From Dyella nitratireducens (lineage in GTDB: Bacteria; Pseudomonadota; Gammaproteobacteria; Xanthomonadales; Rhodanobacteraceae): DNA of 64,000 nucleotides. The notes beneath the pieces were generated by a model. It worked only from the letters and a program-made list of their open reading frames with translations, was not told the origin of the DNA and made no database searches. A program made the position numbers and the translations under genes. The stretch spans positions 2,142,943-2,206,942 of the forward strand of contig NZ_BMJA01000001.1 in the NCBI RefSeq assembly GCF_014642835.1, in the 5' to 3' direction. Within the stretch, counting starts at the first letter, position 1. Each line of letters begins with the position of its first letter. Below, piece after piece: positions 1 through 64,000 of this stretch.

Positions 1-647
1 AGGTTGAAGGTGATCGGGATATCTACCGTCGATTCGACCGGCTTACCGTTCTTAATCTCAGCATTGAACCGGACCTTCTGAACCGATTCCATCGCTGCAC
101 GATCGAGCTCGCGGAAACCACTGCTTTGCTTGACCGTAACACTCTTCGGGCTGCCGTCGATGCCAACGATAACCTCGAGGATGACCGTACCCTCATGCCG
201 CTGGCGAATAGCCTGCGGAGGATATTTCGGCTGCAGCTTGTCCCTGTAGGAGGGATCAACGCCTGCCTTGATATCCGAAGGCGGTGCCGGCGGCGCAGGC
301 GGCGCAGGTGGCGGCGACGGAGCCGGATTGCTGGACGGCTCTTCCACAGCCGGCGGCGGTGCCGGCGGCGGCGGTGTCGGCGGCGGGATCACCTGCTTGA
401 TGACCTTCGGCGGCGGCTGCTTCGGCGGTTCCGGCGGCGGCGGCGGTGGCGGTGGCGGTGGAGGCGGCGGTTCGATGAAGTTCACCTGCACGATCTTTTC
501 TTTCTGAACTTCCGCCGTTTTCGGGGGCGCCATCGGCGCGATCAGTATCAGGAAAGCAAACGCATGGAGCGCGATGGCTACCGCCAGCGCCCATGTGCGC
601 CCCCAACTGAACGGCTTAGCGCCGGTTTCTTCGTTACTTGAGGCCAT
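1..647 (-). CDS. tonB: TonB-family energy transducer (3' end cut by window edge)
   Basis: The protein links the proton motive force, through ExbB/ExbD, to outer-membrane TonB-dependent receptors. The N-terminus has a short cytoplasmic stretch (MASSNEETGAKPFSWGR), one membrane anchor at about residues 17-40, and then a long proline-rich periplasmic spacer that includes an 11-proline run. The end has a typical TonB C-terminal domain (YPPQAIRQRHEGTVILEV, then DRAAMESVQKVRF). Translation is open to the window edge but already reaches the usual C-terminal PITFNL, so only a few residues are missing. The start was chosen because it leaves a compact N-terminus before the anchor. The Shine-Dalgarno is weak. 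The TPR gene upstream lies on the same strand. In Xanthomonas, tonB-exbB-exbD-exbD also lies just past gyrB, which supports the call (recalled synteny). Confidence 0.9.
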   Translation of the reverse strand, partial: MASSNEETGAKPFSWGRTWALAVAIALHAFAFLILIAPMAPPKTAEVQKEKIVQVNFIEPPPPPPPPPPPPPEPPKQPPPKVIKQVIPPPTPPPPAPPPAVEEPSSNPAPSPPPAPPAPPAPPSDIKAGVDPSYRDKLQPKYPPQAIRQRHEGTVILEVIVGIDGSPKSVTVKQSSGFRELDRAAMESVQKVRFNAEIKNGKPVESTVDIPITFN

Positions 648-869
648 CTGTCGCTTTCAATGAGGAGCTAGTAATCGGAATGACATGGTCGCAGCATTCA
701 GCGGCAAAAGTCCGCTCCCATAAGGGTGACATTTGCCACTGGACAACGCGGGAAAAGTCCAACGGTACAACAGCACATGGCGTTTGTATAGCTTTTGTGT
801 AGGCGAAAGATGGCAATCTTTTTGGACGTCCATCTAACCAGCTATACGCTTTTGCCATGTAGCTTTTTA

Positions 870-2168
870 TCAGCCGCCAATGTTGGCTTGCTTCAGCCAT
901 TTCTGGGCTTGAGCTTTGGTTTCCGGGTCCTTTTCGGCTTCCAGCACTGCTTCGGCAGCAGCAGCCTTATCCTTTAGGCCAATGTTCGCTTGAGCGAGTG
1001 CCATGTAGGCCTTGCCCTTATGCTTCACGCCTTTGCTGATGGCCTGCTGCAGCAGCGGCTTGGCCTTGCTGAATTCGTTCTGCGTAACGAGTGCGACGCC
1101 TGCCTTGTACGCTGGCTCACCGTCGCTCGCTAGCGGAATGGCCTTTTGATATGCATCGGCTGCTGCGTTCGCGTCACCGCCGATCATGTGGGCGTCACCC
1201 ATCAAGGTGTAGTTATCTGCACTCGACTTTACGACGCCCTTGGTCATGCCTTCCTGCAGCACTTCCACGGCTTTGTCTGTGAGCGGACCTGGGTCTTGCG
1301 TGCTTTGGTCCTGCGCCTTGTTCATGTACAACTTGGCCAGGGTCACGTAGTCGCTCTCTGTGGTGAGCAAACCCTTCGATCTGCCGTCTTCCATCAACTT
1401 CAACGCGTCATCATATTTCTGCATCTGGATATCCAGACTTAGCGCGTTGTGAAAGCTGGTGGAATCAGTCGGTGATGCAGCAGCTGCTTGCTTGGCAATT
1501 TCAGCTGCTTTGTCTTTTTGACCGGAATCGTTATAGGCGAGCATCAGAAGCTGGTTCCAGCGCGGATCCGGCTTATCCGTCATCGACTGTGCTTTCTTGA
1601 TGGCGGTAATCGCTTCTGGATACTTCTGCAAGCGGTAATAGGCTTCGCCTTCCATCGCATAAGATTCGGGCGTTTCTTTCTTGCCTTCCGAGCGCCACTT
1701 TTCTACCTGATCAATCGCCGGCTGATATTGCTGATTGAGTAGATAAAACGTGCCCAATTCGTATTCGAGCTGGAAGTATGCATCGTTGGGCAGAACACCG
1801 TTATCGAGCGAACGCTTGAGCAAATCGATGCCACCCGGCAAATCGTTGTTCATCGCGTGCACGCGAGCCAAGCCTTGCAATGCCATGGCTTGAACGTACT
1901 TGCTCTTGCTGTTGTCGATCAGCGGTTGCAGTAACTGCGTTGCTTGATCTTTGTTGTTCGCTTGCGCGGCATCGAGTCCTTTGTTGAGCGCTTCCTGTTC
2001 TTTCTTGTCCGTCAGATCCAGCTTGGGCTCTTTGCGAGTCGCGTTGGGATATTGTGGAGCCGCTTTTTGCTGATCGCCTGACGAGTTGTCGCTCGCTAGC
2101 GCCGGAGTGCTCGCCAACATCAGCGCAAGCGCAGCGCCAGCCAGCATCTTCAGGGAAGCGTGTTTCAT
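870..2168 (-). CDS. Exported tetratricopeptide-repeat protein
   Basis: This is a 432-residue protein with a clear signal peptide (MKHASLKMLAGAALALMLAS, cleavage near ALAS). The mature part is almost wholly helical TPR-like repeats, for example YAMEGEAYYRLQKYPEAITA and similar units through the C-terminus. The reading frame extends 11 codons further upstream. The start used here is preferred because it begins the signal peptide and is preceded by GAGGAA at good spacing. It lies upstream of, and on the same strand as, the TonB gene with a 222-bp gap. A periplasmic scaffold working with the TonB/Exb machinery is plausible from position only. No enzyme motif is visible. Confidence 0.85.
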   Translation of the reverse strand: MKHASLKMLAGAALALMLASTPALASDNSSGDQQKAAPQYPNATRKEPKLDLTDKKEQEALNKGLDAAQANNKDQATQLLQPLIDNSKSKYVQAMALQGLARVHAMNNDLPGGIDLLKRSLDNGVLPNDAYFQLEYELGTFYLLNQQYQPAIDQVEKWRSEGKKETPESYAMEGEAYYRLQKYPEAITAIKKAQSMTDKPDPRWNQLLMLAYNDSGQKDKAAEIAKQAAAASPTDSTSFHNALSLDIQMQKYDDALKLMEDGRSKGLLTTESDYVTLAKLYMNKAQDQSTQDPGPLTDKAVEVLQEGMTKGVVKSSADNYTLMGDAHMIGGDANAAADAYQKAIPLASDGEPAYKAGVALVTQNEFSKAKPLLQQAISKGVKHKGKAYMALAQANIGLKDKAAAAEAVLEAEKDPETKAQAQKWLKQANIGG

Positions 2169-2473
2169 AGCGTTCCTCAAATGGAGTCGAATTTCACGCA
2201 CAAGCTGTGCGGGGGATCACTGAGATTAACCTGACCTTGCTATCGATAACAAGCTGCATCGCCGCATTAAAGTTTCTTTAAAATCAATTGGTTATGCCAT
2301 TCTCACCATACGGCGCCGCATTGCGGACAGAAATCCGCCCCAAATGCGTGAGTAAAGATTAGACGAGCGCTGTGACGAGCGTGTGTATGGTTGTTTCAGC
2401 GTACTAATGCGTTAGTGCAATAGTTGTCGCTGCAACGTGCCGCGATGTTCGCGACACGTTGTCTACAGGTGAA
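2169..2473. other. Intergenic region between gyrB and the TPR gene
   Basis: No credible gene lies in these 305 bp. The TPR-proximal part is AT-rich (around 2260-2295) and probably carries that gene's promoter. The gyrB-proximal part has a near-palindrome ACTAA-TGCG-TTAGT at about 2403-2416, and a strong hairpin at 2434-2460 (AACGTG, CGCGA, TCGCG, CACGTT) directly after gyrB. The hairpin lacks a T-run, so it may stabilise mRNA or be a weak terminator. Confidence 0.6.
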
Positions 2474-4963
<2,490 letters not shown>

Positions 4964-6043
4964 TTATAACAGGGGCGTCAATTGGCCCTGTTCCACGTGG
5001 AACATCCTGATGGGCTGATGCTCCAATACCCTTGGTAATTCCGTACCGGAAATGAGCACCTGGGCGGGAGTCGCACGTAAGCTGTTGACCACGGCAGCCT
5101 GATGAACCTGATCAAGCTCTGACGCCAGATCATCCAAGCAGACGATGGGCCACTCACCACGATGCCTTGCATCCAACCAAGCCTGCGCAAGTACGCAAAC
5201 TAGGGCCGTTAGCTTCTCCTGGCCTCGGGAAAGATGCTCCCGTTGCGGGGCGAGTTGGAAGGATATGGACCAGTCCGCTCGATGCACACCTGACGTCGTG
5301 TGTCCCCTACTCTGGTCTCTAAATCGTTGAGAAGCCAGTACCCCTGCCAGATCCTCATTCTCAGCCCAGCCGCAGCGATAACGAAGCTCAACATACCCCA
5401 GCTCCGGCAGAAGCAGCGCGGCTTGCTCCTTTAGAAAGGGCAATAGCGCGTCGAGATAGGCCCGGCGCCATTGATCTATCAATGCGCCTGTCCGGCCCAG
5501 CTCCACCTCCCAGGGTACGATCAAACTCTCGTCAAACGCCGGCCCAGCGCGTAACAAGCTGTTGCGCTGCTTAAGCGCCCGTTGATAGCGCCGCCAGATA
5601 ACCAAGAATTCGTGTTCCACGTGGAACACGCCCCAATCTAGGAAACGCCGCCGCTCCTCTGCAGCACCTGCTATCAACGCATGAGATCCGGGTTCAAAGC
5701 AGACAACCACACACTCTCGAATCAGCTCACCCAGGGGAACATCCGCCCCGTCGAGTCGGCCATCCCAGCGAGCACCTTCCCGCCCCAATCCCAGACGATG
5801 AGCTATACCGTCATCGTGCCGCACGACTGAAAAAATATTTAAACCGACCTCTCCCCTTTGCACCAGCGCTTCCCTCGCCCCACTGCGGAATGAGCGCCCG
5901 TGCGACAACAGGAAGGCGGCCTCGAGGACCGATGTCTTACCCGCTCCGTTTGCGCCAACCAGGACGTTAAACCCAGGCGCCAGCTCCAGATTCAGATCGC
6001 TAACGCACCGCAATTTCTGCAAATGCAGACGCTCAAGTCTCAT
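4964..6043 (-). CDS. recF: DNA replication and repair protein RecF
   Basis: This SMC-like ATPase helps load RecA at single-strand gaps through the RecFOR pathway. It has a Walker A motif near the N-terminus (GANGAGKTSVLEAAF), the ABC-type signature LSRGQEKLTAL, and a Walker B/D-loop (VCLDDLASELD). At 359 residues it has the normal family length. It lies between dnaN and gyrB on the same strand. The gene ends 75 bp before the gyrB start. Confidence 0.98.
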   Translation of the reverse strand: MRLERLHLQKLRCVSDLNLELAPGFNVLVGANGAGKTSVLEAAFLLSHGRSFRSGAREALVQRGEVGLNIFSVVRHDDGIAHRLGLGREGARWDGRLDGADVPLGELIRECVVVCFEPGSHALIAGAAEERRRFLDWGVFHVEHEFLVIWRRYQRALKQRNSLLRAGPAFDESLIVPWEVELGRTGALIDQWRRAYLDALLPFLKEQAALLLPELGYVELRYRCGWAENEDLAGVLASQRFRDQSRGHTTSGVHRADWSISFQLAPQREHLSRGQEKLTALVCVLAQAWLDARHRGEWPIVCLDDLASELDQVHQAAVVNSLRATPAQVLISGTELPRVLEHQPIRMFHVEQGQLTPLL

Positions 6044-6066
6044 GAACCCCTAAGCTCTCAAACGAA

Positions 6067-6093
6067 GACGCCGGAGCTTAAGGCTCCGGCGTC
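6067..6093 (-). terminator. Perfect 11-bp hairpin between dnaN and recF
   Basis: The arms GACGCCGGAGC and GCTCCGGCGTC flank a 5-nt loop. Read on the minus strand the hairpin is followed only by a weak T-rich stretch, so it may be a partial terminator that reduces recF transcription relative to dnaN. Confidence 0.5.
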
Positions 6094-6135
6094 GTGAAGG
6101 CAGCAAATGCCTGTAGGTCACCATGAACTGCCAGG

Positions 6136-7236
6136 TCAGAGCCGCAACGGCATGATCACGTGGCGTGACTGCTCGTTTTCGTCCTCTTGTACTAGACAGC
6201 TTGATTGGGCGTCCCGGAGACTCAGCCGCGCCTTCTCGCCACGTAATGCAGCTAAGGCGTCAAGCAAATAACCAACATTGAAGCCCACCGTCAGATCCGA
6301 AACTCCAGTATCTGCCTCGACCTCTTCCACAGCTTCTTCCTGCTCTGGATTGTGCGCAACAATTCGAAGCTTGCTTGGCGAGAACTCAAGCTTCACACCA
6401 CGGTATTTTTCGTTTGAAAGAATCGCCGCACGTTGCAAAGCACCACGCAGCACTTCGCGATCGAGCGTAGCGCGCTTATCTGCACCCAGCGGTATCACCG
6501 CTTCGTAATCCGGGAAGCGCCCGTCGATTAATTTGGAAGTGAATACCACCTCGCCACGGCGCACTCGCAGATGATTGCGTCCAAATTCCAGCTCAACAGA
6601 ACCGTCGCCAGATTCAAGCAAACCAATCAGTTCGTTCACACCTTTACGGGGAATGATGATCTGGCGTCGCGCTGAAACCTTGCTCTCCAAATGCGTTTCC
6701 TTCAACGCAAGCCGATGGCCATCTGTCGCCACACAGCGCAGTGCATGTTCCTGCAGATCCAGCAACATCCCATTGAGGTAATAACGAACATCCTGGTTAG
6801 CCATCGCGAACGCGGTACGTTCCATCAGATCGCGTAACACCTCTTCCGGAAGGCTCACGCGTTCGACCAACTCGATTTCATCGATCGTCGGGAATTCGGT
6901 TGCCGGCAACGTGGCCAAGGTGAAGCGACTGCGGCCTGCATTCAACGCGACACGATCGCCGTTCTGCTTCAACTCGATCTTCGCACCATCCGGCAACGCA
7001 CGTACGATGTCGAACAGCTTACGCGCGGGAATAGTGGTTTCACCGTCCACCAGCTTTTCGGCCTCGGTGGCGGCAACCATTTCGACCTCTAGGTCAGTCC
7101 CGGTAAAAGAAAGCTTGTCGTTACCGACTTTGACCAGAAGATTGGCGAGTACCGGCAACGTCTGACGACGCTCCACCACTCCGACAACCTGCTGCAAGGG
7201 TTTAAGCAGCGCTTCTCGTTGGATGCTGAATTGCAT
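6136..7236 (-). CDS. dnaN: DNA polymerase III beta subunit (sliding clamp)
   Basis: This is the processivity clamp, which forms a ring dimer on DNA and recruits polymerase III and other clamp-binding proteins. At 366 residues it has the E. coli length. The N-terminal MQFSIQREALLKPLQQVVG and C-terminal HVIMPLRL are typical of the family. The start is preceded by AGGGAAAG at proper spacing. It lies downstream of dnaA, across the likely origin, and upstream of recF. Confidence 0.98.
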   Translation of the reverse strand: MQFSIQREALLKPLQQVVGVVERRQTLPVLANLLVKVGNDKLSFTGTDLEVEMVAATEAEKLVDGETTIPARKLFDIVRALPDGAKIELKQNGDRVALNAGRSRFTLATLPATEFPTIDEIELVERVSLPEEVLRDLMERTAFAMANQDVRYYLNGMLLDLQEHALRCVATDGHRLALKETHLESKVSARRQIIIPRKGVNELIGLLESGDGSVELEFGRNHLRVRRGEVVFTSKLIDGRFPDYEAVIPLGADKRATLDREVLRGALQRAAILSNEKYRGVKLEFSPSKLRIVAHNPEQEEAVEEVEADTGVSDLTVGFNVGYLLDALAALRGEKARLSLRDAQSSCLVQEDENEQSRHVIMPLRL

Positions 7237-7474
7237 GTTTGTGCTTTCCCTATCTGCAGTTCTGTTTTTAAAAGAAGAGTGGTAGTAGCAGTTGAGCCCG
7301 TGGATAACTTGAAAACCCTAAATTATCCTTCTTTGACAAAGGGTTACAGAAATCTCCCTTGTGCCCTAAATACCTCGCGACTTGTGCATCGCCAGTGGAT
7401 AACTTTGGCGCGTCAAGACGTCTTCATATTATCCACAGGATACCCGCCCGGTTTTCAAGCGCTTCTTCAACTTA
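7237..7474. other. Likely chromosomal replication origin (oriC) between dnaA and dnaN
   Basis: This 238-bp non-coding gap holds one perfect DnaA box (TTATCCACA at 7429-7437) and two one-mismatch boxes on the opposite strand (CGTGGATAA at 7299-7307, AGTGGATAA at 7394-7402). A looser TTATCAACC lies at the dnaA stop. Stretches near 7260-7275 and 7315-7330 are AT-rich and could be the unwinding element. Gene order around it matches known gammaproteobacterial origins. The role as origin is inferred. A second cluster of box-like sites lies on the other side of dnaA. Confidence 0.75.
7429..7437 (+). promoter_or_regulatory. Consensus DnaA box
   Basis: The sequence TTATCCACA is an exact match to the strong DnaA box. 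It is the best of the boxes in the dnaA-dnaN gap and lies 38 bp from the dnaA stop codon. Confidence 0.85.
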
Positions 7475-8818
7475 TCAACCGGTGAGTGTGCGAATGAGCT
7501 GTTCCCAATCCTGGCGCATGCGCGTGTCGGTCTCGCACAACTTGCGAATGGTGCGGCAGGCGTGCAGCACGGTCGTATGATCGCGGCCGCCGAAGGCTTC
7601 GCCGATCTCAGGAAGGCTGTGCTCGGTGAGTTCCTTGGACAACGCCATCGCGATCTGGCGCGGCCGTGCCAGTGAACGTACACGCCGTTTGGAAAGCAGA
7701 TCCTGCAGGCGAACGCCGAAGTACTCAGCAACAATTTTCTGGATGTTTGGCACCGTTACCGCTTGCGCATGCGTCGCGAGCAGATCGCGCAGCGTTTCCT
7801 CCGCAAAATCGGTGGTGATTGGCCGGCCATAGAAATTGGCGCGGGCTGCGAGTGTGTTGAGTGCACCTTCCAGGTCACGAACGTTGGAGCGGATGCGCTT
7901 GGCCAATAGCATGGCCACGTCCTCGCTTACCTTCACGCTCTTGTCGTGGGCCTTTGCCAGCAGAATCGCCGCACGCGTTTCGAAATCCGGCGGTTCGATC
8001 GCCACCGACAATCCCCAGCCCAAGCGCGACTTCAAGCGCGGCTCGAGTTTGTCCACTTCTTTGGGATAACGGTCGCACGTCAGAATGATTTGCTGCTTGG
8101 ATTCGAACAGGGCGTTGAACGTGTGGAAAAACTCTTCCTGCGTCGTATCTTTGCCGGCGAAGAACTGAATATCGTCGATCAGCAACGCGTCCACGGAACG
8201 GAAGCGCCGCTTGAATTCATCCATGCTCTTGGTACGTAAAGCCTCGATCATCGAACCCACGAATTGCTCCGAGCGCAGGTACAGCACCTTGAAGCCCGGA
8301 TTGTGCTCACGCATCAGGTTGCCCGCGGCATGCATCAAGTGCGTCTTGCCCAAGCCGGTACCGCCGTACAAAAGCAGTGGGTTGTATGCACGCCCTGGAT
8401 TCTGGGCCACCTGCATCGCAGCAGCTTTGCCCAATTGGTTGGACTTACCTTCAACAAAGGTTTCGAAGGTGTAGTGGGGGTCCAGGTTGTGGTGGAAATT
8501 CAGTGCCGCAGCTTCGGCCACGCCGGCCGAAGGAGACGGCTTGGGGGGAGGAGTGTGGCGGCCGTTCACCGGAGCGATGGCACTTGAGCCCACCTCGAGA
8601 CGCACGAATAGACTCTGGCCGCTCAGCAAGGTCAGCACGGCCTCGATCCGCGGCAGGTAACGGTCGCGAACGACATCCAACGTGTAGGGATTGGGCGCGT
8701 AAAGTTGCAATCCGTCGGCATCTTCGCGTGCCTGCAATGGCATCAGCCAGGTATGCAGGTCCTCGGCGCTCAATTCACCTTCAAGACGCTCGAGACAGCG
8801 CCGCCACAGATCACTCAT
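7475..8818 (-). CDS. dnaA: Chromosomal replication initiator DnaA
   Basis: This AAA+ ATPase binds DnaA boxes, opens oriC and loads the helicase. The N-terminal interaction domain starts [17 protein letters not shown]. The AAA+ core follows, with Walker [14 protein letters not shown] and Walker [11 protein letters not shown]. Domain IV ends with the DNA-binding signature [15 protein letters not shown]. The length is 447 residues. The frame extends about 50 codons further upstream, but the family N-terminus fixes the start used here. The Shine-Dalgarno is weak. It is divergent from rpmH, with DnaA-box-like sites in between that may give autoregulation. Confidence 0.98.
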
Positions 8819-8891
8819 GGATACGTTCAACCACAGCAGGGGCGCTTTCGCGCAGGGTGGACCGGGAAGTCTACCAGCACCAACCCAGTAA

Positions 8892-8912
8892 CTATCCACA
8901 TGGATATCCACA
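8892..8912 (+). promoter_or_regulatory. Pair of DnaA-box-like sites upstream of dnaA
   Basis: CTATCCACA and ATATCCACA, each one mismatch from the consensus, lie 12 bp apart in the same orientation between divergent dnaA and rpmH. They may serve dnaA autoregulation or be an auxiliary part of the origin. Confidence 0.55.
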
Positions 8913-8932
8913 AGTTGTTGCCACGACTGCAA

Positions 8933-8962
8933 TTGACACGGGGCAGTCTCCTTCCGCATAAT
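8933..8962 (+). promoter_or_regulatory. Predicted sigma-70 promoter of rpmH
   Basis: A consensus -35 TTGACA and a near-consensus -10 CATAAT are separated by 18 bp. They lie 36 bp before the rpmH start codon. Confidence 0.65.
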
Positions 8963-8998
8963 TTCCAACCTTTTTCACCCATTCATTAGGAGGAAGCC

Positions 8999-9133
8999 AT
9001 GAAGCGGACCTTCCAGCCCAGCAAGCTCAAGCGCGCCCGCACGCACGGCTTTCGTGCTCGTATGGCCACGGCCGATGGTCGCAAGGTGCTCAATGCCCGT
9101 CGCGCCAAGGGCCGCAAGCGCCTGATTCCGTAA
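8999..9133 (+). CDS. rpmH: 50S ribosomal protein L34
   Basis: This 44-residue, very basic protein has the invariant start [19 protein letters not shown] and ends AKGRKRLIP. It is a late-assembling component of the large ribosomal subunit. A strong AGGAGG lies 5 bp before the ATG. It is followed 12 bp later by rnpA, the usual partner, and is divergent from dnaA. It is too short for many ORF filters but unmistakable. Confidence 0.98.
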
Positions 9134-9145
9134 GCGATCGCGCCG

Positions 9146-9526
9146 ATGGTCACCGCCGGCCTACCGCGCGAGGCGCGGATTCGCCGAGCCGGTGATTTCG
9201 CGCTCCTGCGTCAAGCCAGCGGTCGCTTCGGCGGTCGCTGTTTTTCTGTGCGCTATCGCCAGAACGAAGTAGGACATGCCCGCTTGGGCCTTGCCATTTC
9301 CAAGCGGGTTTCCAAACGCGCTGTTGATCGCAACCGCATCAAGCGGCTGATACGCGAATCATTTCGCCGCGCCCGCCATGCGCTGCCCCCGGTCGACCTG
9401 ATGGTAATGGCACGCGAACAGGCCTGTACTTTGCCCGGTACCGTGCTGTTGGCCGAGCTGGATGCCCTATGGCGCAAATTGCCGCCGTTGAAGCGCGAAG
9501 GCGACACCTCCACAATGGCGTGCTGA
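9146..9526 (+). CDS. rnpA: Ribonuclease P protein component
   Basis: This is the protein subunit of RNase P, which helps the catalytic RNA trim tRNA 5' ends. The RNR signature is clear (AVDRNRIKRLIRESFRRAR at about residues 59-77), with the preceding GLAISKRVSKRAV strand. At 126 residues it has the usual size. It is cotranscribed with rpmH. The yidD gene often found between rnpA and yidC is absent. Only 61 bp separate them, containing a palindrome (CCCGCCATGGCGGG, 9551-9564). Confidence 0.96.
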   Translation: MVTAGLPREARIRRAGDFALLRQASGRFGGRCFSVRYRQNEVGHARLGLAISKRVSKRAVDRNRIKRLIRESFRRARHALPPVDLMVMAREQACTLPGTVLLAELDALWRKLPPLKREGDTSTMAC

Positions 9527-9587
9527 TCTCCCTTCTTTCCGTCCCCCTGGCCCGCCATGGCGGGGCCTCTTCCTGGATCGCTACGCG

Positions 9588-11276
9588 ATGAATCAAACGC
9601 GCACCTTCCTTCTCTTCGCCTTGCTGGCCGTTGCCTATCTATTGTTCCAACAATGGGAACAAGATTACGGCCCGCATCCGCCCACGCCAGCCGTCGCATC
9701 GAACAATGGTGCAAACGGCAGCAACAACGTACCAGGCGCGACCCCTACTATTGCGAGTGGCAATGCTGGTGAAACAGGAGCAAGCCAGCTCGTCACCGTC
9801 ACCACCGACGTCTTGCGTCTGACCGTCGATACGCGCGGCGGCAGCATCGTGCGATCGGAACTCCTGCAGTACCCGGTCACGCCGCAGACGAAGAAGGAGC
9901 CCCATCCGGCTCCGATCCGCCTGCTCGATGACAGCGCCAGCGACTACTTCGCCGCACAGAGCGGCCTGGTCAGCGCGGACGGCGCCGCACCCGATCATCG
10001 CGCGATCTTCCAGGCGGCGCAGACCAGCTACGAGCTCGCATCAGGCCAGGATGTGCTGAACGTCGACCTCAGCTGGACCGATCCTTCCGGCGTCAAGGTG
10101 ATCAAGCGTTACACCGTGCATCGCGGAAGCTACGTGGTTGATCTTGATCAGCAGATTGACAACGGCAGCAGCAAATCCTGGGATGGCAACGCTTACCACC
10201 AGCTACAACGCGTCGACCGTCCTGCGCCGGTGTACAGCAATTTCCTGCAGCGTATTTCTGATCAGTCGCGCTATGGCTTCTTCGGTGCTGCGTGGTACAG
10301 CCCGGATCAGAAATTCAACAAGCTCGCCTTCGACAAGTTCGAAAAGGAGCCGCTGGATAAAAGCCAGATCACTGGCGGCTGGGTGGCGATGATGCAGCAG
10401 TACTTCCTCGGCGCGTGGATTCCGCCAGCGAAGGAAGCCAGCACTTTCTCCAGTGCGGTAGTGAATGAAGCCGACGGCAAGCCGCGCTACGTCATCCGCA
10501 GCGTCAGCCCACAAATCAGCGTGGCGCCTGGCCAGCATGCCGATAACACGGCGCAGCTATACCTCGGCCCCAAACTGCCCTCCGAACTGGGTGCGATCGC
10601 ACCCGGCCTGGATCTGACCATCGACTACGGCATGCTGAAAATCTTCGCCGAGCCGCTGCACTGGATTCTTGCCCAGCTCGACAAACTCACCGGCAACTGG
10701 GGTGTTTCCATCATCCTGCTGGTGCTGCTGATCAACTTGGCCACCTTCAAGCTGACGAATGCGCAGTTCGAATCGGCCAACAAGATGCGCAAACTCAAAC
10801 CGCGCGTCGACGCACTGAAAGAACGCTACGGCGACGATCGCCAGAAGATGCAGCAGGCGATGATGGAGCTGTACAAGAAGGAGAAGGTAAATCCTGCCGC
10901 TGGCTGCTTCCCGTTGTTGATCACCATTCCGATCTTCTACGGCCTCTACTACGTACTGCGCGACAGCGTGGAACTTCGCCAGGCGCCGTTCTTCGGTTGG
11001 ATCCACGATCTGTCGGCGGCTGATCCGTATTTCGTGCTGCCGATTCTCTACACCGTCGTGATGCTGGTGCAGCAGTGGGTGATGCCGGTGCAGCCCGGCA
11101 TGGATCCTGCCCAGCAGAAGATGATGAAGTTCATGCCGCTGATGTTCGCGGTGATCTTCCTGTTCTTCCCGTCGGGCCTGGTGCTCTATTACGTGGTCAA
11201 CGGCCTATGCCGTCTGCTACAGCAGTGGTGGATGATGCGGCGTGCCGATGCGGTACCGGCCAAGGCCGCGGCTTGA
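9588..11276 (+). CDS. yidC: Membrane protein insertase YidC
   Basis: This insertase folds inner-membrane proteins, alone or with SecYEG. At 562 residues it has the long gram-negative form: an N-terminal anchor (MNQTRTFLLFALLAVAYLLF), a large periplasmic domain to about residue 340, then the conserved insertase core. The core motifs include the cytoplasmic loop KMRKLKPRVDALKERYGDD and the NPAAGCFPLLITIPIFYGLY segment. It continues the rpmH-rnpA-yidC-mnmE order. Confidence 0.97.
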   Translation: MNQTRTFLLFALLAVAYLLFQQWEQDYGPHPPTPAVASNNGANGSNNVPGATPTIASGNAGETGASQLVTVTTDVLRLTVDTRGGSIVRSELLQYPVTPQTKKEPHPAPIRLLDDSASDYFAAQSGLVSADGAAPDHRAIFQAAQTSYELASGQDVLNVDLSWTDPSGVKVIKRYTVHRGSYVVDLDQQIDNGSSKSWDGNAYHQLQRVDRPAPVYSNFLQRISDQSRYGFFGAAWYSPDQKFNKLAFDKFEKEPLDKSQITGGWVAMMQQYFLGAWIPPAKEASTFSSAVVNEADGKPRYVIRSVSPQISVAPGQHADNTAQLYLGPKLPSELGAIAPGLDLTIDYGMLKIFAEPLHWILAQLDKLTGNWGVSIILLVLLINLATFKLTNAQFESANKMRKLKPRVDALKERYGDDRQKMQQAMMELYKKEKVNPAAGCFPLLITIPIFYGLYYVLRDSVELRQAPFFGWIHDLSAADPYFVLPILYTVVMLVQQWVMPVQPGMDPAQQKMMKFMPLMFAVIFLFFPSGLVLYYVVNGLCRLLQQWWMMRRADAVPAKAAA

Positions 11277-11290
11277 AGAAGTAACCTCGT

Positions 11291-11314
11291 GCGGGCGGCC
11301 AACAGGCCGCCCGC
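11291..11314 (+). terminator. Hairpin between yidC and mnmE
   Basis: A perfect 10-bp GC-rich stem (GCGGGCGGCC / GGCCGCCCGC) has an AACA loop and follows the yidC stop. Only a short T-rich stretch follows, so termination is probably partial. Confidence 0.55.
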
Positions 11315-11334
11315 TGCGTTTATGCTGATACGCG

Positions 11335-12687
11335 ATGACCACCGACGCTTCCCATCACGACACCATTGCAGCCATAGCGAGCGCACCGGGCGCCGCAGGC
11401 GTCGGTGTCGTGCGCGTCTCCGGTCCGCGCGCGCCTGCTATGGCACGTGTGCTGCTCGGCAGCGAACCTTCGCCACGCCAAGCGCACTTCGCTGCATTTC
11501 GCGATGCCAAGGGTGAACTGATCGATCGCGGCCTGCTGCTGTACTTCCCTGCCCCAGCCTCCTATACCGGCGAGCATGTGCTCGAATTGCAAGGCCATGG
11601 AAACCCGGTGCTGCTCGACGCGCTACTGCATCGTGTATGCGAACTCGGCGCGCGACTTGCGCGTCCCGGTGAATTTACCGAGCGCGCATTCCTCAACGGC
11701 AAGCTTGACCTTGCCCAAGCAGAAGCCGTCGCCGATCTGATCGCCGCAAGATCGCAAGCCGGTGCGCGCGCTGCGCTGAAATCGATGGAAGGAGTGTTTT
11801 CGCGCAAGGTCGATGCGCTGTTGCAAGCCATGATTGCTCTGCGCGTGCATATCGAAGCGGCCATCGATTTTCCTGAAGAAGAAATCGACTTCCTTGCCGA
11901 TCCTGCCATCGCGCACAAACTGGATACCTTACGCTCGCAACTCGCCGATTTGCTGCGTGAGGCTCAGCGCGGTGTGCGCCTCAACGACGGCTTGCGCGTC
12001 GCCATCGTCGGCCGCCCCAATGCTGGAAAGTCGAGCTTGCTCAACGCACTTGCCGGCAGTGAACGCGCGATTGTCACCGACATCGCCGGCACCACTCGCG
12101 ACGTACTGCGAGAGAGCATCACGCTAGACGGCATTGCCCTGGAACTGGCGGATACAGCCGGCTTGCGCGACACCCATGATCCGGTAGAACGCGAAGGTGT
12201 ACGCCGCGCACACAACGAACGCGAACGCGCGGATGTCGTACTGCTCGTCACCGACGCGTATCACGCGAATGCCGACCTTGCATGGCTAAATGATCTTCCG
12301 TCCGGCGTCGAACGCATCATCGCCATCAACAAGATCGATCTCGATGATGCCAAGGCGCACACTGAAGAGCACGATGGCGCGAGGTGGCTATGGTTATCTG
12401 TCAAAACCGGCGAAGGCCTCGAATCACTCACGCATCAGCTCAAGCAACTAGCCGGTGCGGGCAGTGGCGAAGGTGCGTTCAGCGCGCGGCGCCGGCATGT
12501 ATTCGCGCTTGAACAGGTTTCCGAACATCTGGATCGCACAGCGTACGTATTGGCTGATACACATGCAGGTGAATTGGCTGCCGAAGAACTGCGTCAGGCG
12601 CAACATGCACTCGGCGAAATCACTGGCACTTATACGAGCGATGATTTGCTGGGCGTGATCTTCAGTTCGTTCTGCATTGGCAAATGA
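11335..12687 (+). CDS. mnmE: tRNA modification GTPase MnmE
   Basis: With MnmG this GTPase installs the carboxymethylaminomethyl group on wobble uridine 34 of certain tRNAs. The N-terminal tetrahydrofolate-binding domain contains APGAAGVGVVRVSGP. The inserted G domain has G1 GRPNAGKSSLLNAL, G3 DTAGLRDT and G4 NKID. The protein ends in the invariant FCIGK, whose Cys is catalytic. The length is 450 residues. It follows yidC, as in related genomes. Confidence 0.97.
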   Translation: MTTDASHHDTIAAIASAPGAAGVGVVRVSGPRAPAMARVLLGSEPSPRQAHFAAFRDAKGELIDRGLLLYFPAPASYTGEHVLELQGHGNPVLLDALLHRVCELGARLARPGEFTERAFLNGKLDLAQAEAVADLIAARSQAGARAALKSMEGVFSRKVDALLQAMIALRVHIEAAIDFPEEEIDFLADPAIAHKLDTLRSQLADLLREAQRGVRLNDGLRVAIVGRPNAGKSSLLNALAGSERAIVTDIAGTTRDVLRESITLDGIALELADTAGLRDTHDPVEREGVRRAHNERERADVVLLVTDAYHANADLAWLNDLPSGVERIIAINKIDLDDAKAHTEEHDGARWLWLSVKTGEGLESLTHQLKQLAGAGSGEGAFSARRRHVFALEQVSEHLDRTAYVLADTHAGELAAEELRQAQHALGEITGTYTSDDLLGVIFSSFCIGK

Positions 12688-12695
12688 CCACCAGC

Positions 12696-13589
12696 CTAAT
12701 GTTGTCGCGCCAGCAGTGCGTTGACTTCCGCCGGATGCGGCATGCCACCGCGAGCGCCAAGGCGTGTCACGGATAATGCCGCCGCCGCACAGGCCTTGCG
12801 TACAGCGACCGGCAATCCCTCATGCAGGAACACCGCGAAGGCTGCATTGAAGGTGTCGCCGGCACCGGTGCTGTCTACAGCTTCCACAGCAAAACCTGAC
12901 TGATGCTGTGGTTCACCCTCTTCGCGGAACCATGCACCTTCGGCACCCCGTGTCAGCACCACGGGACATGGCGCGTCACGCATGAGACGGTGGAAATCCT
13001 CGGTAGGATCTGCACCGAGTAAAGTGGCGAGCTCATGCTGGTTGGGTGTGATGTAGCGCGCGAGCTTTAGCCACTCCACCGGCAGCTGCTGCGCAGGTGC
13101 AGGATTGAGAATGACCGGAACGTGATGAGCATGGGCAGTGCGCAGCGTGGCTTCCACCGTCTGCAGCGGAATTTCCATCTGCACCAGCACGGCATCCGCG
13201 CTTGCGATCAGATGTTGCGCCTTGATGACATGCGAAGGTAGCAGTTGCGCGTTGGCACCCGGCATGACGACGATTTCGTTCTCGCCACCGGCAACGGTAA
13301 TGGACGCCGTACCGCTGCTGCAGTGTTCGATGATTGTGACGTGCGAAACATCCACATTTTCCTGCTTCAATCCATCGCGCAACGACTGTGCAAAGGCATC
13401 GTCACCCACGGCGCCGACCATATGCACGTCGGCGCCAAGGCGTGCGGCGGCGACGGCCTGATTGCCGCCCTTGCCGCCATGTACGGAAAGAAAGCGATCG
13501 CCGAGCAGCGTTTCTCCAGGTGCGGGAAAACGTGGCGCTACGGTGACCAAGTCCATATTGATGCTGCCGACGACGACGATGCGTGTCAT
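12696..13589 (-). CDS. rbsK: Ribokinase (PfkB family)
   Basis: The predicted reaction is ATP-dependent phosphorylation of D-ribose to ribose 5-phosphate. The protein has 297 residues. Motifs include the N-terminal VVGSINMDLVTVAPRFPAPG, the first PfkB signature GGKGGNQAVAAARLG, and the C-terminal signature STGAGDTFNAAFAVFL with the catalytic Asp. The frame opens 31 codons earlier, but the family start is MTRIVVVGSINMDL. No ribose transporter or rbsD is adjacent. It is convergent with mnmE, only 8 bp away. Another PfkB sugar kinase specificity cannot be excluded. Confidence 0.88.
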   Translation of the reverse strand: MTRIVVVGSINMDLVTVAPRFPAPGETLLGDRFLSVHGGKGGNQAVAAARLGADVHMVGAVGDDAFAQSLRDGLKQENVDVSHVTIIEHCSSGTASITVAGGENEIVVMPGANAQLLPSHVIKAQHLIASADAVLVQMEIPLQTVEATLRTAHAHHVPVILNPAPAQQLPVEWLKLARYITPNQHELATLLGADPTEDFHRLMRDAPCPVVLTRGAEGAWFREEGEPQHQSGFAVEAVDSTGAGDTFNAAFAVFLHEGLPVAVRKACAAAALSVTRLGARGGMPHPAEVNALLARQH

Positions 13590-13709
13590 GGAGGCTCTCG
13601 CAGAGACATGATTCGACTGCAAGAGCGTAAAGGCAGAACCGTGCTCAGCGGTAGCTCGCACAGTGATACGCACCGGCCTCATGCAGGTGCGTATCGTCCA
13701 GTTGTTGAA

Positions 13710-14174
13710 TCAGTGGCTGTCGCTATCCGAACTGCCATCGGAGCCGCTGGCGGCATTCGGAGCGCCGTGTCCGTTCTGCCAGCGATTCTTCATGTTCTGC
13801 TTCATCTGCGCGTACTGCTTCTGCTGGTCGGGCGTGAGCAATGCATTGATCTGCGAGTCGGTGTCCTGCTGGATGGACCGCATCTTGGCCCGGCGATCCT
13901 GCTGCGACAGCGAGCTATCACCACGTGCGGTAGCAAGCTGTTGCTGGCGGTTTTGCAGTATTGCGGTGATCTTGGCGGTCTGATCGTCGTTCAGACCCAG
14001 GTGCTTGGCGAGCCGCGCGGCCTGCTTTTGCGGATCCGGAGCGCGGTGCTGTGGCGCGGATGCATTGTCGGAGCTGGCGGCGCTGCCGCTATCCTGTGCG
14101 ACTGCAGCGGGTACGAAGCTCACGATGCTGAGCGCCAGGCCGAGCAGGGCAAAACGTGAGGCAATTCTGTTCAT
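13710..14174 (-). CDS. Small periplasmic helical protein, Spy/CpxP-like
   Basis: The protein has 154 residues with a signal peptide (MNRIASRFALLGLALSIVSF, cleavage near VAQ). The mature part is polar and helical. It contains LGLNDDQTAKITAILQNRQQ and a LTPDQQKQYAQMKQ segment that resembles the LTxxQ motif of Spy/CpxP-type periplasmic chaperones. The C-terminus is Ser/Asp rich and ends in His. The start was chosen for the signal peptide and the GGAGAG upstream. The frame runs 28 codons longer. The family link rests on the motif only. Confidence 0.7.
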   Translation of the reverse strand: MNRIASRFALLGLALSIVSFVPAAVAQDSGSAASSDNASAPQHRAPDPQKQAARLAKHLGLNDDQTAKITAILQNRQQQLATARGDSSLSQQDRRAKMRSIQQDTDSQINALLTPDQQKQYAQMKQNMKNRWQNGHGAPNAASGSDGSSDSDSH

Positions 14175-14340
14175 GAGTCTCTCCGGGTTCCTTGGGATAA
14201 AGCCGGCAGTGAATGGCCGGTCTTCAAGAAACGAGGAAGCTGGCGCACCGTTTACCAACGCCTTGTGGGTCTACCTTTCGCAACCTTGAAAGCCTTCGCC
14301 TCGACCCCGACGGTAAGACCTTTCCGCGCTGGAGCTGACC

Positions 14341-15027
14341 ATGATCGAGCTGTATTACTGGCCTACACCCAATGGTCACAAGATCACTTTGTTGCTGGAA
14401 GAAGCCGGCCTGCCCTACACCATCAAGCCGGTGAATATCGGCAAAGGCGAACAGTTCGAACCGGCGTTCCTGAAGATCTCTCCCAACAACCGCATGCCGG
14501 CCATCGTCGACACACAGCCTGCCGACGGCAGCGAACCGGTCAGTGTGTTCGAATCAGGCGCGATCCTGCAGTATCTGGCCGAAAAGACGGGACGTTTCCT
14601 GCCCAAGAATCTGCGTGGTCGCGCGACCGTCATGGAGTGGCTGTTCTGGCAAGTCGGCGGACTTGGGCCCATGCTCGGGCAGAACCACCATTTCAATCGC
14701 TACGCGCCGGAGAAAATTCCTTACGCGATCGATCGCTATGTGCGTGAAACGCGGCGCTTATACGGCGTGCTGGACAAGCATCTGGATGGTCGCGATTTCA
14801 TCGCCGGCAGCGATTACACCATCGCCGATATGGCGGCGTATCCGTGGATCGTGCCTTACGAAAACCAGGGCATGAAGCTGGAGGATTTTCCCCATCTCAA
14901 GCGCTGGTTCGAGCACATCCGGGATCGTGAAGCGACGCGTCGGGCCTATGCCATGGCCGATACCATCGAAGGCAGAACGGATTTGCGCACGGATGAGGAA
15001 GCGCGGCGGCATCTGTTTGGGCGCTAA
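14341..15027 (+). CDS. yfcG: YfcG-like glutathione transferase / disulfide reductase
   Basis: This Nu-class glutathione transferase homologue is likely a glutathione-dependent disulfide-bond oxidoreductase. It begins MIELYYWPTPNGHKITLLLE, which keeps the Thr9 and Asn11 positions important in E. coli YfcG. The middle has LFWQVGGLGPMLGQNHHFNR, which I recall as nearly identical to YfcG. The length is 228 residues, with an N-terminal thioredoxin fold and a C-terminal helical domain. GGAG precedes the start. A REP doublet starts two bases after its stop codon. Confidence 0.9.
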   Translation: MIELYYWPTPNGHKITLLLEEAGLPYTIKPVNIGKGEQFEPAFLKISPNNRMPAIVDTQPADGSEPVSVFESGAILQYLAEKTGRFLPKNLRGRATVMEWLFWQVGGLGPMLGQNHHFNRYAPEKIPYAIDRYVRETRRLYGVLDKHLDGRDFIAGSDYTIADMAAYPWIVPYENQGMKLEDFPHLKRWFEHIRDREATRRAYAMADTIEGRTDLRTDEEARRHLFGR

Positions 15028-15028
15028 C

Positions 15029-15098
15029 GTAGATTGGGGTACAAACCCCGAGATGCGTGGTCAGGCATGGTGATGTTGGGGTTTGCACCCCAACCTAC
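15029..15098. repeat. REP doublet 1 (GTAG...CTAC)
   Basis: This is the most degraded of the five doublets. The left hairpin has lost pairing (GTAG then ATTGGGGT-ACAA-ACCCCGAG). The right unit is intact (GTTGGGGT-TTGC-ACCCCAAC, then CTAC). It lies directly behind the YfcG gene and before a rho-independent terminator. Confidence 0.85.
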
Positions 15099-15108
15099 AA
15101 AAACGAGA

Positions 15109-15133
15109 AGCCCGCCATGTGGCGGGCTTTTTT
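15109..15133 (+). terminator. Rho-independent terminator after yfcG
   Basis: The stem AGCCCGCC / GGCGGGCT with an ATGT loop is followed by a run of T. An A-run on the other side suggests that it may also serve the convergent gene ending at 15144. Confidence 0.85.
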
Positions 15134-15143
15134 CATGCAGCAC

Positions 15144-15758
15144 TTAATGCGCCCGGCCCACGCCGGAATCACCTTGCAACAGCGGCGGCGGTGCACCGGC
15201 TACCGCGAGCAGGGATTGTGCATAGCCATCTTCCATCGTCACCGTGGAGACCTCGTCCCACGAAAAGAATGAGGGCTCGCGCAGCCACTCCGCATCGGGA
15301 GTGATCTCCTGCATGTTGAACCCATCTTCCTCGACGCTGATCAGGCGGCCGATGTAACAGACCTCCGATTCGTCCTCGCTATCCACATGCACGCCAATCA
15401 CCGGCGCCATCGCACTGGCCGCTTGTATTACCTCGCGGATGTTGTCCAGCGGGAAGCTGCGGGGCAGGCGAGGTACCAGATTCTTCAGCACCAATGCTTT
15501 CTGCATGAAGTCATTGTGCTTGTCCGGCGCCTCCAGCTCGGTGATGTCGCGATGACGCATCACGTACATGCCGTCGTAGGTGACGCCGTCACCCACGACC
15601 CAAAGCAGGAAAAATTCACGGCCCACGCTGCCCACATAACCGCAGAAGCTGCCGTGTTCCAATTCGCCGCGCCATAGACGCACCAGCTGCTGTTTCTGCT
15701 GCGCTTCGCGGAGCTGCGCACGCGAGCCGGTGGCCTTTAGTTCAATGATCGTACCCAT
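15144..15758 (-). CDS. Conserved hypothetical protein with apparent internal duplication
   Basis: This is a 204-residue soluble protein with no signal peptide. I do not recognise the family. Two beta-rich stretches look alike: about residues 36-74 (CGYVGSVGREFFLLWVVGDG, then RHRDITELE) and about residues 132-176 (CYIGRLISVEEDGFNMQEIT, then SWDEVSTVTME). Each reads as Gly-x-hydrophobic strands, an acidic-Gly turn and a closing D/E-hydrophobic-T strand. This suggests two Sm-like or SH3-like small barrels. It precedes hslVU on the same strand. The function is unknown. Confidence 0.75.
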   Translation of the reverse strand: MGTIIELKATGSRAQLREAQQKQQLVRLWRGELEHGSFCGYVGSVGREFFLLWVVGDGVTYDGMYVMRHRDITELEAPDKHNDFMQKALVLKNLVPRLPRSFPLDNIREVIQAASAMAPVIGVHVDSEDESEVCYIGRLISVEEDGFNMQEITPDAEWLREPSFFSWDEVSTVTMEDGYAQSLLAVAGAPPPLLQGDSGVGRAH

Positions 15759-15857
15759 GACGAGAATTTTATCAGAGGGGGTTTGCCCGCTTGTTTACAG
15801 CGCGCTAACAGCTCTATGAAGGCAATAAAAACAATATGTTAGGTCAAAAACACAAGC

Positions 15858-17198
15858 TCAGAGGATATACCGGCTCAGATCCTCATCCTTGACCAGGCTG
15901 CCGAGGTTTTTATCGACATATTCAGCGTCAATCACATAGTTTTCGCCGGATTTGTCCGCAGCTTCATAGGAGATTCCCTCCAACAATCGCTCCATGACCG
16001 TGTGCAGGCGGCGGGCACCGATGTTCTCGGTGGTCTCGTTTACCTGGTAAGCCACCTCGGCCAGGCGGTCGATGCCGGATTCCTGGAAGTTGAGGGTGAC
16101 GCCTTCCGTGCCGAGCAATGCCACATACTGCTTGGTCAGCGCGTTGTGTGGCTCACGTAGGATGCGCTTGAAGTCCTCCACCGAGAGTGCTGACAGTTCG
16201 ACGCGAATCGGCAGGCGGCCTTGCAGCTCCGGAATCAGATCCGACGGCTTGGCCAGCGAGAACGCACCGGAGGCGATGAACAGCATGTGGTCGGTCTTGA
16301 TCGGGCCGTACTTGGTGGACACGGTGGAACCCTCGACCAGTGGCAGCAGGTCGCGCTGCACACCTTCGCGACTCACGCCTGCACCACCCCACTCCGAGCG
16401 CTGCGCAATCTTGTCGATCTCGTCGATGAAGACGATGCCGTTCTGTTCGGCAGCTTCCACTGCCTGGCCACGGATTTCCTCGTCGTTGAGCAGCTTGGCG
16501 GCCTCTTCCTCGACCAGCAGCGGGCGCGCGGCCTTGATCGCCAACTTGCGCTTCTGTGTGCGCGCACCGCCCAGGTTCTGGAACATCTGGCGCAACTGCT
16601 GGCCCATCTCTTCCATGCCCGGCGGCGACATGATCTCCACGCCGACATTCGTCGCAACATCCAACTCGATCTCACGATCGTCCAGCGCGCCTTCGCGCAG
16701 CTGCTTGCGCAGCTTCTGGCGCGTGTCGCTTTCCAGCGACGATGCGGGCTCGGGATCATGCGTCCAGTCGGTCGGCGACATGCGGCGCGGCAGCAGCGCA
16801 TCCAGCAGGCGATCCTCGGCACGGTCTTCTGCCTGCGAACGCACGCGCTTCATTGCCTGCTCGCGGGTGAGCTTGTAGGCGACGTCGGCAAGATCGCGCA
16901 CGATCGATTCCACGTCTTTGCCCACGTAGCCCACTTCGGTGAACTTGGTCGCCTCCACTTTCACGAACGGTGCATTGGCGAGCGTTGCCAGGCGGCGCGC
17001 GATTTCGGTCTTGCCCACGCCGGTGGGACCGATCATCAGGATGTTCTTCGGCGTTACTTCTTCGCGCAATGCCGGTTCCAGCTGCATGCGGCGCCAGCGG
17101 TTGCGCAACGCGATGGCGACGGCGCGCTTGGCGTCGTGCTGGCCGATGATGTAGCGGTCGAGTTCGTTGACGATTTCGCGAGGGGTAAGTTCGGACAT
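15858..17198 (-). CDS. hslU: ATP-dependent protease ATPase subunit HslU
   Basis: This AAA+ unfoldase feeds substrates to the HslV peptidase. It starts [20 protein letters not shown] and has Walker [16 protein letters not shown], the pore-loop region [14 protein letters not shown], Walker [12 protein letters not shown], and the usual C-terminus EDLSRYIL that inserts into HslV. At 446 residues it has the normal length. It lies 78 bp downstream of hslV on the same strand. Confidence 0.98.
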
Positions 17199-17276
17199 TG
17201 GTTTAAACCCAGAGAAAGCGGGATCAGGGAATAGGGAACGCGGATGTATAAAAACGACGGCGTTCCCGCGACTCCA

Positions 17277-17810
17277 TCAAAGTTCTTCGATCGTGGTGTT
17301 GTGATTCGTATAGATGCAGATGTCGCCAGCGATCTTCAATGCGCGTTCCACGATGGCGCGTGCGTCGAGATCGGTGTTCTCCATCAAGGCAAGTGCAGCG
17401 GACTGTGCATAGGGTCCACCTGACCCGATGGCGATCAGGCCGTGTTCCGGTTCCAGCACGTCGCCATTGCCGGAGATCAGCAGCGAGGCGTCTTTGTCGG
17501 CCACGGCCAGCATGGCTTCGAGCCGACCGAGGCGGCGATCGGTACGCCACTCTTTGGCCATCTCGACGGCCGCGCGGGTGAGGTTGCCGCTGTGCTTGTC
17601 GAGCTTCTGCTCGAACAGTTCGAACAGCGTAAAAGCATCCGCGGTGGCGCCGGCGAAACCGGCCAGCACGTCGCCCTTGCCCAGGCGGCGGATCTTGCGT
17701 GCGTTAGCCTTCATCACGGTATTGCCCAGCGTGACTTGGCCGTCACCGCCGATCACGACGCGGCCGTTCCTGCGCACCGAAATGATGGTGGTGGCGTGGA
17801 AGGATTCCAT
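17277..17810 (-). CDS. hslV: ATP-dependent protease peptidase subunit HslV
   Basis: This proteasome-beta-like threonine peptidase forms a double hexamer capped by HslU. It begins [16 protein letters not shown]. Removal of the six-residue propeptide would expose the catalytic Thr of TTI. The family motif [14 protein letters not shown] follows. The length is 177 residues. The start is preceded by GGAG and matches the family. The frame extends 19 codons longer. It is the first gene of the hslV-hslU pair. Confidence 0.98.
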
Positions 17811-17919
17811 GGAGGACTCCGTAAACAGGGAATTTGCCAGAAGTGGGGCCGCGTTGCGGGAATCCAAGCCGCTCGGCCCGCGCCTGGAGAGGCCGCGCTC
17901 TACCAGAACTTCGCCAAGC

Positions 17920-18264
17920 TCATTGCCGTTGCCACAGCAACACCGCCCCGGCAGCCGTGACGGTCCATACGAGCAGCGCCATCAACAGGGCCGGCACCAG
18001 TCGAAAGCGGTCGACCAGCCAATACAGGCTTGCGAGATAGGCCAGGTAGGGCACGACTGCCCACATGCCGAACAGGATGGTGGCTTTCAGATCACCTATA
18101 CCGCGTTCGCTGCCGACGATGTAGTGCGCCATCAGCGCGAAGGTCGGGAACAACGGCAGCAAGCCGGCGATGTAGTAATTGCGCGTGCGTGACAGGAGTC
18201 CGATCAGCAGCACCATCAACGCACCGATGAGCGCCTTTGCAAGCAAGTTCATCGATGCCGTCAT
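17920..18264 (-). CDS. glpM: GlpM family membrane protein
   Basis: This 114-residue protein has four predicted membrane segments. It contains the signature [20 protein letters not shown] and [20 protein letters not shown], which match the GlpM family, named from Pseudomonas and linked there to alginate production. The biochemical role is unknown. The start codon overlaps the xerC stop as ATGA, and an AGGAA precedes it, which suggests translational coupling. Confidence 0.85.
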
Positions 18265-19148
18265 TTCCTGCGTGCCCGCGGATGCGCCGCGTCGTACACC
18301 TTTGCCAAGTGCTGGAAATCCAGATGCGTGTAGATCTGCGTCGTCGCAATGTCCGCATGGCCAAGCAATTCCTGCACGGCGCGCAAATCACCCGAGGATT
18401 CCAGCATGTGGCTGGCGAAGGTATGCCGCAGCAGATGCGGATGCACGTGCTTGGCAAAGCCTTGTCGCAAGGCGAGTGTTTTCATGCGTGCCTGCACGGT
18501 GCGTGGACTGATCGGCGCGCCGTTGCGGCCGCGAAATACCGGTGATTCCGGTGCGCGGCCTTCCGCTTCACCCAGTGCACGCAACGCGGCGATCGCATGC
18601 CGGCCCACAGGCACGATGCGCGTCTTGCTGCCCTTGCCGAGCACGCGCACTTCACCGGCGTCGAGATCCAGATCCAGCCAGCGCAAACCTGTGAGTTCGG
18701 AAAGACGCAGGCCGGAGGAATAGAACAATTCCAGCATGGCGCGATCGCGCACACTCAGTGCATCGCCGTTGCCATCACCTTCCACCAGTGCGGTGGCTTC
18801 ATCGACGTCCAACACCTGCGGCAATTTGCGGTGCACCTTTGGCCCGCGTACACCGGCTACCGGATCGTGCGCCAACATGCCTTCACGCGTGAGTTGGCGA
18901 AACAGACTACGGCACGACGAGAGCAGGCGCTGCAAACTTTTGGGCGACAAGCCCGCGCGATGTTCCGCGGCCACGAAGCCGCGCATGTGATGCGGCTTCA
19001 ACTGCTCGAATGCAGTGATCTGCAGCTTCTGCATGTAGCGCAGCAGCTTGTCCAGATCACGGCGATAACCTTCGATCGTATGGGGTGATGCTTTGCGTTC
19101 GCTGCCCAACCGTGCGAGCCATGCCTCGACCTGTGGCTGGGCGTCCAT
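18261..19148 (-). CDS. xerC: Tyrosine recombinase XerC
   Basis: With XerD it resolves chromosome dimers at dif. It has an N-terminal SAM-like core-binding domain (SPHTIEGYRRDLDKLLRYM) and a C-terminal catalytic domain. All active-site elements are visible: Arg in SGLRLSELTGLRW, Lys in GKGSKTRIVPVG, HLLRHTFASHML, and LGHADIATTQIYTH with the tyrosine nucleophile. The length is 295 residues from the ATG used here. A TTG four codons upstream overlaps the DUF484 stop and is an alternative start. It lies between DUF484 and glpM. Confidence 0.95.
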   Translation of the reverse strand: MDAQPQVEAWLARLGSERKASPHTIEGYRRDLDKLLRYMQKLQITAFEQLKPHHMRGFVAAEHRAGLSPKSLQRLLSSCRSLFRQLTREGMLAHDPVAGVRGPKVHRKLPQVLDVDEATALVEGDGNGDALSVRDRAMLELFYSSGLRLSELTGLRWLDLDLDAGEVRVLGKGSKTRIVPVGRHAIAALRALGEAEGRAPESPVFRGRNGAPISPRTVQARMKTLALRQGFAKHVHPHLLRHTFASHMLESSGDLRAVQELLGHADIATTQIYTHLDFQHLAKVYDAAHPRARRK

Positions 19149-19156
19149 CGATGGTC

Positions 19157-19843
19157 TCAAGCGCCGTCCTGGATCCGCGCCAGCGCGGCGGTCACGGTCG
19201 CGGCAATCATCTTGAGGAACACGGTGCCCATGCCTGGCTGGAAGTGATCGGGATCCTTGCTGCCCAGTGCCAGCAATCCCAGCTCACCCAGTGGCATCAG
19301 CGCGGCCGACTTGATGTGCGGCGCATAGGTGCCGAACAGCCGGTGCAGGCGATCGGCGGACAGGCGTCCGGATATCGGCTCGTGATGGCCCAGGAAATCC
19401 GCGAATTCCGGCATGGCGGCACGGCCGCCCGGTTCGAGCATCAGCCAGTCCGCAGGGGGGAGCTGGAACTCGCCGAACAACACCAGGCGCGTATGGTCGG
19501 TACCGAAATCTTCCGAGAGCCTGGCGACCACGCTGCGTGCCGCCACTTCTGGCGTATTGGCGCGCAACACGGCCACGTTGAGGTCATGCACGCGCTGCAT
19601 CAGGCGCTCATTCTCGGCGGCGATGACTGTGAGTTCGGCGAACTTGCGTTCCAGCTCGCTGTTCTTGTCGCGCAAAGCCTGCAACTGGTAGCTCGCAAGC
19701 GACGCCACGGCGCCTTGCTCGCGCGGCAGGGTCAGCAGCGTGGCCAGTTCGGGGTAATCGCTGAGGAAGCCGGGATGTCGCCGAAGGTATGCGGCGACGT
19801 CGCTGGCTTTGATGGTGTCATCGAGCAGGGCGTTGGTGGTCAT
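19157..19843 (-). CDS. DUF484 family protein
   Basis: The protein has 228 residues. The N-terminal segment VAAYLRRHPGFLSDYPELA is typical of the family. A coiled coil follows at about residues 55-85 (ALRDKNSELERKFAEL), then a GAF-like domain ending in LGLLALGSKDPDHFQPGMGT. Genes of this family nearly always lie between dapF and xerC, as here, but the function is not established. A GAF-type signalling or regulatory role is only inferred. Confidence 0.92.
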   Translation of the reverse strand: MTTNALLDDTIKASDVAAYLRRHPGFLSDYPELATLLTLPREQGAVASLASYQLQALRDKNSELERKFAELTVIAAENERLMQRVHDLNVAVLRANTPEVAARSVVARLSEDFGTDHTRLVLFGEFQLPPADWLMLEPGGRAAMPEFADFLGHHEPISGRLSADRLHRLFGTYAPHIKSAALMPLGELGLLALGSKDPDHFQPGMGTVFLKMIAATVTAALARIQDGA

Positions 19844-19903
19844 GCATGGAGCCTCTCTAAACCCTGGGTTGCAGTGTGCGATGGACAGGCTCTCGCATCA
19901 ACA

Positions 19904-20740
19904 TCAATCACCCAGCCACTCACCTTCATAGACGAAAGTTGCGGGCCCGGTCATCCACAGCCGTTCGCCGGGGCCGGCCCAATCAATCTGCAGCGTGCCA
20001 CCGGGAAGATCCACCTGGACCTGTGCATCCACGTCGCCGCGGTGCCGCAGCACCGCCATCGCTGCGCAGGCGCCCGTGCCACAGGCCAGCGTCCATCCCG
20101 AACCGCGCTCATGCACGCGCAGGCGTAGGTGTCGGGGACTCAGCTTCTGCACAAAACCGGTGTTGACGCCTTCCGGAAAACGCACGTGGCGGGTCACCGC
20201 GGGGCCGAGGCGTTCCAGCATCGGCGCTTGCAGATCATCCACCACCACCACGGCGTGCGGGTTGCCCATGGATACCGAACCGATCTCCAGCAACTGGCCG
20301 TCGACATCCAACGGATAGCGTTCGCCGGCACTCGCGGCATGGAACGGAATCCGCGCCGGCTCAAAGATCGGCTCGCCCATATCCACGGTGACACGCTGCG
20401 CATCGACCACGCGTACCGCGACCGGACCGGAAGGACTTTCGATCTGCACGGTTTCGCGCATCGCCAGCAACCCGGCGCGCTGCAGCCACGCCGCCACGCA
20501 ACGTACGCCGTTGCCGCACTGGCCTGACGGTGAACCATCGGCATTCCAGATGCCGTAATAGAAAGCACTCACACCATCGCGAGCCGGCTCCACGCTCAGC
20601 AACTGGTCGAAGCCGATACCGGTGTGTCGATCGGCCATCGCGCGGATGATGGCAGGATTGAGCGCGAGCACGCCGTCGCGGCTATCGATTACGGCAAAGT
20701 CATTGCCGGCGCCGTGCATCTTGGAAAAACGCAAGCTCAT
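19904..20740 (-). CDS. dapF: Diaminopimelate epimerase
   Basis: The enzyme interconverts LL- and meso-diaminopimelate for lysine and peptidoglycan synthesis without a cofactor. Both catalytic cysteines are present: SGQCGNGVRCVAAW and LACGTGACAAMAV. It starts MSLRFSKMHGAGNDFAVID and has 278 residues. It lies downstream of the lptM lipoprotein gene and upstream of DUF484, which is the usual gammaproteobacterial order. Confidence 0.98.
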   Translation of the reverse strand: MSLRFSKMHGAGNDFAVIDSRDGVLALNPAIIRAMADRHTGIGFDQLLSVEPARDGVSAFYYGIWNADGSPSGQCGNGVRCVAAWLQRAGLLAMRETVQIESPSGPVAVRVVDAQRVTVDMGEPIFEPARIPFHAASAGERYPLDVDGQLLEIGSVSMGNPHAVVVVDDLQAPMLERLGPAVTRHVRFPEGVNTGFVQKLSPRHLRLRVHERGSGWTLACGTGACAAMAVLRHRGDVDAQVQVDLPGGTLQIDWAGPGERLWMTGPATFVYEGEWLGD

Positions 20741-20756
20741 GCTATCGATCGCGCTG

Positions 20757-20978
20757 TCAGCTTCCGCTCAGCGGCTTGGTTTCGACGCTGCTGGCGCTGG
20801 CCGGTGCAGGTGCCGTGCCCGCATGCGCGGGTGCCGGAGCGGGTGCAGCTGCCGCTGCCGCTGCCGGATGAAGGGGCGGCGGCGTGGGCTTGGCGTAGTA
20901 CAGCGGGCCCTTGTTGCCGCAGCCGGCGATCGCAACGAAGGCGAGGCAGGTCGGCAGCAGCAGAATCGATCGGCGCAT
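20757..20978 (-). CDS. lptM: LptM (YifL)-like small lipoprotein
   Basis: The protein has 73 residues with a lipoprotein signal peptide and lipobox (VAIAGC). CGNKGPLYYAKP follows and matches the YifL/LptM lead sequence. The rest is a low-complexity Ala/Pro tail. In E. coli LptM helps oxidative maturation of the LptD/E lipopolysaccharide translocon, and the same role is inferred here. The start was chosen for the signal peptide and a GAGGGA upstream. It lies directly before dapF, as in other genomes. Confidence 0.82.
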   Translation of the reverse strand: MRRSILLLPTCLAFVAIAGCGNKGPLYYAKPTPPPLHPAAAAAAAPAPAPAHAGTAPAPASASSVETKPLSGS

Positions 20979-21087
20979 GAATGGGCATCCCTCGGAAAAC
21001 GCCTGCAGTATAGCCAAGCCTTGACGCCGCCACCGTTATGATGTGCGCGCTGCAACGGACATGCAGATGATTTTTTGGAGTGTCCCG

Positions 21088-21777
21088 ATGAATTGGAACG
21101 AACTGCTGCGCTTGCCCACGACCCTGCTTGTCATCCTGACGGGCGTGGTCCTGTTGCTCGCCCTGGCGCAGCTGCTGGCAGCGCGCCAGCACGTGCGCAA
21201 CCGTCGCCACTTGGCCGCCACCGGGCACTCGCTGCTGTTGGTGGTATGCCTGCTGGCGGCGGCATTGCTGGGCGGCATGGCCATGTCGCTGCGCGGTTAC
21301 CGCTTCTTGAGCGAAGAAGAGCCGGTCGTGCAGATCGACTCCCGCATCCTTTCACCGCAACGCTGGGCGCTCACCCTGACCTGGCCCGATGGCGATACAC
21401 GCAACATGATGTTGGCCGGTGATGACTTCCAGGTCGACGCCATCGTGCTGAAGTGGAAACTTCCGGCCATGCTTGCCGGCCTGCCGCCGCTGTATCGGCT
21501 CGATCGTATTTCCGGGCGCTATGACGACGCCAGCCAGGAAACCACCGCGCCACGCACGGTGATTGATTTCAGCCGGGCCGGAGCAGGCGATCTACTCGAC
21601 CTGAAGAAGCAGATGCCGAGCTGGTTCCCGGAAGTGGACACGCTATTCGGCAGTGGTGCCTTCCTGCCGTTGGTCGACGGCGGACACTACAGCGTGAGCT
21701 TGATGCGCACGGGTGCACTGGTGGCGCGCCCCGACGACGCCACGGCGCAGCGCATCGGCCAACCCCTCGGCGGTTGA
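21088..21777 (+). CDS. Inner-membrane protein of unknown function
   Basis: The protein has 229 residues. Two membrane segments lie near the N-terminus (LLVILTGVVLLLALAQLLA and LLLVVCLLAAALLGGMAM) with a basic loop between them (RQHVRNRRH). A periplasmic domain of about 150 residues follows (RYRLD-like strands, DGGHYSVSLMRTG near the end). I do not recognise the family. The start has GGAG at good spacing. An upstream in-frame ATG at 21043 would add 15 residues before the membrane segment. It is divergent from lptM-dapF. Confidence 0.75.
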   Translation: MNWNELLRLPTTLLVILTGVVLLLALAQLLAARQHVRNRRHLAATGHSLLLVVCLLAAALLGGMAMSLRGYRFLSEEEPVVQIDSRILSPQRWALTLTWPDGDTRNMMLAGDDFQVDAIVLKWKLPAMLAGLPPLYRLDRISGRYDDASQETTAPRTVIDFSRAGAGDLLDLKKQMPSWFPEVDTLFGSGAFLPLVDGGHYSVSLMRTGALVARPDDATAQRIGQPLGG

Positions 21778-21920
21778 GAGCCACTAACAAAACTACTGCG
21801 CGACCATGGGGCGGGCGCAGTCGGTGCTCGGAATCCTCATGTACGTCCAAGTACACTCCGGTTCCTGCGCGCCGCCCGCACCCACCCCATGGCCGCTCGC
21901 TACGTTTTGTTAGCGGCTCT
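21777..21920. repeat. 144-bp imperfect palindrome
   Basis: The outer arms AGAGCCACTAACAAAAC and GTTTTGTTAGCGGCTCT match at 16 of 17 positions. The whole element folds back on itself: CCATGGGG pairs with CCCCATGG, and GGAATCCTCATGTAC pairs imperfectly with GTACACTCCGGTTCC around a GTCCAA tip. It overlaps the last base of the preceding stop codon. No ORF lies inside. It looks like a dispersed extragenic repeat. Confidence 0.75.
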
Positions 21921-22047
21921 GTGCTGAGCCTGTGGCTTGTGATCGCAAGCACACGTCGCAAGAATTCACACATGGCCGCTGTCATGAAGCGCTGCTAGAT
22001 TCTGCCCACCATCAACCTGCTCTGCAGACATAAAAAGGGGAGAAAGC

Positions 22048-22323
22048 ATGAAACGCATTGCACTCATCAGCATGATTGCCGGTCTTGCCGTGTTCGCCAC
22101 CGCCGCCGCCCAACAGCCGGTGCGTGACGTCAGTGCCCGGCGCCATCCGAACCTGGCCGCCGCGCAGCGCCTCGTTGATCAGGCCTACAAGCGTGTCGTC
22201 GATGCTCAGCAGGCCAATGAATTCGATCTGGGCGGTCACGCTGCCCGGGCCAAGGAATTGCTCGACCAGGCCAATAACGAACTCAAGCAGGCTGCTGAAA
22301 AATCCAACGAAGATCACCGCTAA
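22048..22323 (+). CDS. Small exported helical protein
   Basis: The protein has 91 residues. A signal peptide (MKRIALISMIAGLAVFATAA, cleavage near AAAQ) is followed by a helical, charged mature domain (AAQRLVDQAYKRVVDAQQAN, then AKELLDQANNELKQA). GGGGAG precedes the start and a strong terminator follows the stop, so it is a single-gene transcript. The composition suggests a periplasmic coiled-coil protein. I do not recognise a named family. Confidence 0.8.
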   Translation: MKRIALISMIAGLAVFATAAAQQPVRDVSARRHPNLAAAQRLVDQAYKRVVDAQQANEFDLGGHAARAKELLDQANNELKQAAEKSNEDHR

Positions 22324-22340
22324 GCATTGCAGTGAGGAAA

Positions 22341-22365
22341 AGGCCTCCCGGCGGGAGGCCTTTTT
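22341..22365 (+). terminator. Rho-independent terminator
   Basis: The stem AGGCCTCCC / GGGAGGCCT is followed by TTTTT. It follows the small exported protein and abuts the convergent acetyltransferase stop, so it probably serves both. Confidence 0.88.
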
Positions 22366-22841
22366 CATGCCAGCGCTTTCTCGTAGACAAAAGCGTCCGA
22401 GCCGTCCTGGTAGAAGCCTCTCTTCACCGGACCCACGCGGTCGTAACCCAGGCGCTCGTAGAGCCGGATCGCGCTGTCGTTATCAGTGCGCACTTCCAGC
22501 CGCAGCGATTGGCAGCGCCGTTGCCGTGCTGCCGCTTCGGCCGCCTCGATCAGCGCCGTGCCCACGCCCTTGCCGCGGGCCTCCGGCAGGCTGGCGATCG
22601 AATACAGCCGCGCCACGCGGCTGCCTTTGCGGAAAAACACCATCGCAGTGCCCAGGAAGCGGCGGTGGTTGGCGCTGGCGATCAGCACCCGTGCCGAATC
22701 GCTGTCGAGGTGACGGCGAAACTGCGCACGGCTGATCCGGTCGCTATCGAACGTGGCCTGCTCCAACGAGACCAGGTCATCGAGATCGGAAAGTTCGGCA
22801 CGGCGCACCCGCACGGCGGCGGTCGCAGGCGATGGTGTCAT
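22365..22841 (-). CDS. GNAT family N-acetyltransferase
   Basis: The protein has 158 residues and a complete GNAT fold. Motif A reads ARLYSIASLPEARGKGVGTA, with the R-G-K-G-x-G acetyl-CoA loop. The C-terminal ENDSAIRLYERLGY-like motif is here TDNDSAIRLYERLGYDRVGP. The overall layout is RimI-like, but the substrate is unknown. The frame extends 17 codons upstream. The start MTPSPATAAVRVRRAEL was chosen on domain length. The Shine-Dalgarno is weak. It is divergent from the ATP-grasp gene, and such acetyltransferases are recurrent partners of RLAN-type ATP-grasp ligases. Confidence 0.88.
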   Translation of the reverse strand: MTPSPATAAVRVRRAELSDLDDLVSLEQATFDSDRISRAQFRRHLDSDSARVLIASANHRRFLGTAMVFFRKGSRVARLYSIASLPEARGKGVGTALIEAAEAAARQRRCQSLRLEVRTDNDSAIRLYERLGYDRVGPVKRGFYQDGSDAFVYEKALA

Positions 22842-23010
22842 CGGTGGTACTCGCGAAACTCGGTGGCAGGGTGGGTCAGGGAAGCGCGGCACTCTAGTGC
22901 ACTATGGCCCGGAAATCATCTGCCCGGATGGGTGACGGACGACCTACATAGGCGCCGTTCGCACGTCTTGCGCGAAGCCGTACACCGGCGGTTTCGCGAC
23001 GCGGGCCTGC

Positions 23011-23133
23011 ATGGCGTTTAATCCCGCTTCACCGCCCACCCTTGTGCGCCAAGCCAAGCTGCAAGACACTGCCGCCTTGCGCTGCGCCGCCTCGTTTCCC
23101 CACGCGACGACGTTCCACCTGCTGTCTCCTTGA
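23011..23133 (+). CDS. Possible 40-residue ORF before the ATP-grasp ligase
   Basis: The ORF begins MAFNPASPPTLVRQAKLQDT and ends FHLLSP. Its stop is 6 bp before the ATP-grasp start codon, so the two would be cotranscribed. The segment TLVRQAKLQDTAALRCAA resembles the first strand and helix of a GNAT domain. It may be the truncated remnant of the GNAT/peptidase gene that precedes this ligase in other genomes. It may instead be a small peptide substrate, or chance. There is no strong Shine-Dalgarno. Confidence 0.3.
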   Translation: MAFNPASPPTLVRQAKLQDTAALRCAASFPHATTFHLLSP

Positions 23134-23139
23134 GGTGTC

Positions 23140-24624
23140 ATGACCCGACTCGTCATCGTCGTCGAGAAAGCTTCCGACTGGGGCTCCTACTATCCATCCG
23201 TCGACGTCGTCACCGCCATGGACTACCTGCGCGAGCCGGTAGGCGGTGACGAAGAGCGCACGCATGTGATCAACCTGTGCCGCAGCTACAAGTACCTGGG
23301 CACGGGCTACTACGTTTCATTGCTGGCCGAAGCACGTGGACACCGCGTGATGCCGTCCGTGCGCACGGTGAACGATCTGCGGCGCCGCTCGCTGTATGGC
23401 TTGGCCATCGACGATCTCAACGCCAAGCTCACGCACTTCCTGCCGGCGGGCGGGCGTGACACCACCGACTTCGGCATCCTCGTGTACTTCGGCGAGACCG
23501 CCTATCCCGCCTTGCAGGACTTGGCGCGGCAGGTCTTTGAAACGTATCCCTGTCCATTGCTGCGCATCGAGTTCGAGCGCGAGCGCGTGTGGCAGATCTC
23601 ATCCGTGAAACCGGTGGGGCTGCATACGCTGGATGATGCCCAGGAAGATGCCTTCGCCACCGAACTCGACCGCTTCTCCAAGAAGCTTTGGCGCAAGCCT
23701 CGCGCAAGGCGCCTGTACCGCTACGACCTGGCCATGCTGGTCGATCCGAACGAAGCGATGCCGCCGTCGAACAAGAAGGCGCTGAAATCGTTCATCGCAG
23801 CCGGCAAGGAACTGGGCATCGAAGTCGACCCGATCGGCAAGAACGACTATCAGCGCCTGGCTGAATACGATGGCCTGTTCATTCGCGAAACCACCGCCAG
23901 CGACAACCACACGTACAGCTTCGCTCACCGTGCCGAACGTGAAGGCATGGTGGTGATGGATGATCCCAGCTCGATCCTGCGCTGCACGAACAAGATCTTC
24001 CTCAACGACCTGATGGTGTCGCGCAAGCTCGCCGTGCCGCGCACCGAGATTCTCTATCGTGACGACACCAAGGGTTTGCATGACGTTGCTGCAAAACTCG
24101 GCTTTCCATTGGTGCTGAAAATTCCGGATGGCTCGTTCTCGCGCGGTGTGGTCAAGGTGGAAAGCGAGGAGCATCTGGAAAAAGCGGCCGGCGAACTGTT
24201 CCAGCACAGCGCGCTCCTGCTGGCGCAGGAATTCGTCTACACCGATTTCGACTGGCGCGTTGGCGTGCTCAATCGCGAGCCGCTGTATGCATGCAAGTAC
24301 TACATGTCGCGCGGCCACTGGCAAATCTATAACCACGGTGCGAAAGGCACCGACAAATCGGGTGGCTTCGAGACCATTCCCGTCCGCGATGCGCCCGCCG
24401 ACGTTGTAAAGCTGGCACTCAAGGCGACCAGCGCCGTCGGCGATGGCCTCTACGGCGTGGACTTGAAGCAGGTGGGCGACAAGGTCGTGGTGATCGAAGT
24501 GAACGACAACCCGTCCATTGATGCCGGCGTAGAAGATAAATACCTGGGCGAAGATCTCTATCGACGCATCATGCAGGAGTTCCTGCGCCGCATGGAGCGC
24601 AAGCGCATGGGCATCCTTACCTAG
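23140..24624 (+). CDS. RimK-like ATP-grasp ligase with N-terminal RLAN domain
   Basis: The protein has 494 residues. The N-terminal half (about 1-190, beginning MTRLVIVVEKASDWGSYYPS) matches the RimK-like ATP-grasp N-terminal (RLAN) domain. The C-terminal half is a RimK-type ATP-grasp fold: LGFPLVLKIPDGSFSRGVVK binds nucleotide, and VVVIEVNDNPSIDAGVED carries the metal-binding Glu and Asn. Such enzymes form amide bonds between an amino acid or peptide and a carboxylate. The target here is unknown. GAGGT precedes the start. The divergent GNAT gene and the 40-codon ORF just upstream suggest a peptide-modifying pair. Confidence 0.9.
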   Translation: MTRLVIVVEKASDWGSYYPSVDVVTAMDYLREPVGGDEERTHVINLCRSYKYLGTGYYVSLLAEARGHRVMPSVRTVNDLRRRSLYGLAIDDLNAKLTHFLPAGGRDTTDFGILVYFGETAYPALQDLARQVFETYPCPLLRIEFERERVWQISSVKPVGLHTLDDAQEDAFATELDRFSKKLWRKPRARRLYRYDLAMLVDPNEAMPPSNKKALKSFIAAGKELGIEVDPIGKNDYQRLAEYDGLFIRETTASDNHTYSFAHRAEREGMVVMDDPSSILRCTNKIFLNDLMVSRKLAVPRTEILYRDDTKGLHDVAAKLGFPLVLKIPDGSFSRGVVKVESEEHLEKAAGELFQHSALLLAQEFVYTDFDWRVGVLNREPLYACKYYMSRGHWQIYNHGAKGTDKSGGFETIPVRDAPADVVKLALKATSAVGDGLYGVDLKQVGDKVVVIEVNDNPSIDAGVEDKYLGEDLYRRIMQEFLRRMERKRMGILT

Positions 24625-24632
24625 GTAGGGCT

Positions 24633-24665
24633 ATTCCGGTCACCCTTCCCTGGGTGAACCGGAAT
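24633..24665 (+). terminator. Hairpin after the ATP-grasp gene
   Basis: The arms ATTCCGGTCACCC and GGGTGAACCGGAAT pair with one bulge. There is no T-run, so this may be a weak terminator or an mRNA 3' stabiliser. Confidence 0.5.
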
Positions 24666-24777
24666 CGCTCGCGCATTCCTTCGCGCCGACCGCCAAGCCG
24701 CGACCACTCCCTTCCAGCCGGCGATCATCCTTAGGATGCAGCGCTCCGCGCCGCAACGGCTCCACTGCCAAGCGGAT

Positions 24778-25035
24778 TCAGTTCCAGATCAATGGCGACG
24801 CAGGGCGACGACGCGGTTTGCGCACGCTCAACAAGTGCTGCGGCAGACGGGGTTCCAACGTCAGCGCTACCGCGAGCGGCGCCATAAACAGCCAGAAAAA
24901 CGGTGTCCACCCGAGCAAAACGGTATAGGCGGGAACGAGTGTCGTTGCGAGCAGCAAGCTGCCGCCGAACAACCACAGCAAGGCTGCGGCAAGAAGACGC
25001 GGATGACGGTTCGGATCGATCGGCTTGCTGCGCAT
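24778..25035 (-). CDS. Small two-helix membrane protein
   Basis: The protein has 85 residues. After a polar start (MRSKPIDPNRHPR) there are two membrane segments (LLAAALLWLFGGSLLLATTL and LLGWTPFFWLFMAPLAVALT) and a basic tail (SVRKPRRRPASP). The pattern of positively charged ends and hydrophobic cores fits a real membrane protein rather than a shadow frame. I do not recognise the family. An in-frame start four codons upstream is possible. Confidence 0.6.
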   Translation of the reverse strand: MRSKPIDPNRHPRLLAAALLWLFGGSLLLATTLVPAYTVLLGWTPFFWLFMAPLAVALTLEPRLPQHLLSVRKPRRRPASPLIWN

Positions 25036-25392
25036 GACGGACTCCAAGGCTGCACGATGGAGAGAGCTTGCTCGGTGTCTGTCTCATAAGTTGCGATGCA
25101 CAGATGAACATGTTCAACAACCATGCACGCGTACTTTGTCAACGCAATGTGTATGCATAACGTGCGTGCACGCGCGAACTTTGCACATAGCTGACAAAAC
25201 CCATGCAACTTGCGTCATCAACTGTGCGCTCGATCGCAAAGCGCGACATACACGCGCCGTTGTCTTGACCGACACATGACTTTCGACCTAGCTTGAAATC
25301 GACTGCACTTGGGGAGTGCACGTCAGCGTGTCCGGGAGGCACGCCATTCAATTCTTTTCACTTCCATCTCTAATGGCGGGGAGGGGTAACTC
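25036..25392. other. Leader and promoter region of the TonB-dependent receptor
   Basis: I see no gene in these 357 bp. The stretch is less GC-rich than its surroundings. It holds a perfect palindrome TGAACATGTTCA (25105-25116), a possible -35 TTGACC at 25265, and two small hairpins close to the receptor start (TGCACT/AGTGCA at 25304-25320 and GCGTG/CACGC at about 25327-25345). Together they suggest a regulated promoter with a structured 5' leader. The regulator is unknown. Confidence 0.55.
25105..25116. promoter_or_regulatory. Perfect 12-bp palindrome, candidate operator
   Basis: TGAACATGTTCA is fully self-complementary. It lies in the long non-coding gap between the small membrane protein and the receptor gene, where it could bind a dimeric regulator of either. 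Confidence 0.4.
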
Positions 25393-27855
25393 ATGCCTAT
25401 TGGTTTGTATTCGTCGTCGTTTCGACGGCATGCGCTGTGGCTATCGGTGACATCCGCGTTGCTTTGTGCACCTTTAGCCCATGCTCAAGACACCAGCAGC
25501 AGCAGCACGCAAGACAACACCACCACCAAGCAACTGCAACAAGTCGTCGTCACAGGCACGCGCAGTACAACCCGTACGGTGGATGACTCGCTGGCACCGA
25601 TCGATGTATTGACACCCAAAGACCTGGCATCGACCGGCGCCGGAGATTTGGCTACCGCACTCAACCGTCTTCTTCCCTCGCTCGACTTTCCGCATCCGGC
25701 CATCAACGATGGCAACGATGCATTGCGCCCGGCTACGTTGCGCGGGCTCTCGCCAGATGACGTGCTGGTGCTGGTGAACGGCAAGCGCTACCACACATCC
25801 TCGCTGGTCAACTACAACGAAAGCGTAGGCCGCGGTTCGGCACCGGTCGATCTCAATTCGATTCCGATGGCAGCCATCGACCATATCGAAGTGCTGCGCG
25901 ACGGCGCTTCGGCGCAATACGGTTCCGACGCCATCGCCGGCGTGATCAACATCATCCTCAAAGGTGCGCCTGGCGCAGGCAAGAACAGTATCGATGTCTA
26001 CGGTGGCGTGATGGATGTTGGCGACGGCGCCAACAACGGCGTGGAAGGTTCGGTGGCAATTCCTCTTGGTGGCGAGCAGGGCAAGGCGCCAGGTTGGATG
26101 AGGTTTTCCTGGAATTACCAAAGCGTGATGAATACCAATCGCGCCGAAAACACCGATCCCACCTTCAATTATCCACCGCGTGATTTCGTCAACACGCCCT
26201 ACCCGCCGCCGACACCGTATCAACGCTATGGCGAACCGGCGGAGAAGGTTTACCAGGGCGTTCTCAACATGGAATACAACCTTGGTGACGGCGTCCAGCT
26301 TTACGGCAACTTGATCATGGGCAAGCGCGACGTGACGTCCAACGGCTACTGGCGCATGTGGAACAATCCCGATCGCAACGTGATCGCGGTCTATCCCGAT
26401 GGCTTCTTGCCGCACATCGTCAATCCCACGCGGGATTACCAGGGTACGCTGGGATTGAAAGGCCAGGCATGGGGTTGGAACTGGGATTTGTCAGGCACCT
26501 ATGGCGAGAACGACCTGACGTTCGACATCACCAACTCCATCAACACCAATCTCTACTACTCCACCGGTTCCTCGCCGACATCCTTCTTTTCGGGCCGATA
26601 CGCTACCAAACTCGGCGTGCTGAACTTCGATGCTTCGCGCGAATTCAGTCCGAGCTTCCTCAAAAATGGCATGACGGTGGCTTGGGGCGTGGAATACAAG
26701 AAAGACGAATACGACGTGGGAGCGGGCGACCCAGCATCGTATTACTTCAATCCCAACACGCTTGACCCCAGCGGCAATGTGTATCCCGGTGGTTCACAGG
26801 TATGGCCTGGCATCACGCCGGATCTTGCCGGCAATTTCAGTCGCCACAACTACGCGGCTTATGTCGATCTGGAAAGCGACATCACCGACAAGTTCTCGGC
26901 CGGCGCCGCCGCGCGCTACGAAAATTACTCCGGCGGTGTCGGCTCGGTGGTGTCGGGCAAGCTATCCGGGCGCTATCAAGTCACCGACACGTTTGCCTTG
27001 CGTGCCACGGCATCCAACGGCTTTCGCGCACCGTCGATGGCACAAGTCAACTACAGTTCCACGGTCACCCTGGTGTCGAACGGGCAGCTCGTACAAGTAG
27101 GCACGTTGCGCCCTAACAACCCGCTGGCCATTGCCTACGGCGCCAAGCCACTCACACCGGAGAAATCGTCGAACTATTCGATCGGTGCCGTGTTCACGCC
27201 GATGGACCCACTCAATGCCACACTGGATATCTACCAGATCCGCATCTGGCATCAGATCCTCTACAGCGACCCGCTGACCAACACGAACCCGAACTTCCCG
27301 CAAATCGCGCAACTACAGTTCTTCGTCAACGGTGGCGACACGCGCACGCGCGGCGCGGATCTGGTGGTGAACTACAACCAGGAACTGGGTGATTGGGGGC
27401 GCCTCAATAATGGCATCAGCGCGAACTACAACCAGGTGCACATCGAATCGATCACCAACCCCGCTCTGTTGGGTCCGTATAACCAGGGCCTGTTGACCAA
27501 GGGCACGCCGCGCACCAAGTACGTGTTGTACAGCGATTGGCAGAAGAGCGGTTGGGACGTGCATGCGGACTTTACTCGTTACGGCTCGGTCACCGATGTT
27601 TCCGATCCGGCCATCGGCCTGGTCGGCCAAAAGTTCGCGCCGCGCTGGTTGTTGAATCTGTCGGTCAATTACAGCCTGGAGCACTGGATCTTCGCCGCGG
27701 GCGTCGACAACGTCACCAATCAATATCCCACCAAGGTGGCCTTGACGAACAATGGCGGCTACGAGGATCGCGCCAATGGCTTGCAGTACTCGGCACTTTC
27801 GCCATTTGGCTTCGATGGGCGCTATTGGTACGGCAAGGTGACCTATCGCTGGTGA
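25393..27855 (+). CDS. TonB-dependent outer-membrane receptor
   Basis: The protein has 820 residues: a signal peptide ending LAHAQ, a TonB-box-like stretch (LQQVVVTGTRS), a plug domain (ATLRGLSPDDVLVLVNGKRY; IEVLRDGASAQYGSDAIAGV), and then a 22-strand-type beta barrel closing with YWYGKVTYRW. It imports a scarce ligand using energy from TonB, ExbB and ExbD. The ligand is unknown because no siderophore, sugar or metal genes are adjacent. GGAGGGG precedes the start. It is transcribed alone and followed by a hairpin. Confidence 0.93.
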   Translation: MPIGLYSSSFRRHALWLSVTSALLCAPLAHAQDTSSSSTQDNTTTKQLQQVVVTGTRSTTRTVDDSLAPIDVLTPKDLASTGAGDLATALNRLLPSLDFPHPAINDGNDALRPATLRGLSPDDVLVLVNGKRYHTSSLVNYNESVGRGSAPVDLNSIPMAAIDHIEVLRDGASAQYGSDAIAGVINIILKGAPGAGKNSIDVYGGVMDVGDGANNGVEGSVAIPLGGEQGKAPGWMRFSWNYQSVMNTNRAENTDPTFNYPPRDFVNTPYPPPTPYQRYGEPAEKVYQGVLNMEYNLGDGVQLYGNLIMGKRDVTSNGYWRMWNNPDRNVIAVYPDGFLPHIVNPTRDYQGTLGLKGQAWGWNWDLSGTYGENDLTFDITNSINTNLYYSTGSSPTSFFSGRYATKLGVLNFDASREFSPSFLKNGMTVAWGVEYKKDEYDVGAGDPASYYFNPNTLDPSGNVYPGGSQVWPGITPDLAGNFSRHNYAAYVDLESDITDKFSAGAAARYENYSGGVGSVVSGKLSGRYQVTDTFALRATASNGFRAPSMAQVNYSSTVTLVSNGQLVQVGTLRPNNPLAIAYGAKPLTPEKSSNYSIGAVFTPMDPLNATLDIYQIRIWHQILYSDPLTNTNPNFPQIAQLQFFVNGGDTRTRGADLVVNYNQELGDWGRLNNGISANYNQVHIESITNPALLGPYNQGLLTKGTPRTKYVLYSDWQKSGWDVHADFTRYGSVTDVSDPAIGLVGQKFAPRWLLNLSVNYSLEHWIFAAGVDNVTNQYPTKVALTNNGGYEDRANGLQYSALSPFGFDGRYWYGKVTYRW

Positions 27856-27906
27856 CCAACGCCAGAACGTTCTCGTTGTCATCTACATAAGGAAGCAAGC
27901 GTGACG

Positions 27907-27930
27907 CCCTCCCCTGCTCGCAGGGGAGGG
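27907..27930 (+). terminator. Hairpin after the receptor gene
   Basis: A perfect 10-bp stem (CCCTCCCCTG / CAGGGGAGGG) has a CTCG loop. T-rich sequence after it is poor. The motif looks like a common intergenic hairpin of this genome type. Confidence 0.5.
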
Positions 27931-28003
27931 TTGGGTTGGGGGTGAGCGGGAAAACAGGCAGCGCCAAAGCGCATACAATGGCCGCCCACGCAGGAGCACC
28001 CGC

Positions 28004-28840
28004 ATGTCCCAATCCTTGCACTTCGCCGTCTTTGGCCATCCAATCGCGCACAGCCTGTCGCCGCAAATCCACCAGGCGTTCGCCCGGCAATTTGGCATTG
28101 CACTGGACTATCGCGCCATCGATGCCGCACCGGATGATTTCGCTGACGCGGTAAAAGGCTTCTTCAGCGATGGTGACAGCTGCGGCGCCAATGTCACCCT
28201 GCCGCATAAATCCGCCGCCTTCGCGCTGGCCGACGAGCACACGCAAGCTGCCACACGTGCTGGCACCGCCAACGTGCTTACGCGTTTGGCAAATGGACGT
28301 CTATCCGCCCATAACACCGACGGCGGTGCGCTGGTACGCGACCTTACCTATCGGCATGATCTTGATCTGCGTGGCCATGACACATTGCTGCTCGGCGCAG
28401 GCGGTGCAGCGCGTGCAGTAGCCTGGGCGCTGTTCGAAGCAGGCGTGCAGACGCTGACCATCGTCAACCGCTCGCCTGAGGCTGCCGATGCCCTCGCCGA
28501 TATGATCGGCGAGCCGGCGCGCGTGCATACGCGCTATTGGGAAGATCTCGCGGGCATCGGCAGCTTCGATTTGATCGTCAATGCCACCTCGGCAGGCACC
28601 CTGGGTCAGTCACTCAGCCTGCCGTTCTCACTGGTCGGCTCACGCGCCACGTGCTACGACTTGGGCTACGGCAAATCCGCCTTTGGCTTCCTGGCCTGGG
28701 CGCGCGCTGCCGGCGCCCGCTACGCGTATGACGGTCTTGGCATGTTGGTAGAACAAGCAGCCGATGCCTTCGAGCTGTGGCACGGCAAGCGTCCCGATAC
28801 GGAACCGGTGTACCAGGCGCTGCGCACGCAAGGTTCGTGA
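28004..28840 (+). CDS. aroE: Shikimate dehydrogenase
   Basis: The enzyme reduces 3-dehydroshikimate with NADPH in aromatic amino-acid synthesis. At 278 residues it has the usual length. Substrate-site motifs are [23 protein letters not shown] with the catalytic Lys, and [14 protein letters not shown] with the catalytic Asp. The NADP loop is [15 protein letters not shown], followed by IVNRSPE. CAGGAG lies upstream of the start. A Cys-cluster gene begins 2 bp after its stop, so the two are likely cotranscribed. Confidence 0.97.
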
Positions 28841-28842
28841 AC

Positions 28843-29109
28843 ATGGGCATGTCGTGCCGAGCCGGCTGCGGCGCGTGTTGCATTGCGCCGTCCATCAGCT
28901 CGCCTATTCCCGGCATGCCGCATGGCAAGCCCGCCGGGGTCAGATGCATCCAGCTCACCAATGACAACCGTTGCGCGATCTTCGGCGATCCCCATCGTCC
29001 TGCCGTTTGCAGCGGCCTGAAGCCGGAGCTGGCGATGTGCGGGGCAGATCGCCAGCGTGCGCTGGCCTATCTCCATGCGTTAGAAGCGGCCACGCGTCAG
29101 GCGGACTAG
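28843..29109 (+). CDS. YkgJ-family cysteine-cluster protein
   Basis: The protein has 88 residues with Cys spaced to bind a metal or Fe-S centre: [18 protein letters not shown], then RCIQ, RCAIFG, AVCSGL and MCG. This is the CxxxCxxCC pattern of the YkgJ family, whose function is not known. The start at the short form puts it 2 bp after aroE. A longer frame would overlap aroE. Its end overlaps the convergent MerR gene by 4 bp. Confidence 0.85.
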
Positions 29110-29465
29110 CCGGCCATGGCTGCGGCGCGATTTGCGAGCAGCCATTTGCTGAGGCGGGCCTTCGCCGAGCGCAATTTGTCCATCTGCTCGTCGAGCGCGC
29201 GCATTTGTGCTTCCAGGACCGCGCGCAGTTCCTGGCAGCCAGGTTGTGGTGCGATGAGGTACGGAATGGCACGGCGGATGATTTGCAACGGCAGGCCCAC
29301 GGATTGGCCCAATCGGATGAAGCGGATTTCCTCCAGCACCTGTTCCGGATAGTCACGATAGCCATTGATCAAGCGTACCGGTGGCGTTATCAGTCCCTCG
29401 CGTTCGTAATAGCGCAGCGTGTCGCGCGTGACACCCGCACGTTTAATCAGCACTCCCGTTCTCAT
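29106..29465 (-). CDS. MerR family transcriptional regulator
   Basis: The protein has 119 residues. The winged helix-turn-helix is at the N-terminus ([20 protein letters not shown], then [16 protein letters not shown]), followed by a dimerisation coiled coil ([20 protein letters not shown]). A single Cys (QPGCQEL) is present, without the paired Cys of metal sensors. This fits the electrophile- or aldehyde-responsive branch. It is divergent from an alcohol dehydrogenase across a promoter with MerR-type spacing. GAGGAG precedes the start. Confidence 0.9.
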
Positions 29466-29503
29466 GCCCGCTCCTCATCTTGGCCATTGCCGCTTCAATG
29501 CTC

Positions 29504-29535
29504 TTGACCTGGGGCTTGAGTCCCGACTTTAGACT
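29504..29535 (+). promoter_or_regulatory. MerR-type promoter of the alcohol dehydrogenase
   Basis: The -35 TTGACC and -10 TAGACT are separated by 20 bp. That is longer than the sigma-70 optimum and is the hallmark of promoters distorted by MerR proteins. The spacer has a GGG...CCC dyad (TGGGGCTTGAGTCCCG) suited to a MerR dimer. Confidence 0.7.
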
Positions 29536-29564
29536 GCTCCCAGTGCCACAACAGATACGGGTAT

Positions 29565-30713
29565 ATGAGGGAATTAGCGTTTATCAAGACCCGGCGAGTG
29601 GCGTGGCGTTCGGTAGCGTCACCGATTTTGGGCGGCCCTGGAGAGGCCTTGGTACGACCGGTGATTGCTGCTCGCTGCGATGGCGACAATTTGCCGATCT
29701 TCAATCATGTGACCACTGCGCTGCGAGCGGGTGTCGCGTTGCATTATTTCGATCCGCTGATACCGGAGCTGCTAGGGCCGTATCCCTATGGCAAGCCATT
29801 TGCGATCGGACACGAATGCATGGCCGAAGTGATCGAGTGCGGCGAGGACGTCAAGCACATTCATAAAGGCCAGCTGGTCATCGTGCCCTGGTCGATATCG
29901 TGCGGCAGCTGTCCGACCTGTCATCGCGGGCACACCTCCCATTGCACGCAGGCGGGCAGTACGTTGCTTTCCGGCTATGGTTTTGGCGCATCGATGGGCC
30001 CATGGGGCGGAACCGTCTGCGATCTGCTGCGCGTGCCGTTCGCCGATGCCATGCTGGTACCGGTACCTGCCGATATCGAGCCGCTCAAACTCGCCAGCGC
30101 CAGCGACAACATGCCTGATGCTTGGCGCAGCGTCGGTCCTGCACTTGCCCAACGACCGGGTGCACCGGTGCTGGTGGTGGGTGGTGGAGCGCGCAGCATC
30201 GGGCTTTATGCCGCGGGCATGGCGGTTGCGCTTGGCGCGTCGCGTGTGGACTACGTCGATTACGATCCTGAGCGACTGCGCATCGCTGAAGCGCTTGGTG
30301 CCAGCGTTATGGAGAGCAAGCGTGGCGCCGCGTGGTTCGATCGTCACGCGCCACGCGTGCATGGCCGTTATCTCGTTTCCGTGGATGCCAGTTCCACCAC
30401 AGCCGGGCTGCGCTATGCGCTGCGTTCGTTGGCGCCGGGCGGAAACTGTACGGCGACGGGCTTTTATTTCGGCAAGCAGACCGGGCTGCCCTTGATGCAA
30501 ATGTATGCCAACAGCGTGACGTTGCACGTGGGCATATCGCACCCACGGCGCGACCTGCCAGACGTCATCGAACTGGTACGGCAAGGCCTGTTCGATCCAC
30601 TTAAGGTCGCGACACTGGTCGCCGATTGGGATGATGCGCCGGACGCCTTCACCACCCGGACGACGAAGGTGATCGTCGCACGCGAACCTTATGCGCGTTC
30701 TGGCGGCAACTGA
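29565..30713 (+). CDS. Zinc-dependent alcohol dehydrogenase family protein
   Basis: This is a 382-residue medium-chain dehydrogenase. The catalytic-zinc motif is GHECMAEVIECGEDV. The structural zinc loop is CGSCPTCHRGHTSHC. The nucleotide-binding stretch is VLVVGGGARSIGLYAAGMAV, followed by an acidic residue (VDYDPERL), which favours NAD. The substrate is unknown, and an aldehyde or alcohol detoxification role fits the divergent MerR regulator. The start has a weak Shine-Dalgarno about 25 bp after the predicted transcription start. Confidence 0.9.
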   Translation: MRELAFIKTRRVAWRSVASPILGGPGEALVRPVIAARCDGDNLPIFNHVTTALRAGVALHYFDPLIPELLGPYPYGKPFAIGHECMAEVIECGEDVKHIHKGQLVIVPWSISCGSCPTCHRGHTSHCTQAGSTLLSGYGFGASMGPWGGTVCDLLRVPFADAMLVPVPADIEPLKLASASDNMPDAWRSVGPALAQRPGAPVLVVGGGARSIGLYAAGMAVALGASRVDYVDYDPERLRIAEALGASVMESKRGAAWFDRHAPRVHGRYLVSVDASSTTAGLRYALRSLAPGGNCTATGFYFGKQTGLPLMQMYANSVTLHVGISHPRRDLPDVIELVRQGLFDPLKVATLVADWDDAPDAFTTRTTKVIVAREPYARSGGN

Positions 30714-30921
30714 GCGTCAGGGCGGGCGACAATTGCATGACTTCGCCACCCATAAGTCCACCTGCGAAACGTGATTCGCATCCGTCCCCGGCAGGCATCG
30801 GGCGCTGTCTCCAAAGGCCCTGTGTGACGCCTCTGACAGCCGTCAAATTTGGCACTTCCAAAACAAATGGCATGCTAATTTCGGCAGACGGGGGGCATCA
30901 TCTTGTGGGGAGAGCTGCACC

Positions 30922-32694
30922 ATGTTGCCGAAGGGGTGTTTCAGTCGTTGCCTGGCCATAGCCGGGCTTTCGTTGGTGTTGGGTGGCGTCGCACAGGCGG
31001 CGCCGGGTGGAAGCAGTCCTGTCGGCTCGGGCAACGTCACCGTTGCCGATCCCACCGTGCCGCGTCCGCCGGGACAGCCATGCGTGGTGCAGCTTTTCAG
31101 CAATGACACGTTCAATGACTACAGCCCGCGGCCTTTCAATTACACGCCGCCTGCCGGTTGCGGCACGCACTGGTCGAAGGTGGTGCTGGAGGGTGATTTC
31201 TCGATCGATGCCGGCGTGCAGTTCGACCGCACCGCCACCATCTTCCTGAGCGGTGTGAATCTCTATTTCGGCACCACGCAGGAGCCCACGTCCGCCGAGG
31301 GGCGCAGTTGGCACGTCGAGCGTGATCTCACCGATTACACCGCACTGTTCCGCAATGCCGGCGAAGGCCAGGTGTTCATCGGCAACATCGTCAACAGCCA
31401 ATACACCAGCTCGCTGCATGGCAGCGCGCGCTTGTTGTTCTATCCGGCGTCCGTGGTGGCGCCCGCGCCGCGCGTGCCGGATGCGGTGTATCCGCTAGGC
31501 AGTGATCCGATCGGCAGCACCGTGACCTTGAACGACTCCAGCAGTCAGATGGCGGCCACGCTGACTTTGCCGGCCAACGTCGAACGTGCGTATCTGGACG
31601 TGTTCACCCAGAGCCAGAGCAACGATGAATTCTGGTACACCTGCGTGCCGAATCAGTACGCGGCGGAAACGCAAGAGTGCGGCGGCGGCAATTTCCGCGA
31701 AGCCGAAGTGAGCATCGATGGCCAGGCGGCTGGCGTAGCCCCGGTATATCCGTGGATCTATACCGGCGGCATCGATCTGTTCATCTGGAAGCCGACACCT
31801 GGCGTGCAGACGCTGAACTTCATGCCGTATCGCGTGGACCTCACGCCGTTCGCCGGCATCCTCAGCAACGGCTCGTCGCATACGGTGGCAGTAAGCGTGC
31901 AAGGGGCGAACAGCTACTTCTCCGCCACCGCGAGCCTGCTGGTGTACCAGGATCAGGGCGCAAAACAGGTCAGCGGCGCAGTGGTGCGCAATACGCTGGC
32001 GAATCAGCCGCCCACGCCGACCATCGGTAGTACGTTGCAGCAGGATTCGTCCGGCAACGTCACCGGCGCCGTCACCACCGATCTCAGCCGCCACTTCGTG
32101 ATCGAAGGCTACGTCAATACATCGCACGGCCGCGTCACCACCACGGTGGATCAGACGGTGAGCTTTGCCGATACGCAAACCTTCGACATCACCGCGACCG
32201 ACTTCCACCAGATCAGTGACCAGCTCACCAAGGTGGACGGCGTCAGCCGCAGCAGGATCGGCAATTTCTTGAGCGGCGAGTATGAGTCGCGCTTCCGCTA
32301 TCCGCTGCATGTGGACTCCAACGAGACCATCGAATCGGATGGCAGCTTCTCGATCCTCACTTCGATCAAGCAGGGTTACGACCAGCACGCCGGTCTGAGC
32401 CTCGGTGGCTTCCCGCTGTACTCGTCCGACGTGCATAACCAAGTGGCGGGTTCCGACACGCTGTTGGTCAACAGCAGCTTCCAGATCACCGGTCACAGCG
32501 GCCAACAGGCCACGCAAAACTTTGCGTTCAGCGATTCACTGGGCGGCTGCTACACCGGCAGCGTCAGCTCGGCGAATAACCTGGTGACGGCTTACAGCAC
32601 GGGCAAGGGTTGTCCGGGCGGACAGAGTCGGGTGTTGTGGTTCGCGCATCCGGATGGCTCACCTTATCTGGGCGACAGCGTGCTGCCCTGGTAA
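30922..32694 (+). CDS. Secreted PNGase A-type peptide:N-glycosidase
   Basis: This is a 590-residue exported protein with a signal peptide ending GVAQAA. It matches the PNGase A family, which cuts N-linked glycans from asparagine. Visible family motifs are FNYTPPAGCGTHWSKVVLEG, GVQFDRTATIFLSGVNLYFG, TTQEPTSAEGRSWHVERDLT, GNIVNSQYTSSLHG and FYPASVVAPAPRVPD. GGGGAG precedes the start. The family is typical of plants and fungi. From memory, acid-active bacterial forms are known in acidobacteria and in Rhodanobacteraceae. Glycoprotein breakdown outside the cell is the inferred role. Confidence 0.88.
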   Translation: MLPKGCFSRCLAIAGLSLVLGGVAQAAPGGSSPVGSGNVTVADPTVPRPPGQPCVVQLFSNDTFNDYSPRPFNYTPPAGCGTHWSKVVLEGDFSIDAGVQFDRTATIFLSGVNLYFGTTQEPTSAEGRSWHVERDLTDYTALFRNAGEGQVFIGNIVNSQYTSSLHGSARLLFYPASVVAPAPRVPDAVYPLGSDPIGSTVTLNDSSSQMAATLTLPANVERAYLDVFTQSQSNDEFWYTCVPNQYAAETQECGGGNFREAEVSIDGQAAGVAPVYPWIYTGGIDLFIWKPTPGVQTLNFMPYRVDLTPFAGILSNGSSHTVAVSVQGANSYFSATASLLVYQDQGAKQVSGAVVRNTLANQPPTPTIGSTLQQDSSGNVTGAVTTDLSRHFVIEGYVNTSHGRVTTTVDQTVSFADTQTFDITATDFHQISDQLTKVDGVSRSRIGNFLSGEYESRFRYPLHVDSNETIESDGSFSILTSIKQGYDQHAGLSLGGFPLYSSDVHNQVAGSDTLLVNSSFQITGHSGQQATQNFAFSDSLGGCYTGSVSSANNLVTAYSTGKGCPGGQSRVLWFAHPDGSPYLGDSVLPW

Positions 32695-32711
32695 GGGCAA
32701 GAGTGAACGCA

Positions 32712-32740
32712 GCGCCCCCTCCGATGGTCTGAGGGGGCGC
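32712..32740 (+). terminator. Hairpin after the glycoamidase gene
   Basis: A perfect 10-bp stem (GCGCCCCCTC / GAGGGGGCGC) has a 9-nt loop and no T-run. Confidence 0.5.
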
Positions 32741-32799
32741 CGGCATGCTAGGTTTGCCGGCATCTGACTTGAGCCTGTCGCTCACTGGAGCCCTTACCG

Positions 32800-33096
32800 A
32801 TGCGTATCCGTCTGCTTGCCCTTTCCGTTCTCGGCGTGGCCGTTGCCCTCGCTGGCTGCCATCGAGGCACGCGTCCGGACGGCACACCGGTGGACAAGCA
32901 TGGCGTTGCTGATCTGGCTTCGTTCCAGAACTTCATCAACACGCATCCGACGCAGGAAGAGTTCAAGAAGATGTACCCGGGCGTGCAATTGATGCTGCCG
33001 GGCACCATCAGCACGATGGAAATCCGCTACGACAACTCGCGTTTCTTCCCCAGCCTGGACAAGGACGGGCACATCATCGGCGGCGACTTCCACTGA
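32800..33096 (+). CDS. Small lipoprotein of unknown function
   Basis: The protein has 98 residues. A lipoprotein signal peptide ends in LAGC (MRIRLLALSVLGVAVALAGC). The mature part is short and mixed, with FQNFINTHPTQEEFKKMYPG and YDNSRFFPSLDKDGHIIGGD. I do not recognise the family. It may be anchored in the inner or outer membrane. It stands alone between the glycoamidase and a membrane-anchored protein on the same strand. Confidence 0.8.
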   Translation: MRIRLLALSVLGVAVALAGCHRGTRPDGTPVDKHGVADLASFQNFINTHPTQEEFKKMYPGVQLMLPGTISTMEIRYDNSRFFPSLDKDGHIIGGDFH

Positions 33097-33240
33097 GAAT
33101 CGCTCGCATACTGTACTCGAGCTGTCATATTCGACAGCTTGAGTCATGTTGCTGACACGTTGTCGCGTTAACTTGATCCCAACAGGGTGCCGTCCTTTTT
33201 GTTAGGCGGCGGTTTCTCCAGGATTAAAGCGCAGGTCGGC

Positions 33241-33753
33241 ATGTCTTCATCCATTTCCATCGCTGCGAACCGGCGCGGTTTGCTATGGGCCGTGCTTGGC
33301 GCGGTGGTGCTGCTATTGGTCGGCAGCGGGCTCTGGTATGCGCACACACGGATGAACGGCAAGGCAGACGAAGGCCATACGGCCAACGACGGCAGCGAAG
33401 TGGGCGTGATGCTGGATCTGGCCGACAAGGCGTACCAGGAAAAACGCCTAGTCGCGCCGGTCGGCAGCAATGTCTACGAGTTCTACTACAGTGTGCTGCA
33501 GCTCGATCCGAACAACGCGACGGCGCAGCGGCGGATGCGCGATGCGTTCAAGCCTGCCTGTGACGTGGTGGAAAACACCATCAACAGCGGCGACCTGGAT
33601 GAGGCGCAGCGCGAGCTTTCCCTGCTGCGCCAGTACGATCAGCACAACTACAAGCTTGCCCTGCTCGGCAGCGTGCTCGATGCGCAGCGTGTAATCGAGC
33701 GGCGCAAGCACGAAGCGGAAGCCGCGCGTATCCAGGCGCAGCAAGGACAGTAG
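33241..33753 (+). CDS. Membrane-anchored helical protein, stop codon inside a REP element
   Basis: The protein has 170 residues. One N-terminal membrane segment (RRGLLWAVLGAVVLLLVGSG) is followed by an external helical domain with TPR-like features (VYEFYYSVLQLDPNNATAQR; LDEAQRELSLLRQYDQHNYK) and a charged coiled tail. I do not recognise the family. The start MSSSISIAANRR was chosen for the anchor and an upstream AGGT. The frame extends 18 codons more. The TAG stop is part of the GTAG that begins REP doublet 2, so the native C-terminus may have been altered by the repeat. Confidence 0.72.
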   Translation: MSSSISIAANRRGLLWAVLGAVVLLLVGSGLWYAHTRMNGKADEGHTANDGSEVGVMLDLADKAYQEKRLVAPVGSNVYEFYYSVLQLDPNNATAQRRMRDAFKPACDVVENTINSGDLDEAQRELSLLRQYDQHNYKLALLGSVLDAQRVIERRKHEAEAARIQAQQGQ

Positions 33754-33823
33754 GTTGGGGTGCAAACCCCAACATTCTCATACACACATGCATCGCGATG
33801 TTGGGGTTTGCACCCCAACCTAC
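33750..33823. repeat. REP doublet 2 (GTAG...CTAC)
   Basis: Two inverted units, each with the 8-bp stem GTTGGGGT / ACCCCAAC and a 4-nt loop, are separated by about 25 nt. The leading GTAG contains the stop codon of the upstream gene. The trailing CTAC ends 2 bp before the stop codon of the convergent carbonic-anhydrase-like gene. Confidence 0.92.
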
Positions 33824-33824
33824 G

Positions 33825-34361
33825 TCAACCGCCGGCGAGATACGCGTCCTTCAAACGCACGTAGTGATCCGCTGAATAATGCAGCTGCTCGATCTGCTTG
33901 TCGGTCAGCATGCGCACGCACTTCGCGGGATTCCCCAGCCACAGCTCGCCCTCGCCCACCACCTTGCCCGGTGGCACCACGCTACCGGCGCCGACGAAGC
34001 CGTGCTTCTTGATCACCGCGCCATCCAGCACGATGGCGTGCATGCCGATCAGGCAGTAATCCTCGATGGTACAGGCATGGATCACCGCGGCATGGCCAAT
34101 GGTGACGCCTTCACCGATGACGGTGGGAAAGCCGCCCGGCGAATACGGACCGTCGTGCGTGACGTGCACGATGGTGCCGTCCTGGATATTGCTGCGCGCT
34201 CCAACGCGGATGTGATTCACATCACCGCGCAATACCGCGCCGGGCCAGATGGAAACATCATCACCCAGCACAACATCGCCGATGACCGTGGCGGCCGGGT
34301 CGACGTAGGTGCGGGCGCCGAGAGTAGGCAGGATGCCTTTGAAGGGACGTAAGGAATTCAT
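33825..34361 (-). CDS. Gamma-carbonic anhydrase family protein
   Basis: The protein has 178 residues built of left-handed beta-helix hexapeptide repeats (VIGDVVLGDDVSIWPGAVLR; VIGEGVTIGHAAVIHACTIE). Metal-ligand histidines are visible in VHVTHDG and GHAAVIHAC. The family is the YrdA/PaaY-like gamma class. Carbonic anhydrase activity is possible but many members are not proven enzymes. It is a single gene, convergent with the anchored protein across REP doublet 2, and starts 10 bp after the patatin gene ends on the same strand. Confidence 0.88.
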   Translation of the reverse strand: MNSLRPFKGILPTLGARTYVDPAATVIGDVVLGDDVSIWPGAVLRGDVNHIRVGARSNIQDGTIVHVTHDGPYSPGGFPTVIGEGVTIGHAAVIHACTIEDYCLIGMHAIVLDGAVIKKHGFVGAGSVVPPGKVVGEGELWLGNPAKCVRMLTDKQIEQLHYSADHYVRLKDAYLAGG

Positions 34362-34370
34362 TCGCGCATT

Positions 34371-36137
34371 TTAGCCTTCGAGCGAAAGCTGTGCCGTATC
34401 GCTTGCGGGTGACGGATTGCGCTCCTGCTCTTCCAGCACGCGCAGCGTTTCCTGATAGCCGGAATCGATCGCCAGCTGCCAATCGCGCCAGTCGAGCATG
34501 CCCACGTGCTCCAGCGGCGGTGTGATCAACAAGTCCGCCTGGTCGCGGCAGCGCTCGCTGGTCTCCTCGCTGTTCACCATCGCCGCGCGTGTCAGCGTGG
34601 ATACCAGCCGTGGCCAACCGACACCGCGTCGCTGGCGCAGCCACAGCCGCCACCACGGTGGCGTGGCGAACTCTTCGGTCTTGGCGCGTAGTTCGATGTC
34701 CGCGCGAATGCTTACCGCCGTGATGTGCGCGATACCGTCCTCTGCCATCACATCGGTGGGCAGGTTGTCGACCAGCGCGCCATCCACGTATACCTGCCCG
34801 TGATGCAGCACTGGCGGCAGAATGCCAGGAATCGAACTGCTCGCGCGCAGCCACAGCCACAGCGGCCCATGGCGATGCACCACCTTGCCCTGGCCGGAGA
34901 GATTGGTGGAGACGCAGAAAAACGGACGTTCCAGATCCTCGATGTCGATCGCGCCGAACGCGCGCCGCAGCATGATCGCCGCACGGCGTCCGCGCGTGAG
35001 CGCCACCAGCGGAACGGTCCAATCCGACAGCGGCTTGCCGCGCACGAAAGCCTCGTAATACACGCGCGTCATCTCCTCGATGCTCCACATGTTGGCGAGG
35101 CCCGCGCCGATGATGGCGCCGATGCTGGTGCCGCCGACGGCATCGAAATCATGGCCGGTTTCGCGCAAGGCGCGCAGGGCACCCAGATGCGCGAGACCGC
35201 GTGCACCGCCACCGGCCAGCACCAATCCGCGCGCATGACCGCTGATGAGGCGGGCGATGCGCGGAATATCGCCTTCGCCGCAGATGTGGTGATGATGAAT
35301 GTCACCACTGAATTGCCCGCGCCAGCGCCGTGCCGAACCCTGCAGCACGCGATGCGCGGGATGGATCAGTAACAGATGACGCGGCCGATGCCGCACGCGT
35401 GCCGGATGCCCCGGCGCAGCTTCCGGCCAAGGCTTGGCCGGCTGGGCCGCCAGCGCGGGCAGTAACAGCACGTCTGCCTGGCGCAGGCAGCGCAGGCGCC
35501 AGGAAGGATCGCCCGTGCTGTCCAGATAGATCACGAAGCGCACTTGCGCTTCGCGCTCGGCGAACCAGTCGCTGCCGCGGTTGGCGCCGTGTTCGGCATC
35601 GATCACCACGCAGTTGCCGAATTTTTCCAAGGCCTGCGCAAGCTGCATGGCCAAGCCGCGCACCGGCACCGTTTCGTCGACCGGCAAAATCGCGAAGGTG
35701 CGCGGTTTGTCCGGCGGTTCCACATGGCGTTCACGGCGGATCAGCCGATCCACCGCCTGCCGCGCCATGCCCATCATGGCGCGTGGATGGTGTTCGATCA
35801 GTTGTTCGAAATGCTGGTGATCCAGGCGCAGCAGCTCGCAATCCCGCAACGCACGCACGTTGTAGCGCAGCGCCTCGCCGCCCAGCAGGCTGATTTCACC
35901 GACACAGTCGTCCGCCGCCACTTGCCGAATCAGATCGGTGGACCCATCGAACACGCCCAGGCTGCCGCTGCGCAACAAATACAGTGCATCGGCCACTTCG
36001 CCGGCCCGGTACAGGTACTGGCCGCCAGGCAAGCAAATCCAGTGCAGGTAGCCGGCCAATGCCGCCCGTTGTGCATCCGTCAGATGCGAAAACAGCGGGA
36101 TTCGACCAATGAGGGCAGGGATGTCGGCGGGTAGCAT
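34371..36137 (-). CDS. Patatin-like phospholipase with cyclic nucleotide-binding domain
   Basis: The protein has 588 residues with an architecture like neuropathy target esterase and RssA. An N-terminal cNMP-binding domain (about 15-130: LPGGQYLYRAGEVADALYLL; VGEISLLGGEALRYNVRALR) precedes a linker. The C-terminal patatin domain has oxyanion loop GGGARGLAHLG, nucleophile GTSIG and catalytic DGA (VYVDGALVDNLP). It probably hydrolyses lysophospholipids or other acyl esters at the membrane. The start MLPADIPALIGRIPLF was chosen on domain edges. The frame runs 35 codons further. It is divergent from oligopeptidase A. Confidence 0.9.
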   Translation of the reverse strand: MLPADIPALIGRIPLFSHLTDAQRAALAGYLHWICLPGGQYLYRAGEVADALYLLRSGSLGVFDGSTDLIRQVAADDCVGEISLLGGEALRYNVRALRDCELLRLDHQHFEQLIEHHPRAMMGMARQAVDRLIRRERHVEPPDKPRTFAILPVDETVPVRGLAMQLAQALEKFGNCVVIDAEHGANRGSDWFAEREAQVRFVIYLDSTGDPSWRLRCLRQADVLLLPALAAQPAKPWPEAAPGHPARVRHRPRHLLLIHPAHRVLQGSARRWRGQFSGDIHHHHICGEGDIPRIARLISGHARGLVLAGGGARGLAHLGALRALRETGHDFDAVGGTSIGAIIGAGLANMWSIEEMTRVYYEAFVRGKPLSDWTVPLVALTRGRRAAIMLRRAFGAIDIEDLERPFFCVSTNLSGQGKVVHRHGPLWLWLRASSSIPGILPPVLHHGQVYVDGALVDNLPTDVMAEDGIAHITAVSIRADIELRAKTEEFATPPWWRLWLRQRRGVGWPRLVSTLTRAAMVNSEETSERCRDQADLLITPPLEHVGMLDWRDWQLAIDSGYQETLRVLEEQERNPSPASDTAQLSLEG

Positions 36138-36240
36138 GCGCGCGATGGTACGACGGCCGCGATGACATCGTATGCGGTTCATCCGGCTTGATTTCAGCCC
36201 GTCCCGCCAGCACCCTTCGAGGCCTGTAAGGAGCGAAACC

Positions 36241-38298
36241 ATGAGTCAAGACAATCCCCTGCTGGCCGACAGCACACTCCCCGCGTTCTCCCAGATCCAG
36301 CCCGAGCACGTGCTGCCCGCGGTCGAAACCTTGCTGGCCGACAGCCGCGCCGGCATTGCTGCGCTGACGGCGCCTGGTGCACTGCACGACTTCAAATCCG
36401 TGATGCTGCCGCAGGAGCGTTTCGACCAGCGCATTGCACATGCTTGGTCACCCGTTTCCCATCTGCACTCGGTAGCCGACAGCGAAGCCCTGCGCAAGGT
36501 CTACGGCCCGGCCGAAGAAATGCTCACCGACTACTCGATCGAAGTCGGGCAGAACCGTGATCTCTATGCTGCCGTGCAAGCGGTGGCCGATGCTCCGGAC
36601 TTTGCGAAACTCTCCCGTGCACAACGCGCCTTGGTCGACCATGCGCTGCGTGATTTCAAACTCTCCGGCGTGGCGCTCGAAGAACCGGCACGCTCGCGCT
36701 TCCGCGATATCGGCGTGGAACTGTCCAAGCTCTCCACCGAATTCTCCAACGCCGTGCTCGACGCCACCGATGCATGGCAGGAACACATCACCGACGAGCG
36801 AGATCTGGCTGGTATTCCCGAATCGGGTCGCGCCGTGCTGCGCCAGTACGCCAAGGAAAAAGGCCTGGAAGGCTATCTGGTCACGCTCAAGCAACCGAGC
36901 GTGCAAGCGGTGATGACCTACGCCGACAATCGCGGCCTGCGCGAACGTGTGTACTGGGCTTATCAGACGCGCGCTTCCGATCAAGGACCGCACGCAGGCA
37001 AGTACGACAACAGCGCACGCATCGACAAGATCATGGCCCTGCGCCATGAAGCGGCTCAATTGCTCGGCTTTGCCAATGCGGCGGAGGAATCGCTTGCCAC
37101 CAAGATGGCTGGCGCACCGGATGAAGTACTGGCTTTCCTGCGCGACCTGGCTTCGCGCGCCAAGCCGGTAGCGCAGAAAGAACTCGCCACGCTGCGCGAC
37201 TTCGCCGCCGAGGACCTCAAGATCGACAACCTCGAATCCTGGGACGTCGCCTACGCGGCAGAAAAACTGCGGCAGAAGCAGTACGCCCTGGATGAGGAAC
37301 AGCTCAAGCCGTACTTCCCCTTGCCGGCGGTGATCGACGGCTTGTTCGGCCTGGTGCAAAAGCTTTATGGCATCACGCTGAAACCGCGTGACGGCATCGA
37401 CGTGTGGCATCCCGATGTGCGGTATTACGACGTCGTGGATGCCGACGGACATATCTTTGCAGGCGCCTACATTGATCTTTACGCACGCAGCGGCAAACGT
37501 GGCGGTGCGTGGATGGATGTATGCCGTGCACGCTTCGACGACGGCACGCATCTGGAATTGCCGGTGGCGTTCCTTACCTGCAACTTCGCACCGCCAACGG
37601 AGGGCCGCCCTGCGCTGCTCACTCATGATGATGTGCTGACGCTGTTCCATGAATTCGGCCACGGTTTCCATCATCTATTGACGGAAGTGCCGCTGCCTTC
37701 CGTCGGCGGCATCGACGGCGTGGAGTGGGATGCGGTGGAACTGCCCAGCCAGTTCATGGAGAACTTCGGCTGGAACCGCGAAGCGCTGGATATGTTCGCC
37801 AAACACTGGGAAACCGGTGAGCGCCTGCCGGATGAACTGTTCGAGCGCATGCTGGCAGCACGGCACTTTCATGCCGGCTTGTTCCTGGTGCGGCAGCTTG
37901 AATTCGCCCTGTTCGATTTCCTGCTGCATCTGCAATACGACGCGGCCAAGGGTGCACGCACGCTCGAAGTGCTGGAGCAGGCACGCCACGAGGTTGCCGT
38001 GTTGCACCCTCCGGCCTGGCAACGCTTCCCGCACGCCTTTACCCACATCTTTGCAGGAGGCTACGCGGCGGGTTACTACAGCTACCTGTGGGCGGAACTG
38101 CTGAGCGCGGACGCGTTCGGGGCCTTTGAGGAACACGCGCGCGACGGGCAAAGCGTGATCGACCCGGCCACCGGGGAACGCTTCCGCCGTGAAATCCTGG
38201 CCGTGGGTGCAAGCCGGCCTGCGATCGAGAGCTTTATCGCGTTCCGGGGCCGCAAGCCGGAACCGGAGGCGTTGCTGCGCAGTCACGGCCTTGCCTGA
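36241..38298 (+). CDS. prlC: Oligopeptidase A (M3 family)
   Basis: This cytoplasmic zinc metallopeptidase degrades short peptides, including cleaved signal peptides. The protein has 685 residues. The zinc site is LTLFHEFGHGFHHLLTEV (HExxH), with the downstream Glu in FMENFGWNREAL. The C-terminus has HIFAGGYAAGYYSYLWAELL, typical of the family. The start is preceded by AAGGAG. The frame opens 23 codons earlier without a good Shine-Dalgarno. It is divergent from the patatin gene. Confidence 0.96.
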   Translation: MSQDNPLLADSTLPAFSQIQPEHVLPAVETLLADSRAGIAALTAPGALHDFKSVMLPQERFDQRIAHAWSPVSHLHSVADSEALRKVYGPAEEMLTDYSIEVGQNRDLYAAVQAVADAPDFAKLSRAQRALVDHALRDFKLSGVALEEPARSRFRDIGVELSKLSTEFSNAVLDATDAWQEHITDERDLAGIPESGRAVLRQYAKEKGLEGYLVTLKQPSVQAVMTYADNRGLRERVYWAYQTRASDQGPHAGKYDNSARIDKIMALRHEAAQLLGFANAAEESLATKMAGAPDEVLAFLRDLASRAKPVAQKELATLRDFAAEDLKIDNLESWDVAYAAEKLRQKQYALDEEQLKPYFPLPAVIDGLFGLVQKLYGITLKPRDGIDVWHPDVRYYDVVDADGHIFAGAYIDLYARSGKRGGAWMDVCRARFDDGTHLELPVAFLTCNFAPPTEGRPALLTHDDVLTLFHEFGHGFHHLLTEVPLPSVGGIDGVEWDAVELPSQFMENFGWNREALDMFAKHWETGERLPDELFERMLAARHFHAGLFLVRQLEFALFDFLLHLQYDAAKGARTLEVLEQARHEVAVLHPPAWQRFPHAFTHIFAGGYAAGYYSYLWAELLSADAFGAFEEHARDGQSVIDPATGERFRREILAVGASRPAIESFIAFRGRKPEPEALLRSHGLA

Positions 38299-38305
38299 GC
38301 CGCTT

Positions 38306-38334
38306 ATGCCCCTCTCTCATCGGGAGAGGGGCAT
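38306..38334 (+). terminator. Hairpin after oligopeptidase A
   Basis: A perfect 11-bp stem (ATGCCCCTCTC / GAGAGGGGCAT) begins 8 bp after the stop codon. There is no T-run. Confidence 0.55.
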
Positions 38335-38468
38335 GATCCGCAAGTTCCATGGTTCCTCTCGCACTGATCGGGCCAACAGGTTCACAATGCCTCGACCCCG
38401 CCCTATACCACCATCGGCGGCGCAAACTGGTATCGAATCGATAGCGCTCTGGACTTGAGGACTCTGCG

Positions 38469-39347
38469 ATGAACGCGATCACACACTTGGCGCCCGAATG
38501 GCACAACTGGATTCAGGAAAATCTCTCGCGCGGCTGTGCCCCGCAATCGCTGATCGACGACATGGTGCGTAACCATTTCGATCCGGTGTTCGCGCGCGCC
38601 GCGGTCAACGGCATCATGAGTGGCCCCTTTGTCGCCACCGCCAAGCCGCCACCGCAAACCCAGTCTTCGAACGGCTACGTCTATGAAAGGCCGCGACTTT
38701 ACGCCGGTAATTTGATCCGCACTTCTGATCGCGATGTACGTGTGGTCACGCGTGTGAATCGTCCGATGATCGCTGTGCTCGACGGCGTGTTGAGCGAAGA
38801 GGAGTGCGACGAACTTATCCGCCGCTCGGCCGACAAGATGCGCCGCTCCACCACGGTCGACCCATTGACCGGCAAGCATGAAGTCATCGCCGATCGCAGC
38901 AGCGAAGGCACTTTCTTCACTCTCAACGCCGATCCATTCATCGCACGACTCGACCGCCGCATTTCCGAAGTGATGAACTGGCCGGTCGAAAACGGCGAGG
39001 GCCTGCAGATCCTGCACTACGGCGTCGGCGGCGAGTACAAACCGCACTTCGATTACTTTCCACCGGAAGACCCCGGCAGCCAGGTGCAGATGACCATCGG
39101 CGGCCAGCGCGTCTCCACCATGGTGATGTATTTGAACGAAGTGGAAGAAGGCGGTACCACCATCTTTCCCGATATCGGCCTGGAAGTGGTGCCGAAAAAG
39201 GGTTCGGCCGTCTATTTCGAATACACCAACAGCCAGAACCAGCTCGATCGCCTGACACTACACGGTGGCTCGCCGGTGACGCGCGGCGAAAAATGGATCG
39301 TGACGAAGTGGATGCGGCAACGGCGTTATGGCGAGGCCGCAGCGTAA
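38469..39347 (+). CDS. 2OG-Fe(II) oxygenase, prolyl 4-hydroxylase-like
   Basis: The protein has 292 residues. The C-terminal two-thirds form a P4H-type double-stranded beta helix. Iron ligands appear in YKPHFDYF (His-x-Asp) and the distal His in LTLHGGSPVTRGEKWIVTKW, whose Lys would bind 2-oxoglutarate. The N-terminal segment (about 1-60) is helical. The predicted reaction is proline 4-hydroxylation of a protein or peptide with 2-oxoglutarate and oxygen. The substrate is unknown. A terminator follows about 50 bp downstream. Confidence 0.9.
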   Translation: MNAITHLAPEWHNWIQENLSRGCAPQSLIDDMVRNHFDPVFARAAVNGIMSGPFVATAKPPPQTQSSNGYVYERPRLYAGNLIRTSDRDVRVVTRVNRPMIAVLDGVLSEEECDELIRRSADKMRRSTTVDPLTGKHEVIADRSSEGTFFTLNADPFIARLDRRISEVMNWPVENGEGLQILHYGVGGEYKPHFDYFPPEDPGSQVQMTIGGQRVSTMVMYLNEVEEGGTTIFPDIGLEVVPKKGSAVYFEYTNSQNQLDRLTLHGGSPVTRGEKWIVTKWMRQRRYGEAAA

Positions 39348-39683
39348 TCGCAAAAACGCGCCATCTGATTTCAGGGTTTGACTAGCTATTTGCTTCGGCG
39401 TCTTTATGGAGACGCCGTCTTTTGCCTGCTGCCCAAAGCATGGCATAGGGCGACCTTCGTCACGTTCTGGTACAGGTGGATTGCCGTGCCCGTAGACAAC
39501 GTTGTCATTCCAGGCCGATACTGCCGCCGCACCTTTCTCGGGCACCACACCCGACATGCTGTGAGGGGCAGGGCTGCGTTTTTTGCCCGGCGGATGATCC
39601 ATGCGGCTGCGTGGAACGCAGTCGTCATGCCGCCAACGCGATTCACTTGTTGCAAATCCCTTCCATGTTTTTGGAGACGGCTC
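39348..39683. other. Intergenic region before the chitin-binding protein, with a terminator at 39396-39424
   Basis: A rho-independent terminator lies near the left end: stem CGGCGTCT / AGACGCCG and a T-rich tail, ending the P4H transcript. The rest could be read as an N-terminal extension of the next gene, but it encodes Cys/Arg-rich sequence with no signal peptide and is better seen as leader. The start chosen for the next gene has TTTTTGGAGACGG before it. No other gene is apparent. Confidence 0.7.
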
Positions 39684-41243
39684 ATGCACGTGAAAAAGTC
39701 AGTGACGCGATCTACTTTGACATCAGGCACGTTGAGCACCGCCGTGGGTGCAGCTTTATCGGCAAGCTTGCTCACGATGGCACCCACGCAAGTTGCGCAT
39801 GCCCAGTCCGCTTGCGCACCTGCATGGAGTGCAACGGCGATTTACACGGCTGGCAACGTCGCCAGCGAGAGCGGCATCAATTACCAGGCAAATTGGTGGA
39901 CGCAGGGCAACGATCCGGCGACCAACAATGGTGGCGCAGGTAGCGGTCAACCATGGACGTCGCAAGGTGCATGCAGTGCCTCGCCCACGCCAACTCCCAC
40001 CCCTACACCCACGCCAACTCCTACCCCCACACCAACACCAACACCAACACCAACACCAACACCAACACCAACACCAACACCATCTCCGTCATCGGTCACT
40101 ACGTCAGGTAACGTCGATTTCCATTTGTTGCTTGGTATAGGCAGTTCGCAAGACCAGATCGCGTTGGCGGGCGATAACTACACCGACCTGATCATGTCCA
40201 ACATCATCGCTGGCGTGATGTATGGGCATCTGGTGCAGGAGTACTACCCAGGTATCCAGTTCGACAAGGACTATTTATACGGCTCGATCATGGGTCAGCT
40301 GCTGCAGGAAAACATTGCCACCGAGTATTACGTGGATACCGGTAGCCTGATCGATCCGTCACCCGATCAGCAAGCAGTGATGGGCGTAGGCCAAGGTGGT
40401 CCGTACCAGATCAACAACTATGCCGCCGATATGGTGTCCGGGTCGTATACCCCGTCAGGTCATGCGCTGATCAACTACGTCACGATCCAGAAGAACATCG
40501 GCTACACCATGGCTACGGCGCCCACGCAATACAGCAAACCAACACCGGCGTCGTTCAACAACAAGTACTACGGGCCGATGTTGACGGCGTATTTCCATTA
40601 CAACGACTTCGTCGCACTGAACGTGACCGGCAAAGGACCTGGGGGTTGGCAAACACCGTGGGAGCCGGCGTACGACAACGCGCTGGCGAACTTCAAAACC
40701 TTGCCGGACAATTTCCTGGATGTGTTGCTGAACGTGGCTTACAACCAGGGCTACTACGGTGGACTGGTGCAAAGCTATAGCAGCCTGGGTGCAACAGCGA
40801 CCTCGGCCACCGTAACGCAGGTGAACGCCTATGGTTCGGTGTGGGGCGTGAACGATACCTACAAGCAATATCCCTATCAGGTTCGCTACTACCTGGATCA
40901 GCTCTACGACAATCCGATTCCGACCACCAGTTTGTCGACCGTCGTTACCCCCAGCAATCACGTCGCGTTCAATATCGCAGCGTTGGAAAACGTGTTCTCC
41001 AACGTGTTCCAGACGCTGGATTACGTCAACAGCTCAGGTACCGGCACCTACATCACGGCAACGCAGGCCTCGACGGCCTTCAATACGGCGCTCACTCAAA
41101 CAGGCGTTTCGAGCACCGGTACGCTGGATCTGAGCAGCGCATCGGATCGTGCGCAAATCTTCAACTTGCTGGAGCATGCGATCAGCAATCTGGAGACCAA
41201 CGTAGGCACGCAATTCAACGCCACTACCAACGATCAATTGTAG
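39684..41243 (+). CDS. Secreted protein: chitin-binding module, Pro-Thr linker, unassigned domain
   Basis: The protein has 519 residues. A signal peptide (cleavage near VAHAQ) leads into a CBM5/12-type chitin-binding module (APAWSATAIYTAGNVASESG; NYQANWWTQGNDPATNNG; PWTSQGAC). A (Pro-Thr)16 linker follows, and then a domain of about 370 residues that I cannot assign. This domain has LYGSIMGQLLQENIATEYY and AVMGVGQGGPYQINNYA. These resemble the catalytic Glu helix and the Gly-rich QIN turn of lysozyme-like glycosidases, but this is inference. It probably attacks or binds chitin or a related polymer. A strong hairpin follows the gene. Confidence 0.75.
   Translation: MHVKKSVTRSTLTSGTLSTAVGAALSASLLTMAPTQVAHAQSACAPAWSATAIYTAGNVASESGINYQANWWTQGNDPATNNGGAGSGQPWTSQGACSASPTPTPTPTPTPTPTPTPTPTPTPTPTPTPTPTPSPSSVTTSGNVDFHLLLGIGSSQDQIALAGDNYTDLIMSNIIAGVMYGHLVQEYYPGIQFDKDYLYGSIMGQLLQENIATEYYVDTGSLIDPSPDQQAVMGVGQGGPYQINNYAADMVSGSYTPSGHALINYVTIQKNIGYTMATAPTQYSKPTPASFNNKYYGPMLTAYFHYNDFVALNVTGKGPGGWQTPWEPAYDNALANFKTLPDNFLDVLLNVAYNQGYYGGLVQSYSSLGATATSATVTQVNAYGSVWGVNDTYKQYPYQVRYYLDQLYDNPIPTTSLSTVVTPSNHVAFNIAALENVFSNVFQTLDYVNSSGTGTYITATQASTAFNTALTQTGVSSTGTLDLSSASDRAQIFNLLEHAISNLETNVGTQFNATTNDQL
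39984..40082 (+). repeat. Tandem hexanucleotide repeat encoding the (Pro-Thr)16 linker
   Basis: The first eight units use mixed codons (CCC ACG, CCA ACT and so on). The next eight are identical CCAACA. Because the unit is six bases, slippage would lengthen or shorten the linker in frame and not switch the gene off. Confidence 0.9.
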
Positions 41244-41255
41244 GTCTTGCATAGC

Positions 41256-41287
41256 ATGAAGCCCTTCGAGGATGCGAAGGGCTTCAT
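41256..41287 (+). terminator. 13-bp hairpin between the chitin-binding protein and fbp
   Basis: The stem ATGAAGCCCTTCG / CGAAGGGCTTCAT is perfect with a 6-nt loop. It lies between two convergent genes and may terminate both, although T-runs are poor. Confidence 0.65.
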
Positions 41288-41300
41288 GATTCAAAGCGAG

Positions 41301-42317
41301 TTAGTTCCGCGCTCCATCGGCTTCGAGATGGTAGTGCGTGGCAACCTCGACCTCTTTCTTTGAACCTAGGAACACCGGCACGCGCTGATGCAAACCCGTC
41401 GGTTGTAGCTCGAGAATGCGTTCACGGCCGGTGGTGGCTGCACCACCCGCTTGCTCGATGATCAAGGCCATCGGGTTGGCCTCGTACATCAGGCGCAGCT
41501 TGCCGCCTTTGCTCTTGATCTTCGCATCCAGCGGATAGAAGAACACGCCGCCACGGGTGATGATGCGGTGCACGTCGGCCACCATCGAGGCCACCCAGCG
41601 CATGTTGAAATCCCTGCCGCGCGGACCGTCCTTGCCGGCCAGCAGTTCGCCGATATAACGCTGCATCGGCGGTTCCCAGTGACGCTGGTTCGACATGTTG
41701 ATGGCGAATTCGCCGGTTTCCTCCGGGATGCGGATATCACGGCGGCTGAGGGTGAAGCTGCCTACTTCGCGATCCAGCGTGAACTCGTGCGTGCCGTGGC
41801 CGAACGTCAACACCAGCACGGTGGCGGGGCCATACACCACATAGCCGGCCGCGAGCTGCGTCGTGCCGGGTTGCAGGAAGTGCTCCGCCTTCGGTTCGCT
41901 CACACCATCTGGGCAGCGCAGCACGGAGAAGATGGTGCCGACGGAAATGTTCACGTCGATGTTCGAGCTGCCATCCAGCGGATCGAACAGCAGTAGGTGA
42001 TTGCCCTTCGGATACATGTCGGGAATCGGCTGCGGATCTTCCATTTCCTCCGACGCGCAGGCGGCGAGCTGGCCACCCCAGGCGTTGGCTTCAAGCAGGA
42101 TCTCGTTGGAGATCACATCCAGCTTCTTCTGCGCCTCGCCCTGGATGTTGCCGGTGCCCGCCTCGCCCAGCACACCCCCGATGGCGCCCTTGTTGGTGGC
42201 GACCGCGATGCGCTTGCAGGCGCGTGCGACCACTTCGATCAGCAAGGTGAGCTCGGCGTTGATATGGCCGGCGCGGCGTTCTTCGATCAGAAACTGGATC
42301 AGCGAGATGGGCTTCAT
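41301..42317 (-). CDS. fbp: Fructose-1,6-bisphosphatase, class 1
   Basis: The enzyme removes the 1-phosphate from fructose 1,6-bisphosphate in gluconeogenesis. At 338 residues it has the usual length. The metal/phosphate signature is [20 protein letters not shown]. The active-site region near the C-terminus reads [20 protein letters not shown]. The start [15 protein letters not shown] is clear. It is a monocistronic minus-strand gene between two plus-strand units. Confidence 0.97.
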
Positions 42318-42456
42318 GGCGAACCTGCTGGAAAAGGGCCTGCCATTGTCCCGGCTCAGCCTTACATAAGCCAGTCGAGAGCCTGAATCCCTCGCCAGCG
42401 TTAGGCGGTCATTCCTGCAGAACCGACTTTTTCAATAGTGACGCCCGCCCAGATGG

Positions 42457-42476
42457 ATTCCCGCTTTCGTGGGAAT
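42457..42476. repeat. Small intergenic hairpin upstream of fbp
   Basis: The arms ATTCCC and GGGAAT flank an 8-nt loop (GCTTTCGT). The flanking bases resemble a dispersed intergenic repeat, but only one copy is seen in this window. Confidence 0.35.
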
Positions 42477-42555
42477 GACGAAAGTGGAGGGCTGCTGACA
42501 ACACGCTGGCAGTAGCAGGGGCGCAAGCTCTCATCATCGAAAAGGAGGGACGATC

Positions 42556-43176
42556 ATGCGCGACACGATTTATGTGCTGGTATTCGAAGGGTTTGCGGAT
42601 TGGCAGATAGCGCTGGCCCTGGCTGAAATCCGCCGCCCAGGCGACTGGGAAGTGCGCAGTGCCGGCTTCACGCGCGAGCCGGTGACATCGATGAGCGGGT
42701 TCACGGTGATGCCCGATGTAAGCGTGGATGAGCTTGATCTGGATGCCGTTGCGCTGCTGATGCTGCCAGGCGGTCATCTATGGTTATCCACGCAGCTGGA
42801 GCGGATGGCGTCCGTAGCACGCCGCGTGCACGCAGCAGGTGCACCGGTTGCTGCCATCGATCAAGGCGTGCTGGCGGTGGCGCGCGCCGGTTTGCTCGAC
42901 CATTGCCGTCACACCGGCAACTGGCCGGGACAGATCGGCCGCGAAGTGGCGGCGTATGCGGGACATGATCAATACGACGCCAACGTACTCGCCGTCAGCG
43001 ATGGTGGCGTGATCACAGCCAGCCATCTGGGCAACATCGAATTCGCGCGGGAAATCATCCACACGCTGGACTTGTACAACGCCAGCGATCGCGACCACTG
43101 GTATCGCTTGTTCAAACATGCCGTGCCGCCGCCGTGGTTTAGCGGCGAAACGATTGAAGTAGTCCGTGCTGCATAA
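42556..43176 (+). CDS. DJ-1/PfpI family protein lacking the nucleophile cysteine
   Basis: The protein has 206 residues with the glutamine-amidotransferase-like fold: VLVFEGFADWQIALALAEIR, then LLMLPGGHLW, then the elbow AAIDQGVLAVARAGLLD, and later TGNWPGQIG. Active members of the family have Cys at the elbow (AICxG). Here Asp occupies that position, so hydrolase or glyoxalase activity by the usual mechanism is unlikely. It begins a plus-strand run with a small protein, a GFA protein and a GST. Confidence 0.82.
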   Translation: MRDTIYVLVFEGFADWQIALALAEIRRPGDWEVRSAGFTREPVTSMSGFTVMPDVSVDELDLDAVALLMLPGGHLWLSTQLERMASVARRVHAAGAPVAAIDQGVLAVARAGLLDHCRHTGNWPGQIGREVAAYAGHDQYDANVLAVSDGGVITASHLGNIEFAREIIHTLDLYNASDRDHWYRLFKHAVPPPWFSGETIEVVRAA

Positions 43177-43188
43177 GGTACCTACATC

Positions 43189-43440
43189 ATGAGTAACTTT
43201 ATCGATCGCGTTTTAGCAGCCTATCGGCCGTTGTATCTGCGGGGTTTGCTGATGGATGGCCAATATCGACTCCCTGCCAGGCAGGAAAAAGCGAAACCGG
43301 AAAAAGGCAATCGAGTCGTGCAGTTGACACCAGCGTTCGATCCAGGGCGCAAGCGAGTACTGGTCATGCCTGCTGCCGCGGGTGTCAGTCTGCGCATGCG
43401 ATCGAAAGACGAACCGTCGGGCGGCTTGAGCGGCGCATAA
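43189..43440 (+). CDS. Small basic hypothetical protein
   Basis: The protein has 83 residues ([20 protein letters not shown] at the start). It is rich in Lys, Arg and Pro, with no signal peptide or membrane segment. It lies 12 bp after the DJ-1-like gene and 22 bp before the GFA gene, so cotranscription is likely. AAGGT precedes the start. I do not recognise the family. Confidence 0.55.
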
Positions 43441-43462
43441 CCCCATCACCCAGGAATTCATC

Positions 43463-43867
43463 ATGCAAAAGACCTATCACGGCAGTTGTCATTGCGGCGC
43501 AGTAACGTTCGAAGCCGACATCGATCTCACGCAGGGCACGGGGCGCTGTAATTGCTCCATCTGCACCAAGGCGCGGCAATGGGGTGTGATGGTGAAGCCG
43601 GATGCGTTCCGGCTCATCCGCGGGGAGAGTGAACTTTCCGACTACCAGTTCGGCACCCACAGCATGCATCACCTGTTCTGCAAGCACTGCGGCATCAGGC
43701 CATTCGGCAAAGGCCATCTGGATGTGCTCGGTGGTGACTTCTACTTCGTCAATGTGTTCTGTCTGGACGATGCCGAGCCTGCGGCGTTGATCGAAGGCCC
43801 GCTGCATTTTTCCGATGGGCGCAACAACAACTGGCAAAACGTGCCGGCGGAAACGCGGCATCTATAA
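43463..43867 (+). CDS. GFA family zinc protein
   Basis: The protein has 134 residues with the glutathione-dependent formaldehyde-activating (GFA/Mss4-like) fold. Zinc-binding cysteines are visible in [20 protein letters not shown] and [12 protein letters not shown]. Members were named for formaldehyde-glutathione adduct formation, but most have unknown substrates. It is 9 bp before a GST gene, which supports a thiol or aldehyde detoxification role. Confidence 0.9.
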
Positions 43868-43876
43868 GGTGACGAC

Positions 43877-44503
43877 ATGAACCGCAAGATCACTTTCTAT
43901 CACGCACCCAATAGCCGCTCGGGCGGCACGTTTGCGTTGCTCGAGGAACTGAGTGCGGACTACGAACTACACCTGGTAAATCTCAAGGCCGGCGAATCGC
44001 GCCGGCCGGACTACCGGGCGATCAATCCGATGGGCAAGGTGCCGGCGATCCGGCATGGCGAAGTGTTGATCACCGAACAGCCAGCGATATTCATGTATCT
44101 GGCAGATCTGTATGCGGAAGCGGGGCTGGCTCCGGCCATCGGCGATCCGCTGCGTGGCGCTTACCTGCGTTGGCTGGTTTTCTACGGTTCGTGTTTTGAG
44201 CCGGCGCTGGTTGATCGCTCGCTCAACCGCGAGCCGGCACCGCCATCCAAGTCGCCGTATGGCAGCTGGGAAGACGTTATCAACACGCTGCAGCTGCAAC
44301 TTGCCAAGGGACCCTACATGCTTGGCGAGCGCTTCACCGCGGCAGACGTGCTGTGGGGCGGCGCCTTGCACTGGGCCACCTTGTTCAAGCTGGTGCCGGA
44401 AACGCCGCAGATCAGCGCGTACATCGATCGCGTGATCACACGTCCCGCCATGCAGCGTGTAGCGGCCAGGGATGCTGATTATCTCGCGCAGCAGGCTGCG
44501 TGA
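43877..44503 (+). CDS. Glutathione S-transferase family protein
   Basis: The protein has 208 residues. The N-terminal thioredoxin fold is MNRKITFYHAPNSRSGGTFALLEE, with the glutathione-site motif NPMGKVPAIRHGEVLITEQP. The C-terminal helical domain includes MLGERFTAADVLWGGALHW. The Ser in SRSGG is a candidate for activating glutathione. It is the last gene of the DJ-1-like/GFA/GST run. The following regulator gene starts after 121 bp. Confidence 0.9.
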   Translation: MNRKITFYHAPNSRSGGTFALLEELSADYELHLVNLKAGESRRPDYRAINPMGKVPAIRHGEVLITEQPAIFMYLADLYAEAGLAPAIGDPLRGAYLRWLVFYGSCFEPALVDRSLNREPAPPSKSPYGSWEDVINTLQLQLAKGPYMLGERFTAADVLWGGALHWATLFKLVPETPQISAYIDRVITRPAMQRVAARDADYLAQQAA

Positions 44504-44624
44504 GATGGTCGATGGCGACGGGTATGTTTCCATTCGTCTCGCATAACAGGGTCTCACACAGTGCGACGACCCTGCATGACTTCGGACGCTGGTCCGTAAC
44601 CTCAACCTGGGCGATCATGCACGG

Positions 44625-45329
44625 ATGCGTCGTGCCGATCGCCTCTTCCTCATCATCAACGCCCTGCGCGGTCGACGTACCGCGTTGCAGGCGCGCCAGC
44701 TCGCGGAAATGCTGGGGGTATCGCTGCGCACGGTTTATCGCGATGTGGCGGACCTCCAGCTCTCGGGCGTACCGATCGAAGGCGAAGCCGGCGTCGGCTA
44801 CATGCTGCGCAAGGGCTCGGACATCCCGCCGCTGATGTTCACTGCCGAAGAGCTCGAATCGCTGGTGGTCGGCACACGCTTCGTCCGCGCGTTCGCGGGC
44901 GAGAAACTGGCTGCCGGTGCACAAGCTGCGCTGATGAAGATCGAGGCGGTATTGCCACCGGAACTGCGCGAGCGTTCCTCACGCACGCGCATCTACGCGC
45001 CGATCTGGCGCGACGAGCATTCCACTGCCTTCGCCGAACGTATCGACAAGCTGCATGCGGCGATCGAAGCGCAGCACGTCTTGCGGCTGTTCTATAAAGA
45101 CGAGGTGGGTCGCGACAGCGAACGTGATGTGGAACCGCTGTGCCTGGCGTTCTGGGGCGGCAAGTGGACACTCGGTACCTGGTGCCGGCTGCGCAAGGAT
45201 TTCCGCAACTTCCGCCCGGACCGCATCGAACGGATGGAGAACACCGGTGAGGTGTTCCAGAGTGCGCCGGATCGCGACCTGGGTTCCTACCTGCAGGCCA
45301 TGCGCGGCTATTTCTCCGGATTGGAGTAG
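44625..45329 (+). CDS. YafY-type HTH and WYL-domain regulator, stop codon inside a REP element
   Basis: The protein has 234 residues. The N-terminal helix-turn-helix is RADRLFLIINALRGRRTALQ, then LAEMLGVSLRTVYRDVADLQ. The C-terminal WYL-type domain spans about 135-215 (LRLFYKDEVGRDSERDVEPL; WTLGTWCRLRKDFRNFRPDR). The ligand is unknown. It may control the adjacent detoxification-type genes. Its TAG stop is the TAG of the GTAG that begins REP doublet 3. Confidence 0.9.
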   Translation: MRRADRLFLIINALRGRRTALQARQLAEMLGVSLRTVYRDVADLQLSGVPIEGEAGVGYMLRKGSDIPPLMFTAEELESLVVGTRFVRAFAGEKLAAGAQAALMKIEAVLPPELRERSSRTRIYAPIWRDEHSTAFAERIDKLHAAIEAQHVLRLFYKDEVGRDSERDVEPLCLAFWGGKWTLGTWCRLRKDFRNFRPDRIERMENTGEVFQSAPDRDLGSYLQAMRGYFSGLE

Positions 45330-45399
45330 GTTGGGGTGTGAACCCCAACATGACGATACCGATCGACATGGCGATGTTGGAGTTTGCACTCCAACCTAC
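45326..45399. repeat. REP doublet 3 with a compensated stem change
   Basis: The left unit is GTTGGGGT-GTGA-ACCCCAAC. The right unit is GTTGGAGT-TTGC-ACTCCAAC, in which a G-C pair of the consensus stem has become A-T on both sides. GTAG and CTAC flank the whole. The doublet begins in the stop codon of the WYL regulator. Confidence 0.92.
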
Positions 45400-45465
45400 A
45401 AACCCACCCACGCTGCCGCTCTTACGCTACCCTGCGCCAACCAGGGCTATTGCAGGAGTCACCCC

Positions 45466-46080
45466 ATGTCGTCAGGCGTGCGTCATCCTCTGTTGTCGAT
45501 TGCGCCGGCCAAGCTGCGCCCTACCCAAATGACGGTGGGCAAGGCTGAAGTGGCCGAGAAACGCGCGCAGTGGGAAAAGCTCGGCAAAAAGAAGCGCAAA
45601 GAGCTGCTTGCCGCGCACTGGTTTCCCGGCGTGCTGGGGCCGAAGCACCAGGTTTATATCGTCGACCATCATCACCTTGGCCTCGCGCTGTGCGAGGAAG
45701 GCGTCAAGGAAGTGCCGGTGATGATCCAGCGCGACTTTTCCTGGCTGGACCAGGACGTGTTCTGGCGCACCATGGAGTTCAACCGCTGGGCGCATCCGTA
45801 CAACGAACATGGCCAGCGGCAGGAATACGACGCGATTCCGCGCAACCTCACCGATCTGGCTGATGATCCCTATCGCACCCTGGCTGCACGCGTGCGCACC
45901 GCGGGTGGCTACGCCAAGGACGCCACACCTTATTCGGAATTCCTGTGGGCGGAGTTCTACCGGCGCAACCTCAAGCTCAAGGGCGATCGCGTCACGCCCA
46001 AACTGCTGCAGGACGCCATGCTGCTCGCCCACTCGCATGAAACGGCCTACCTGCCCGGCTGGAGCGGACAGATCCAATGA
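45466..46080 (+). CDS. ParB-like nuclease domain protein
   Basis: The protein has 204 residues and matches the putative ParB-like (ParBc_2) group: KLRPTQMTVGKAEVAEKRAQ, then VYIVDHHHLGLALCEEGVKE with the His-rich motif. It lacks the helix-turn-helix of chromosome-partitioning ParB, and its function is unknown. AGGAG precedes the start. The stop overlaps the SulP start as ATGA, which suggests translational coupling. Confidence 0.82.
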   Translation: MSSGVRHPLLSIAPAKLRPTQMTVGKAEVAEKRAQWEKLGKKKRKELLAAHWFPGVLGPKHQVYIVDHHHLGLALCEEGVKEVPVMIQRDFSWLDQDVFWRTMEFNRWAHPYNEHGQRQEYDAIPRNLTDLADDPYRTLAARVRTAGGYAKDATPYSEFLWAEFYRRNLKLKGDRVTPKLLQDAMLLAHSHETAYLPGWSGQIQ

Positions 46081-47726
46081 GCGGCGCAGCCGCCTCGTCG
46101 GCACGTATCGCTGACGTGCTGGCCGGCTTGGGGATAGCAGGTTTGCTGCTGCCCGAAGCTGTTGCCTACTCAGGCATCGCCGGCATGCCGCCGCAGGCTG
46201 GTGTGGTGGCGTTGTTCGTTGGCTTGGTTTGCTATGGGCTGCTGGGCACCAGCCGTTTCGCGATTGTGTCGTCCACATCGTCCTCCGCGGCGGTACTGGC
46301 AGCAGGCACTCTTTTGCTGGCCGGCGGCGGGGCCAATCGCGCGGCCGTTGCCGCCACGCTCGTGCTGTTGGGCGGCGGTTGTTTTCTGATTGCAGGCGCG
46401 GCGCGCCTGGGTGGGCTTTCGCACCTCATCGCGCGTCCGGTGTTGCGCGGCTATACCTTTGGATTGGCGATCGTCATTGCACTCAAGCAGTTGCCACACC
46501 TGGGCGGCTGGCCGGATCTGCACGGCGATTTCGTGCCTTTGCTGGTCGCGGATCTGGTTCGCACCTCCGGACAAGTCCATGCGCTGACCTTGCTTACCGG
46601 TGTGCTGGCCTTGTTGCTGTTGTACGTATGCGAGCGCTTGCGCCGCTTGCCGGGCAGCCTGCTGGTGATCGCGCTCGGCGTGGCCGCATCCAGTTGGCTG
46701 GCGGCGCGCGGTGTGCCGCTCACCGGCGCCATCCGGCTGCAGATGAGCATCGGCATGCCCGTGTGGCCATCCAGCGGCCAATGGCTGCCGAGCGTGGAAC
46801 TGGCCGCGGCGTTGCTGTTGATCCTGTATGCCGAGTCATATAGCTCGATCCGCGGCTTTGCGTTGAAACATGACGACCCGGTAACGCCGAATCGCGACCT
46901 GCTGGTGCTGGGCGTGGCGAACGTGTTGAGCGGCTTGTTCCAAGGCATGCCGGTGGGTGCCGGCTATTCCGGCACCTCTGCCAATGAGGCGGCAGGTGCG
47001 CAATCGCGGCTTGCCGGCCTGATTGCCGCGGCCACCGTGCTGCTGATGGTGTTGCTGCTGTTGCGCTGGATCGAACGTATTCCGCTTGCCGTGCTGGCTG
47101 CGATCGTAATTCACGCCGTGAGCAAATCATGGCGTTTGTCGGTATTTCGCCCGTATCTGCAGTGGAAGCGGGATCGTCTGCTGGCGCTCGCCGCGGTGAT
47201 CGCGGTGTTGTCGGTGGGCATCCTCAATGGCCTGCTGTTCGCCATCGCCTTCAGCCTGATTCTGCTGCTGCGCCAGCTCGCTTCGGCGCGTGTCAGCGTG
47301 CTCGGCCGTCTCGCCGGCAGTCACGACTTCGTGGATATCGCGCAGCACCCTAATGCAGTGCAACCGCCAAGCATGCTTATTTTGCGTCCGGAAGAGCCAT
47401 TGTTCTTCGCTAACGCCGAGGCTGTGATGGTATTGGCGCGCAAGCAAGTAGAAGCGCATAGCGCCGCAAAACAGGTGGTGCTGAGCCTGGAAGCGTCGCC
47501 CGATCTGGACAGCACCGCGCTCGAATCGCTCGGCGATTTTTCAGGCTGGCTACAGGCACGCGGCGTTGGCCTGCGCGTGGCACGTGTGAAAGATGAGACA
47601 CGCGCTTTGCTGCTGCGCGCCGCCCTGCCCCAGCTTTCGTCACAGGCACTGGATAGCTGGAGCGTGGAAGATGCCGTGTCGGCCGCCATGGCCGCCATGT
47701 CTTCAACAGGGAATCACGCGCAGTGA
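46077..47726 (+). CDS. SulP family anion transporter with STAS domain
   Basis: The protein has 549 residues. About 11-12 membrane segments are followed by a cytoplasmic STAS domain from about residue 430 (SMLILRPEEPLFFANAEAVM; VVLSLEASPDLDSTALESLG). The SulP signature region appears as LLLPEAVAYSGIAGMPPQAG. The substrate could be sulfate, bicarbonate or a dicarboxylate and cannot be told from the sequence. It is coupled to the ParB-like gene upstream and the DUF885 gene downstream by short overlaps. Confidence 0.9.
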   Translation: MSGAAASSARIADVLAGLGIAGLLLPEAVAYSGIAGMPPQAGVVALFVGLVCYGLLGTSRFAIVSSTSSSAAVLAAGTLLLAGGGANRAAVAATLVLLGGGCFLIAGAARLGGLSHLIARPVLRGYTFGLAIVIALKQLPHLGGWPDLHGDFVPLLVADLVRTSGQVHALTLLTGVLALLLLYVCERLRRLPGSLLVIALGVAASSWLAARGVPLTGAIRLQMSIGMPVWPSSGQWLPSVELAAALLLILYAESYSSIRGFALKHDDPVTPNRDLLVLGVANVLSGLFQGMPVGAGYSGTSANEAAGAQSRLAGLIAAATVLLMVLLLLRWIERIPLAVLAAIVIHAVSKSWRLSVFRPYLQWKRDRLLALAAVIAVLSVGILNGLLFAIAFSLILLLRQLASARVSVLGRLAGSHDFVDIAQHPNAVQPPSMLILRPEEPLFFANAEAVMVLARKQVEAHSAAKQVVLSLEASPDLDSTALESLGDFSGWLQARGVGLRVARVKDETRALLLRAALPQLSSQALDSWSVEDAVSAAMAAMSSTGNHAQ

Positions 47727-49501
47727 AACACGCTACACGCATCGGGTGCCTGGTCGCAGGCTTGCTGCTGACCATGCCGGCCTTCGCGCAGCAACAAAGT
47801 GCGGACGCACGCTTCAAGCAGCTTTACGAACAGGAATGGGCGTGGCGTACCGGGCAGGCGGGCGTGAGCGCTTCCGGCGAAGCCCAGCCGAACAACGGCC
47901 GTCTCGACCAGGTCGATGCGAAGCGTCAGCAGGAACGGCTCGATAATTGGCAAAAGATCATGAGCCGGTTGGATGCGATCAATCCCAAGGAGCTTTCGCC
48001 GGCGCAACAGGTGAACTACGCGATTTATCGCGAGCAGATCCGCAACTTCATCGCCGACCAGCAATTCAAGCAATGGCAGATGCCGTTCAATAGCGACTCC
48101 GCGTTCTGGAGCGAACTTGACGGCGACCTCGGTGCCGATTCGCTGCATAACGAAACGGACTATCGCCGTTATGTGGATCGCTTGGGCCAGGTGCCCGCGT
48201 ATTTTGACCAGGAAATCGCCAATATGCGGGCGGGCCTGAAGCGCGGTTTCAGCGTGCCCAAGGCGGTGCTGGCAGGGCGTGATATTTCCATCGCCGCCGT
48301 CGCTGATGTGAAAGACCCTACGCAGACCTCGTTTTACGAGCCGCTGCAACACATGCCGTCGAGCATTCCGATGGTAACGGCGGCGGCCATCCAGGCCGAC
48401 GCGCGCGAGAAGATCAACCGCGATGTCATTCCCGCTTACCAAAAGCTGCTCGCCTTCTTCCGCACCGAATACGTGCTGCAAGCGCGCACCACGTTGGCTG
48501 CGGAAGCCTTGCCCGATGGCAAGGACTATTACCGCCAACAGATCCGCGAATACACCACGCTCGATCTGGACCCCGACACCATCCACAAGATTGGCCTGGA
48601 GCAGGTGGATAAAATCCATGCCCAGATGCTCGACGTCATGCATGAAACCGGCTTCAAAGGCAGCTTCGCCGACTTTCTGCATTTCTTGCGCACCGATCCG
48701 CAGTTCTACGCCAAGACTCCGGAGGATCTGCTCGACAAGACCGCATGGGTGACGAAGGAAGTCGACGGCCAACTCGGCAAATTCTTCGGTCACTTGCCGC
48801 GTGCACGCTTTGCCATCGAACCGGTGCCGGATGCGATCGCGCCGTATTACACCTCCGGCCGCGGCGGTCCGGATGTCTATCTGGTCAACACCTACGACCT
48901 ACCCTCGCGCCCGCTCTACAACATGCCGGCGCTCACCTTGCACGAGTCATATCCCGGCCATGCGCTGCAACTGGAACTGGCTGAAGAGCAGCACGATCAA
49001 CCCGCGTTCCGCCGCAACAGCTACATCTCCGCCTATGGCGAGGGCTGGGCGCTGTATTCGGAATTTCTAGGCAACGAAATGGGCATCTACAAGACGCCCT
49101 ACCAGCGCTTCGGCTACCTGACCTACCAGATGTGGCGTGCATGCCGCCTGGTGGTCGACACCGGCATCCATCACCTCGGCTGGACGCGCCAGCAAGCGAT
49201 TGACTACATGACCGAGAACACGGCGCTTTCCGATCGCGAAATCGCCAATGAGGTCGACCGCTACATCAGCTGGCCCGGGCAGGCGCTGTCGTACGAGCTG
49301 GGTTATCTGAAGATTCTCGATTTGCGGGCAAAAGCCGAGAAGGCGCTGGGGCCGAAGTTCGACCTGCGTGCCTTCCACGACACGGTGCTCTCCATCGGTT
49401 CGGTACCGTTGCCGGTACTGGAGCAGCGGGTCGACCGGTTTATTGCCGAGGGTGGCCCGGAGCCGGACTACGGTTGCGACTGCGTCAAGCATTCGCCGTA
49501 G
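47723..49501 (+). CDS. DUF885 family exported metallopeptidase-like protein, stop codon inside a REP element
   Basis: The protein has 592 residues. A signal peptide (cleavage near FAQQ) precedes a helical DUF885 domain. The likely zinc site is TLHESYPGHALQLELAEE (HExxxH type), with YGEGWALYSEFLGNEMG further on. The family is thought to contain peptidases, but substrates are unknown. The GTG start overlaps the SulP stop (GTGA), and AGGGAA lies upstream. The TAG stop is the TAG of the GTAG that begins REP doublet 4. The tail PDYGCDCVKHSP has two Cys close together. Confidence 0.88.
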   Translation: MKHATRIGCLVAGLLLTMPAFAQQQSADARFKQLYEQEWAWRTGQAGVSASGEAQPNNGRLDQVDAKRQQERLDNWQKIMSRLDAINPKELSPAQQVNYAIYREQIRNFIADQQFKQWQMPFNSDSAFWSELDGDLGADSLHNETDYRRYVDRLGQVPAYFDQEIANMRAGLKRGFSVPKAVLAGRDISIAAVADVKDPTQTSFYEPLQHMPSSIPMVTAAAIQADAREKINRDVIPAYQKLLAFFRTEYVLQARTTLAAEALPDGKDYYRQQIREYTTLDLDPDTIHKIGLEQVDKIHAQMLDVMHETGFKGSFADFLHFLRTDPQFYAKTPEDLLDKTAWVTKEVDGQLGKFFGHLPRARFAIEPVPDAIAPYYTSGRGGPDVYLVNTYDLPSRPLYNMPALTLHESYPGHALQLELAEEQHDQPAFRRNSYISAYGEGWALYSEFLGNEMGIYKTPYQRFGYLTYQMWRACRLVVDTGIHHLGWTRQQAIDYMTENTALSDREIANEVDRYISWPGQALSYELGYLKILDLRAKAEKALGPKFDLRAFHDTVLSIGSVPLPVLEQRVDRFIAEGGPEPDYGCDCVKHSP

Positions 49502-49570
49502 GTTGGGGTGCAAACCCCAACATCCTATGTGCGCATATATCCCGGTGTTGGGGTTTGCACCCCAACCTAC
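49498..49570. repeat. REP doublet 4 (GTAG...CTAC)
   Basis: Both hairpin units have the intact consensus stem GTTGGGGT / ACCCCAAC. It starts in the stop codon of the DUF885 gene and ends 66 bp before the Xre antitoxin start, forming the left edge of the accessory islet. Confidence 0.92.
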
Positions 49571-49594
49571 AGAGCATTGGCAAAAACTTCACCG

Positions 49595-49621
49595 ATAAAG
49601 TAGTATGCACTTAAACTTTAT
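49595..49621. promoter_or_regulatory. Inverted repeat upstream of the antitoxin, candidate autoregulatory operator
   Basis: ATAAAG and CTTTAT are separated by 15 bp, with a -10-like TAGTAT inside. The position just before the antitoxin Shine-Dalgarno fits autoregulation, which is usual for Xre-type antitoxins. Confidence 0.45.
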
Positions 49622-49635
49622 TGGGAGAGTCGGCC

Positions 49636-50031
49636 ATGACAGCCCATGCCTTGACCAGGCCAGCCCCTGCCGAAGAACTGAGCGGCCCCGCCTTGCGCGC
49701 TTTCTTCAACATGGCCGAGCGCTGGAACCTGCGCATTTCCGAGCAACGCAGGCTGCTCGGCGATCCGCCCGAATCCACCTTCTACAAGTGGAAGCGCCAC
49801 CAGGATGGCGCGCTGGGGCGCGACACGTTGGAGCGCATCAGCTATCTGCTCGGCATCTACAAGGCGCTGCAGATCCTGTTTCCCGAAACCGGGCAAGCCG
49901 ATGCGTGGCTACACAAGCCCAACCGTTCGCCGTTGTTTAGTGGGCAGTCGGCGCTGGACCGCATGTTGTCGGGCAATGTGAGCGACCTCTATGTAGTGCG
50001 ACAGTATCTGGACGCACAACGCGGCTGGTAA
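49636..50031 (+). CDS. Xre/MbcA/ParS-type antitoxin
   Basis: The protein has 131 residues. The N-terminal helix-turn-helix region (FFNMAERWNLRISEQRRLLG; STFYKWKRHQDGALGRDTLE) is followed by the toxin-binding domain common in this family (LLGIYKALQILFPETGQADA; SALDRMLSGNVSDLYVVRQY). It would neutralise the RES toxin encoded downstream and repress its own promoter. GGGAGAG precedes the ATG. A TTG five codons earlier is less likely. A hairpin begins at the last base of its stop codon. Confidence 0.88.
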   Translation: MTAHALTRPAPAEELSGPALRAFFNMAERWNLRISEQRRLLGDPPESTFYKWKRHQDGALGRDTLERISYLLGIYKALQILFPETGQADAWLHKPNRSPLFSGQSALDRMLSGNVSDLYVVRQYLDAQRGW

Positions 50032-50064
50032 GAGCCACCGCCAAAACGACTGCGCGGTGGCTCT
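50031..50064 (+). terminator. Hairpin between antitoxin and toxin
   Basis: A perfect 11-bp stem (AGAGCCACCGC / GCGGTGGCTCT) with a 12-nt loop starts at the final base of the antitoxin stop codon. There is no T-run. It could reduce read-through into the toxin gene. Its left arm and following bases resemble the start of the 144-bp palindrome at 21777. Confidence 0.6.
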
Positions 50065-50163
50065 ACGACATTCGTCGCAGTCGGCGAGAAGCCGCTCCGG
50101 CACCATTCCACGTCGAACAGGGAAGAACAAACGATGCGGTAATGCGCCGCCGCGGACTACGCC

Positions 50164-50850
50164 ATGCCTATCGACACGCCTCCCCTTCGCCGCATTCGCT
50201 GGACTCATGCCTATCGGATCGTGCCGAGCCGTTTTCCGCCGGCTGGCCTGTTCGATCGCATTGCCAACCCAGCCGATCTGGATGCGATCTTCGCCATTGA
50301 AGCCATGACCAATCCGCGCCTGCGCGAAGAGGCAGACGCCTTGCGTCTGGTGCCAAAGGATCGACGCATCAGTGGCCCCGGTTCGACGCCGGTGATGGCT
50401 GCATTCACGCATCTCAATCCGGAAGGCAGCCGTTTTTCCGATGGTACCTGGGGCGTGTTCTATGCGGCGCGCAATGTGATCACCGCCGTGGAAGAAACGG
50501 TGTACCACCGCGAGCGCTTTCTTGCGGCCACGTCGGAACCTGCGTGCGATATTGAAATGCGCTGCTATAGCACCAGCGTCGACTGCAAGCTGCATGATAT
50601 TCGCAGCGCATGGATGCATGCGCATGATCCAGACAGCTACGCCGACAGCGTCAAGCTTGCGCGCAGGCTGCTTGAAGAAGGTTCCGACGGCATCGTCTAC
50701 GACAGCGTGCGTCATCGCGGCGGCGAATGCCTGGCAGCGTTCTATCCCGACGTGGTGGCACCGTGCGTGCAGGCGCAGCACCTGATTTATCGCTGGGACG
50801 GCCGGCACATTGCCCAGGTGCTTGAAGTAAGCGAGATGAAGCGCGGATAA
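50164..50850 (+). CDS. RES domain toxin
   Basis: The protein has 228 residues with the RES fold, named for conserved Arg, Glu and Ser. Visible motifs are THAYRIVPSRFPPAGLFDR, TWGVFYAARNVITAVEETVY with the Glu, and SDGIVYDSVRHRGGECLAAF. Characterised RES toxins destroy NAD+. No good Shine-Dalgarno lies before the start, and an in-frame stop lies just upstream, so translation is probably weak. It is paired with the Xre antitoxin across an unusually long 132-bp gap holding a hairpin. Confidence 0.88.
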   Translation: MPIDTPPLRRIRWTHAYRIVPSRFPPAGLFDRIANPADLDAIFAIEAMTNPRLREEADALRLVPKDRRISGPGSTPVMAAFTHLNPEGSRFSDGTWGVFYAARNVITAVEETVYHRERFLAATSEPACDIEMRCYSTSVDCKLHDIRSAWMHAHDPDSYADSVKLARRLLEEGSDGIVYDSVRHRGGECLAAFYPDVVAPCVQAQHLIYRWDGRHIAQVLEVSEMKRG

Positions 50851-50890
50851 AAAAGTAAACGACAACCTATTTCTAGGGAGGGAGTTTAAC

Positions 50891-51610
50891 GTGGATCAAC
50901 GCGTCGACTTATTTGCTGATCATCAGGATATTGATGTAGTGAAGGAGATCGTGAAACGTCTTACCATTCGTAAGCGGTCTAAGCGTCCTCAAGCCACCTG
51001 GATTGCTCACGTTGAAAATGCTGAAAAACTAGTTCGTACCCTAGCCATGACTGGTCTGGCAGTATGTGTGATTCTTGGCCTATTGAGCCGGACATTTGAC
51101 AGCTATCCATTAGCTGAAACCATGCTTGTCATGAGTCTCCTAGTCATATTGCTTTTTCTCGCGATGCTCATATCGCCGATCGTAGTCTCAGTGCCTTTTT
51201 TTCGGACCATGTACAAGAATCCATTCGTGTCGTTGCTTGAAAATTTAGACGATGCAAGTTCTCTGGACTTGCCAATGGTGCTTGAGCTAATGAGGTGCAA
51301 GCGTGAGGCAGTTGAATACGTGCTTACACACTACCGCCATCAAAGACTTGCGTTCGAAAAACGCGGAATGATGTTGGCGGGATCGCTCGATAAAATTGGT
51401 TTCTTTCCAACGTTGGTTGCTTTCGCCATGCTCATGATACCGGCTTGGGCACATCTCGATCGTCGAATTCAAGATTTTGCTCTGTTGGTACCTGTGTTTC
51501 ACTTTATCAATTTACTGAGTTATGGATTGAACCAGGAAATGGATCGTGTAATTTCACTACTTGAATACAGCATTGCCGCACGCGATCGTATTGATAAGCT
51601 GCTAAGGTAA
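50891..51610 (+). CDS. AT-rich orphan membrane protein
   Basis: The protein has 239 residues and starts at GTG (MDQRVDLFADHQDIDVVKEI) behind a strong AGGGAGG. Four hydrophobic segments are visible at about 52-66, 79-102, 170-187 and 195-212. A polar helical stretch between the second and third includes MRCKREAVEYVLTHYRHQRL. Sample lines from the gene count at about 35-52 percent GC, far below its neighbours, and codon use differs. This suggests recent transfer. I do not recognise the family. It follows the RES toxin by 40 bp. Confidence 0.8.
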   Translation: MDQRVDLFADHQDIDVVKEIVKRLTIRKRSKRPQATWIAHVENAEKLVRTLAMTGLAVCVILGLLSRTFDSYPLAETMLVMSLLVILLFLAMLISPIVVSVPFFRTMYKNPFVSLLENLDDASSLDLPMVLELMRCKREAVEYVLTHYRHQRLAFEKRGMMLAGSLDKIGFFPTLVAFAMLMIPAWAHLDRRIQDFALLVPVFHFINLLSYGLNQEMDRVISLLEYSIAARDRIDKLLR

Positions 51611-51647
51611 GTTTCGTCTTGTCGTTACGGACCATCCTCGGAACGTC

Positions 51648-52313
51648 ATGAAAATCCTGCTACCGTTATTGTTTGCCTTGGTGCCGTGCTTCGCTTGTGT
51701 CGCCCAGACCCATCATGCGCAATGGAATGCAGCAATCGAAGCCTTTGAATCATCCGATCGCGCCAATCCGCCGCCGCCGCATGCCGTGTTGTTCATTGGC
51801 AGTTCGTCCATTGAGCATTGGAAATCTGTCGTGGCGGATTTTCCGGAAGTCAACGTCATCAACCGCGGCTTCGGCGGTTCGGAGCTGGGCGATTCCACCT
51901 ATTTCGCCGATCGCATCATCAAGCCTTACCAGCCGCGCGCGATCGTGTTGTATGCCGGCGACAACGATTTGTATGACGGCCACACGCCGCAGCAGGTGCG
52001 TGATGATTTCGCCGCGTTCGTGAACAAGGTGCGTTCGTTCGATCCTGGTGTAGCGATTGCTTTCGTGGCGATCAAGCCAAGTATGGCGCGCAAGGCGCTC
52101 TTGCCGAAGATCAAACAAGCGAATGGGTTAGTGCATGACTACGCGGCGACGCAGAAGAACGTCACATATATCGATGTGTTCACACCGATGCTGGCAGCGG
52201 ATGGGCAGCCGCAGCCGAAGTGGTTTATCGAAGATGGGCTGCATATGAACCGCACGGGGTATGAGCTGTGGATCAGTCTGCTCAGGCCGTGGGTGGATGC
52301 GCACGGGCGGTGA
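51648..52313 (+). CDS. Exported SGNH/GDSL hydrolase
   Basis: The protein has 221 residues. A signal peptide (MKILLPLLFALVPCFACVAQ) leads to an SGNH fold. Catalytic blocks are VLFIGSSSIEHW (Ser), GGSELGDS (Gly), YAGDNDLYDG (Asn) and EDGLHMNRTGYELW (Asp and His). It is likely an esterase or lipase-like acylhydrolase of the cell envelope. GC content returns to the genome norm. REP doublet 5 begins 22 bp after its stop. Confidence 0.9.
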   Translation: MKILLPLLFALVPCFACVAQTHHAQWNAAIEAFESSDRANPPPPHAVLFIGSSSIEHWKSVVADFPEVNVINRGFGGSELGDSTYFADRIIKPYQPRAIVLYAGDNDLYDGHTPQQVRDDFAAFVNKVRSFDPGVAIAFVAIKPSMARKALLPKIKQANGLVHDYAATQKNVTYIDVFTPMLAADGQPQPKWFIEDGLHMNRTGYELWISLLRPWVDAHGR

Positions 52314-52334
52314 TGTTTGCATGACGGCTTATGC

Positions 52335-52408
52335 GTAGGTTGGGGTGCAAACCCCAACATCGTGGTCTATACACGCATGGCAATGTTGGGGTTTGCACCC
52401 CAACCTAC
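52335..52408. repeat. REP doublet 5 (GTAG...CTAC)
   Basis: Both units carry the intact consensus stem. It lies between the SGNH hydrolase and the convergent phenylalanine hydroxylase gene, and forms the right edge of the accessory islet that REP doublet 4 opens. Confidence 0.92.
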
Positions 52409-52425
52409 GTGGCATCTTCACCGCA

Positions 52426-53322
52426 TCAGGTATCCGCGTCCGTCGCAAACCCTTCGCGAGTTCCGCGATTGAACACGCGATCGCTATGCAGCACGTCAGC
52501 CGCCGCATGCGCAGTCTGCTGCTTCAGCTTGGCGTAGATCGGCGTGAAGTCCGGCCGCGTCGCCTCGAACAGCTGCTCGAAGCTGTCGATCACGAAATAG
52601 GTCTGCTGGTAGGTATCGATGCGGTACCGCGTATTCATCACGCGCTCCAGGCCGAAGCCGATGCGATTCGGCGCGGGTGAATCCAGGCAGTAGATCGATT
52701 CGCCCTTGGAGCTGACGATGCCCGCGCCATAAATGCGCATACCTTCGTCGGTGTTGATCAGACCGAATTCCACCGTGTACCAGTACAGGCGCGTCAGGTT
52801 CATCAGCGCCTCGGGGCCGATGCCGAACGCCTTCATGCCGCCGCGGCCATAGGCCTGCATGTAGTCGGCGAAGACCGGGTTGAGCAGCAGTGGCACGTGG
52901 CCGAACAGGTCGTGGAACAGGTCCGGCTCGCTCAGGTAGTCGAGCTGTTCGGGCTTGCGGATCCACCAGGACACCGGAAAACGGCGATTGGCGAGATGGT
53001 CGAAAAACACCTCATCCGGTAGCAGCCCTTCCACGGCGACCAGTTCCCAGCCGGTCGCCTTGCTCAGCACCTGGTTGAGATCGGCGAACTTGGGAATGCC
53101 ACCGTCACCCAGACCGAAGCGCTCCACGCCCTCCATGAATTCGCGGCAAGCCCGGCCCGGCAGCAACTCGCGCTGGCGCTTGTACAGCGTGTCCCATACC
53201 TCATGGTCGGTACGGCTGTAGTTCGACCAGGGCTGTTCCACCACGCCGGTGGCGTAGACGGGGACATAACCGCGGTCAGTCTGCTGGTGTTCGACGCGGC
53301 GCGGGGGGCTGGAGGTATCCAT
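52426..53322 (-). CDS. phhA: Phenylalanine 4-monooxygenase
   Basis: The enzyme hydroxylates phenylalanine to tyrosine with tetrahydropterin and a non-heme iron. The protein has 298 residues. Iron ligands are in DLFHDLFGHVPLLLNP (two His) and YWYTVEFGLIN (Glu). The frame extends a further 164 codons upstream, but MDTSSPPRRVEHQQT has CCGGAG before it and the extension overlaps the divergent Lrp gene. The neighbouring Lrp-type regulator probably controls it. Confidence 0.95.
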   Translation of the reverse strand: MDTSSPPRRVEHQQTDRGYVPVYATGVVEQPWSNYSRTDHEVWDTLYKRQRELLPGRACREFMEGVERFGLGDGGIPKFADLNQVLSKATGWELVAVEGLLPDEVFFDHLANRRFPVSWWIRKPEQLDYLSEPDLFHDLFGHVPLLLNPVFADYMQAYGRGGMKAFGIGPEALMNLTRLYWYTVEFGLINTDEGMRIYGAGIVSSKGESIYCLDSPAPNRIGFGLERVMNTRYRIDTYQQTYFVIDSFEQLFEATRPDFTPIYAKLKQQTAHAAADVLHSDRVFNRGTREGFATDADT

Positions 53323-53460
53323 CGACGGCTCCGGAAAGAACTTGCGGGTCAAGCAATAGGATACGTCCCATATCACGCATGTTGTTTGTTTTGTTGTGCA
53401 AAAAAGCGGCATGAGCGCAATAATCATCCGCCATGGGCTCATTGACCGGAGATATCGTGC

Positions 53461-53937
53461 ATGGTTACCCTGGATCGCACCGACTTGCGTGTGCTGGCCG
53501 TGCTGCAGGCCGAAGGGCGCATCACCAATGCCGAGCTGGCCGAGCGAGTGAACCTGTCGCCCTCCGCCTGCCTGCGTCGCCTGCAGCGGCTGGAGGGGGA
53601 GGGCGTGCTGACCGGCTACAGCGCGCAGGTGGATCCGGAGGCGGTGGGCTTGGGCTTGCAGGCGTTTGTGCGCGTGCAGCTCACCCGCCACGAAAGCGAC
53701 GTGATCGAGCGTTTCGTGGAGCGGGTGAACGGTTGGGACGAGGTAGTGGCCTGCTACGCACTCACCGGTGACATGGATTACCTGATGCACATCTACGTCG
53801 CCGACCTGCAGCACTTCTCCCGTTTCCTGCTCGACCGCCTGCTCAATGCCTCCGGCGTGGCGGATGTGAACTCAAGCTTCGTGCTGCGGACGGTGAAGCG
53901 AGCAGGGGCCTTGCCGCTGACGCAGCTGGAACGCTGA
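53461..53937 (+). CDS. Lrp/AsnC family transcriptional regulator
   Basis: The protein has 158 residues. The helix-turn-helix is at the N-terminus (TDLRVLAVLQAEGRITNAEL, then RVNLSPSACLRRLQRLEGEG) and a RAM amino-acid-sensing domain follows (FVRVQLTRHESDVIERFVER; ALTGDMDYLMHIYVADL). GGAG lies before the start. The divergent position next to phhA makes phenylalanine or tyrosine the likely effector. That is inference. Confidence 0.92.
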   Translation: MVTLDRTDLRVLAVLQAEGRITNAELAERVNLSPSACLRRLQRLEGEGVLTGYSAQVDPEAVGLGLQAFVRVQLTRHESDVIERFVERVNGWDEVVACYALTGDMDYLMHIYVADLQHFSRFLLDRLLNASGVADVNSSFVLRTVKRAGALPLTQLER

Positions 53938-53938
53938 T

Positions 53939-55228
53939 TCAGCTGTTTTCGCTCGCCAGTTGCAGCGGCATGGAGTCGTCACGACGCCGAATACGCAATG
54001 CCAGGAATGCGGCCACCACACCCGTGGCACCTGCGATCACGAACGGCGTGAGATAGCTGCCCAATTGCACACGCAACACGCCCGCCATGAATGCGGCCGT
54101 TGCTGCGCCGACCTGATGCCCTGCCACTACCCAGCCAAACACCACCGGCGCATCGCGTTCGCCGAACGCATCGGTGGTAAGGCGCAAGGTGGGCGGCACG
54201 GTGGCGATCCAATCCAGGCCGTAAAACACGCCGAACAAAGACAGGCTATACAGCGAGAAATCGGAATAGGGCAGATACATCAGCGACAAGCCGCGCAGCC
54301 CGTAGTAGACGAACAGCAGCTTGCGCGGATCGAAACGATCGGTCAGCCAGCCGGATAAGGTGGTGCCGATCAGATCGCACACACCCATCATCGCCAGCAC
54401 GCCGGCTGCACGGACTTCAGGAATACCGTGATCGCCGCACATCGCGATGAAGTGCGTGCCGATCAGGCCGTTGGTGGTGAAGCCGCATACGAAGAAGGTC
54501 GCAAACAACGGCCAGAACACGCCGTGCTTGCTGGCGCGATGCAGGGTACCCAACGTCAGTGCGAACAGGTTGCCTGACGACGCACCCGCATCGACCGTTT
54601 CATTCGGCGCCGCGCCGTACCGGGTAAGACCGATATCGGCAGGGCGCTCCGGCATCAGCCACAGCACCAACGGCAGCAATAGCGCGCAAACCGCGGCGAT
54701 GGTCAGCACCACCGGTTTCCAGCCCGCGTACTCGGCAATGGCGGCAAGGCCTGGCAGAAAGATCAGCGTGCCGGTAGCGGTGCTGGCAGTCAGCAAACCC
54801 ATCATCAGGCCGCGATGCGTACTGAACCAGCGACCCACCACGGTCGCCCCCAGCACCACTGCCACGCAGCCGGTACCGGCGCCGGACAGCACACCCCAGG
54901 TCAGCAGCAGATGCCAGGGTCTCGTCATCAGCGCACTGGAAGCTGCCGCCACGGCCATCACGGTCAGCGCAATAAGCAGCACGCGCTTGATGCCGAAGCG
55001 CTGCATCAGCGCCGCGGCGAACGGGCCCATCAGACCGTAAAGCAAAATGCCGACGGCGGCTGCGGACGAAATATCGTCCCGGCTCCAGCCGAGCGCACGG
55101 CCCAGCGGCAGCATCAGCACACCGGGCGTGGCGCGCATGCCGGCCGACGCCAGCAGGGCCAGGAACACCACGGCAACCACCACGAAAGCATACTTTTGGC
55201 CGAATGGCCGACGGCGCTGTATAGTCAT
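53939..55228 (-). CDS. MFS transporter
   Basis: The protein has 429 residues and 12 predicted membrane segments. Motif-A-like loops are FAAALMQRFGIKRVLLIALT and LSGWLTDRFDPRKLLFVYYG. The substrate is unknown. The resemblance is to monocarboxylate/oxalate-type transporters (LGWSRDDISSAAAVGILLYG), and export of a compound sensed by the divergent TetR protein is plausible. A palindromic operator directly abuts its start codon, leaving no Shine-Dalgarno. Confidence 0.88.
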   Translation of the reverse strand: MTIQRRRPFGQKYAFVVVAVVFLALLASAGMRATPGVLMLPLGRALGWSRDDISSAAAVGILLYGLMGPFAAALMQRFGIKRVLLIALTVMAVAAASSALMTRPWHLLLTWGVLSGAGTGCVAVVLGATVVGRWFSTHRGLMMGLLTASTATGTLIFLPGLAAIAEYAGWKPVVLTIAAVCALLLPLVLWLMPERPADIGLTRYGAAPNETVDAGASSGNLFALTLGTLHRASKHGVFWPLFATFFVCGFTTNGLIGTHFIAMCGDHGIPEVRAAGVLAMMGVCDLIGTTLSGWLTDRFDPRKLLFVYYGLRGLSLMYLPYSDFSLYSLSLFGVFYGLDWIATVPPTLRLTTDAFGERDAPVVFGWVVAGHQVGAATAAFMAGVLRVQLGSYLTPFVIAGATGVVAAFLALRIRRRDDSMPLQLASENS

Positions 55229-55244
55229 GTTACCGATCGGTACG
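55229..55244. promoter_or_regulatory. TetR operator site 1
   Basis: GTTACCGATCGGTACG contains the perfect 12-bp palindrome TACCGATCGGTA (55231-55242). It touches the start codon of the MFS gene, so a bound regulator would block both transcription and access to the start. Confidence 0.8.
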
Positions 55245-55262
55245 GGGTGGAAGCGCAGAGTA

Positions 55263-55278
55263 CGTACCGATCGGTAAC
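55263..55278. promoter_or_regulatory. TetR operator site 2
   Basis: CGTACCGATCGGTAAC is the exact reverse complement of site 1 over all 16 bases. The palindrome centres are 34 bp apart. It lies 19 bp before the tetR start codon, which fits autoregulation of tetR together with the pump. Confidence 0.8.
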
Positions 55279-55297
55279 ATTGTCAACCCGCTCGTTT

Positions 55298-55900
55298 ATG
55301 GCCATGCGTTCTAAATCTTCCCCCGACTCCATCCCCGAAGCCCCGCGTCGTGCGGCAGACCGCATCCGCGACACCGCCTTCGACCTGTTCTACCGCGAGG
55401 GTATCCGCGCCGTCGGCGTGGAGGAAATCGTCAGCCAGGCCGGCGTGACCAAGCCCAGCCTGTATCGCGCGTTCGAGTCGAAGGACGAACTGATCGCCGC
55501 CTACCTGCGCGATTACGACCAGCGTTTCTGCGAGCGCTTCGAGGCGCCCGGGGCGGATCATCCCGATGATCCCAAGGCGCACTTGCTGGCATACGTCGAT
55601 CGGCTATCAAGGCGTGCCAGTCGCGATGGCTATCGCGGCTGCGGCCTCACCAATGCGGTGATCGAATACCCTGATCACGACCACCCTGCGCACCAGGTGG
55701 CGGTGGAGAGCAAGCAAAACCTGCGCGAACGGTTGCGCGAGATGTGCCGTGCCATGGGTGCGCGCGATCCGGACGAGTTGGCTGACGGTCTGCTGTTGCT
55801 GATCGAGGGCAGTTACGTTTCCGGCCAGACCTTCGGCGACGGTGGACCGGCACGCATGCTTGGTGTGATGGCGCGGCGATTGATCGACGCCTCGATGTAG
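55298..55900 (+). CDS. TetR family transcriptional regulator
   Basis: The protein has 200 residues. The N-terminal helix-turn-helix reads AADRIRDTAFDLFYREGIRA, then VEEIVSQAGVTKPSLYRAFE. The C-terminal ligand domain is helical. It is divergent from the MFS gene with two operator copies between them, so it very likely represses both. The upstream frame is open for another 161 codons, but that part overlaps the MFS gene and is a shadow. A second Met two codons later is an alternative start. Confidence 0.92.
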   Translation: MAMRSKSSPDSIPEAPRRAADRIRDTAFDLFYREGIRAVGVEEIVSQAGVTKPSLYRAFESKDELIAAYLRDYDQRFCERFEAPGADHPDDPKAHLLAYVDRLSRRASRDGYRGCGLTNAVIEYPDHDHPAHQVAVESKQNLRERLREMCRAMGARDPDELADGLLLLIEGSYVSGQTFGDGGPARMLGVMARRLIDASM

Positions 55901-55984
55901 GCGCGTTACGTCAACTTTCTTTGCGGACAAGGCAGGATGCTGCACTGCCGATAGGACGTCGTTAACGCTAAACTAACCGCACTG

Positions 55985-56782
55985 ATGAGCATCGAAGCCG
56001 TTTCCACCCCCGACCGTGACCTGCTGCGCCCCTGGCGTTACTTGTGGCGCGTGCCGCTGCTGCTGGTGCACATAGTGCTTGGCATCATGTTGTGCGGGTT
56101 CATCCTCACCTGGCATCGCAACGGTGTGATGAAGAACGGGCGCGAGCCGTTCACCCATCGCATGATCCGTGCCTGGTCCACCGGGCTGATGCGCATCTTC
56201 GGCCTGCGCTCGGTGCGCGTCGGACAACCGCTGCGCGATCCGGTGCTGTTCGTCGCCAACCACACCTCGTGGATCGATATCGAGCTGTTGCACAGCCAGC
56301 GCGCAGCCTGCTTCGTGGCCAAGGCGGAAATCGCCAGCTGGCCGCTGGTCGGCTGGCTGGCGGCGAGTGGCGGCACCATCTTCCATCGGCGCGGCAGCAA
56401 CCATTCGCTGGCGGCGGTGATGCAGGTGATGGTGGAACGGCTGCGCGCCGGCCGCTCCGTGGCGGTGTTCCCCGAAGGCGGCACCGGCCACAACGGCGTG
56501 CTGAAAGTGTTCCATGCACGCATCTTCCAGGCCGCACTCGATGCCGAGGTGCCGGTACAGCCCGTGGCGCTGCGCTTTGTGCGTGACGGCAAGCGGCAGA
56601 TCGACGCCGGTTTTCGCGACCACGAAAACTTCCTGCAGAACTTCCTGCGCATGCTCGGCGGCGCGCCGATGGATGCGGAAGTGCATTTCCTCGAGCCGGT
56701 GCCGGCCAGTCCCGAAGGCCGCCGCCGCATGGCGGACTTGTCGCGCGAACGCATCGCTGCCGCGCTCGAGGACCGTCAGTGA
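55985..56782 (+). CDS. PlsC-like lysophospholipid acyltransferase
   Basis: The protein has 265 residues. After an N-terminal membrane helix (VPLLLVHIVLGIMLCGFILT) come the acyltransferase motifs FVANHTSWIDIELL (NHxxxxD type), RRGSNHSLAAVM and VFPEGGTGHNG. The predicted reaction is transfer of an acyl chain to lysophosphatidic acid or a related acceptor at the inner membrane. The stop overlaps the start of the next gene (GTGA), so the two are coupled. Confidence 0.9.
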   Translation: MSIEAVSTPDRDLLRPWRYLWRVPLLLVHIVLGIMLCGFILTWHRNGVMKNGREPFTHRMIRAWSTGLMRIFGLRSVRVGQPLRDPVLFVANHTSWIDIELLHSQRAACFVAKAEIASWPLVGWLAASGGTIFHRRGSNHSLAAVMQVMVERLRAGRSVAVFPEGGTGHNGVLKVFHARIFQAALDAEVPVQPVALRFVRDGKRQIDAGFRDHENFLQNFLRMLGGAPMDAEVHFLEPVPASPEGRRRMADLSRERIAAALEDRQ

Positions 56783-57798
56783 TCCTACCGCAAGGACGCG
56801 ACTTCCAGCCGTCTTGGCCGCTGACCAGCGGGCATATTCAAACCATGCTCTCTTCCAGCGGCGTGCGCCGCACGCTGCTGCCACGCCGCGCTTATCGCGT
56901 GCTGGATGGTGCGCAGGAGGTCATGGTGGATGGCGGCGACGGCATTCGCCTCACCGGTTCGTTCACGGCGCAAAACGCGCAAGCCCAGTCGCGCGGCCTG
57001 GCCGTGCTGTTCCACGGTTGGGAAGGCAGCGTCGATTCCACCTACGTGCTGCAAACGGGTAGCCGCTTGCTCGACGACGGCTGGGACATCTTCCGCCTCA
57101 ACTTCCGCGACCATGGTGAAAGCCACGGGCTCAACGAAGCGCTGTTTCATTCCTGCCGGATCGATGAAGTGGTGCATGCGTTGGGCGACATCGCGCGCCG
57201 CTGGCCTGCGCGCGTGATGGCGCTGGCAGGATTTTCGCTCGGCGGCAATTTCGCGCTGCGCGTGGCCATGCAGGCGCCGCGGCATGGCATTCCACTCGAC
57301 TATGCGCTGGCGGTGTGCCCGATCATCGATCCCAGCGAAGGTTTGTTCTCGCTGGAAGAATCCGCGCCGTGGTTCTACCAGGCGTACTTCATGAACAAAT
57401 GGCGGCGTTCGCTGCGCGCAAAGCAGAAGGCATTTCCGGAAGTTCAATATTTCGAACTGCAGGAATTGAAGCAAAACCTGCGCGGCCTCACCGAATCGCT
57501 GGTATTGCGTCACACCGATTTCGGTTCGCTGGAAGCCTATTTGGACGGCTATTCGGTAGCAGGCCGCACGCTGCAGCAGATGCAGATTCCGGCCACCATT
57601 CTTACCGCGCACGATGATCCGGTGATTCCCGTCGCCGCGTTCGAGAAGCTTGAGCTGCCCGGCAACGTCGAACTCGATATCGCGACCTATGGCGGCCACT
57701 GCGGTTTCATTCGCGGCTGGAATATGACCAGCTTCTGCGACGATTACATCGCCGCACGTTTCAACGCGATCGCCGAAGGGCAATCCCCGCATCCTTAA
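56779..57798 (+). CDS. YheT-family alpha/beta hydrolase
   Basis: The protein has 339 residues and starts at GTG, overlapping the acyltransferase stop. The alpha/beta-hydrolase triad is visible: nucleophile AGFSLGGNFAL, acid HDDPVIPVAAF, and His in YGGHCGFIRGW. The N-terminal FQPSWPLTSGHIQTML is typical of YheT-type esterases. The substrate is unknown. Coupling to an acyltransferase suggests a role in lipid or acyl-ester turnover. Confidence 0.9.
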   Translation: MILPQGRDFQPSWPLTSGHIQTMLSSSGVRRTLLPRRAYRVLDGAQEVMVDGGDGIRLTGSFTAQNAQAQSRGLAVLFHGWEGSVDSTYVLQTGSRLLDDGWDIFRLNFRDHGESHGLNEALFHSCRIDEVVHALGDIARRWPARVMALAGFSLGGNFALRVAMQAPRHGIPLDYALAVCPIIDPSEGLFSLEESAPWFYQAYFMNKWRRSLRAKQKAFPEVQYFELQELKQNLRGLTESLVLRHTDFGSLEAYLDGYSVAGRTLQQMQIPATILTAHDDPVIPVAAFEKLELPGNVELDIATYGGHCGFIRGWNMTSFCDDYIAARFNAIAEGQSPHP

Positions 57799-57904
57799 GT
57801 TCGGTGTGACTTTCCGCACGGATGACTTCCTGCAGGCGGAGGTTGCTGGCAGGTGCGCGTAAGCTCCCGCCCGCACCTTCGCCTAAACGTCGCCGGGAGT
57901 CGTC

Positions 57905-59473
57905 ATGAAACGTCACACCGCCGTTCTGCCTGCCTTGTTGTCACTGACCTTGTCCGCAGCTTGCTTCGCCGCAAATCCGCCGCAGGATGGTGAGCTGGTG
58001 AAAGCTGGCAGGCATCCCGGTTGTGAAGGTATGGATGTAAAAGCCTGCGTCGAACAAGCCATCGCCGCCATGGGCGGCCGGCAGCGGCTCGAAGGCATCC
58101 ACAGCATCCGTTACGACGCTATCGGACATACCGTGTTGGCGGAACAATCGTACAGGCAGCAGCCGTTTATCACGTCCTACGAACGTGACAAGGTCACCGT
58201 CGATTTCGACAAGCAGCGATCCGTGAGTGATGAGCAGCTCACCTGGCCGGAAGCCGATCCACATACCGAGACTGTCGAAGCCACGCTGATTGCAACAGCG
58301 CAGGGCGCCGTGCTTCATGGCAAGCATGGCGATTCACCCGCTTCGTTGGCGGATCAGGATACGGCCCGCGATACCCTGGCACTGGGTCCAGAACGCCTGT
58401 TGCTCAATGCGGCGGCCGCCGGCGATCTGCATTACGCCGCCTCAGAATGGCTGCGCGCCACGCCACATAGTGTGGTGGAATTCAGCTGGCAAGGCACGCC
58501 GATACGCGTGCTCCTCAATGCGCACAACCATTTGCCGGACGCATGGGAGCGCACAAGCCATTTCAACGACTTCTGGTTCGCCTGGGGCGATGTCCAGCAG
58601 CGCATCTATTTCGACAACTGGCATCTCGTGCAGGGCGTGCTCTTTCCGACCAACCGCATCGATCAACGCAACGGCGTGTGGTTCGCCTCCATGCAACTGC
58701 TCAATCCGGTGTTCAACGTCGACGTCGACGATAAGGTATTCGCGATGGATTCCGCCGTTGCCGCCAAGAGCGTGCAAGCCAAAGGCTGGAATCGCGTGTT
58801 CAGCGACAAACAGCGCGTGGAACTTGCGCCGGGTATCGAGCTTTACCAGGGTGCGTGGAACACCACCTTCATCAAGCAGGATGATGGCGTGCTGGTACTG
58901 GAAGCGCCGATCTCTCCCGCCTACGTCAAAGGTGTCTTTGCCAAGCTGCGTAGCGAATATCCAGGCGTACCGATCAAGGGTGTGCTCAGTACTTCCGATT
59001 CATGGCCGCACATTGCCGGTGTCAGAGAGGCCGTCGCCGAGGATCTGCCGGTCTACGCGCTCGACCTCAACCGGCCGCTGCTGGATCGGTTAGTCAGCGC
59101 CCCGCATCGCTTGCAGCCTGATGATTTGCAGATGCATCCCAGGTCGGCACATTGGATCACGGTGGGTGATCGTCTCGTGTTGGGCGAGGGTGCCAATCAG
59201 GTCGTGCTGTATCCGTTGCGCGGCGCATCGACTGAACGCCAGTACATGGTGTATTTCCCGCAGCACAAACTGCTGTACGCGAGCGACACGTTGGCGCTGA
59301 ACCCCGACAACACGCTCTACGATCCGGATCTGATGTACGAAGTGGCACAAGCCGTTGCGCGCGAACATCTTCAGGTCGATACGGTGTATGCCATGCATGA
59401 GGGGCCTACGCCATGGACGCAGATACAGCAGCAACTCGCCCAAGCCATGTCGACGGCCAAGCCGACGGGTTAA
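57905..59473 (+). CDS. Exported MBL-fold-like protein with degenerate metal site
   Basis: The protein has 522 residues with a signal peptide (MKRHTAVLPALLSLTLSAAC, which could also be read as a weak lipobox). The C-terminal third has the layout of a metallo-beta-lactamase fold: IELYQGAWNTTFIKQDDGVL, then VLSTSDSWPHIAGVREAV where the HxHxDH metal motif should be. Only the last His is kept. The N-terminal part is an all-beta region that may be a lipoprotein-carrier-type fold. Hydrolase activity is doubtful. The 3' end overlaps the convergent AAA gene by 4 bp. Confidence 0.72.
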   Translation: MKRHTAVLPALLSLTLSAACFAANPPQDGELVKAGRHPGCEGMDVKACVEQAIAAMGGRQRLEGIHSIRYDAIGHTVLAEQSYRQQPFITSYERDKVTVDFDKQRSVSDEQLTWPEADPHTETVEATLIATAQGAVLHGKHGDSPASLADQDTARDTLALGPERLLLNAAAAGDLHYAASEWLRATPHSVVEFSWQGTPIRVLLNAHNHLPDAWERTSHFNDFWFAWGDVQQRIYFDNWHLVQGVLFPTNRIDQRNGVWFASMQLLNPVFNVDVDDKVFAMDSAVAAKSVQAKGWNRVFSDKQRVELAPGIELYQGAWNTTFIKQDDGVLVLEAPISPAYVKGVFAKLRSEYPGVPIKGVLSTSDSWPHIAGVREAVAEDLPVYALDLNRPLLDRLVSAPHRLQPDDLQMHPRSAHWITVGDRLVLGEGANQVVLYPLRGASTERQYMVYFPQHKLLYASDTLALNPDNTLYDPDLMYEVAQAVAREHLQVDTVYAMHEGPTPWTQIQQQLAQAMSTAKPTG

Positions 59474-60948
59474 TCCGCCGGCACGCAGCGGCTCTGTGCC
59501 CATGCGCGCAACGCATCCACCTGTTCGCGCATCAGCACCGATAGCGGCTTTGTCGTCTGCAAGGCATGCAGCAGCGTCGCCTGATCGAGCGCACCGCCGT
59601 TGCCGCTGGCGTCGTAAAGCGCGCTGACGATGGACTGCTCGATTTCCGCGCCTGAAAAGCCTTCGCTGGCCTGCACCAATGCGTTCAAGTCGAACTCATT
59701 CGTATCCAGCTTGCGCCGCTTCAGATGCATGGCGAAGATCGCTGCGCGCACTTCGGGCTTGGGCAGGTCGACGAAGAAAATTTCATCGAAGCGACCCTTG
59801 CGCAGCAATTCCGCCGGCAATTCGTGTACGGCGTTGGCTGTCGCCACCACGAACACCTTGGCCTTGCGCTCCGCCATCCAGGTAAGCAAATAACCGAGTA
59901 CACGCCGCGAAACGCCGCCATCTTCACCGCCGCTGGCAAGACCTTTCTCGATTTCATCGATCCACAGCACGCAAGGCGCCAGTGTTTCGCAGCTTGCCAG
60001 CGCTTCGCGCAGATTCTTTTCGGTTTCGCCCTGGTACTTGTCGTAGAGCGAGCCGAAATCCATGCGTATCAGCGGTACGCCAAAGCCGCCGGCAATCGCC
60101 TTGGAAACCAGGCTTTTGCCGCAGCCTTGCACACCCAGCAACAACACACCCTTGGGTGGATCGAGTGCGGGGTTGGGGCTGGGATCGAGAAATACGGCAC
60201 GTCGCCGCTGCACCCACTCGCGTACCTGGCTCACGCCGGCCACGTCGGCGAAGCTGGCGGTGGCGTATTCGTAATGCAGCAAGCCGGAGCGGTTGAGCAG
60301 CTCGAACTTGGCCTTCATCAACTCGGGCAAATCGTTCGCATTGAGCGCGCCGTCGTTGTAAATAAGCTTGCGCACGATGCGCCGCGCGTCCGGTGCGCTT
60401 AGCCCCACCAGATTGCGCACGATGATGCGCGCCGCTTCGTTATCCACTTCCAGCTTGCGGTTGTTCTCCCGCTGCCAGGCAGCAGCTTCGCCGCGCATGA
60501 TGCCGGCCAGTTCCTTGATGTCGGGCAGCGCCAGCGGCACGCGCGTGGCCAGCGATTCAAGTTCCTGCGGCAGCTCGACCTTCGCACCCACCAGCACCAG
60601 CGTATGCGCAGCAGAGCGCTGCCGTTGCACGATGTCGCGCATCTGGCGCAAGGTTACGGCGTATTGCAGCAAGGGCTGAAAATCGAACAGCAGATAGATG
60701 CTGCGCTCTTGTTCCGCGCGAATCGCGTTGAGTGTGGACGTGGCGTCGGACGCGACCTCCGGGTTGCTCGGCGCGTTGAAGTCCAGCCGTTCCAGGCCGT
60801 TGGTAAGCGTCCAGCGCCACAGCGGGTGCAGCGCCTGGGCGATGACATGGCGAAAACACTCGATCACCCGCTGTTCGTCGATTGTTTCAATCACCAGCAA
60901 GGGTGTCGCGGCACGCACCAGCGTGCTCAGGTCGTCCAATTCGCTCAT
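59470..60948 (-). CDS. Ycf46-like AAA+ ATPase
   Basis: The protein has 492 residues. The N-terminal region (about 1-240) is of the Ycf46 type. The AAA core follows: Walker A LLLGVQGCGKSLVSKAIAGG, Walker B PCVLWIDEIEKGLASGGEDG, sensor VFVVATANAVHELP, and the arginine-finger region LLRKGRFDEIFFVDLPKPEV. Bacterial and plastid members have no settled function. It is transcribed alone, with GGAGGA before the start, and is divergent from the PEBP gene. Confidence 0.88.
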   Translation of the reverse strand: MSELDDLSTLVRAATPLLVIETIDEQRVIECFRHVIAQALHPLWRWTLTNGLERLDFNAPSNPEVASDATSTLNAIRAEQERSIYLLFDFQPLLQYAVTLRQMRDIVQRQRSAAHTLVLVGAKVELPQELESLATRVPLALPDIKELAGIMRGEAAAWQRENNRKLEVDNEAARIIVRNLVGLSAPDARRIVRKLIYNDGALNANDLPELMKAKFELLNRSGLLHYEYATASFADVAGVSQVREWVQRRRAVFLDPSPNPALDPPKGVLLLGVQGCGKSLVSKAIAGGFGVPLIRMDFGSLYDKYQGETEKNLREALASCETLAPCVLWIDEIEKGLASGGEDGGVSRRVLGYLLTWMAERKAKVFVVATANAVHELPAELLRKGRFDEIFFVDLPKPEVRAAIFAMHLKRRKLDTNEFDLNALVQASEGFSGAEIEQSIVSALYDASGNGGALDQATLLHALQTTKPLSVLMREQVDALRAWAQSRCVPAD

Positions 60949-61094
60949 GCATCCTCCGGCAAGGCTGCCTAAGGTAACAGGCTGTCACGACCGGATCATG
61001 GCCCGCGCGTTACGCTCGCTCGAGACAAGCGCTGACTTGCACCGGCACAACCCTGCCCCAAACTGACGGGTTTCCATGGCATCGGAGATTCCCC

Positions 61095-61718
61095 ATGCAG
61101 CTACGCAGCGATAACTTCCAGCACGGCCAAGCGATTCCACCCCAACTGGCCTTCGCCAGGCTCGGCAAGCCGGTGGCTTTGTCGGACAACCTCAGTCCGC
61201 ACCTGGCCTGGAAAGATGCACCGGCAGGTACGCGTTCGTTCGTGCTCACCTGCATCGACAACGATGTGCCGAGCAAACCCGATGACGTGAACAAGGAAGG
61301 CCGCACCGTTCCCGCCGATCTGCCGCGCGTGGAATTCGTGCATTGGCTGATGGCGAACATCCCCGCCGAATGTGGTGAGCTGGCCGAAGGAGCCTGCAGC
61401 GACGACATCACGCCGCACGGCAAGCAGCAGCCGTATGGCCCACCGGGCAGCGTCCAAGGCGTCAATAGCTATACCGACTGGTTCGCGGGCGACGTGCAGA
61501 TGGAAGGCAGCTATCTGGGCTACGACGGTCCATGCCCGCCCTGGAACGATTCGCTGGTGCATCACTATCACTTCCGCGTCTATGCCCTGGATACACCGAG
61601 CCTGCCGTTGAGCCAGGGTTTTTTGTTGGAAGAACTGCGCGCGGCGATGGCCGGTCACGTGCTGGCCGAGGCATTGCTCACCGGCACTTACAGCCTCAAT
61701 CCCGCCGTGACCGCCTGA
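61095..61718 (+). CDS. YbhB/YbcL-type PEBP family protein
   Basis: The protein has 207 residues with the phosphatidylethanolamine-binding fold. Motifs are NLSPHLAWKDAPAGTRSFVL, FVHWLMANIPAE and the YDGPCPPWNDSLVHHYHFRV ligand loop (family form GPxPP-HxYxF). It has no signal peptide, so it is cytoplasmic. Bacterial members are called Raf-kinase-inhibitor-like, but no role is established. GGAG lies before the start. Confidence 0.9.
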   Translation: MQLRSDNFQHGQAIPPQLAFARLGKPVALSDNLSPHLAWKDAPAGTRSFVLTCIDNDVPSKPDDVNKEGRTVPADLPRVEFVHWLMANIPAECGELAEGACSDDITPHGKQQPYGPPGSVQGVNSYTDWFAGDVQMEGSYLGYDGPCPPWNDSLVHHYHFRVYALDTPSLPLSQGFLLEELRAAMAGHVLAEALLTGTYSLNPAVTA

Positions 61719-61826
61719 TTACATGCGTTCCTTTTCCTCCGGGAGAGGGAACCATGCTGCTCGATTCAACCGAAAGACCTTTTGCAGGTACACACCCTCA
61801 TCACGACCGTCGCGGTGAGGGCAGGC

Positions 61827-62954
61827 ATGGCATCAAGCATTGGAAGGGCTCGCATAGACCTCTCGGGTTGGGTCCTGACGATAGTCGCGGTGTTGGTGGT
61901 GCTGGGTTTTGGATTGAAGAAGCCCGACAACAACTGGGACCTCATCGGTTATGTCGCCGTCGCCCTCAGCGCGGATGGTTACCGGGGCGCCCGCCTCAAC
62001 GAAGAAACCTACGCCACCCTGCAAAAAGGGGTGGATGCCGACACGTTTCAAAACCTGACGACGGGTCCATACAGGGAAACGGTTTTCAAGGATCCATCGT
62101 CCCTCGCGCAGCAATTGCCGTTCTATCGCATCCGGGTGCTGTACGTCGGGTTGATTCGGCTGGTCCATGCCATGGGGGCCGACTACCTGCGATCGGCCTA
62201 TATCGTCAGCGCCACGTTTGCGGCGTTATCCGTGTTGCTGCTTGCCGTCATCAGCCGCCAGGCCGGTGCGCCGTTGATAGCGGTGCCGTTGGTGGTGTTG
62301 TTTGTGGGTTTGCTTGACGTCGCAAGACTATCTACACCGGACGCCATGGCCTGCTTCTTTTCGCTGCTCACCATGTATGGCCTGGCGAGGAAAACAGCGC
62401 TGGTTTTTGTCGTTGCCTCCTTGCTCCCCCTGATCAGGACCGACTTCCTGCTGCTTTCGCTGCTGGTGCTGGGTTACACCTTTGTTACTGGCAAGCGCAT
62501 GCACTCGGTGGCAGCGCTGGTGGTGGCCGTAGTGCTCTATCTGCTCGTCACCAGGATGTGTGGGGCCTATGGATGGTTAACGTTGTTCAACATGTCGTTG
62601 ATCAGCAAGACGCCTTATCCGGCTTCATTGGTACCGTCGCATGTCATCGGCGATTACCTGCGGCCTTACATCTCCACAGCCTACGGCTTCACGATGCATC
62701 CGCATTTCGTCATCTATGGATTGGCTGTCTTTTGGTTATTGACGAGGCGGCGAGTGGAACGGACAGATCCGGAATTCCATCGGATCTGCGCTTTTTTGCT
62801 CATACCCTTGGGCTTCGTCCTGCTTCACCTGCTGCTCTTTCCTGCCGACACGTATCGCTTTTTCATCTTTGCGGCATCGCTGGCCGCCATTTGGCTGCTC
62901 GGCCAAATAAGGTCTGCCGGAGCTCCGCGTAGCGGTATCACGCGGGAAGCCTAA
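61827..62954 (+). CDS. Multi-pass membrane protein, GT-C glycosyltransferase-like
   Basis: The protein has 375 residues with about eight to nine membrane segments, starting GWVLTIVAVLVVLGFGLKKP. A large first external loop carries PDNNWDLIGYVAVALSADGY, where an acidic pair could act as in GT-C enzymes. A second loop contains FNMSLISKTPYPASLVPSHV. The family was not identified, and the glycosyltransferase idea rests on topology only. The start has GAGGG before it. Upstream TTG reading adds 15 residues. Confidence 0.7.
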   Translation: MASSIGRARIDLSGWVLTIVAVLVVLGFGLKKPDNNWDLIGYVAVALSADGYRGARLNEETYATLQKGVDADTFQNLTTGPYRETVFKDPSSLAQQLPFYRIRVLYVGLIRLVHAMGADYLRSAYIVSATFAALSVLLLAVISRQAGAPLIAVPLVVLFVGLLDVARLSTPDAMACFFSLLTMYGLARKTALVFVVASLLPLIRTDFLLLSLLVLGYTFVTGKRMHSVAALVVAVVLYLLVTRMCGAYGWLTLFNMSLISKTPYPASLVPSHVIGDYLRPYISTAYGFTMHPHFVIYGLAVFWLLTRRRVERTDPEFHRICAFLLIPLGFVLLHLLLFPADTYRFFIFAASLAAIWLLGQIRSAGAPRSGITREA

Positions 62955-63089
62955 AATCCATCTTTCCGCCGGTTGCACCGCCATGTGGGCACACGGAGGC
63001 CCCATGCCTTCACGCCAGCACAGCACGCCCTGTGGCACATGGAAAACGGGGTCGCGACAGGTGCCCTCGGATGGAGGAGGAATGCTGTC

Positions 63090-63245
63090 ATGCTGCATTA
63101 CGCCCTGGTCTTCCTGGTCATCGCGGTCATTGCTGCCCTGCTTGGTTTTACCGGGATAGCCGGTACCGCCGCGTGGATCGCCAAGGTGCTGTTCGTGCTA
63201 TTTCTGATTCTCGCCGTCATCGCCTTTTTCCGCCGAGCCAGCTGA
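63090..63245 (+). CDS. DUF1328 family small membrane protein
   Basis: The protein has 51 residues and two membrane helices ([20 protein letters not shown] and [20 protein letters not shown]), ending FFRRAS. This is the DUF1328/YtjA pattern. GGAGGAGG lies upstream at good spacing, and the reading frame extends further 5' without support. Such genes often respond to envelope or general stress and lie near YqjD-type genes, as here. Confidence 0.88.
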
Positions 63246-63321
63246 ACAGTGCGAAGATGGGTTCAGCCAACAGCGCGGCAAACCGTTAGAGTGAACATCC
63301 TTGATCTCACGGAGAAACGTC

Positions 63322-63684
63322 ATGAACAACGAAGTCCAGACGAACGAAAACAATGTCCAGGGACGCATCGACCAAGGCGCCGAGCGCATCAAGCAAGCGA
63401 CTTCCGATGCCGTGGCGAGCAGCAAGGAAAAATTTGATCGGGCTGCCGATCGCGTCGAAGAACGCGTGCATCACGCTACCGACAAGGCCGCGCACGCTGC
63501 CAATCGCGCCTCCGACAAGGTCTCCGAGGCTACCGAGCGTGGGCGCGAGGCTTACGACCATGCCAGGGAACGTGCCGACGAATGGCTGGAAGAAGTGCGC
63601 GAATACGTGCGCGAAAAGCCTGTACAGGCCGTGGCGATTGCTCTCGGCGCCGGCTGGCTGCTCGGCCGCATCCTGCGTCGCTGA
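63322..63684 (+). CDS. YqjD/ElaB-type (DUF883) inner-membrane ribosome-binding-like protein
   Basis: The protein has 120 residues. A long charged amphipathic helix (IKQATSDAVASSKEKFDRAA; VEERVHHATDKAAHAANRAS) ends in a C-terminal membrane segment (EKPVQAVAIALGAGWLLGRI). In E. coli, YqjD and ElaB bind ribosomes at the membrane in stationary phase, and a similar role is inferred. GGAG precedes the start. A YqjE-like gene follows at 32 bp. Confidence 0.88.
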   Translation: MNNEVQTNENNVQGRIDQGAERIKQATSDAVASSKEKFDRAADRVEERVHHATDKAAHAANRASDKVSEATERGREAYDHARERADEWLEEVREYVREKPVQAVAIALGAGWLLGRILRR

Positions 63685-63716
63685 ACTTGACTGGCAATTA
63701 GGCACGGAGGCGGGCG

Positions 63717-64000
63717 ATGCACGATTCCGTGCGCGACAACGAAACAGCGGCAGCACCAGAACCGGGCGGCGAAGCGGCGCCGGACGGCTTGCTTGACGAT
63801 CTTGGCCGGCTCGCACGCGGAGTGCGCAGCCTGTTCGGCGCGCAACTGAGCCTGCTCGCTGCGGAACTCGGGTTGGCGCGCAGTGCCGTGTCCTGGCTTC
63901 TGGCGGCAGGTCTGGGTGCCACCGTTGCAGGCGTGGGTCTAGGGCTCACTCTGCTTGGCCTGATCGGGCTGGTGCTGGCCAAATGGTTCGATTCCTGGAT
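63717..64000 (+). CDS. YqjE-like (phage-holin superfamily type) membrane protein, 3' cut by window edge
   Basis: The reading frame starts MHDSVRDNETAAAPEPGGEA and stays open to the end of the window. A polar N-terminus leads to an amphipathic segment (LGRLARGVRSLFGAQLSLLA), then a membrane span (LLAAGLGATVAGVGLGLTLL) and a second one that is cut off. The order after a YqjD-type gene matches the yqjD-yqjE pair. GGAGG precedes the ATG. The function is unknown. Confidence 0.82.
   Translation, partial: MHDSVRDNETAAAPEPGGEAAPDGLLDDLGRLARGVRSLFGAQLSLLAAELGLARSAVSWLLAAGLGATVAGVGLGLTLLGLIGLVLAKWFDSW

Follow-up and report, generated by a model that had tools for sequence, protein, structure and literature searches.

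Three genes in the 64,000 nucleotides of Dyella nitratireducens DNA analysed here (the window) end at positions 33753, 45329 and 49501 with a TAG that is also bases 2-4 of the GTAG head of a REP doublet. How does a repeat come to supply the stop codon of a gene? The initial annotation offered two answers: either the elements prefer to insert at existing stop codons, or they inserted within genes and now end the reading frames early, altering the C-termini. Its premise stands. All three overlaps (3/3) are as described, and most other genes of the window do not end in TAG: of 57 genes called with a codon model, 7 end in TAG, the three included, and the other 50 in TGA or TAA.

The observation itself is not new, since the extract of Di Nocera et al. 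(2013; PMC3733652) used here states that GTAG REP termini often supply TAG to flanking ORFs and that REPs lie near 3' ends. What we propose is a route, in which the TAG is imported with the element, the native stop is lost and the outcome is filtered by reading frame. No account of the mechanism of REP-stop overlap was found announced in the titles or abstract openings of the papers that our searches listed.

REP doublets in the window and in the genome

A search with the 24-base REP pattern, allowing up to three mismatches, gives 11 matches in the window (two of them the same palindromes on the opposite strand) and none in 100 shuffles. The window holds five doublets of one family, each consisting of GTAGGTTGGGGTGCAAACCCCAAC, a spacer of about 26 nt and an inverted copy with a CTAC end. 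The same search of the whole 5.68-Mb genome returns 324 and 325 matches on the two strands, that is, a dispersed repeat of high copy number.

The first of the stop-bearing doublets, two inverted 24-nt REPs with their GTAG heads outward, occupies 33750..33823 and is predicted to fold as one long hairpin (fold z -10.1). Its left-head TAG (33751..33753, + strand) is the stop of gene 33187-33753, as judged from the positions of ORF and doublet, and a convergent gene (33825..34361, - strand) has its TGA 1 nt before the right head. Writing d for the number of gene bases within the element, a head-TAG stop has d=4 and the convergent gene d=-1. In the second doublet (45326..45399; fold z -5.8) the right REP has paired stem changes; by the same positional evidence the head TAG (45327..45329, + strand) ends gene 44625-45329. 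That of the third (49498..49570; fold z -10.0), at 49499..49501 (+ strand), ends gene 47723-49501. All three fold far better than shuffles. The doublet at 15029..15098, recovered by the REP pattern search, has a partly decayed left REP and begins 1 nt after the stop of a gene with GST domains, 14341-15027 (TAA, C, GTAG). The fifth (52335..52408) lies between convergent genes 51648-52313 (d=-21) and 52426-53814 (d=-17). Head TAG thus accounts for 3 of the 8 gene 3' ends in the window that face a doublet.

Genome counts come from the window together with 60 stretches of 20 kb, in all 1.264 Mb or 22% of the 5.68 Mb; 46 of the 60 were picked for exact REP matches and 14 are unselected neighbours, so that intact elements are over-represented. 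This sample contains 137 doublets, 74 bp long in 66 cases and 73 bp in 33. GTAG forms 257 of their 274 heads, the stem is GTTGGGG..CCCCAAC, and conservation is lower in the middle 26 nt than at the ends. An inverted doublet with a spacer of near-fixed length is a mark of REPINs; a GTAG 5' of a short palindrome and a high, dispersed copy number are those of the GTAG REP superfamily. Where both neighbouring genes were called (134 doublets), these are convergent in 59 cases, in the same direction in 68 and divergent in 7.

The superfamily, as the extract of PMC3733652 portrays it, shares with the present elements the GTAG head, short palindrome, high copy number and head-outward dimers, the position between convergent or same-direction genes near 3' ends, and the supply of TAG. 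That extract holds no stop-overlap count, orthologue test or mechanism, and it reports intragenic REPs in other species, whereas none of our 137 doublets lies inside a called gene. The REPINs of P. fluorescens SBW25, in the passages of PMC3116915 drawn on here, likewise have two conserved inverted ends, a less conserved spacer of near-fixed length and a RAYT in the genome, and the doublet is argued there to be the mobile unit (Bertels and Rainey 2011). They differ in hairpin sequence; moreover, the sole RAYT above cut-off in D. nitratireducens (locus L126) is flanked by GTAGGTTGGGTTA, not by the window family.

Immediately 5' of GTAG, 190 of 272 ends (136 D. nitratireducens doublets with flanks) carry a C and 55 a T; this holds on both sides, and the elements read Y[GTAG..CTAC]R. 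At several gene-end sites this base equals the codon base of the orthologue, which hints at a target preference. A search for target-site duplications around the 136 doublets (direct-repeat lengths 1-5, 28 k-counts) revealed no pattern. According to the part of Corneloup et al. (2021; PMC8266576) consulted, cleavage occurs at CT or CA, GTAG helps to choose the site, and the mechanism of dissemination is called open. REPs nested within REPs occur in D. choica (cho1, loci L127-L136 joined) at 14454 (+ strand) and at offset 191384 on the minus strand; in both, the second REP begins GTAGG directly after the ..CAATC of the older hairpin, at the identical spot. A comparable nest with a REP of the D. 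nitratireducens type is present at D. acidisoli locus L213.

Gene ends and reading frames at the GTAG head

The sample comprises 1058 genes from a codon-usage caller, not curated (stops: TGA 617, TAA 232, TAG 209). Its doublets face 189 gene 3' ends, and 50 of these stop at the head TAG, with a single end at d=1 and another, reading past the head, at d=5. Of the other ends, 52 fall 0-9 nt before the head (about 5 per position), 29 at 10-19 nt and 56 farther away. Relative to the mean density at 0-9 nt, the Poisson probability of 50 or more is about 1e-31. This figure and the shuffles rule out chance as the origin of the stop pile-up and of the REP matches in the window. The caller score exceeds 30 for 44 of the 50 genes, and at four sites both convergent genes end at heads. 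The initial annotation had made its case depend on an enrichment of stop overlap across the genome, and such an enrichment is found in the 22% sampled. For the main REP family and for related REPs of two sister species, the overlap is real, strong and general.

The reading frame through the element is highly asymmetric. Translation in the frame of the head stops within two codons in 129 of the 137 doublets, compared with 4 and 1 in the other frames, where the median doublet is free of stops throughout its length and for another 60 nt. Gene ends in these two frames are nearly absent. Among elements 0-14 nt after a native stop, the frame that brings TAG in line is depleted (22/93, one-sided p=0.028); at 15-60 nt there is no depletion (26/77). 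The depletion at short distance is faintly suggestive of the loss of redundant native stops.

The explanation that we consider best for the head-TAG gene ends, and hold to be probably right, is stop capture. A REPIN-type doublet with GTAG heads facing outward at both ends, presumably inserted by a RAYT transposase, would land in or beside the 3' end of a gene and import its GTAG. The gene's own stop would then be absent, either because the element split the last codons or because a small deletion, presumably after the insertion rather than with it, took the native stop and a short spacer. A ribosome running into the head would meet an immediate TAG in one frame, and in the other two it would mostly translate the whole 74-bp element and continue past it. 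Tolerance would be largely restricted to the TAG frame, selection presumably having removed the others, and gene ends would accumulate at bases 2-4 of the head. Besides the pile-up, stop capture draws on the rarity of GTAG in REP-free orthologues, on shifted C-termini and on two doublets seen both with and without the native stop, all described below.

The heads might instead be kept for a function, in that a hairpin touching the stop codon would slow release and lower expression, by analogy with E. coli REPs. The relevant part of PMC12306157 describes the E. coli effect, and RepRanger (2025), the same source, cites ribosome stalling by E. coli REPs up to 15 nt from stops. In both organisms a hairpin adjoins the stop codon; here, a head lies at the stop or no more than 15 nt from it in 120 of the 189 facing ends, and the firm folding of the three window doublets is in line with such a role. 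However, the E. coli elements are described there by their distance from the stop, whereas in D. nitratireducens the REP head is the stop, and a spike at exactly one nucleotide calls for a reason of reading frame, not of distance. The host proteins of the window are unrelated (a 188-aa protein without a match, an HTH_11/WYL protein and a DUF885 protein), so a common function is not the explanation. We regard this reading as very improbable.

Orthologues and the origin of the stop codon

Did the TAG exist before the element? For 80 head-TAG ends from D. nitratireducens, D. choica and D. flagellata, 33 have a REP-free orthologue in the sequence covered, 3 have REP-bearing ones only and 44 have none; matches below 60% identity or 70% coverage were left out beforehand, as were L031-L033 and L038, which duplicate longer stretches. 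The comparison set 29 sites against 49 controls (head 0-49 nt after the stop), with each REP-free orthologue counted once and REP-like heads nearby excluded; the REP flag is loose, so some truly REP-free orthologues were dropped from the counts. A GTAG stands at the stop of the closest REP-free orthologue for 1 of 29 sites and 2 of 49 controls. When all REP-free orthologues are pooled, the figures are 11/215 and 6/179. The head TAG was therefore probably imported by the element. This is what became of the proposal to look for an existing stop or GTAG-like target at the site before insertion, and the idea that existing GTAG stops serve as targets finds no support in it.

The C-terminus of the closest REP-free orthologue differs in 17/29 cases versus 8/49 controls (Fisher p=1.7e-4); among REP-free genes, 80 of 591 C-termini differ. 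Of the two original options, in-gene insertion with altered C-termini is thus the nearer. Its early-ending part fits less well, since the shifts are mostly small (-5 to +4 residues), go in both directions and are zero in 12 of 29.

A variant of target preference deserves separate mention: a transposase would insert the doublet 3' of an existing GTAG, so that TAG stops preceded by G would serve as targets and the proteins would remain unchanged. In a half version, one head would be the target and the other imported. IS608 inserts 3' of its own tetranucleotide. In the part of PMC3116915 cited, some 6 bp from the right end remained after excision of P. fluorescens doublets, as such a model might have it. 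GTAG motifs near REP-free gene ends of D. nitratireducens (38 at the stop, 24 at 0-9 nt and 62 at 10-49 nt) also resemble the element positions (50:52:55), which counts against stop capture. On the other hand, REP-free genes ending in GTAG retain it in the closest orthologue in 6 of 27 cases, so about 6 would be expected among the 29 if GTAG had pre-existed and 1 is seen (p=0.006, an optimistic value, as the 22% retention was measured on 27 genes, and the 29 orthologues include some more distantly related than these). The half version predicts about 3 of 29, with which the 1 observed is compatible, the relatives being about 88-90% identical at best. The 17 differing C-termini also speak against an unchanged protein. 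Insertion at a pre-existing GTAG therefore seems unlikely to us. No clean recent insertion with an exact empty site was seen, the closest species pair being about 88-90% identical.

Direct support for stop capture comes from two doublets whose far side is shared with a sister species retaining the native stop; as judged by alignment, these are well-supported examples of native-stop loss. In the gene ending ..VRAQ, D. flagellata reads CAA TGA CGGCGC[GTAG..CTAC]GAATCAGG and D. nitratireducens CA[GTAG..CTAC]GAGTCAGG. The far junction is the same (CTAC-GAATCAGG and CTAC-GAGTCAGG), and of this pair only D. flagellata keeps the native stop. In D. choica the native stop is lost as well, but out of frame, and translation continues past the head as far as a hairpin TGA; this goes against stop capture. 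At the D. choica orthologue of L113:9164 (cho1), the hairpin GTAGGCTGGGATGACAATCCC has a second stop, TGA, in another frame, and the gene uses it. In the gene ending ..RVGA, D. nitratireducens has GCG TGA GCCTTC before [GTAG.., while D. choica has GC directly before it; on the far side both species join at the same codon, with a two-base difference between the far junctions. The REP-free loci L174 and L176 (G013, G015) read GCG TAA GCCTTACG here and have the start of the lost spacer in common, so the spacer is ancestral. In both examples the element lies 3' of an intact native stop in one sister, hence capture by stop loss rather than a stop created by mere insertion within the gene.

The same two doublets bear on a simpler proposal, namely that insertion is random and that doublets in the last codons survive only when the head TAG is in frame, with no later deletion. 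Truncations of 1-16 residues (9/33 focal genes) and the absence of doublets within called genes (0/137) accord with it. So does the L087 site, where 12 of 12 relatives are 2-29 residues longer; cases of this kind have the appearance of simple insertions within the final codons. Yet a far side shared with a sister that keeps its native stop is not what it predicts, and at L084 and L086, where both convergent genes stop at heads, REP-free relatives keep both native stops and the spacer, so that sequence loss is required. Nor does simple insertion account for the focal protein being longer than a relative, as in 9/33, a count that also tells against stop capture. As the general explanation, insertion without deletion is thus quite improbable.

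Several other sites were inspected. The convergent pair at L087:7213-7287 (D. nitratireducens C1:1227212) and its orthologues carry REPs with different junctions in the D. nitratireducens/D. choica lineage and in G008 (L175), and the insertions seem independent in the two. The pair ..DEE/..RVGA of D. nitratireducens and G008 was considered as one element captured from opposite sides; the alignment gives different junctions, and G008 was treated as independent. At ..EVVT, ..LYRxxPRA, ..VERVG and ..ADT, d differs between species and the far junctions match too poorly for one insertion. A looser hairpin finder, which makes false REP calls in distant relatives, served for inspection and contributed to no count.

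The proteins of the three window genes compare unequally with their orthologues, and gross truncation can be ruled out for 33753 and 45329 from the orthologue ends. Gene 33187..33753 (+ strand; started at 33292 by our own caller) encodes 188 aa ending QQGQ, with no Pfam or NCBIfam match. Eight of nine orthologues are 1-12 aa longer (D. choica 1, L037 2, L041 2, L036 6, L040 6, L034 9, D. mobilis 12), and the ninth, that of D. flagellata, also meets a REP at this codon; it and the D. nitratireducens protein both end QQGQ at heads, with different hairpins. In D. acidisoli the protein is 2 residues longer and the DNA reads AAC TAG ATC, followed by a decayed REP and nearly the same far flank. Gene 33753 was thus probably captured and slightly shortened, with the loss of about two codons, although the case rests on that decayed REP and its far junction differs by 1 nt. 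Gene 44625..45329 (+ strand) encodes an HTH_11/WYL protein by Pfam, probably a transcription regulator, ending GLE. The 11 nearest loci, L031-L041, without exception place their stop (TAA, TAG or TGA) at this codon, so the aligned protein is complete, contrary to early ending; GAG TAG in D. nitratireducens corresponds to GAA TAA in D. flagellata and D. choica, the nearest relatives without a REP. For the DUF885 gene (47723..49501, + strand; Pfam), the C-terminus varies among relatives, from 11 residues shorter in D. flagellata, itself stopped at a REP head, to 10 longer.

Sister species, RAYT genes and the meaning of stop capture

Head-TAG ends number 13 in 400 kb of D. choica and 9 in 305 kb of D. 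flagellata, mostly with other hairpin sequences. D. acidisoli (200 kb) has none among 6 ends within 49 nt, which counts against stop capture. The commonest hairpins of these three species are of the GTAGGCTGGGATGNCAATCCCAGC type. The G012 stretch contains no such REP, and D. mobilis has 3. A second D. nitratireducens family, GTAGGTTGGGTTA (25 heads in the sample), has a head TAG at 2 of its 17 ends and is read through once, at d=14. This too goes against stop capture, and the demonstration of the spike is therefore confined to the main family and REPs related to it and does not cover all GTAG families.

At some sites (..IERAFVEK, ..KELVDARL, ..QGEVLL and ..RIQAQQGQ), at least two of D. nitratireducens, D. 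choica, D. flagellata and D. acidisoli have a head TAG at the same codon with different hairpins. Viewed from the first three species, the codon is common to 18 of 58 species pairs at head-TAG ends and to 6 of 67 at ends 0-14 nt away (p=0.003), pairs that are not independent and represent 6 versus 3 or 4 distinct sites. Either one hairpin replaced another at the same position or these sites received elements more than once.

A RAYT gene is present in the genome (L126:1345-1887, - strand; C2 near 428753), matching NF047646 with 197 bits against a cut-off of 80. Doublets of a different family, GTAGGTTGGGTTAGC, lie on either side of it, the flanking REPs belonging to the GTAGGTTGGGTTA family. Its stop codon is the TAG of the adjoining REP head, the arrangement that capture would produce; in the excerpt of Nunvar et al. 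(2010; PMC2817692) considered, REPs lie immediately 3' of rayt stop codons. A second RAYT-like transposase, L125:1351-2061 (+ strand), scores below the cut-off (57.5 bits versus 80), and no GTAG-headed hairpin occurs in the 3.2 kb covered at that locus. REPs of the window type are absent from the 3.2-3.3 kb covered at either L125 or L126.

It is possible, if doubtful, that GTAG repeats in compact genomes generally undergo stop capture and do not return from it. The head would act as a portable stop at both ends of the element, and deletions would pull gene ends towards it. A captured element could not be deleted without loss of the stop codon, a parasite locked in by termination. Should stop capture itself hold, a repeat counted as extragenic would have fixed the ends of a measurable share of proteins, and GTAG, a recognition and guide motif of the transposase in the part of PMC8266576 cited, would double as a built-in stop. 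It would provide a simple test of how long REPs are retained and why they crowd at 3' ends, and annotators would be warned that C-termini beside such repeats may be recent.
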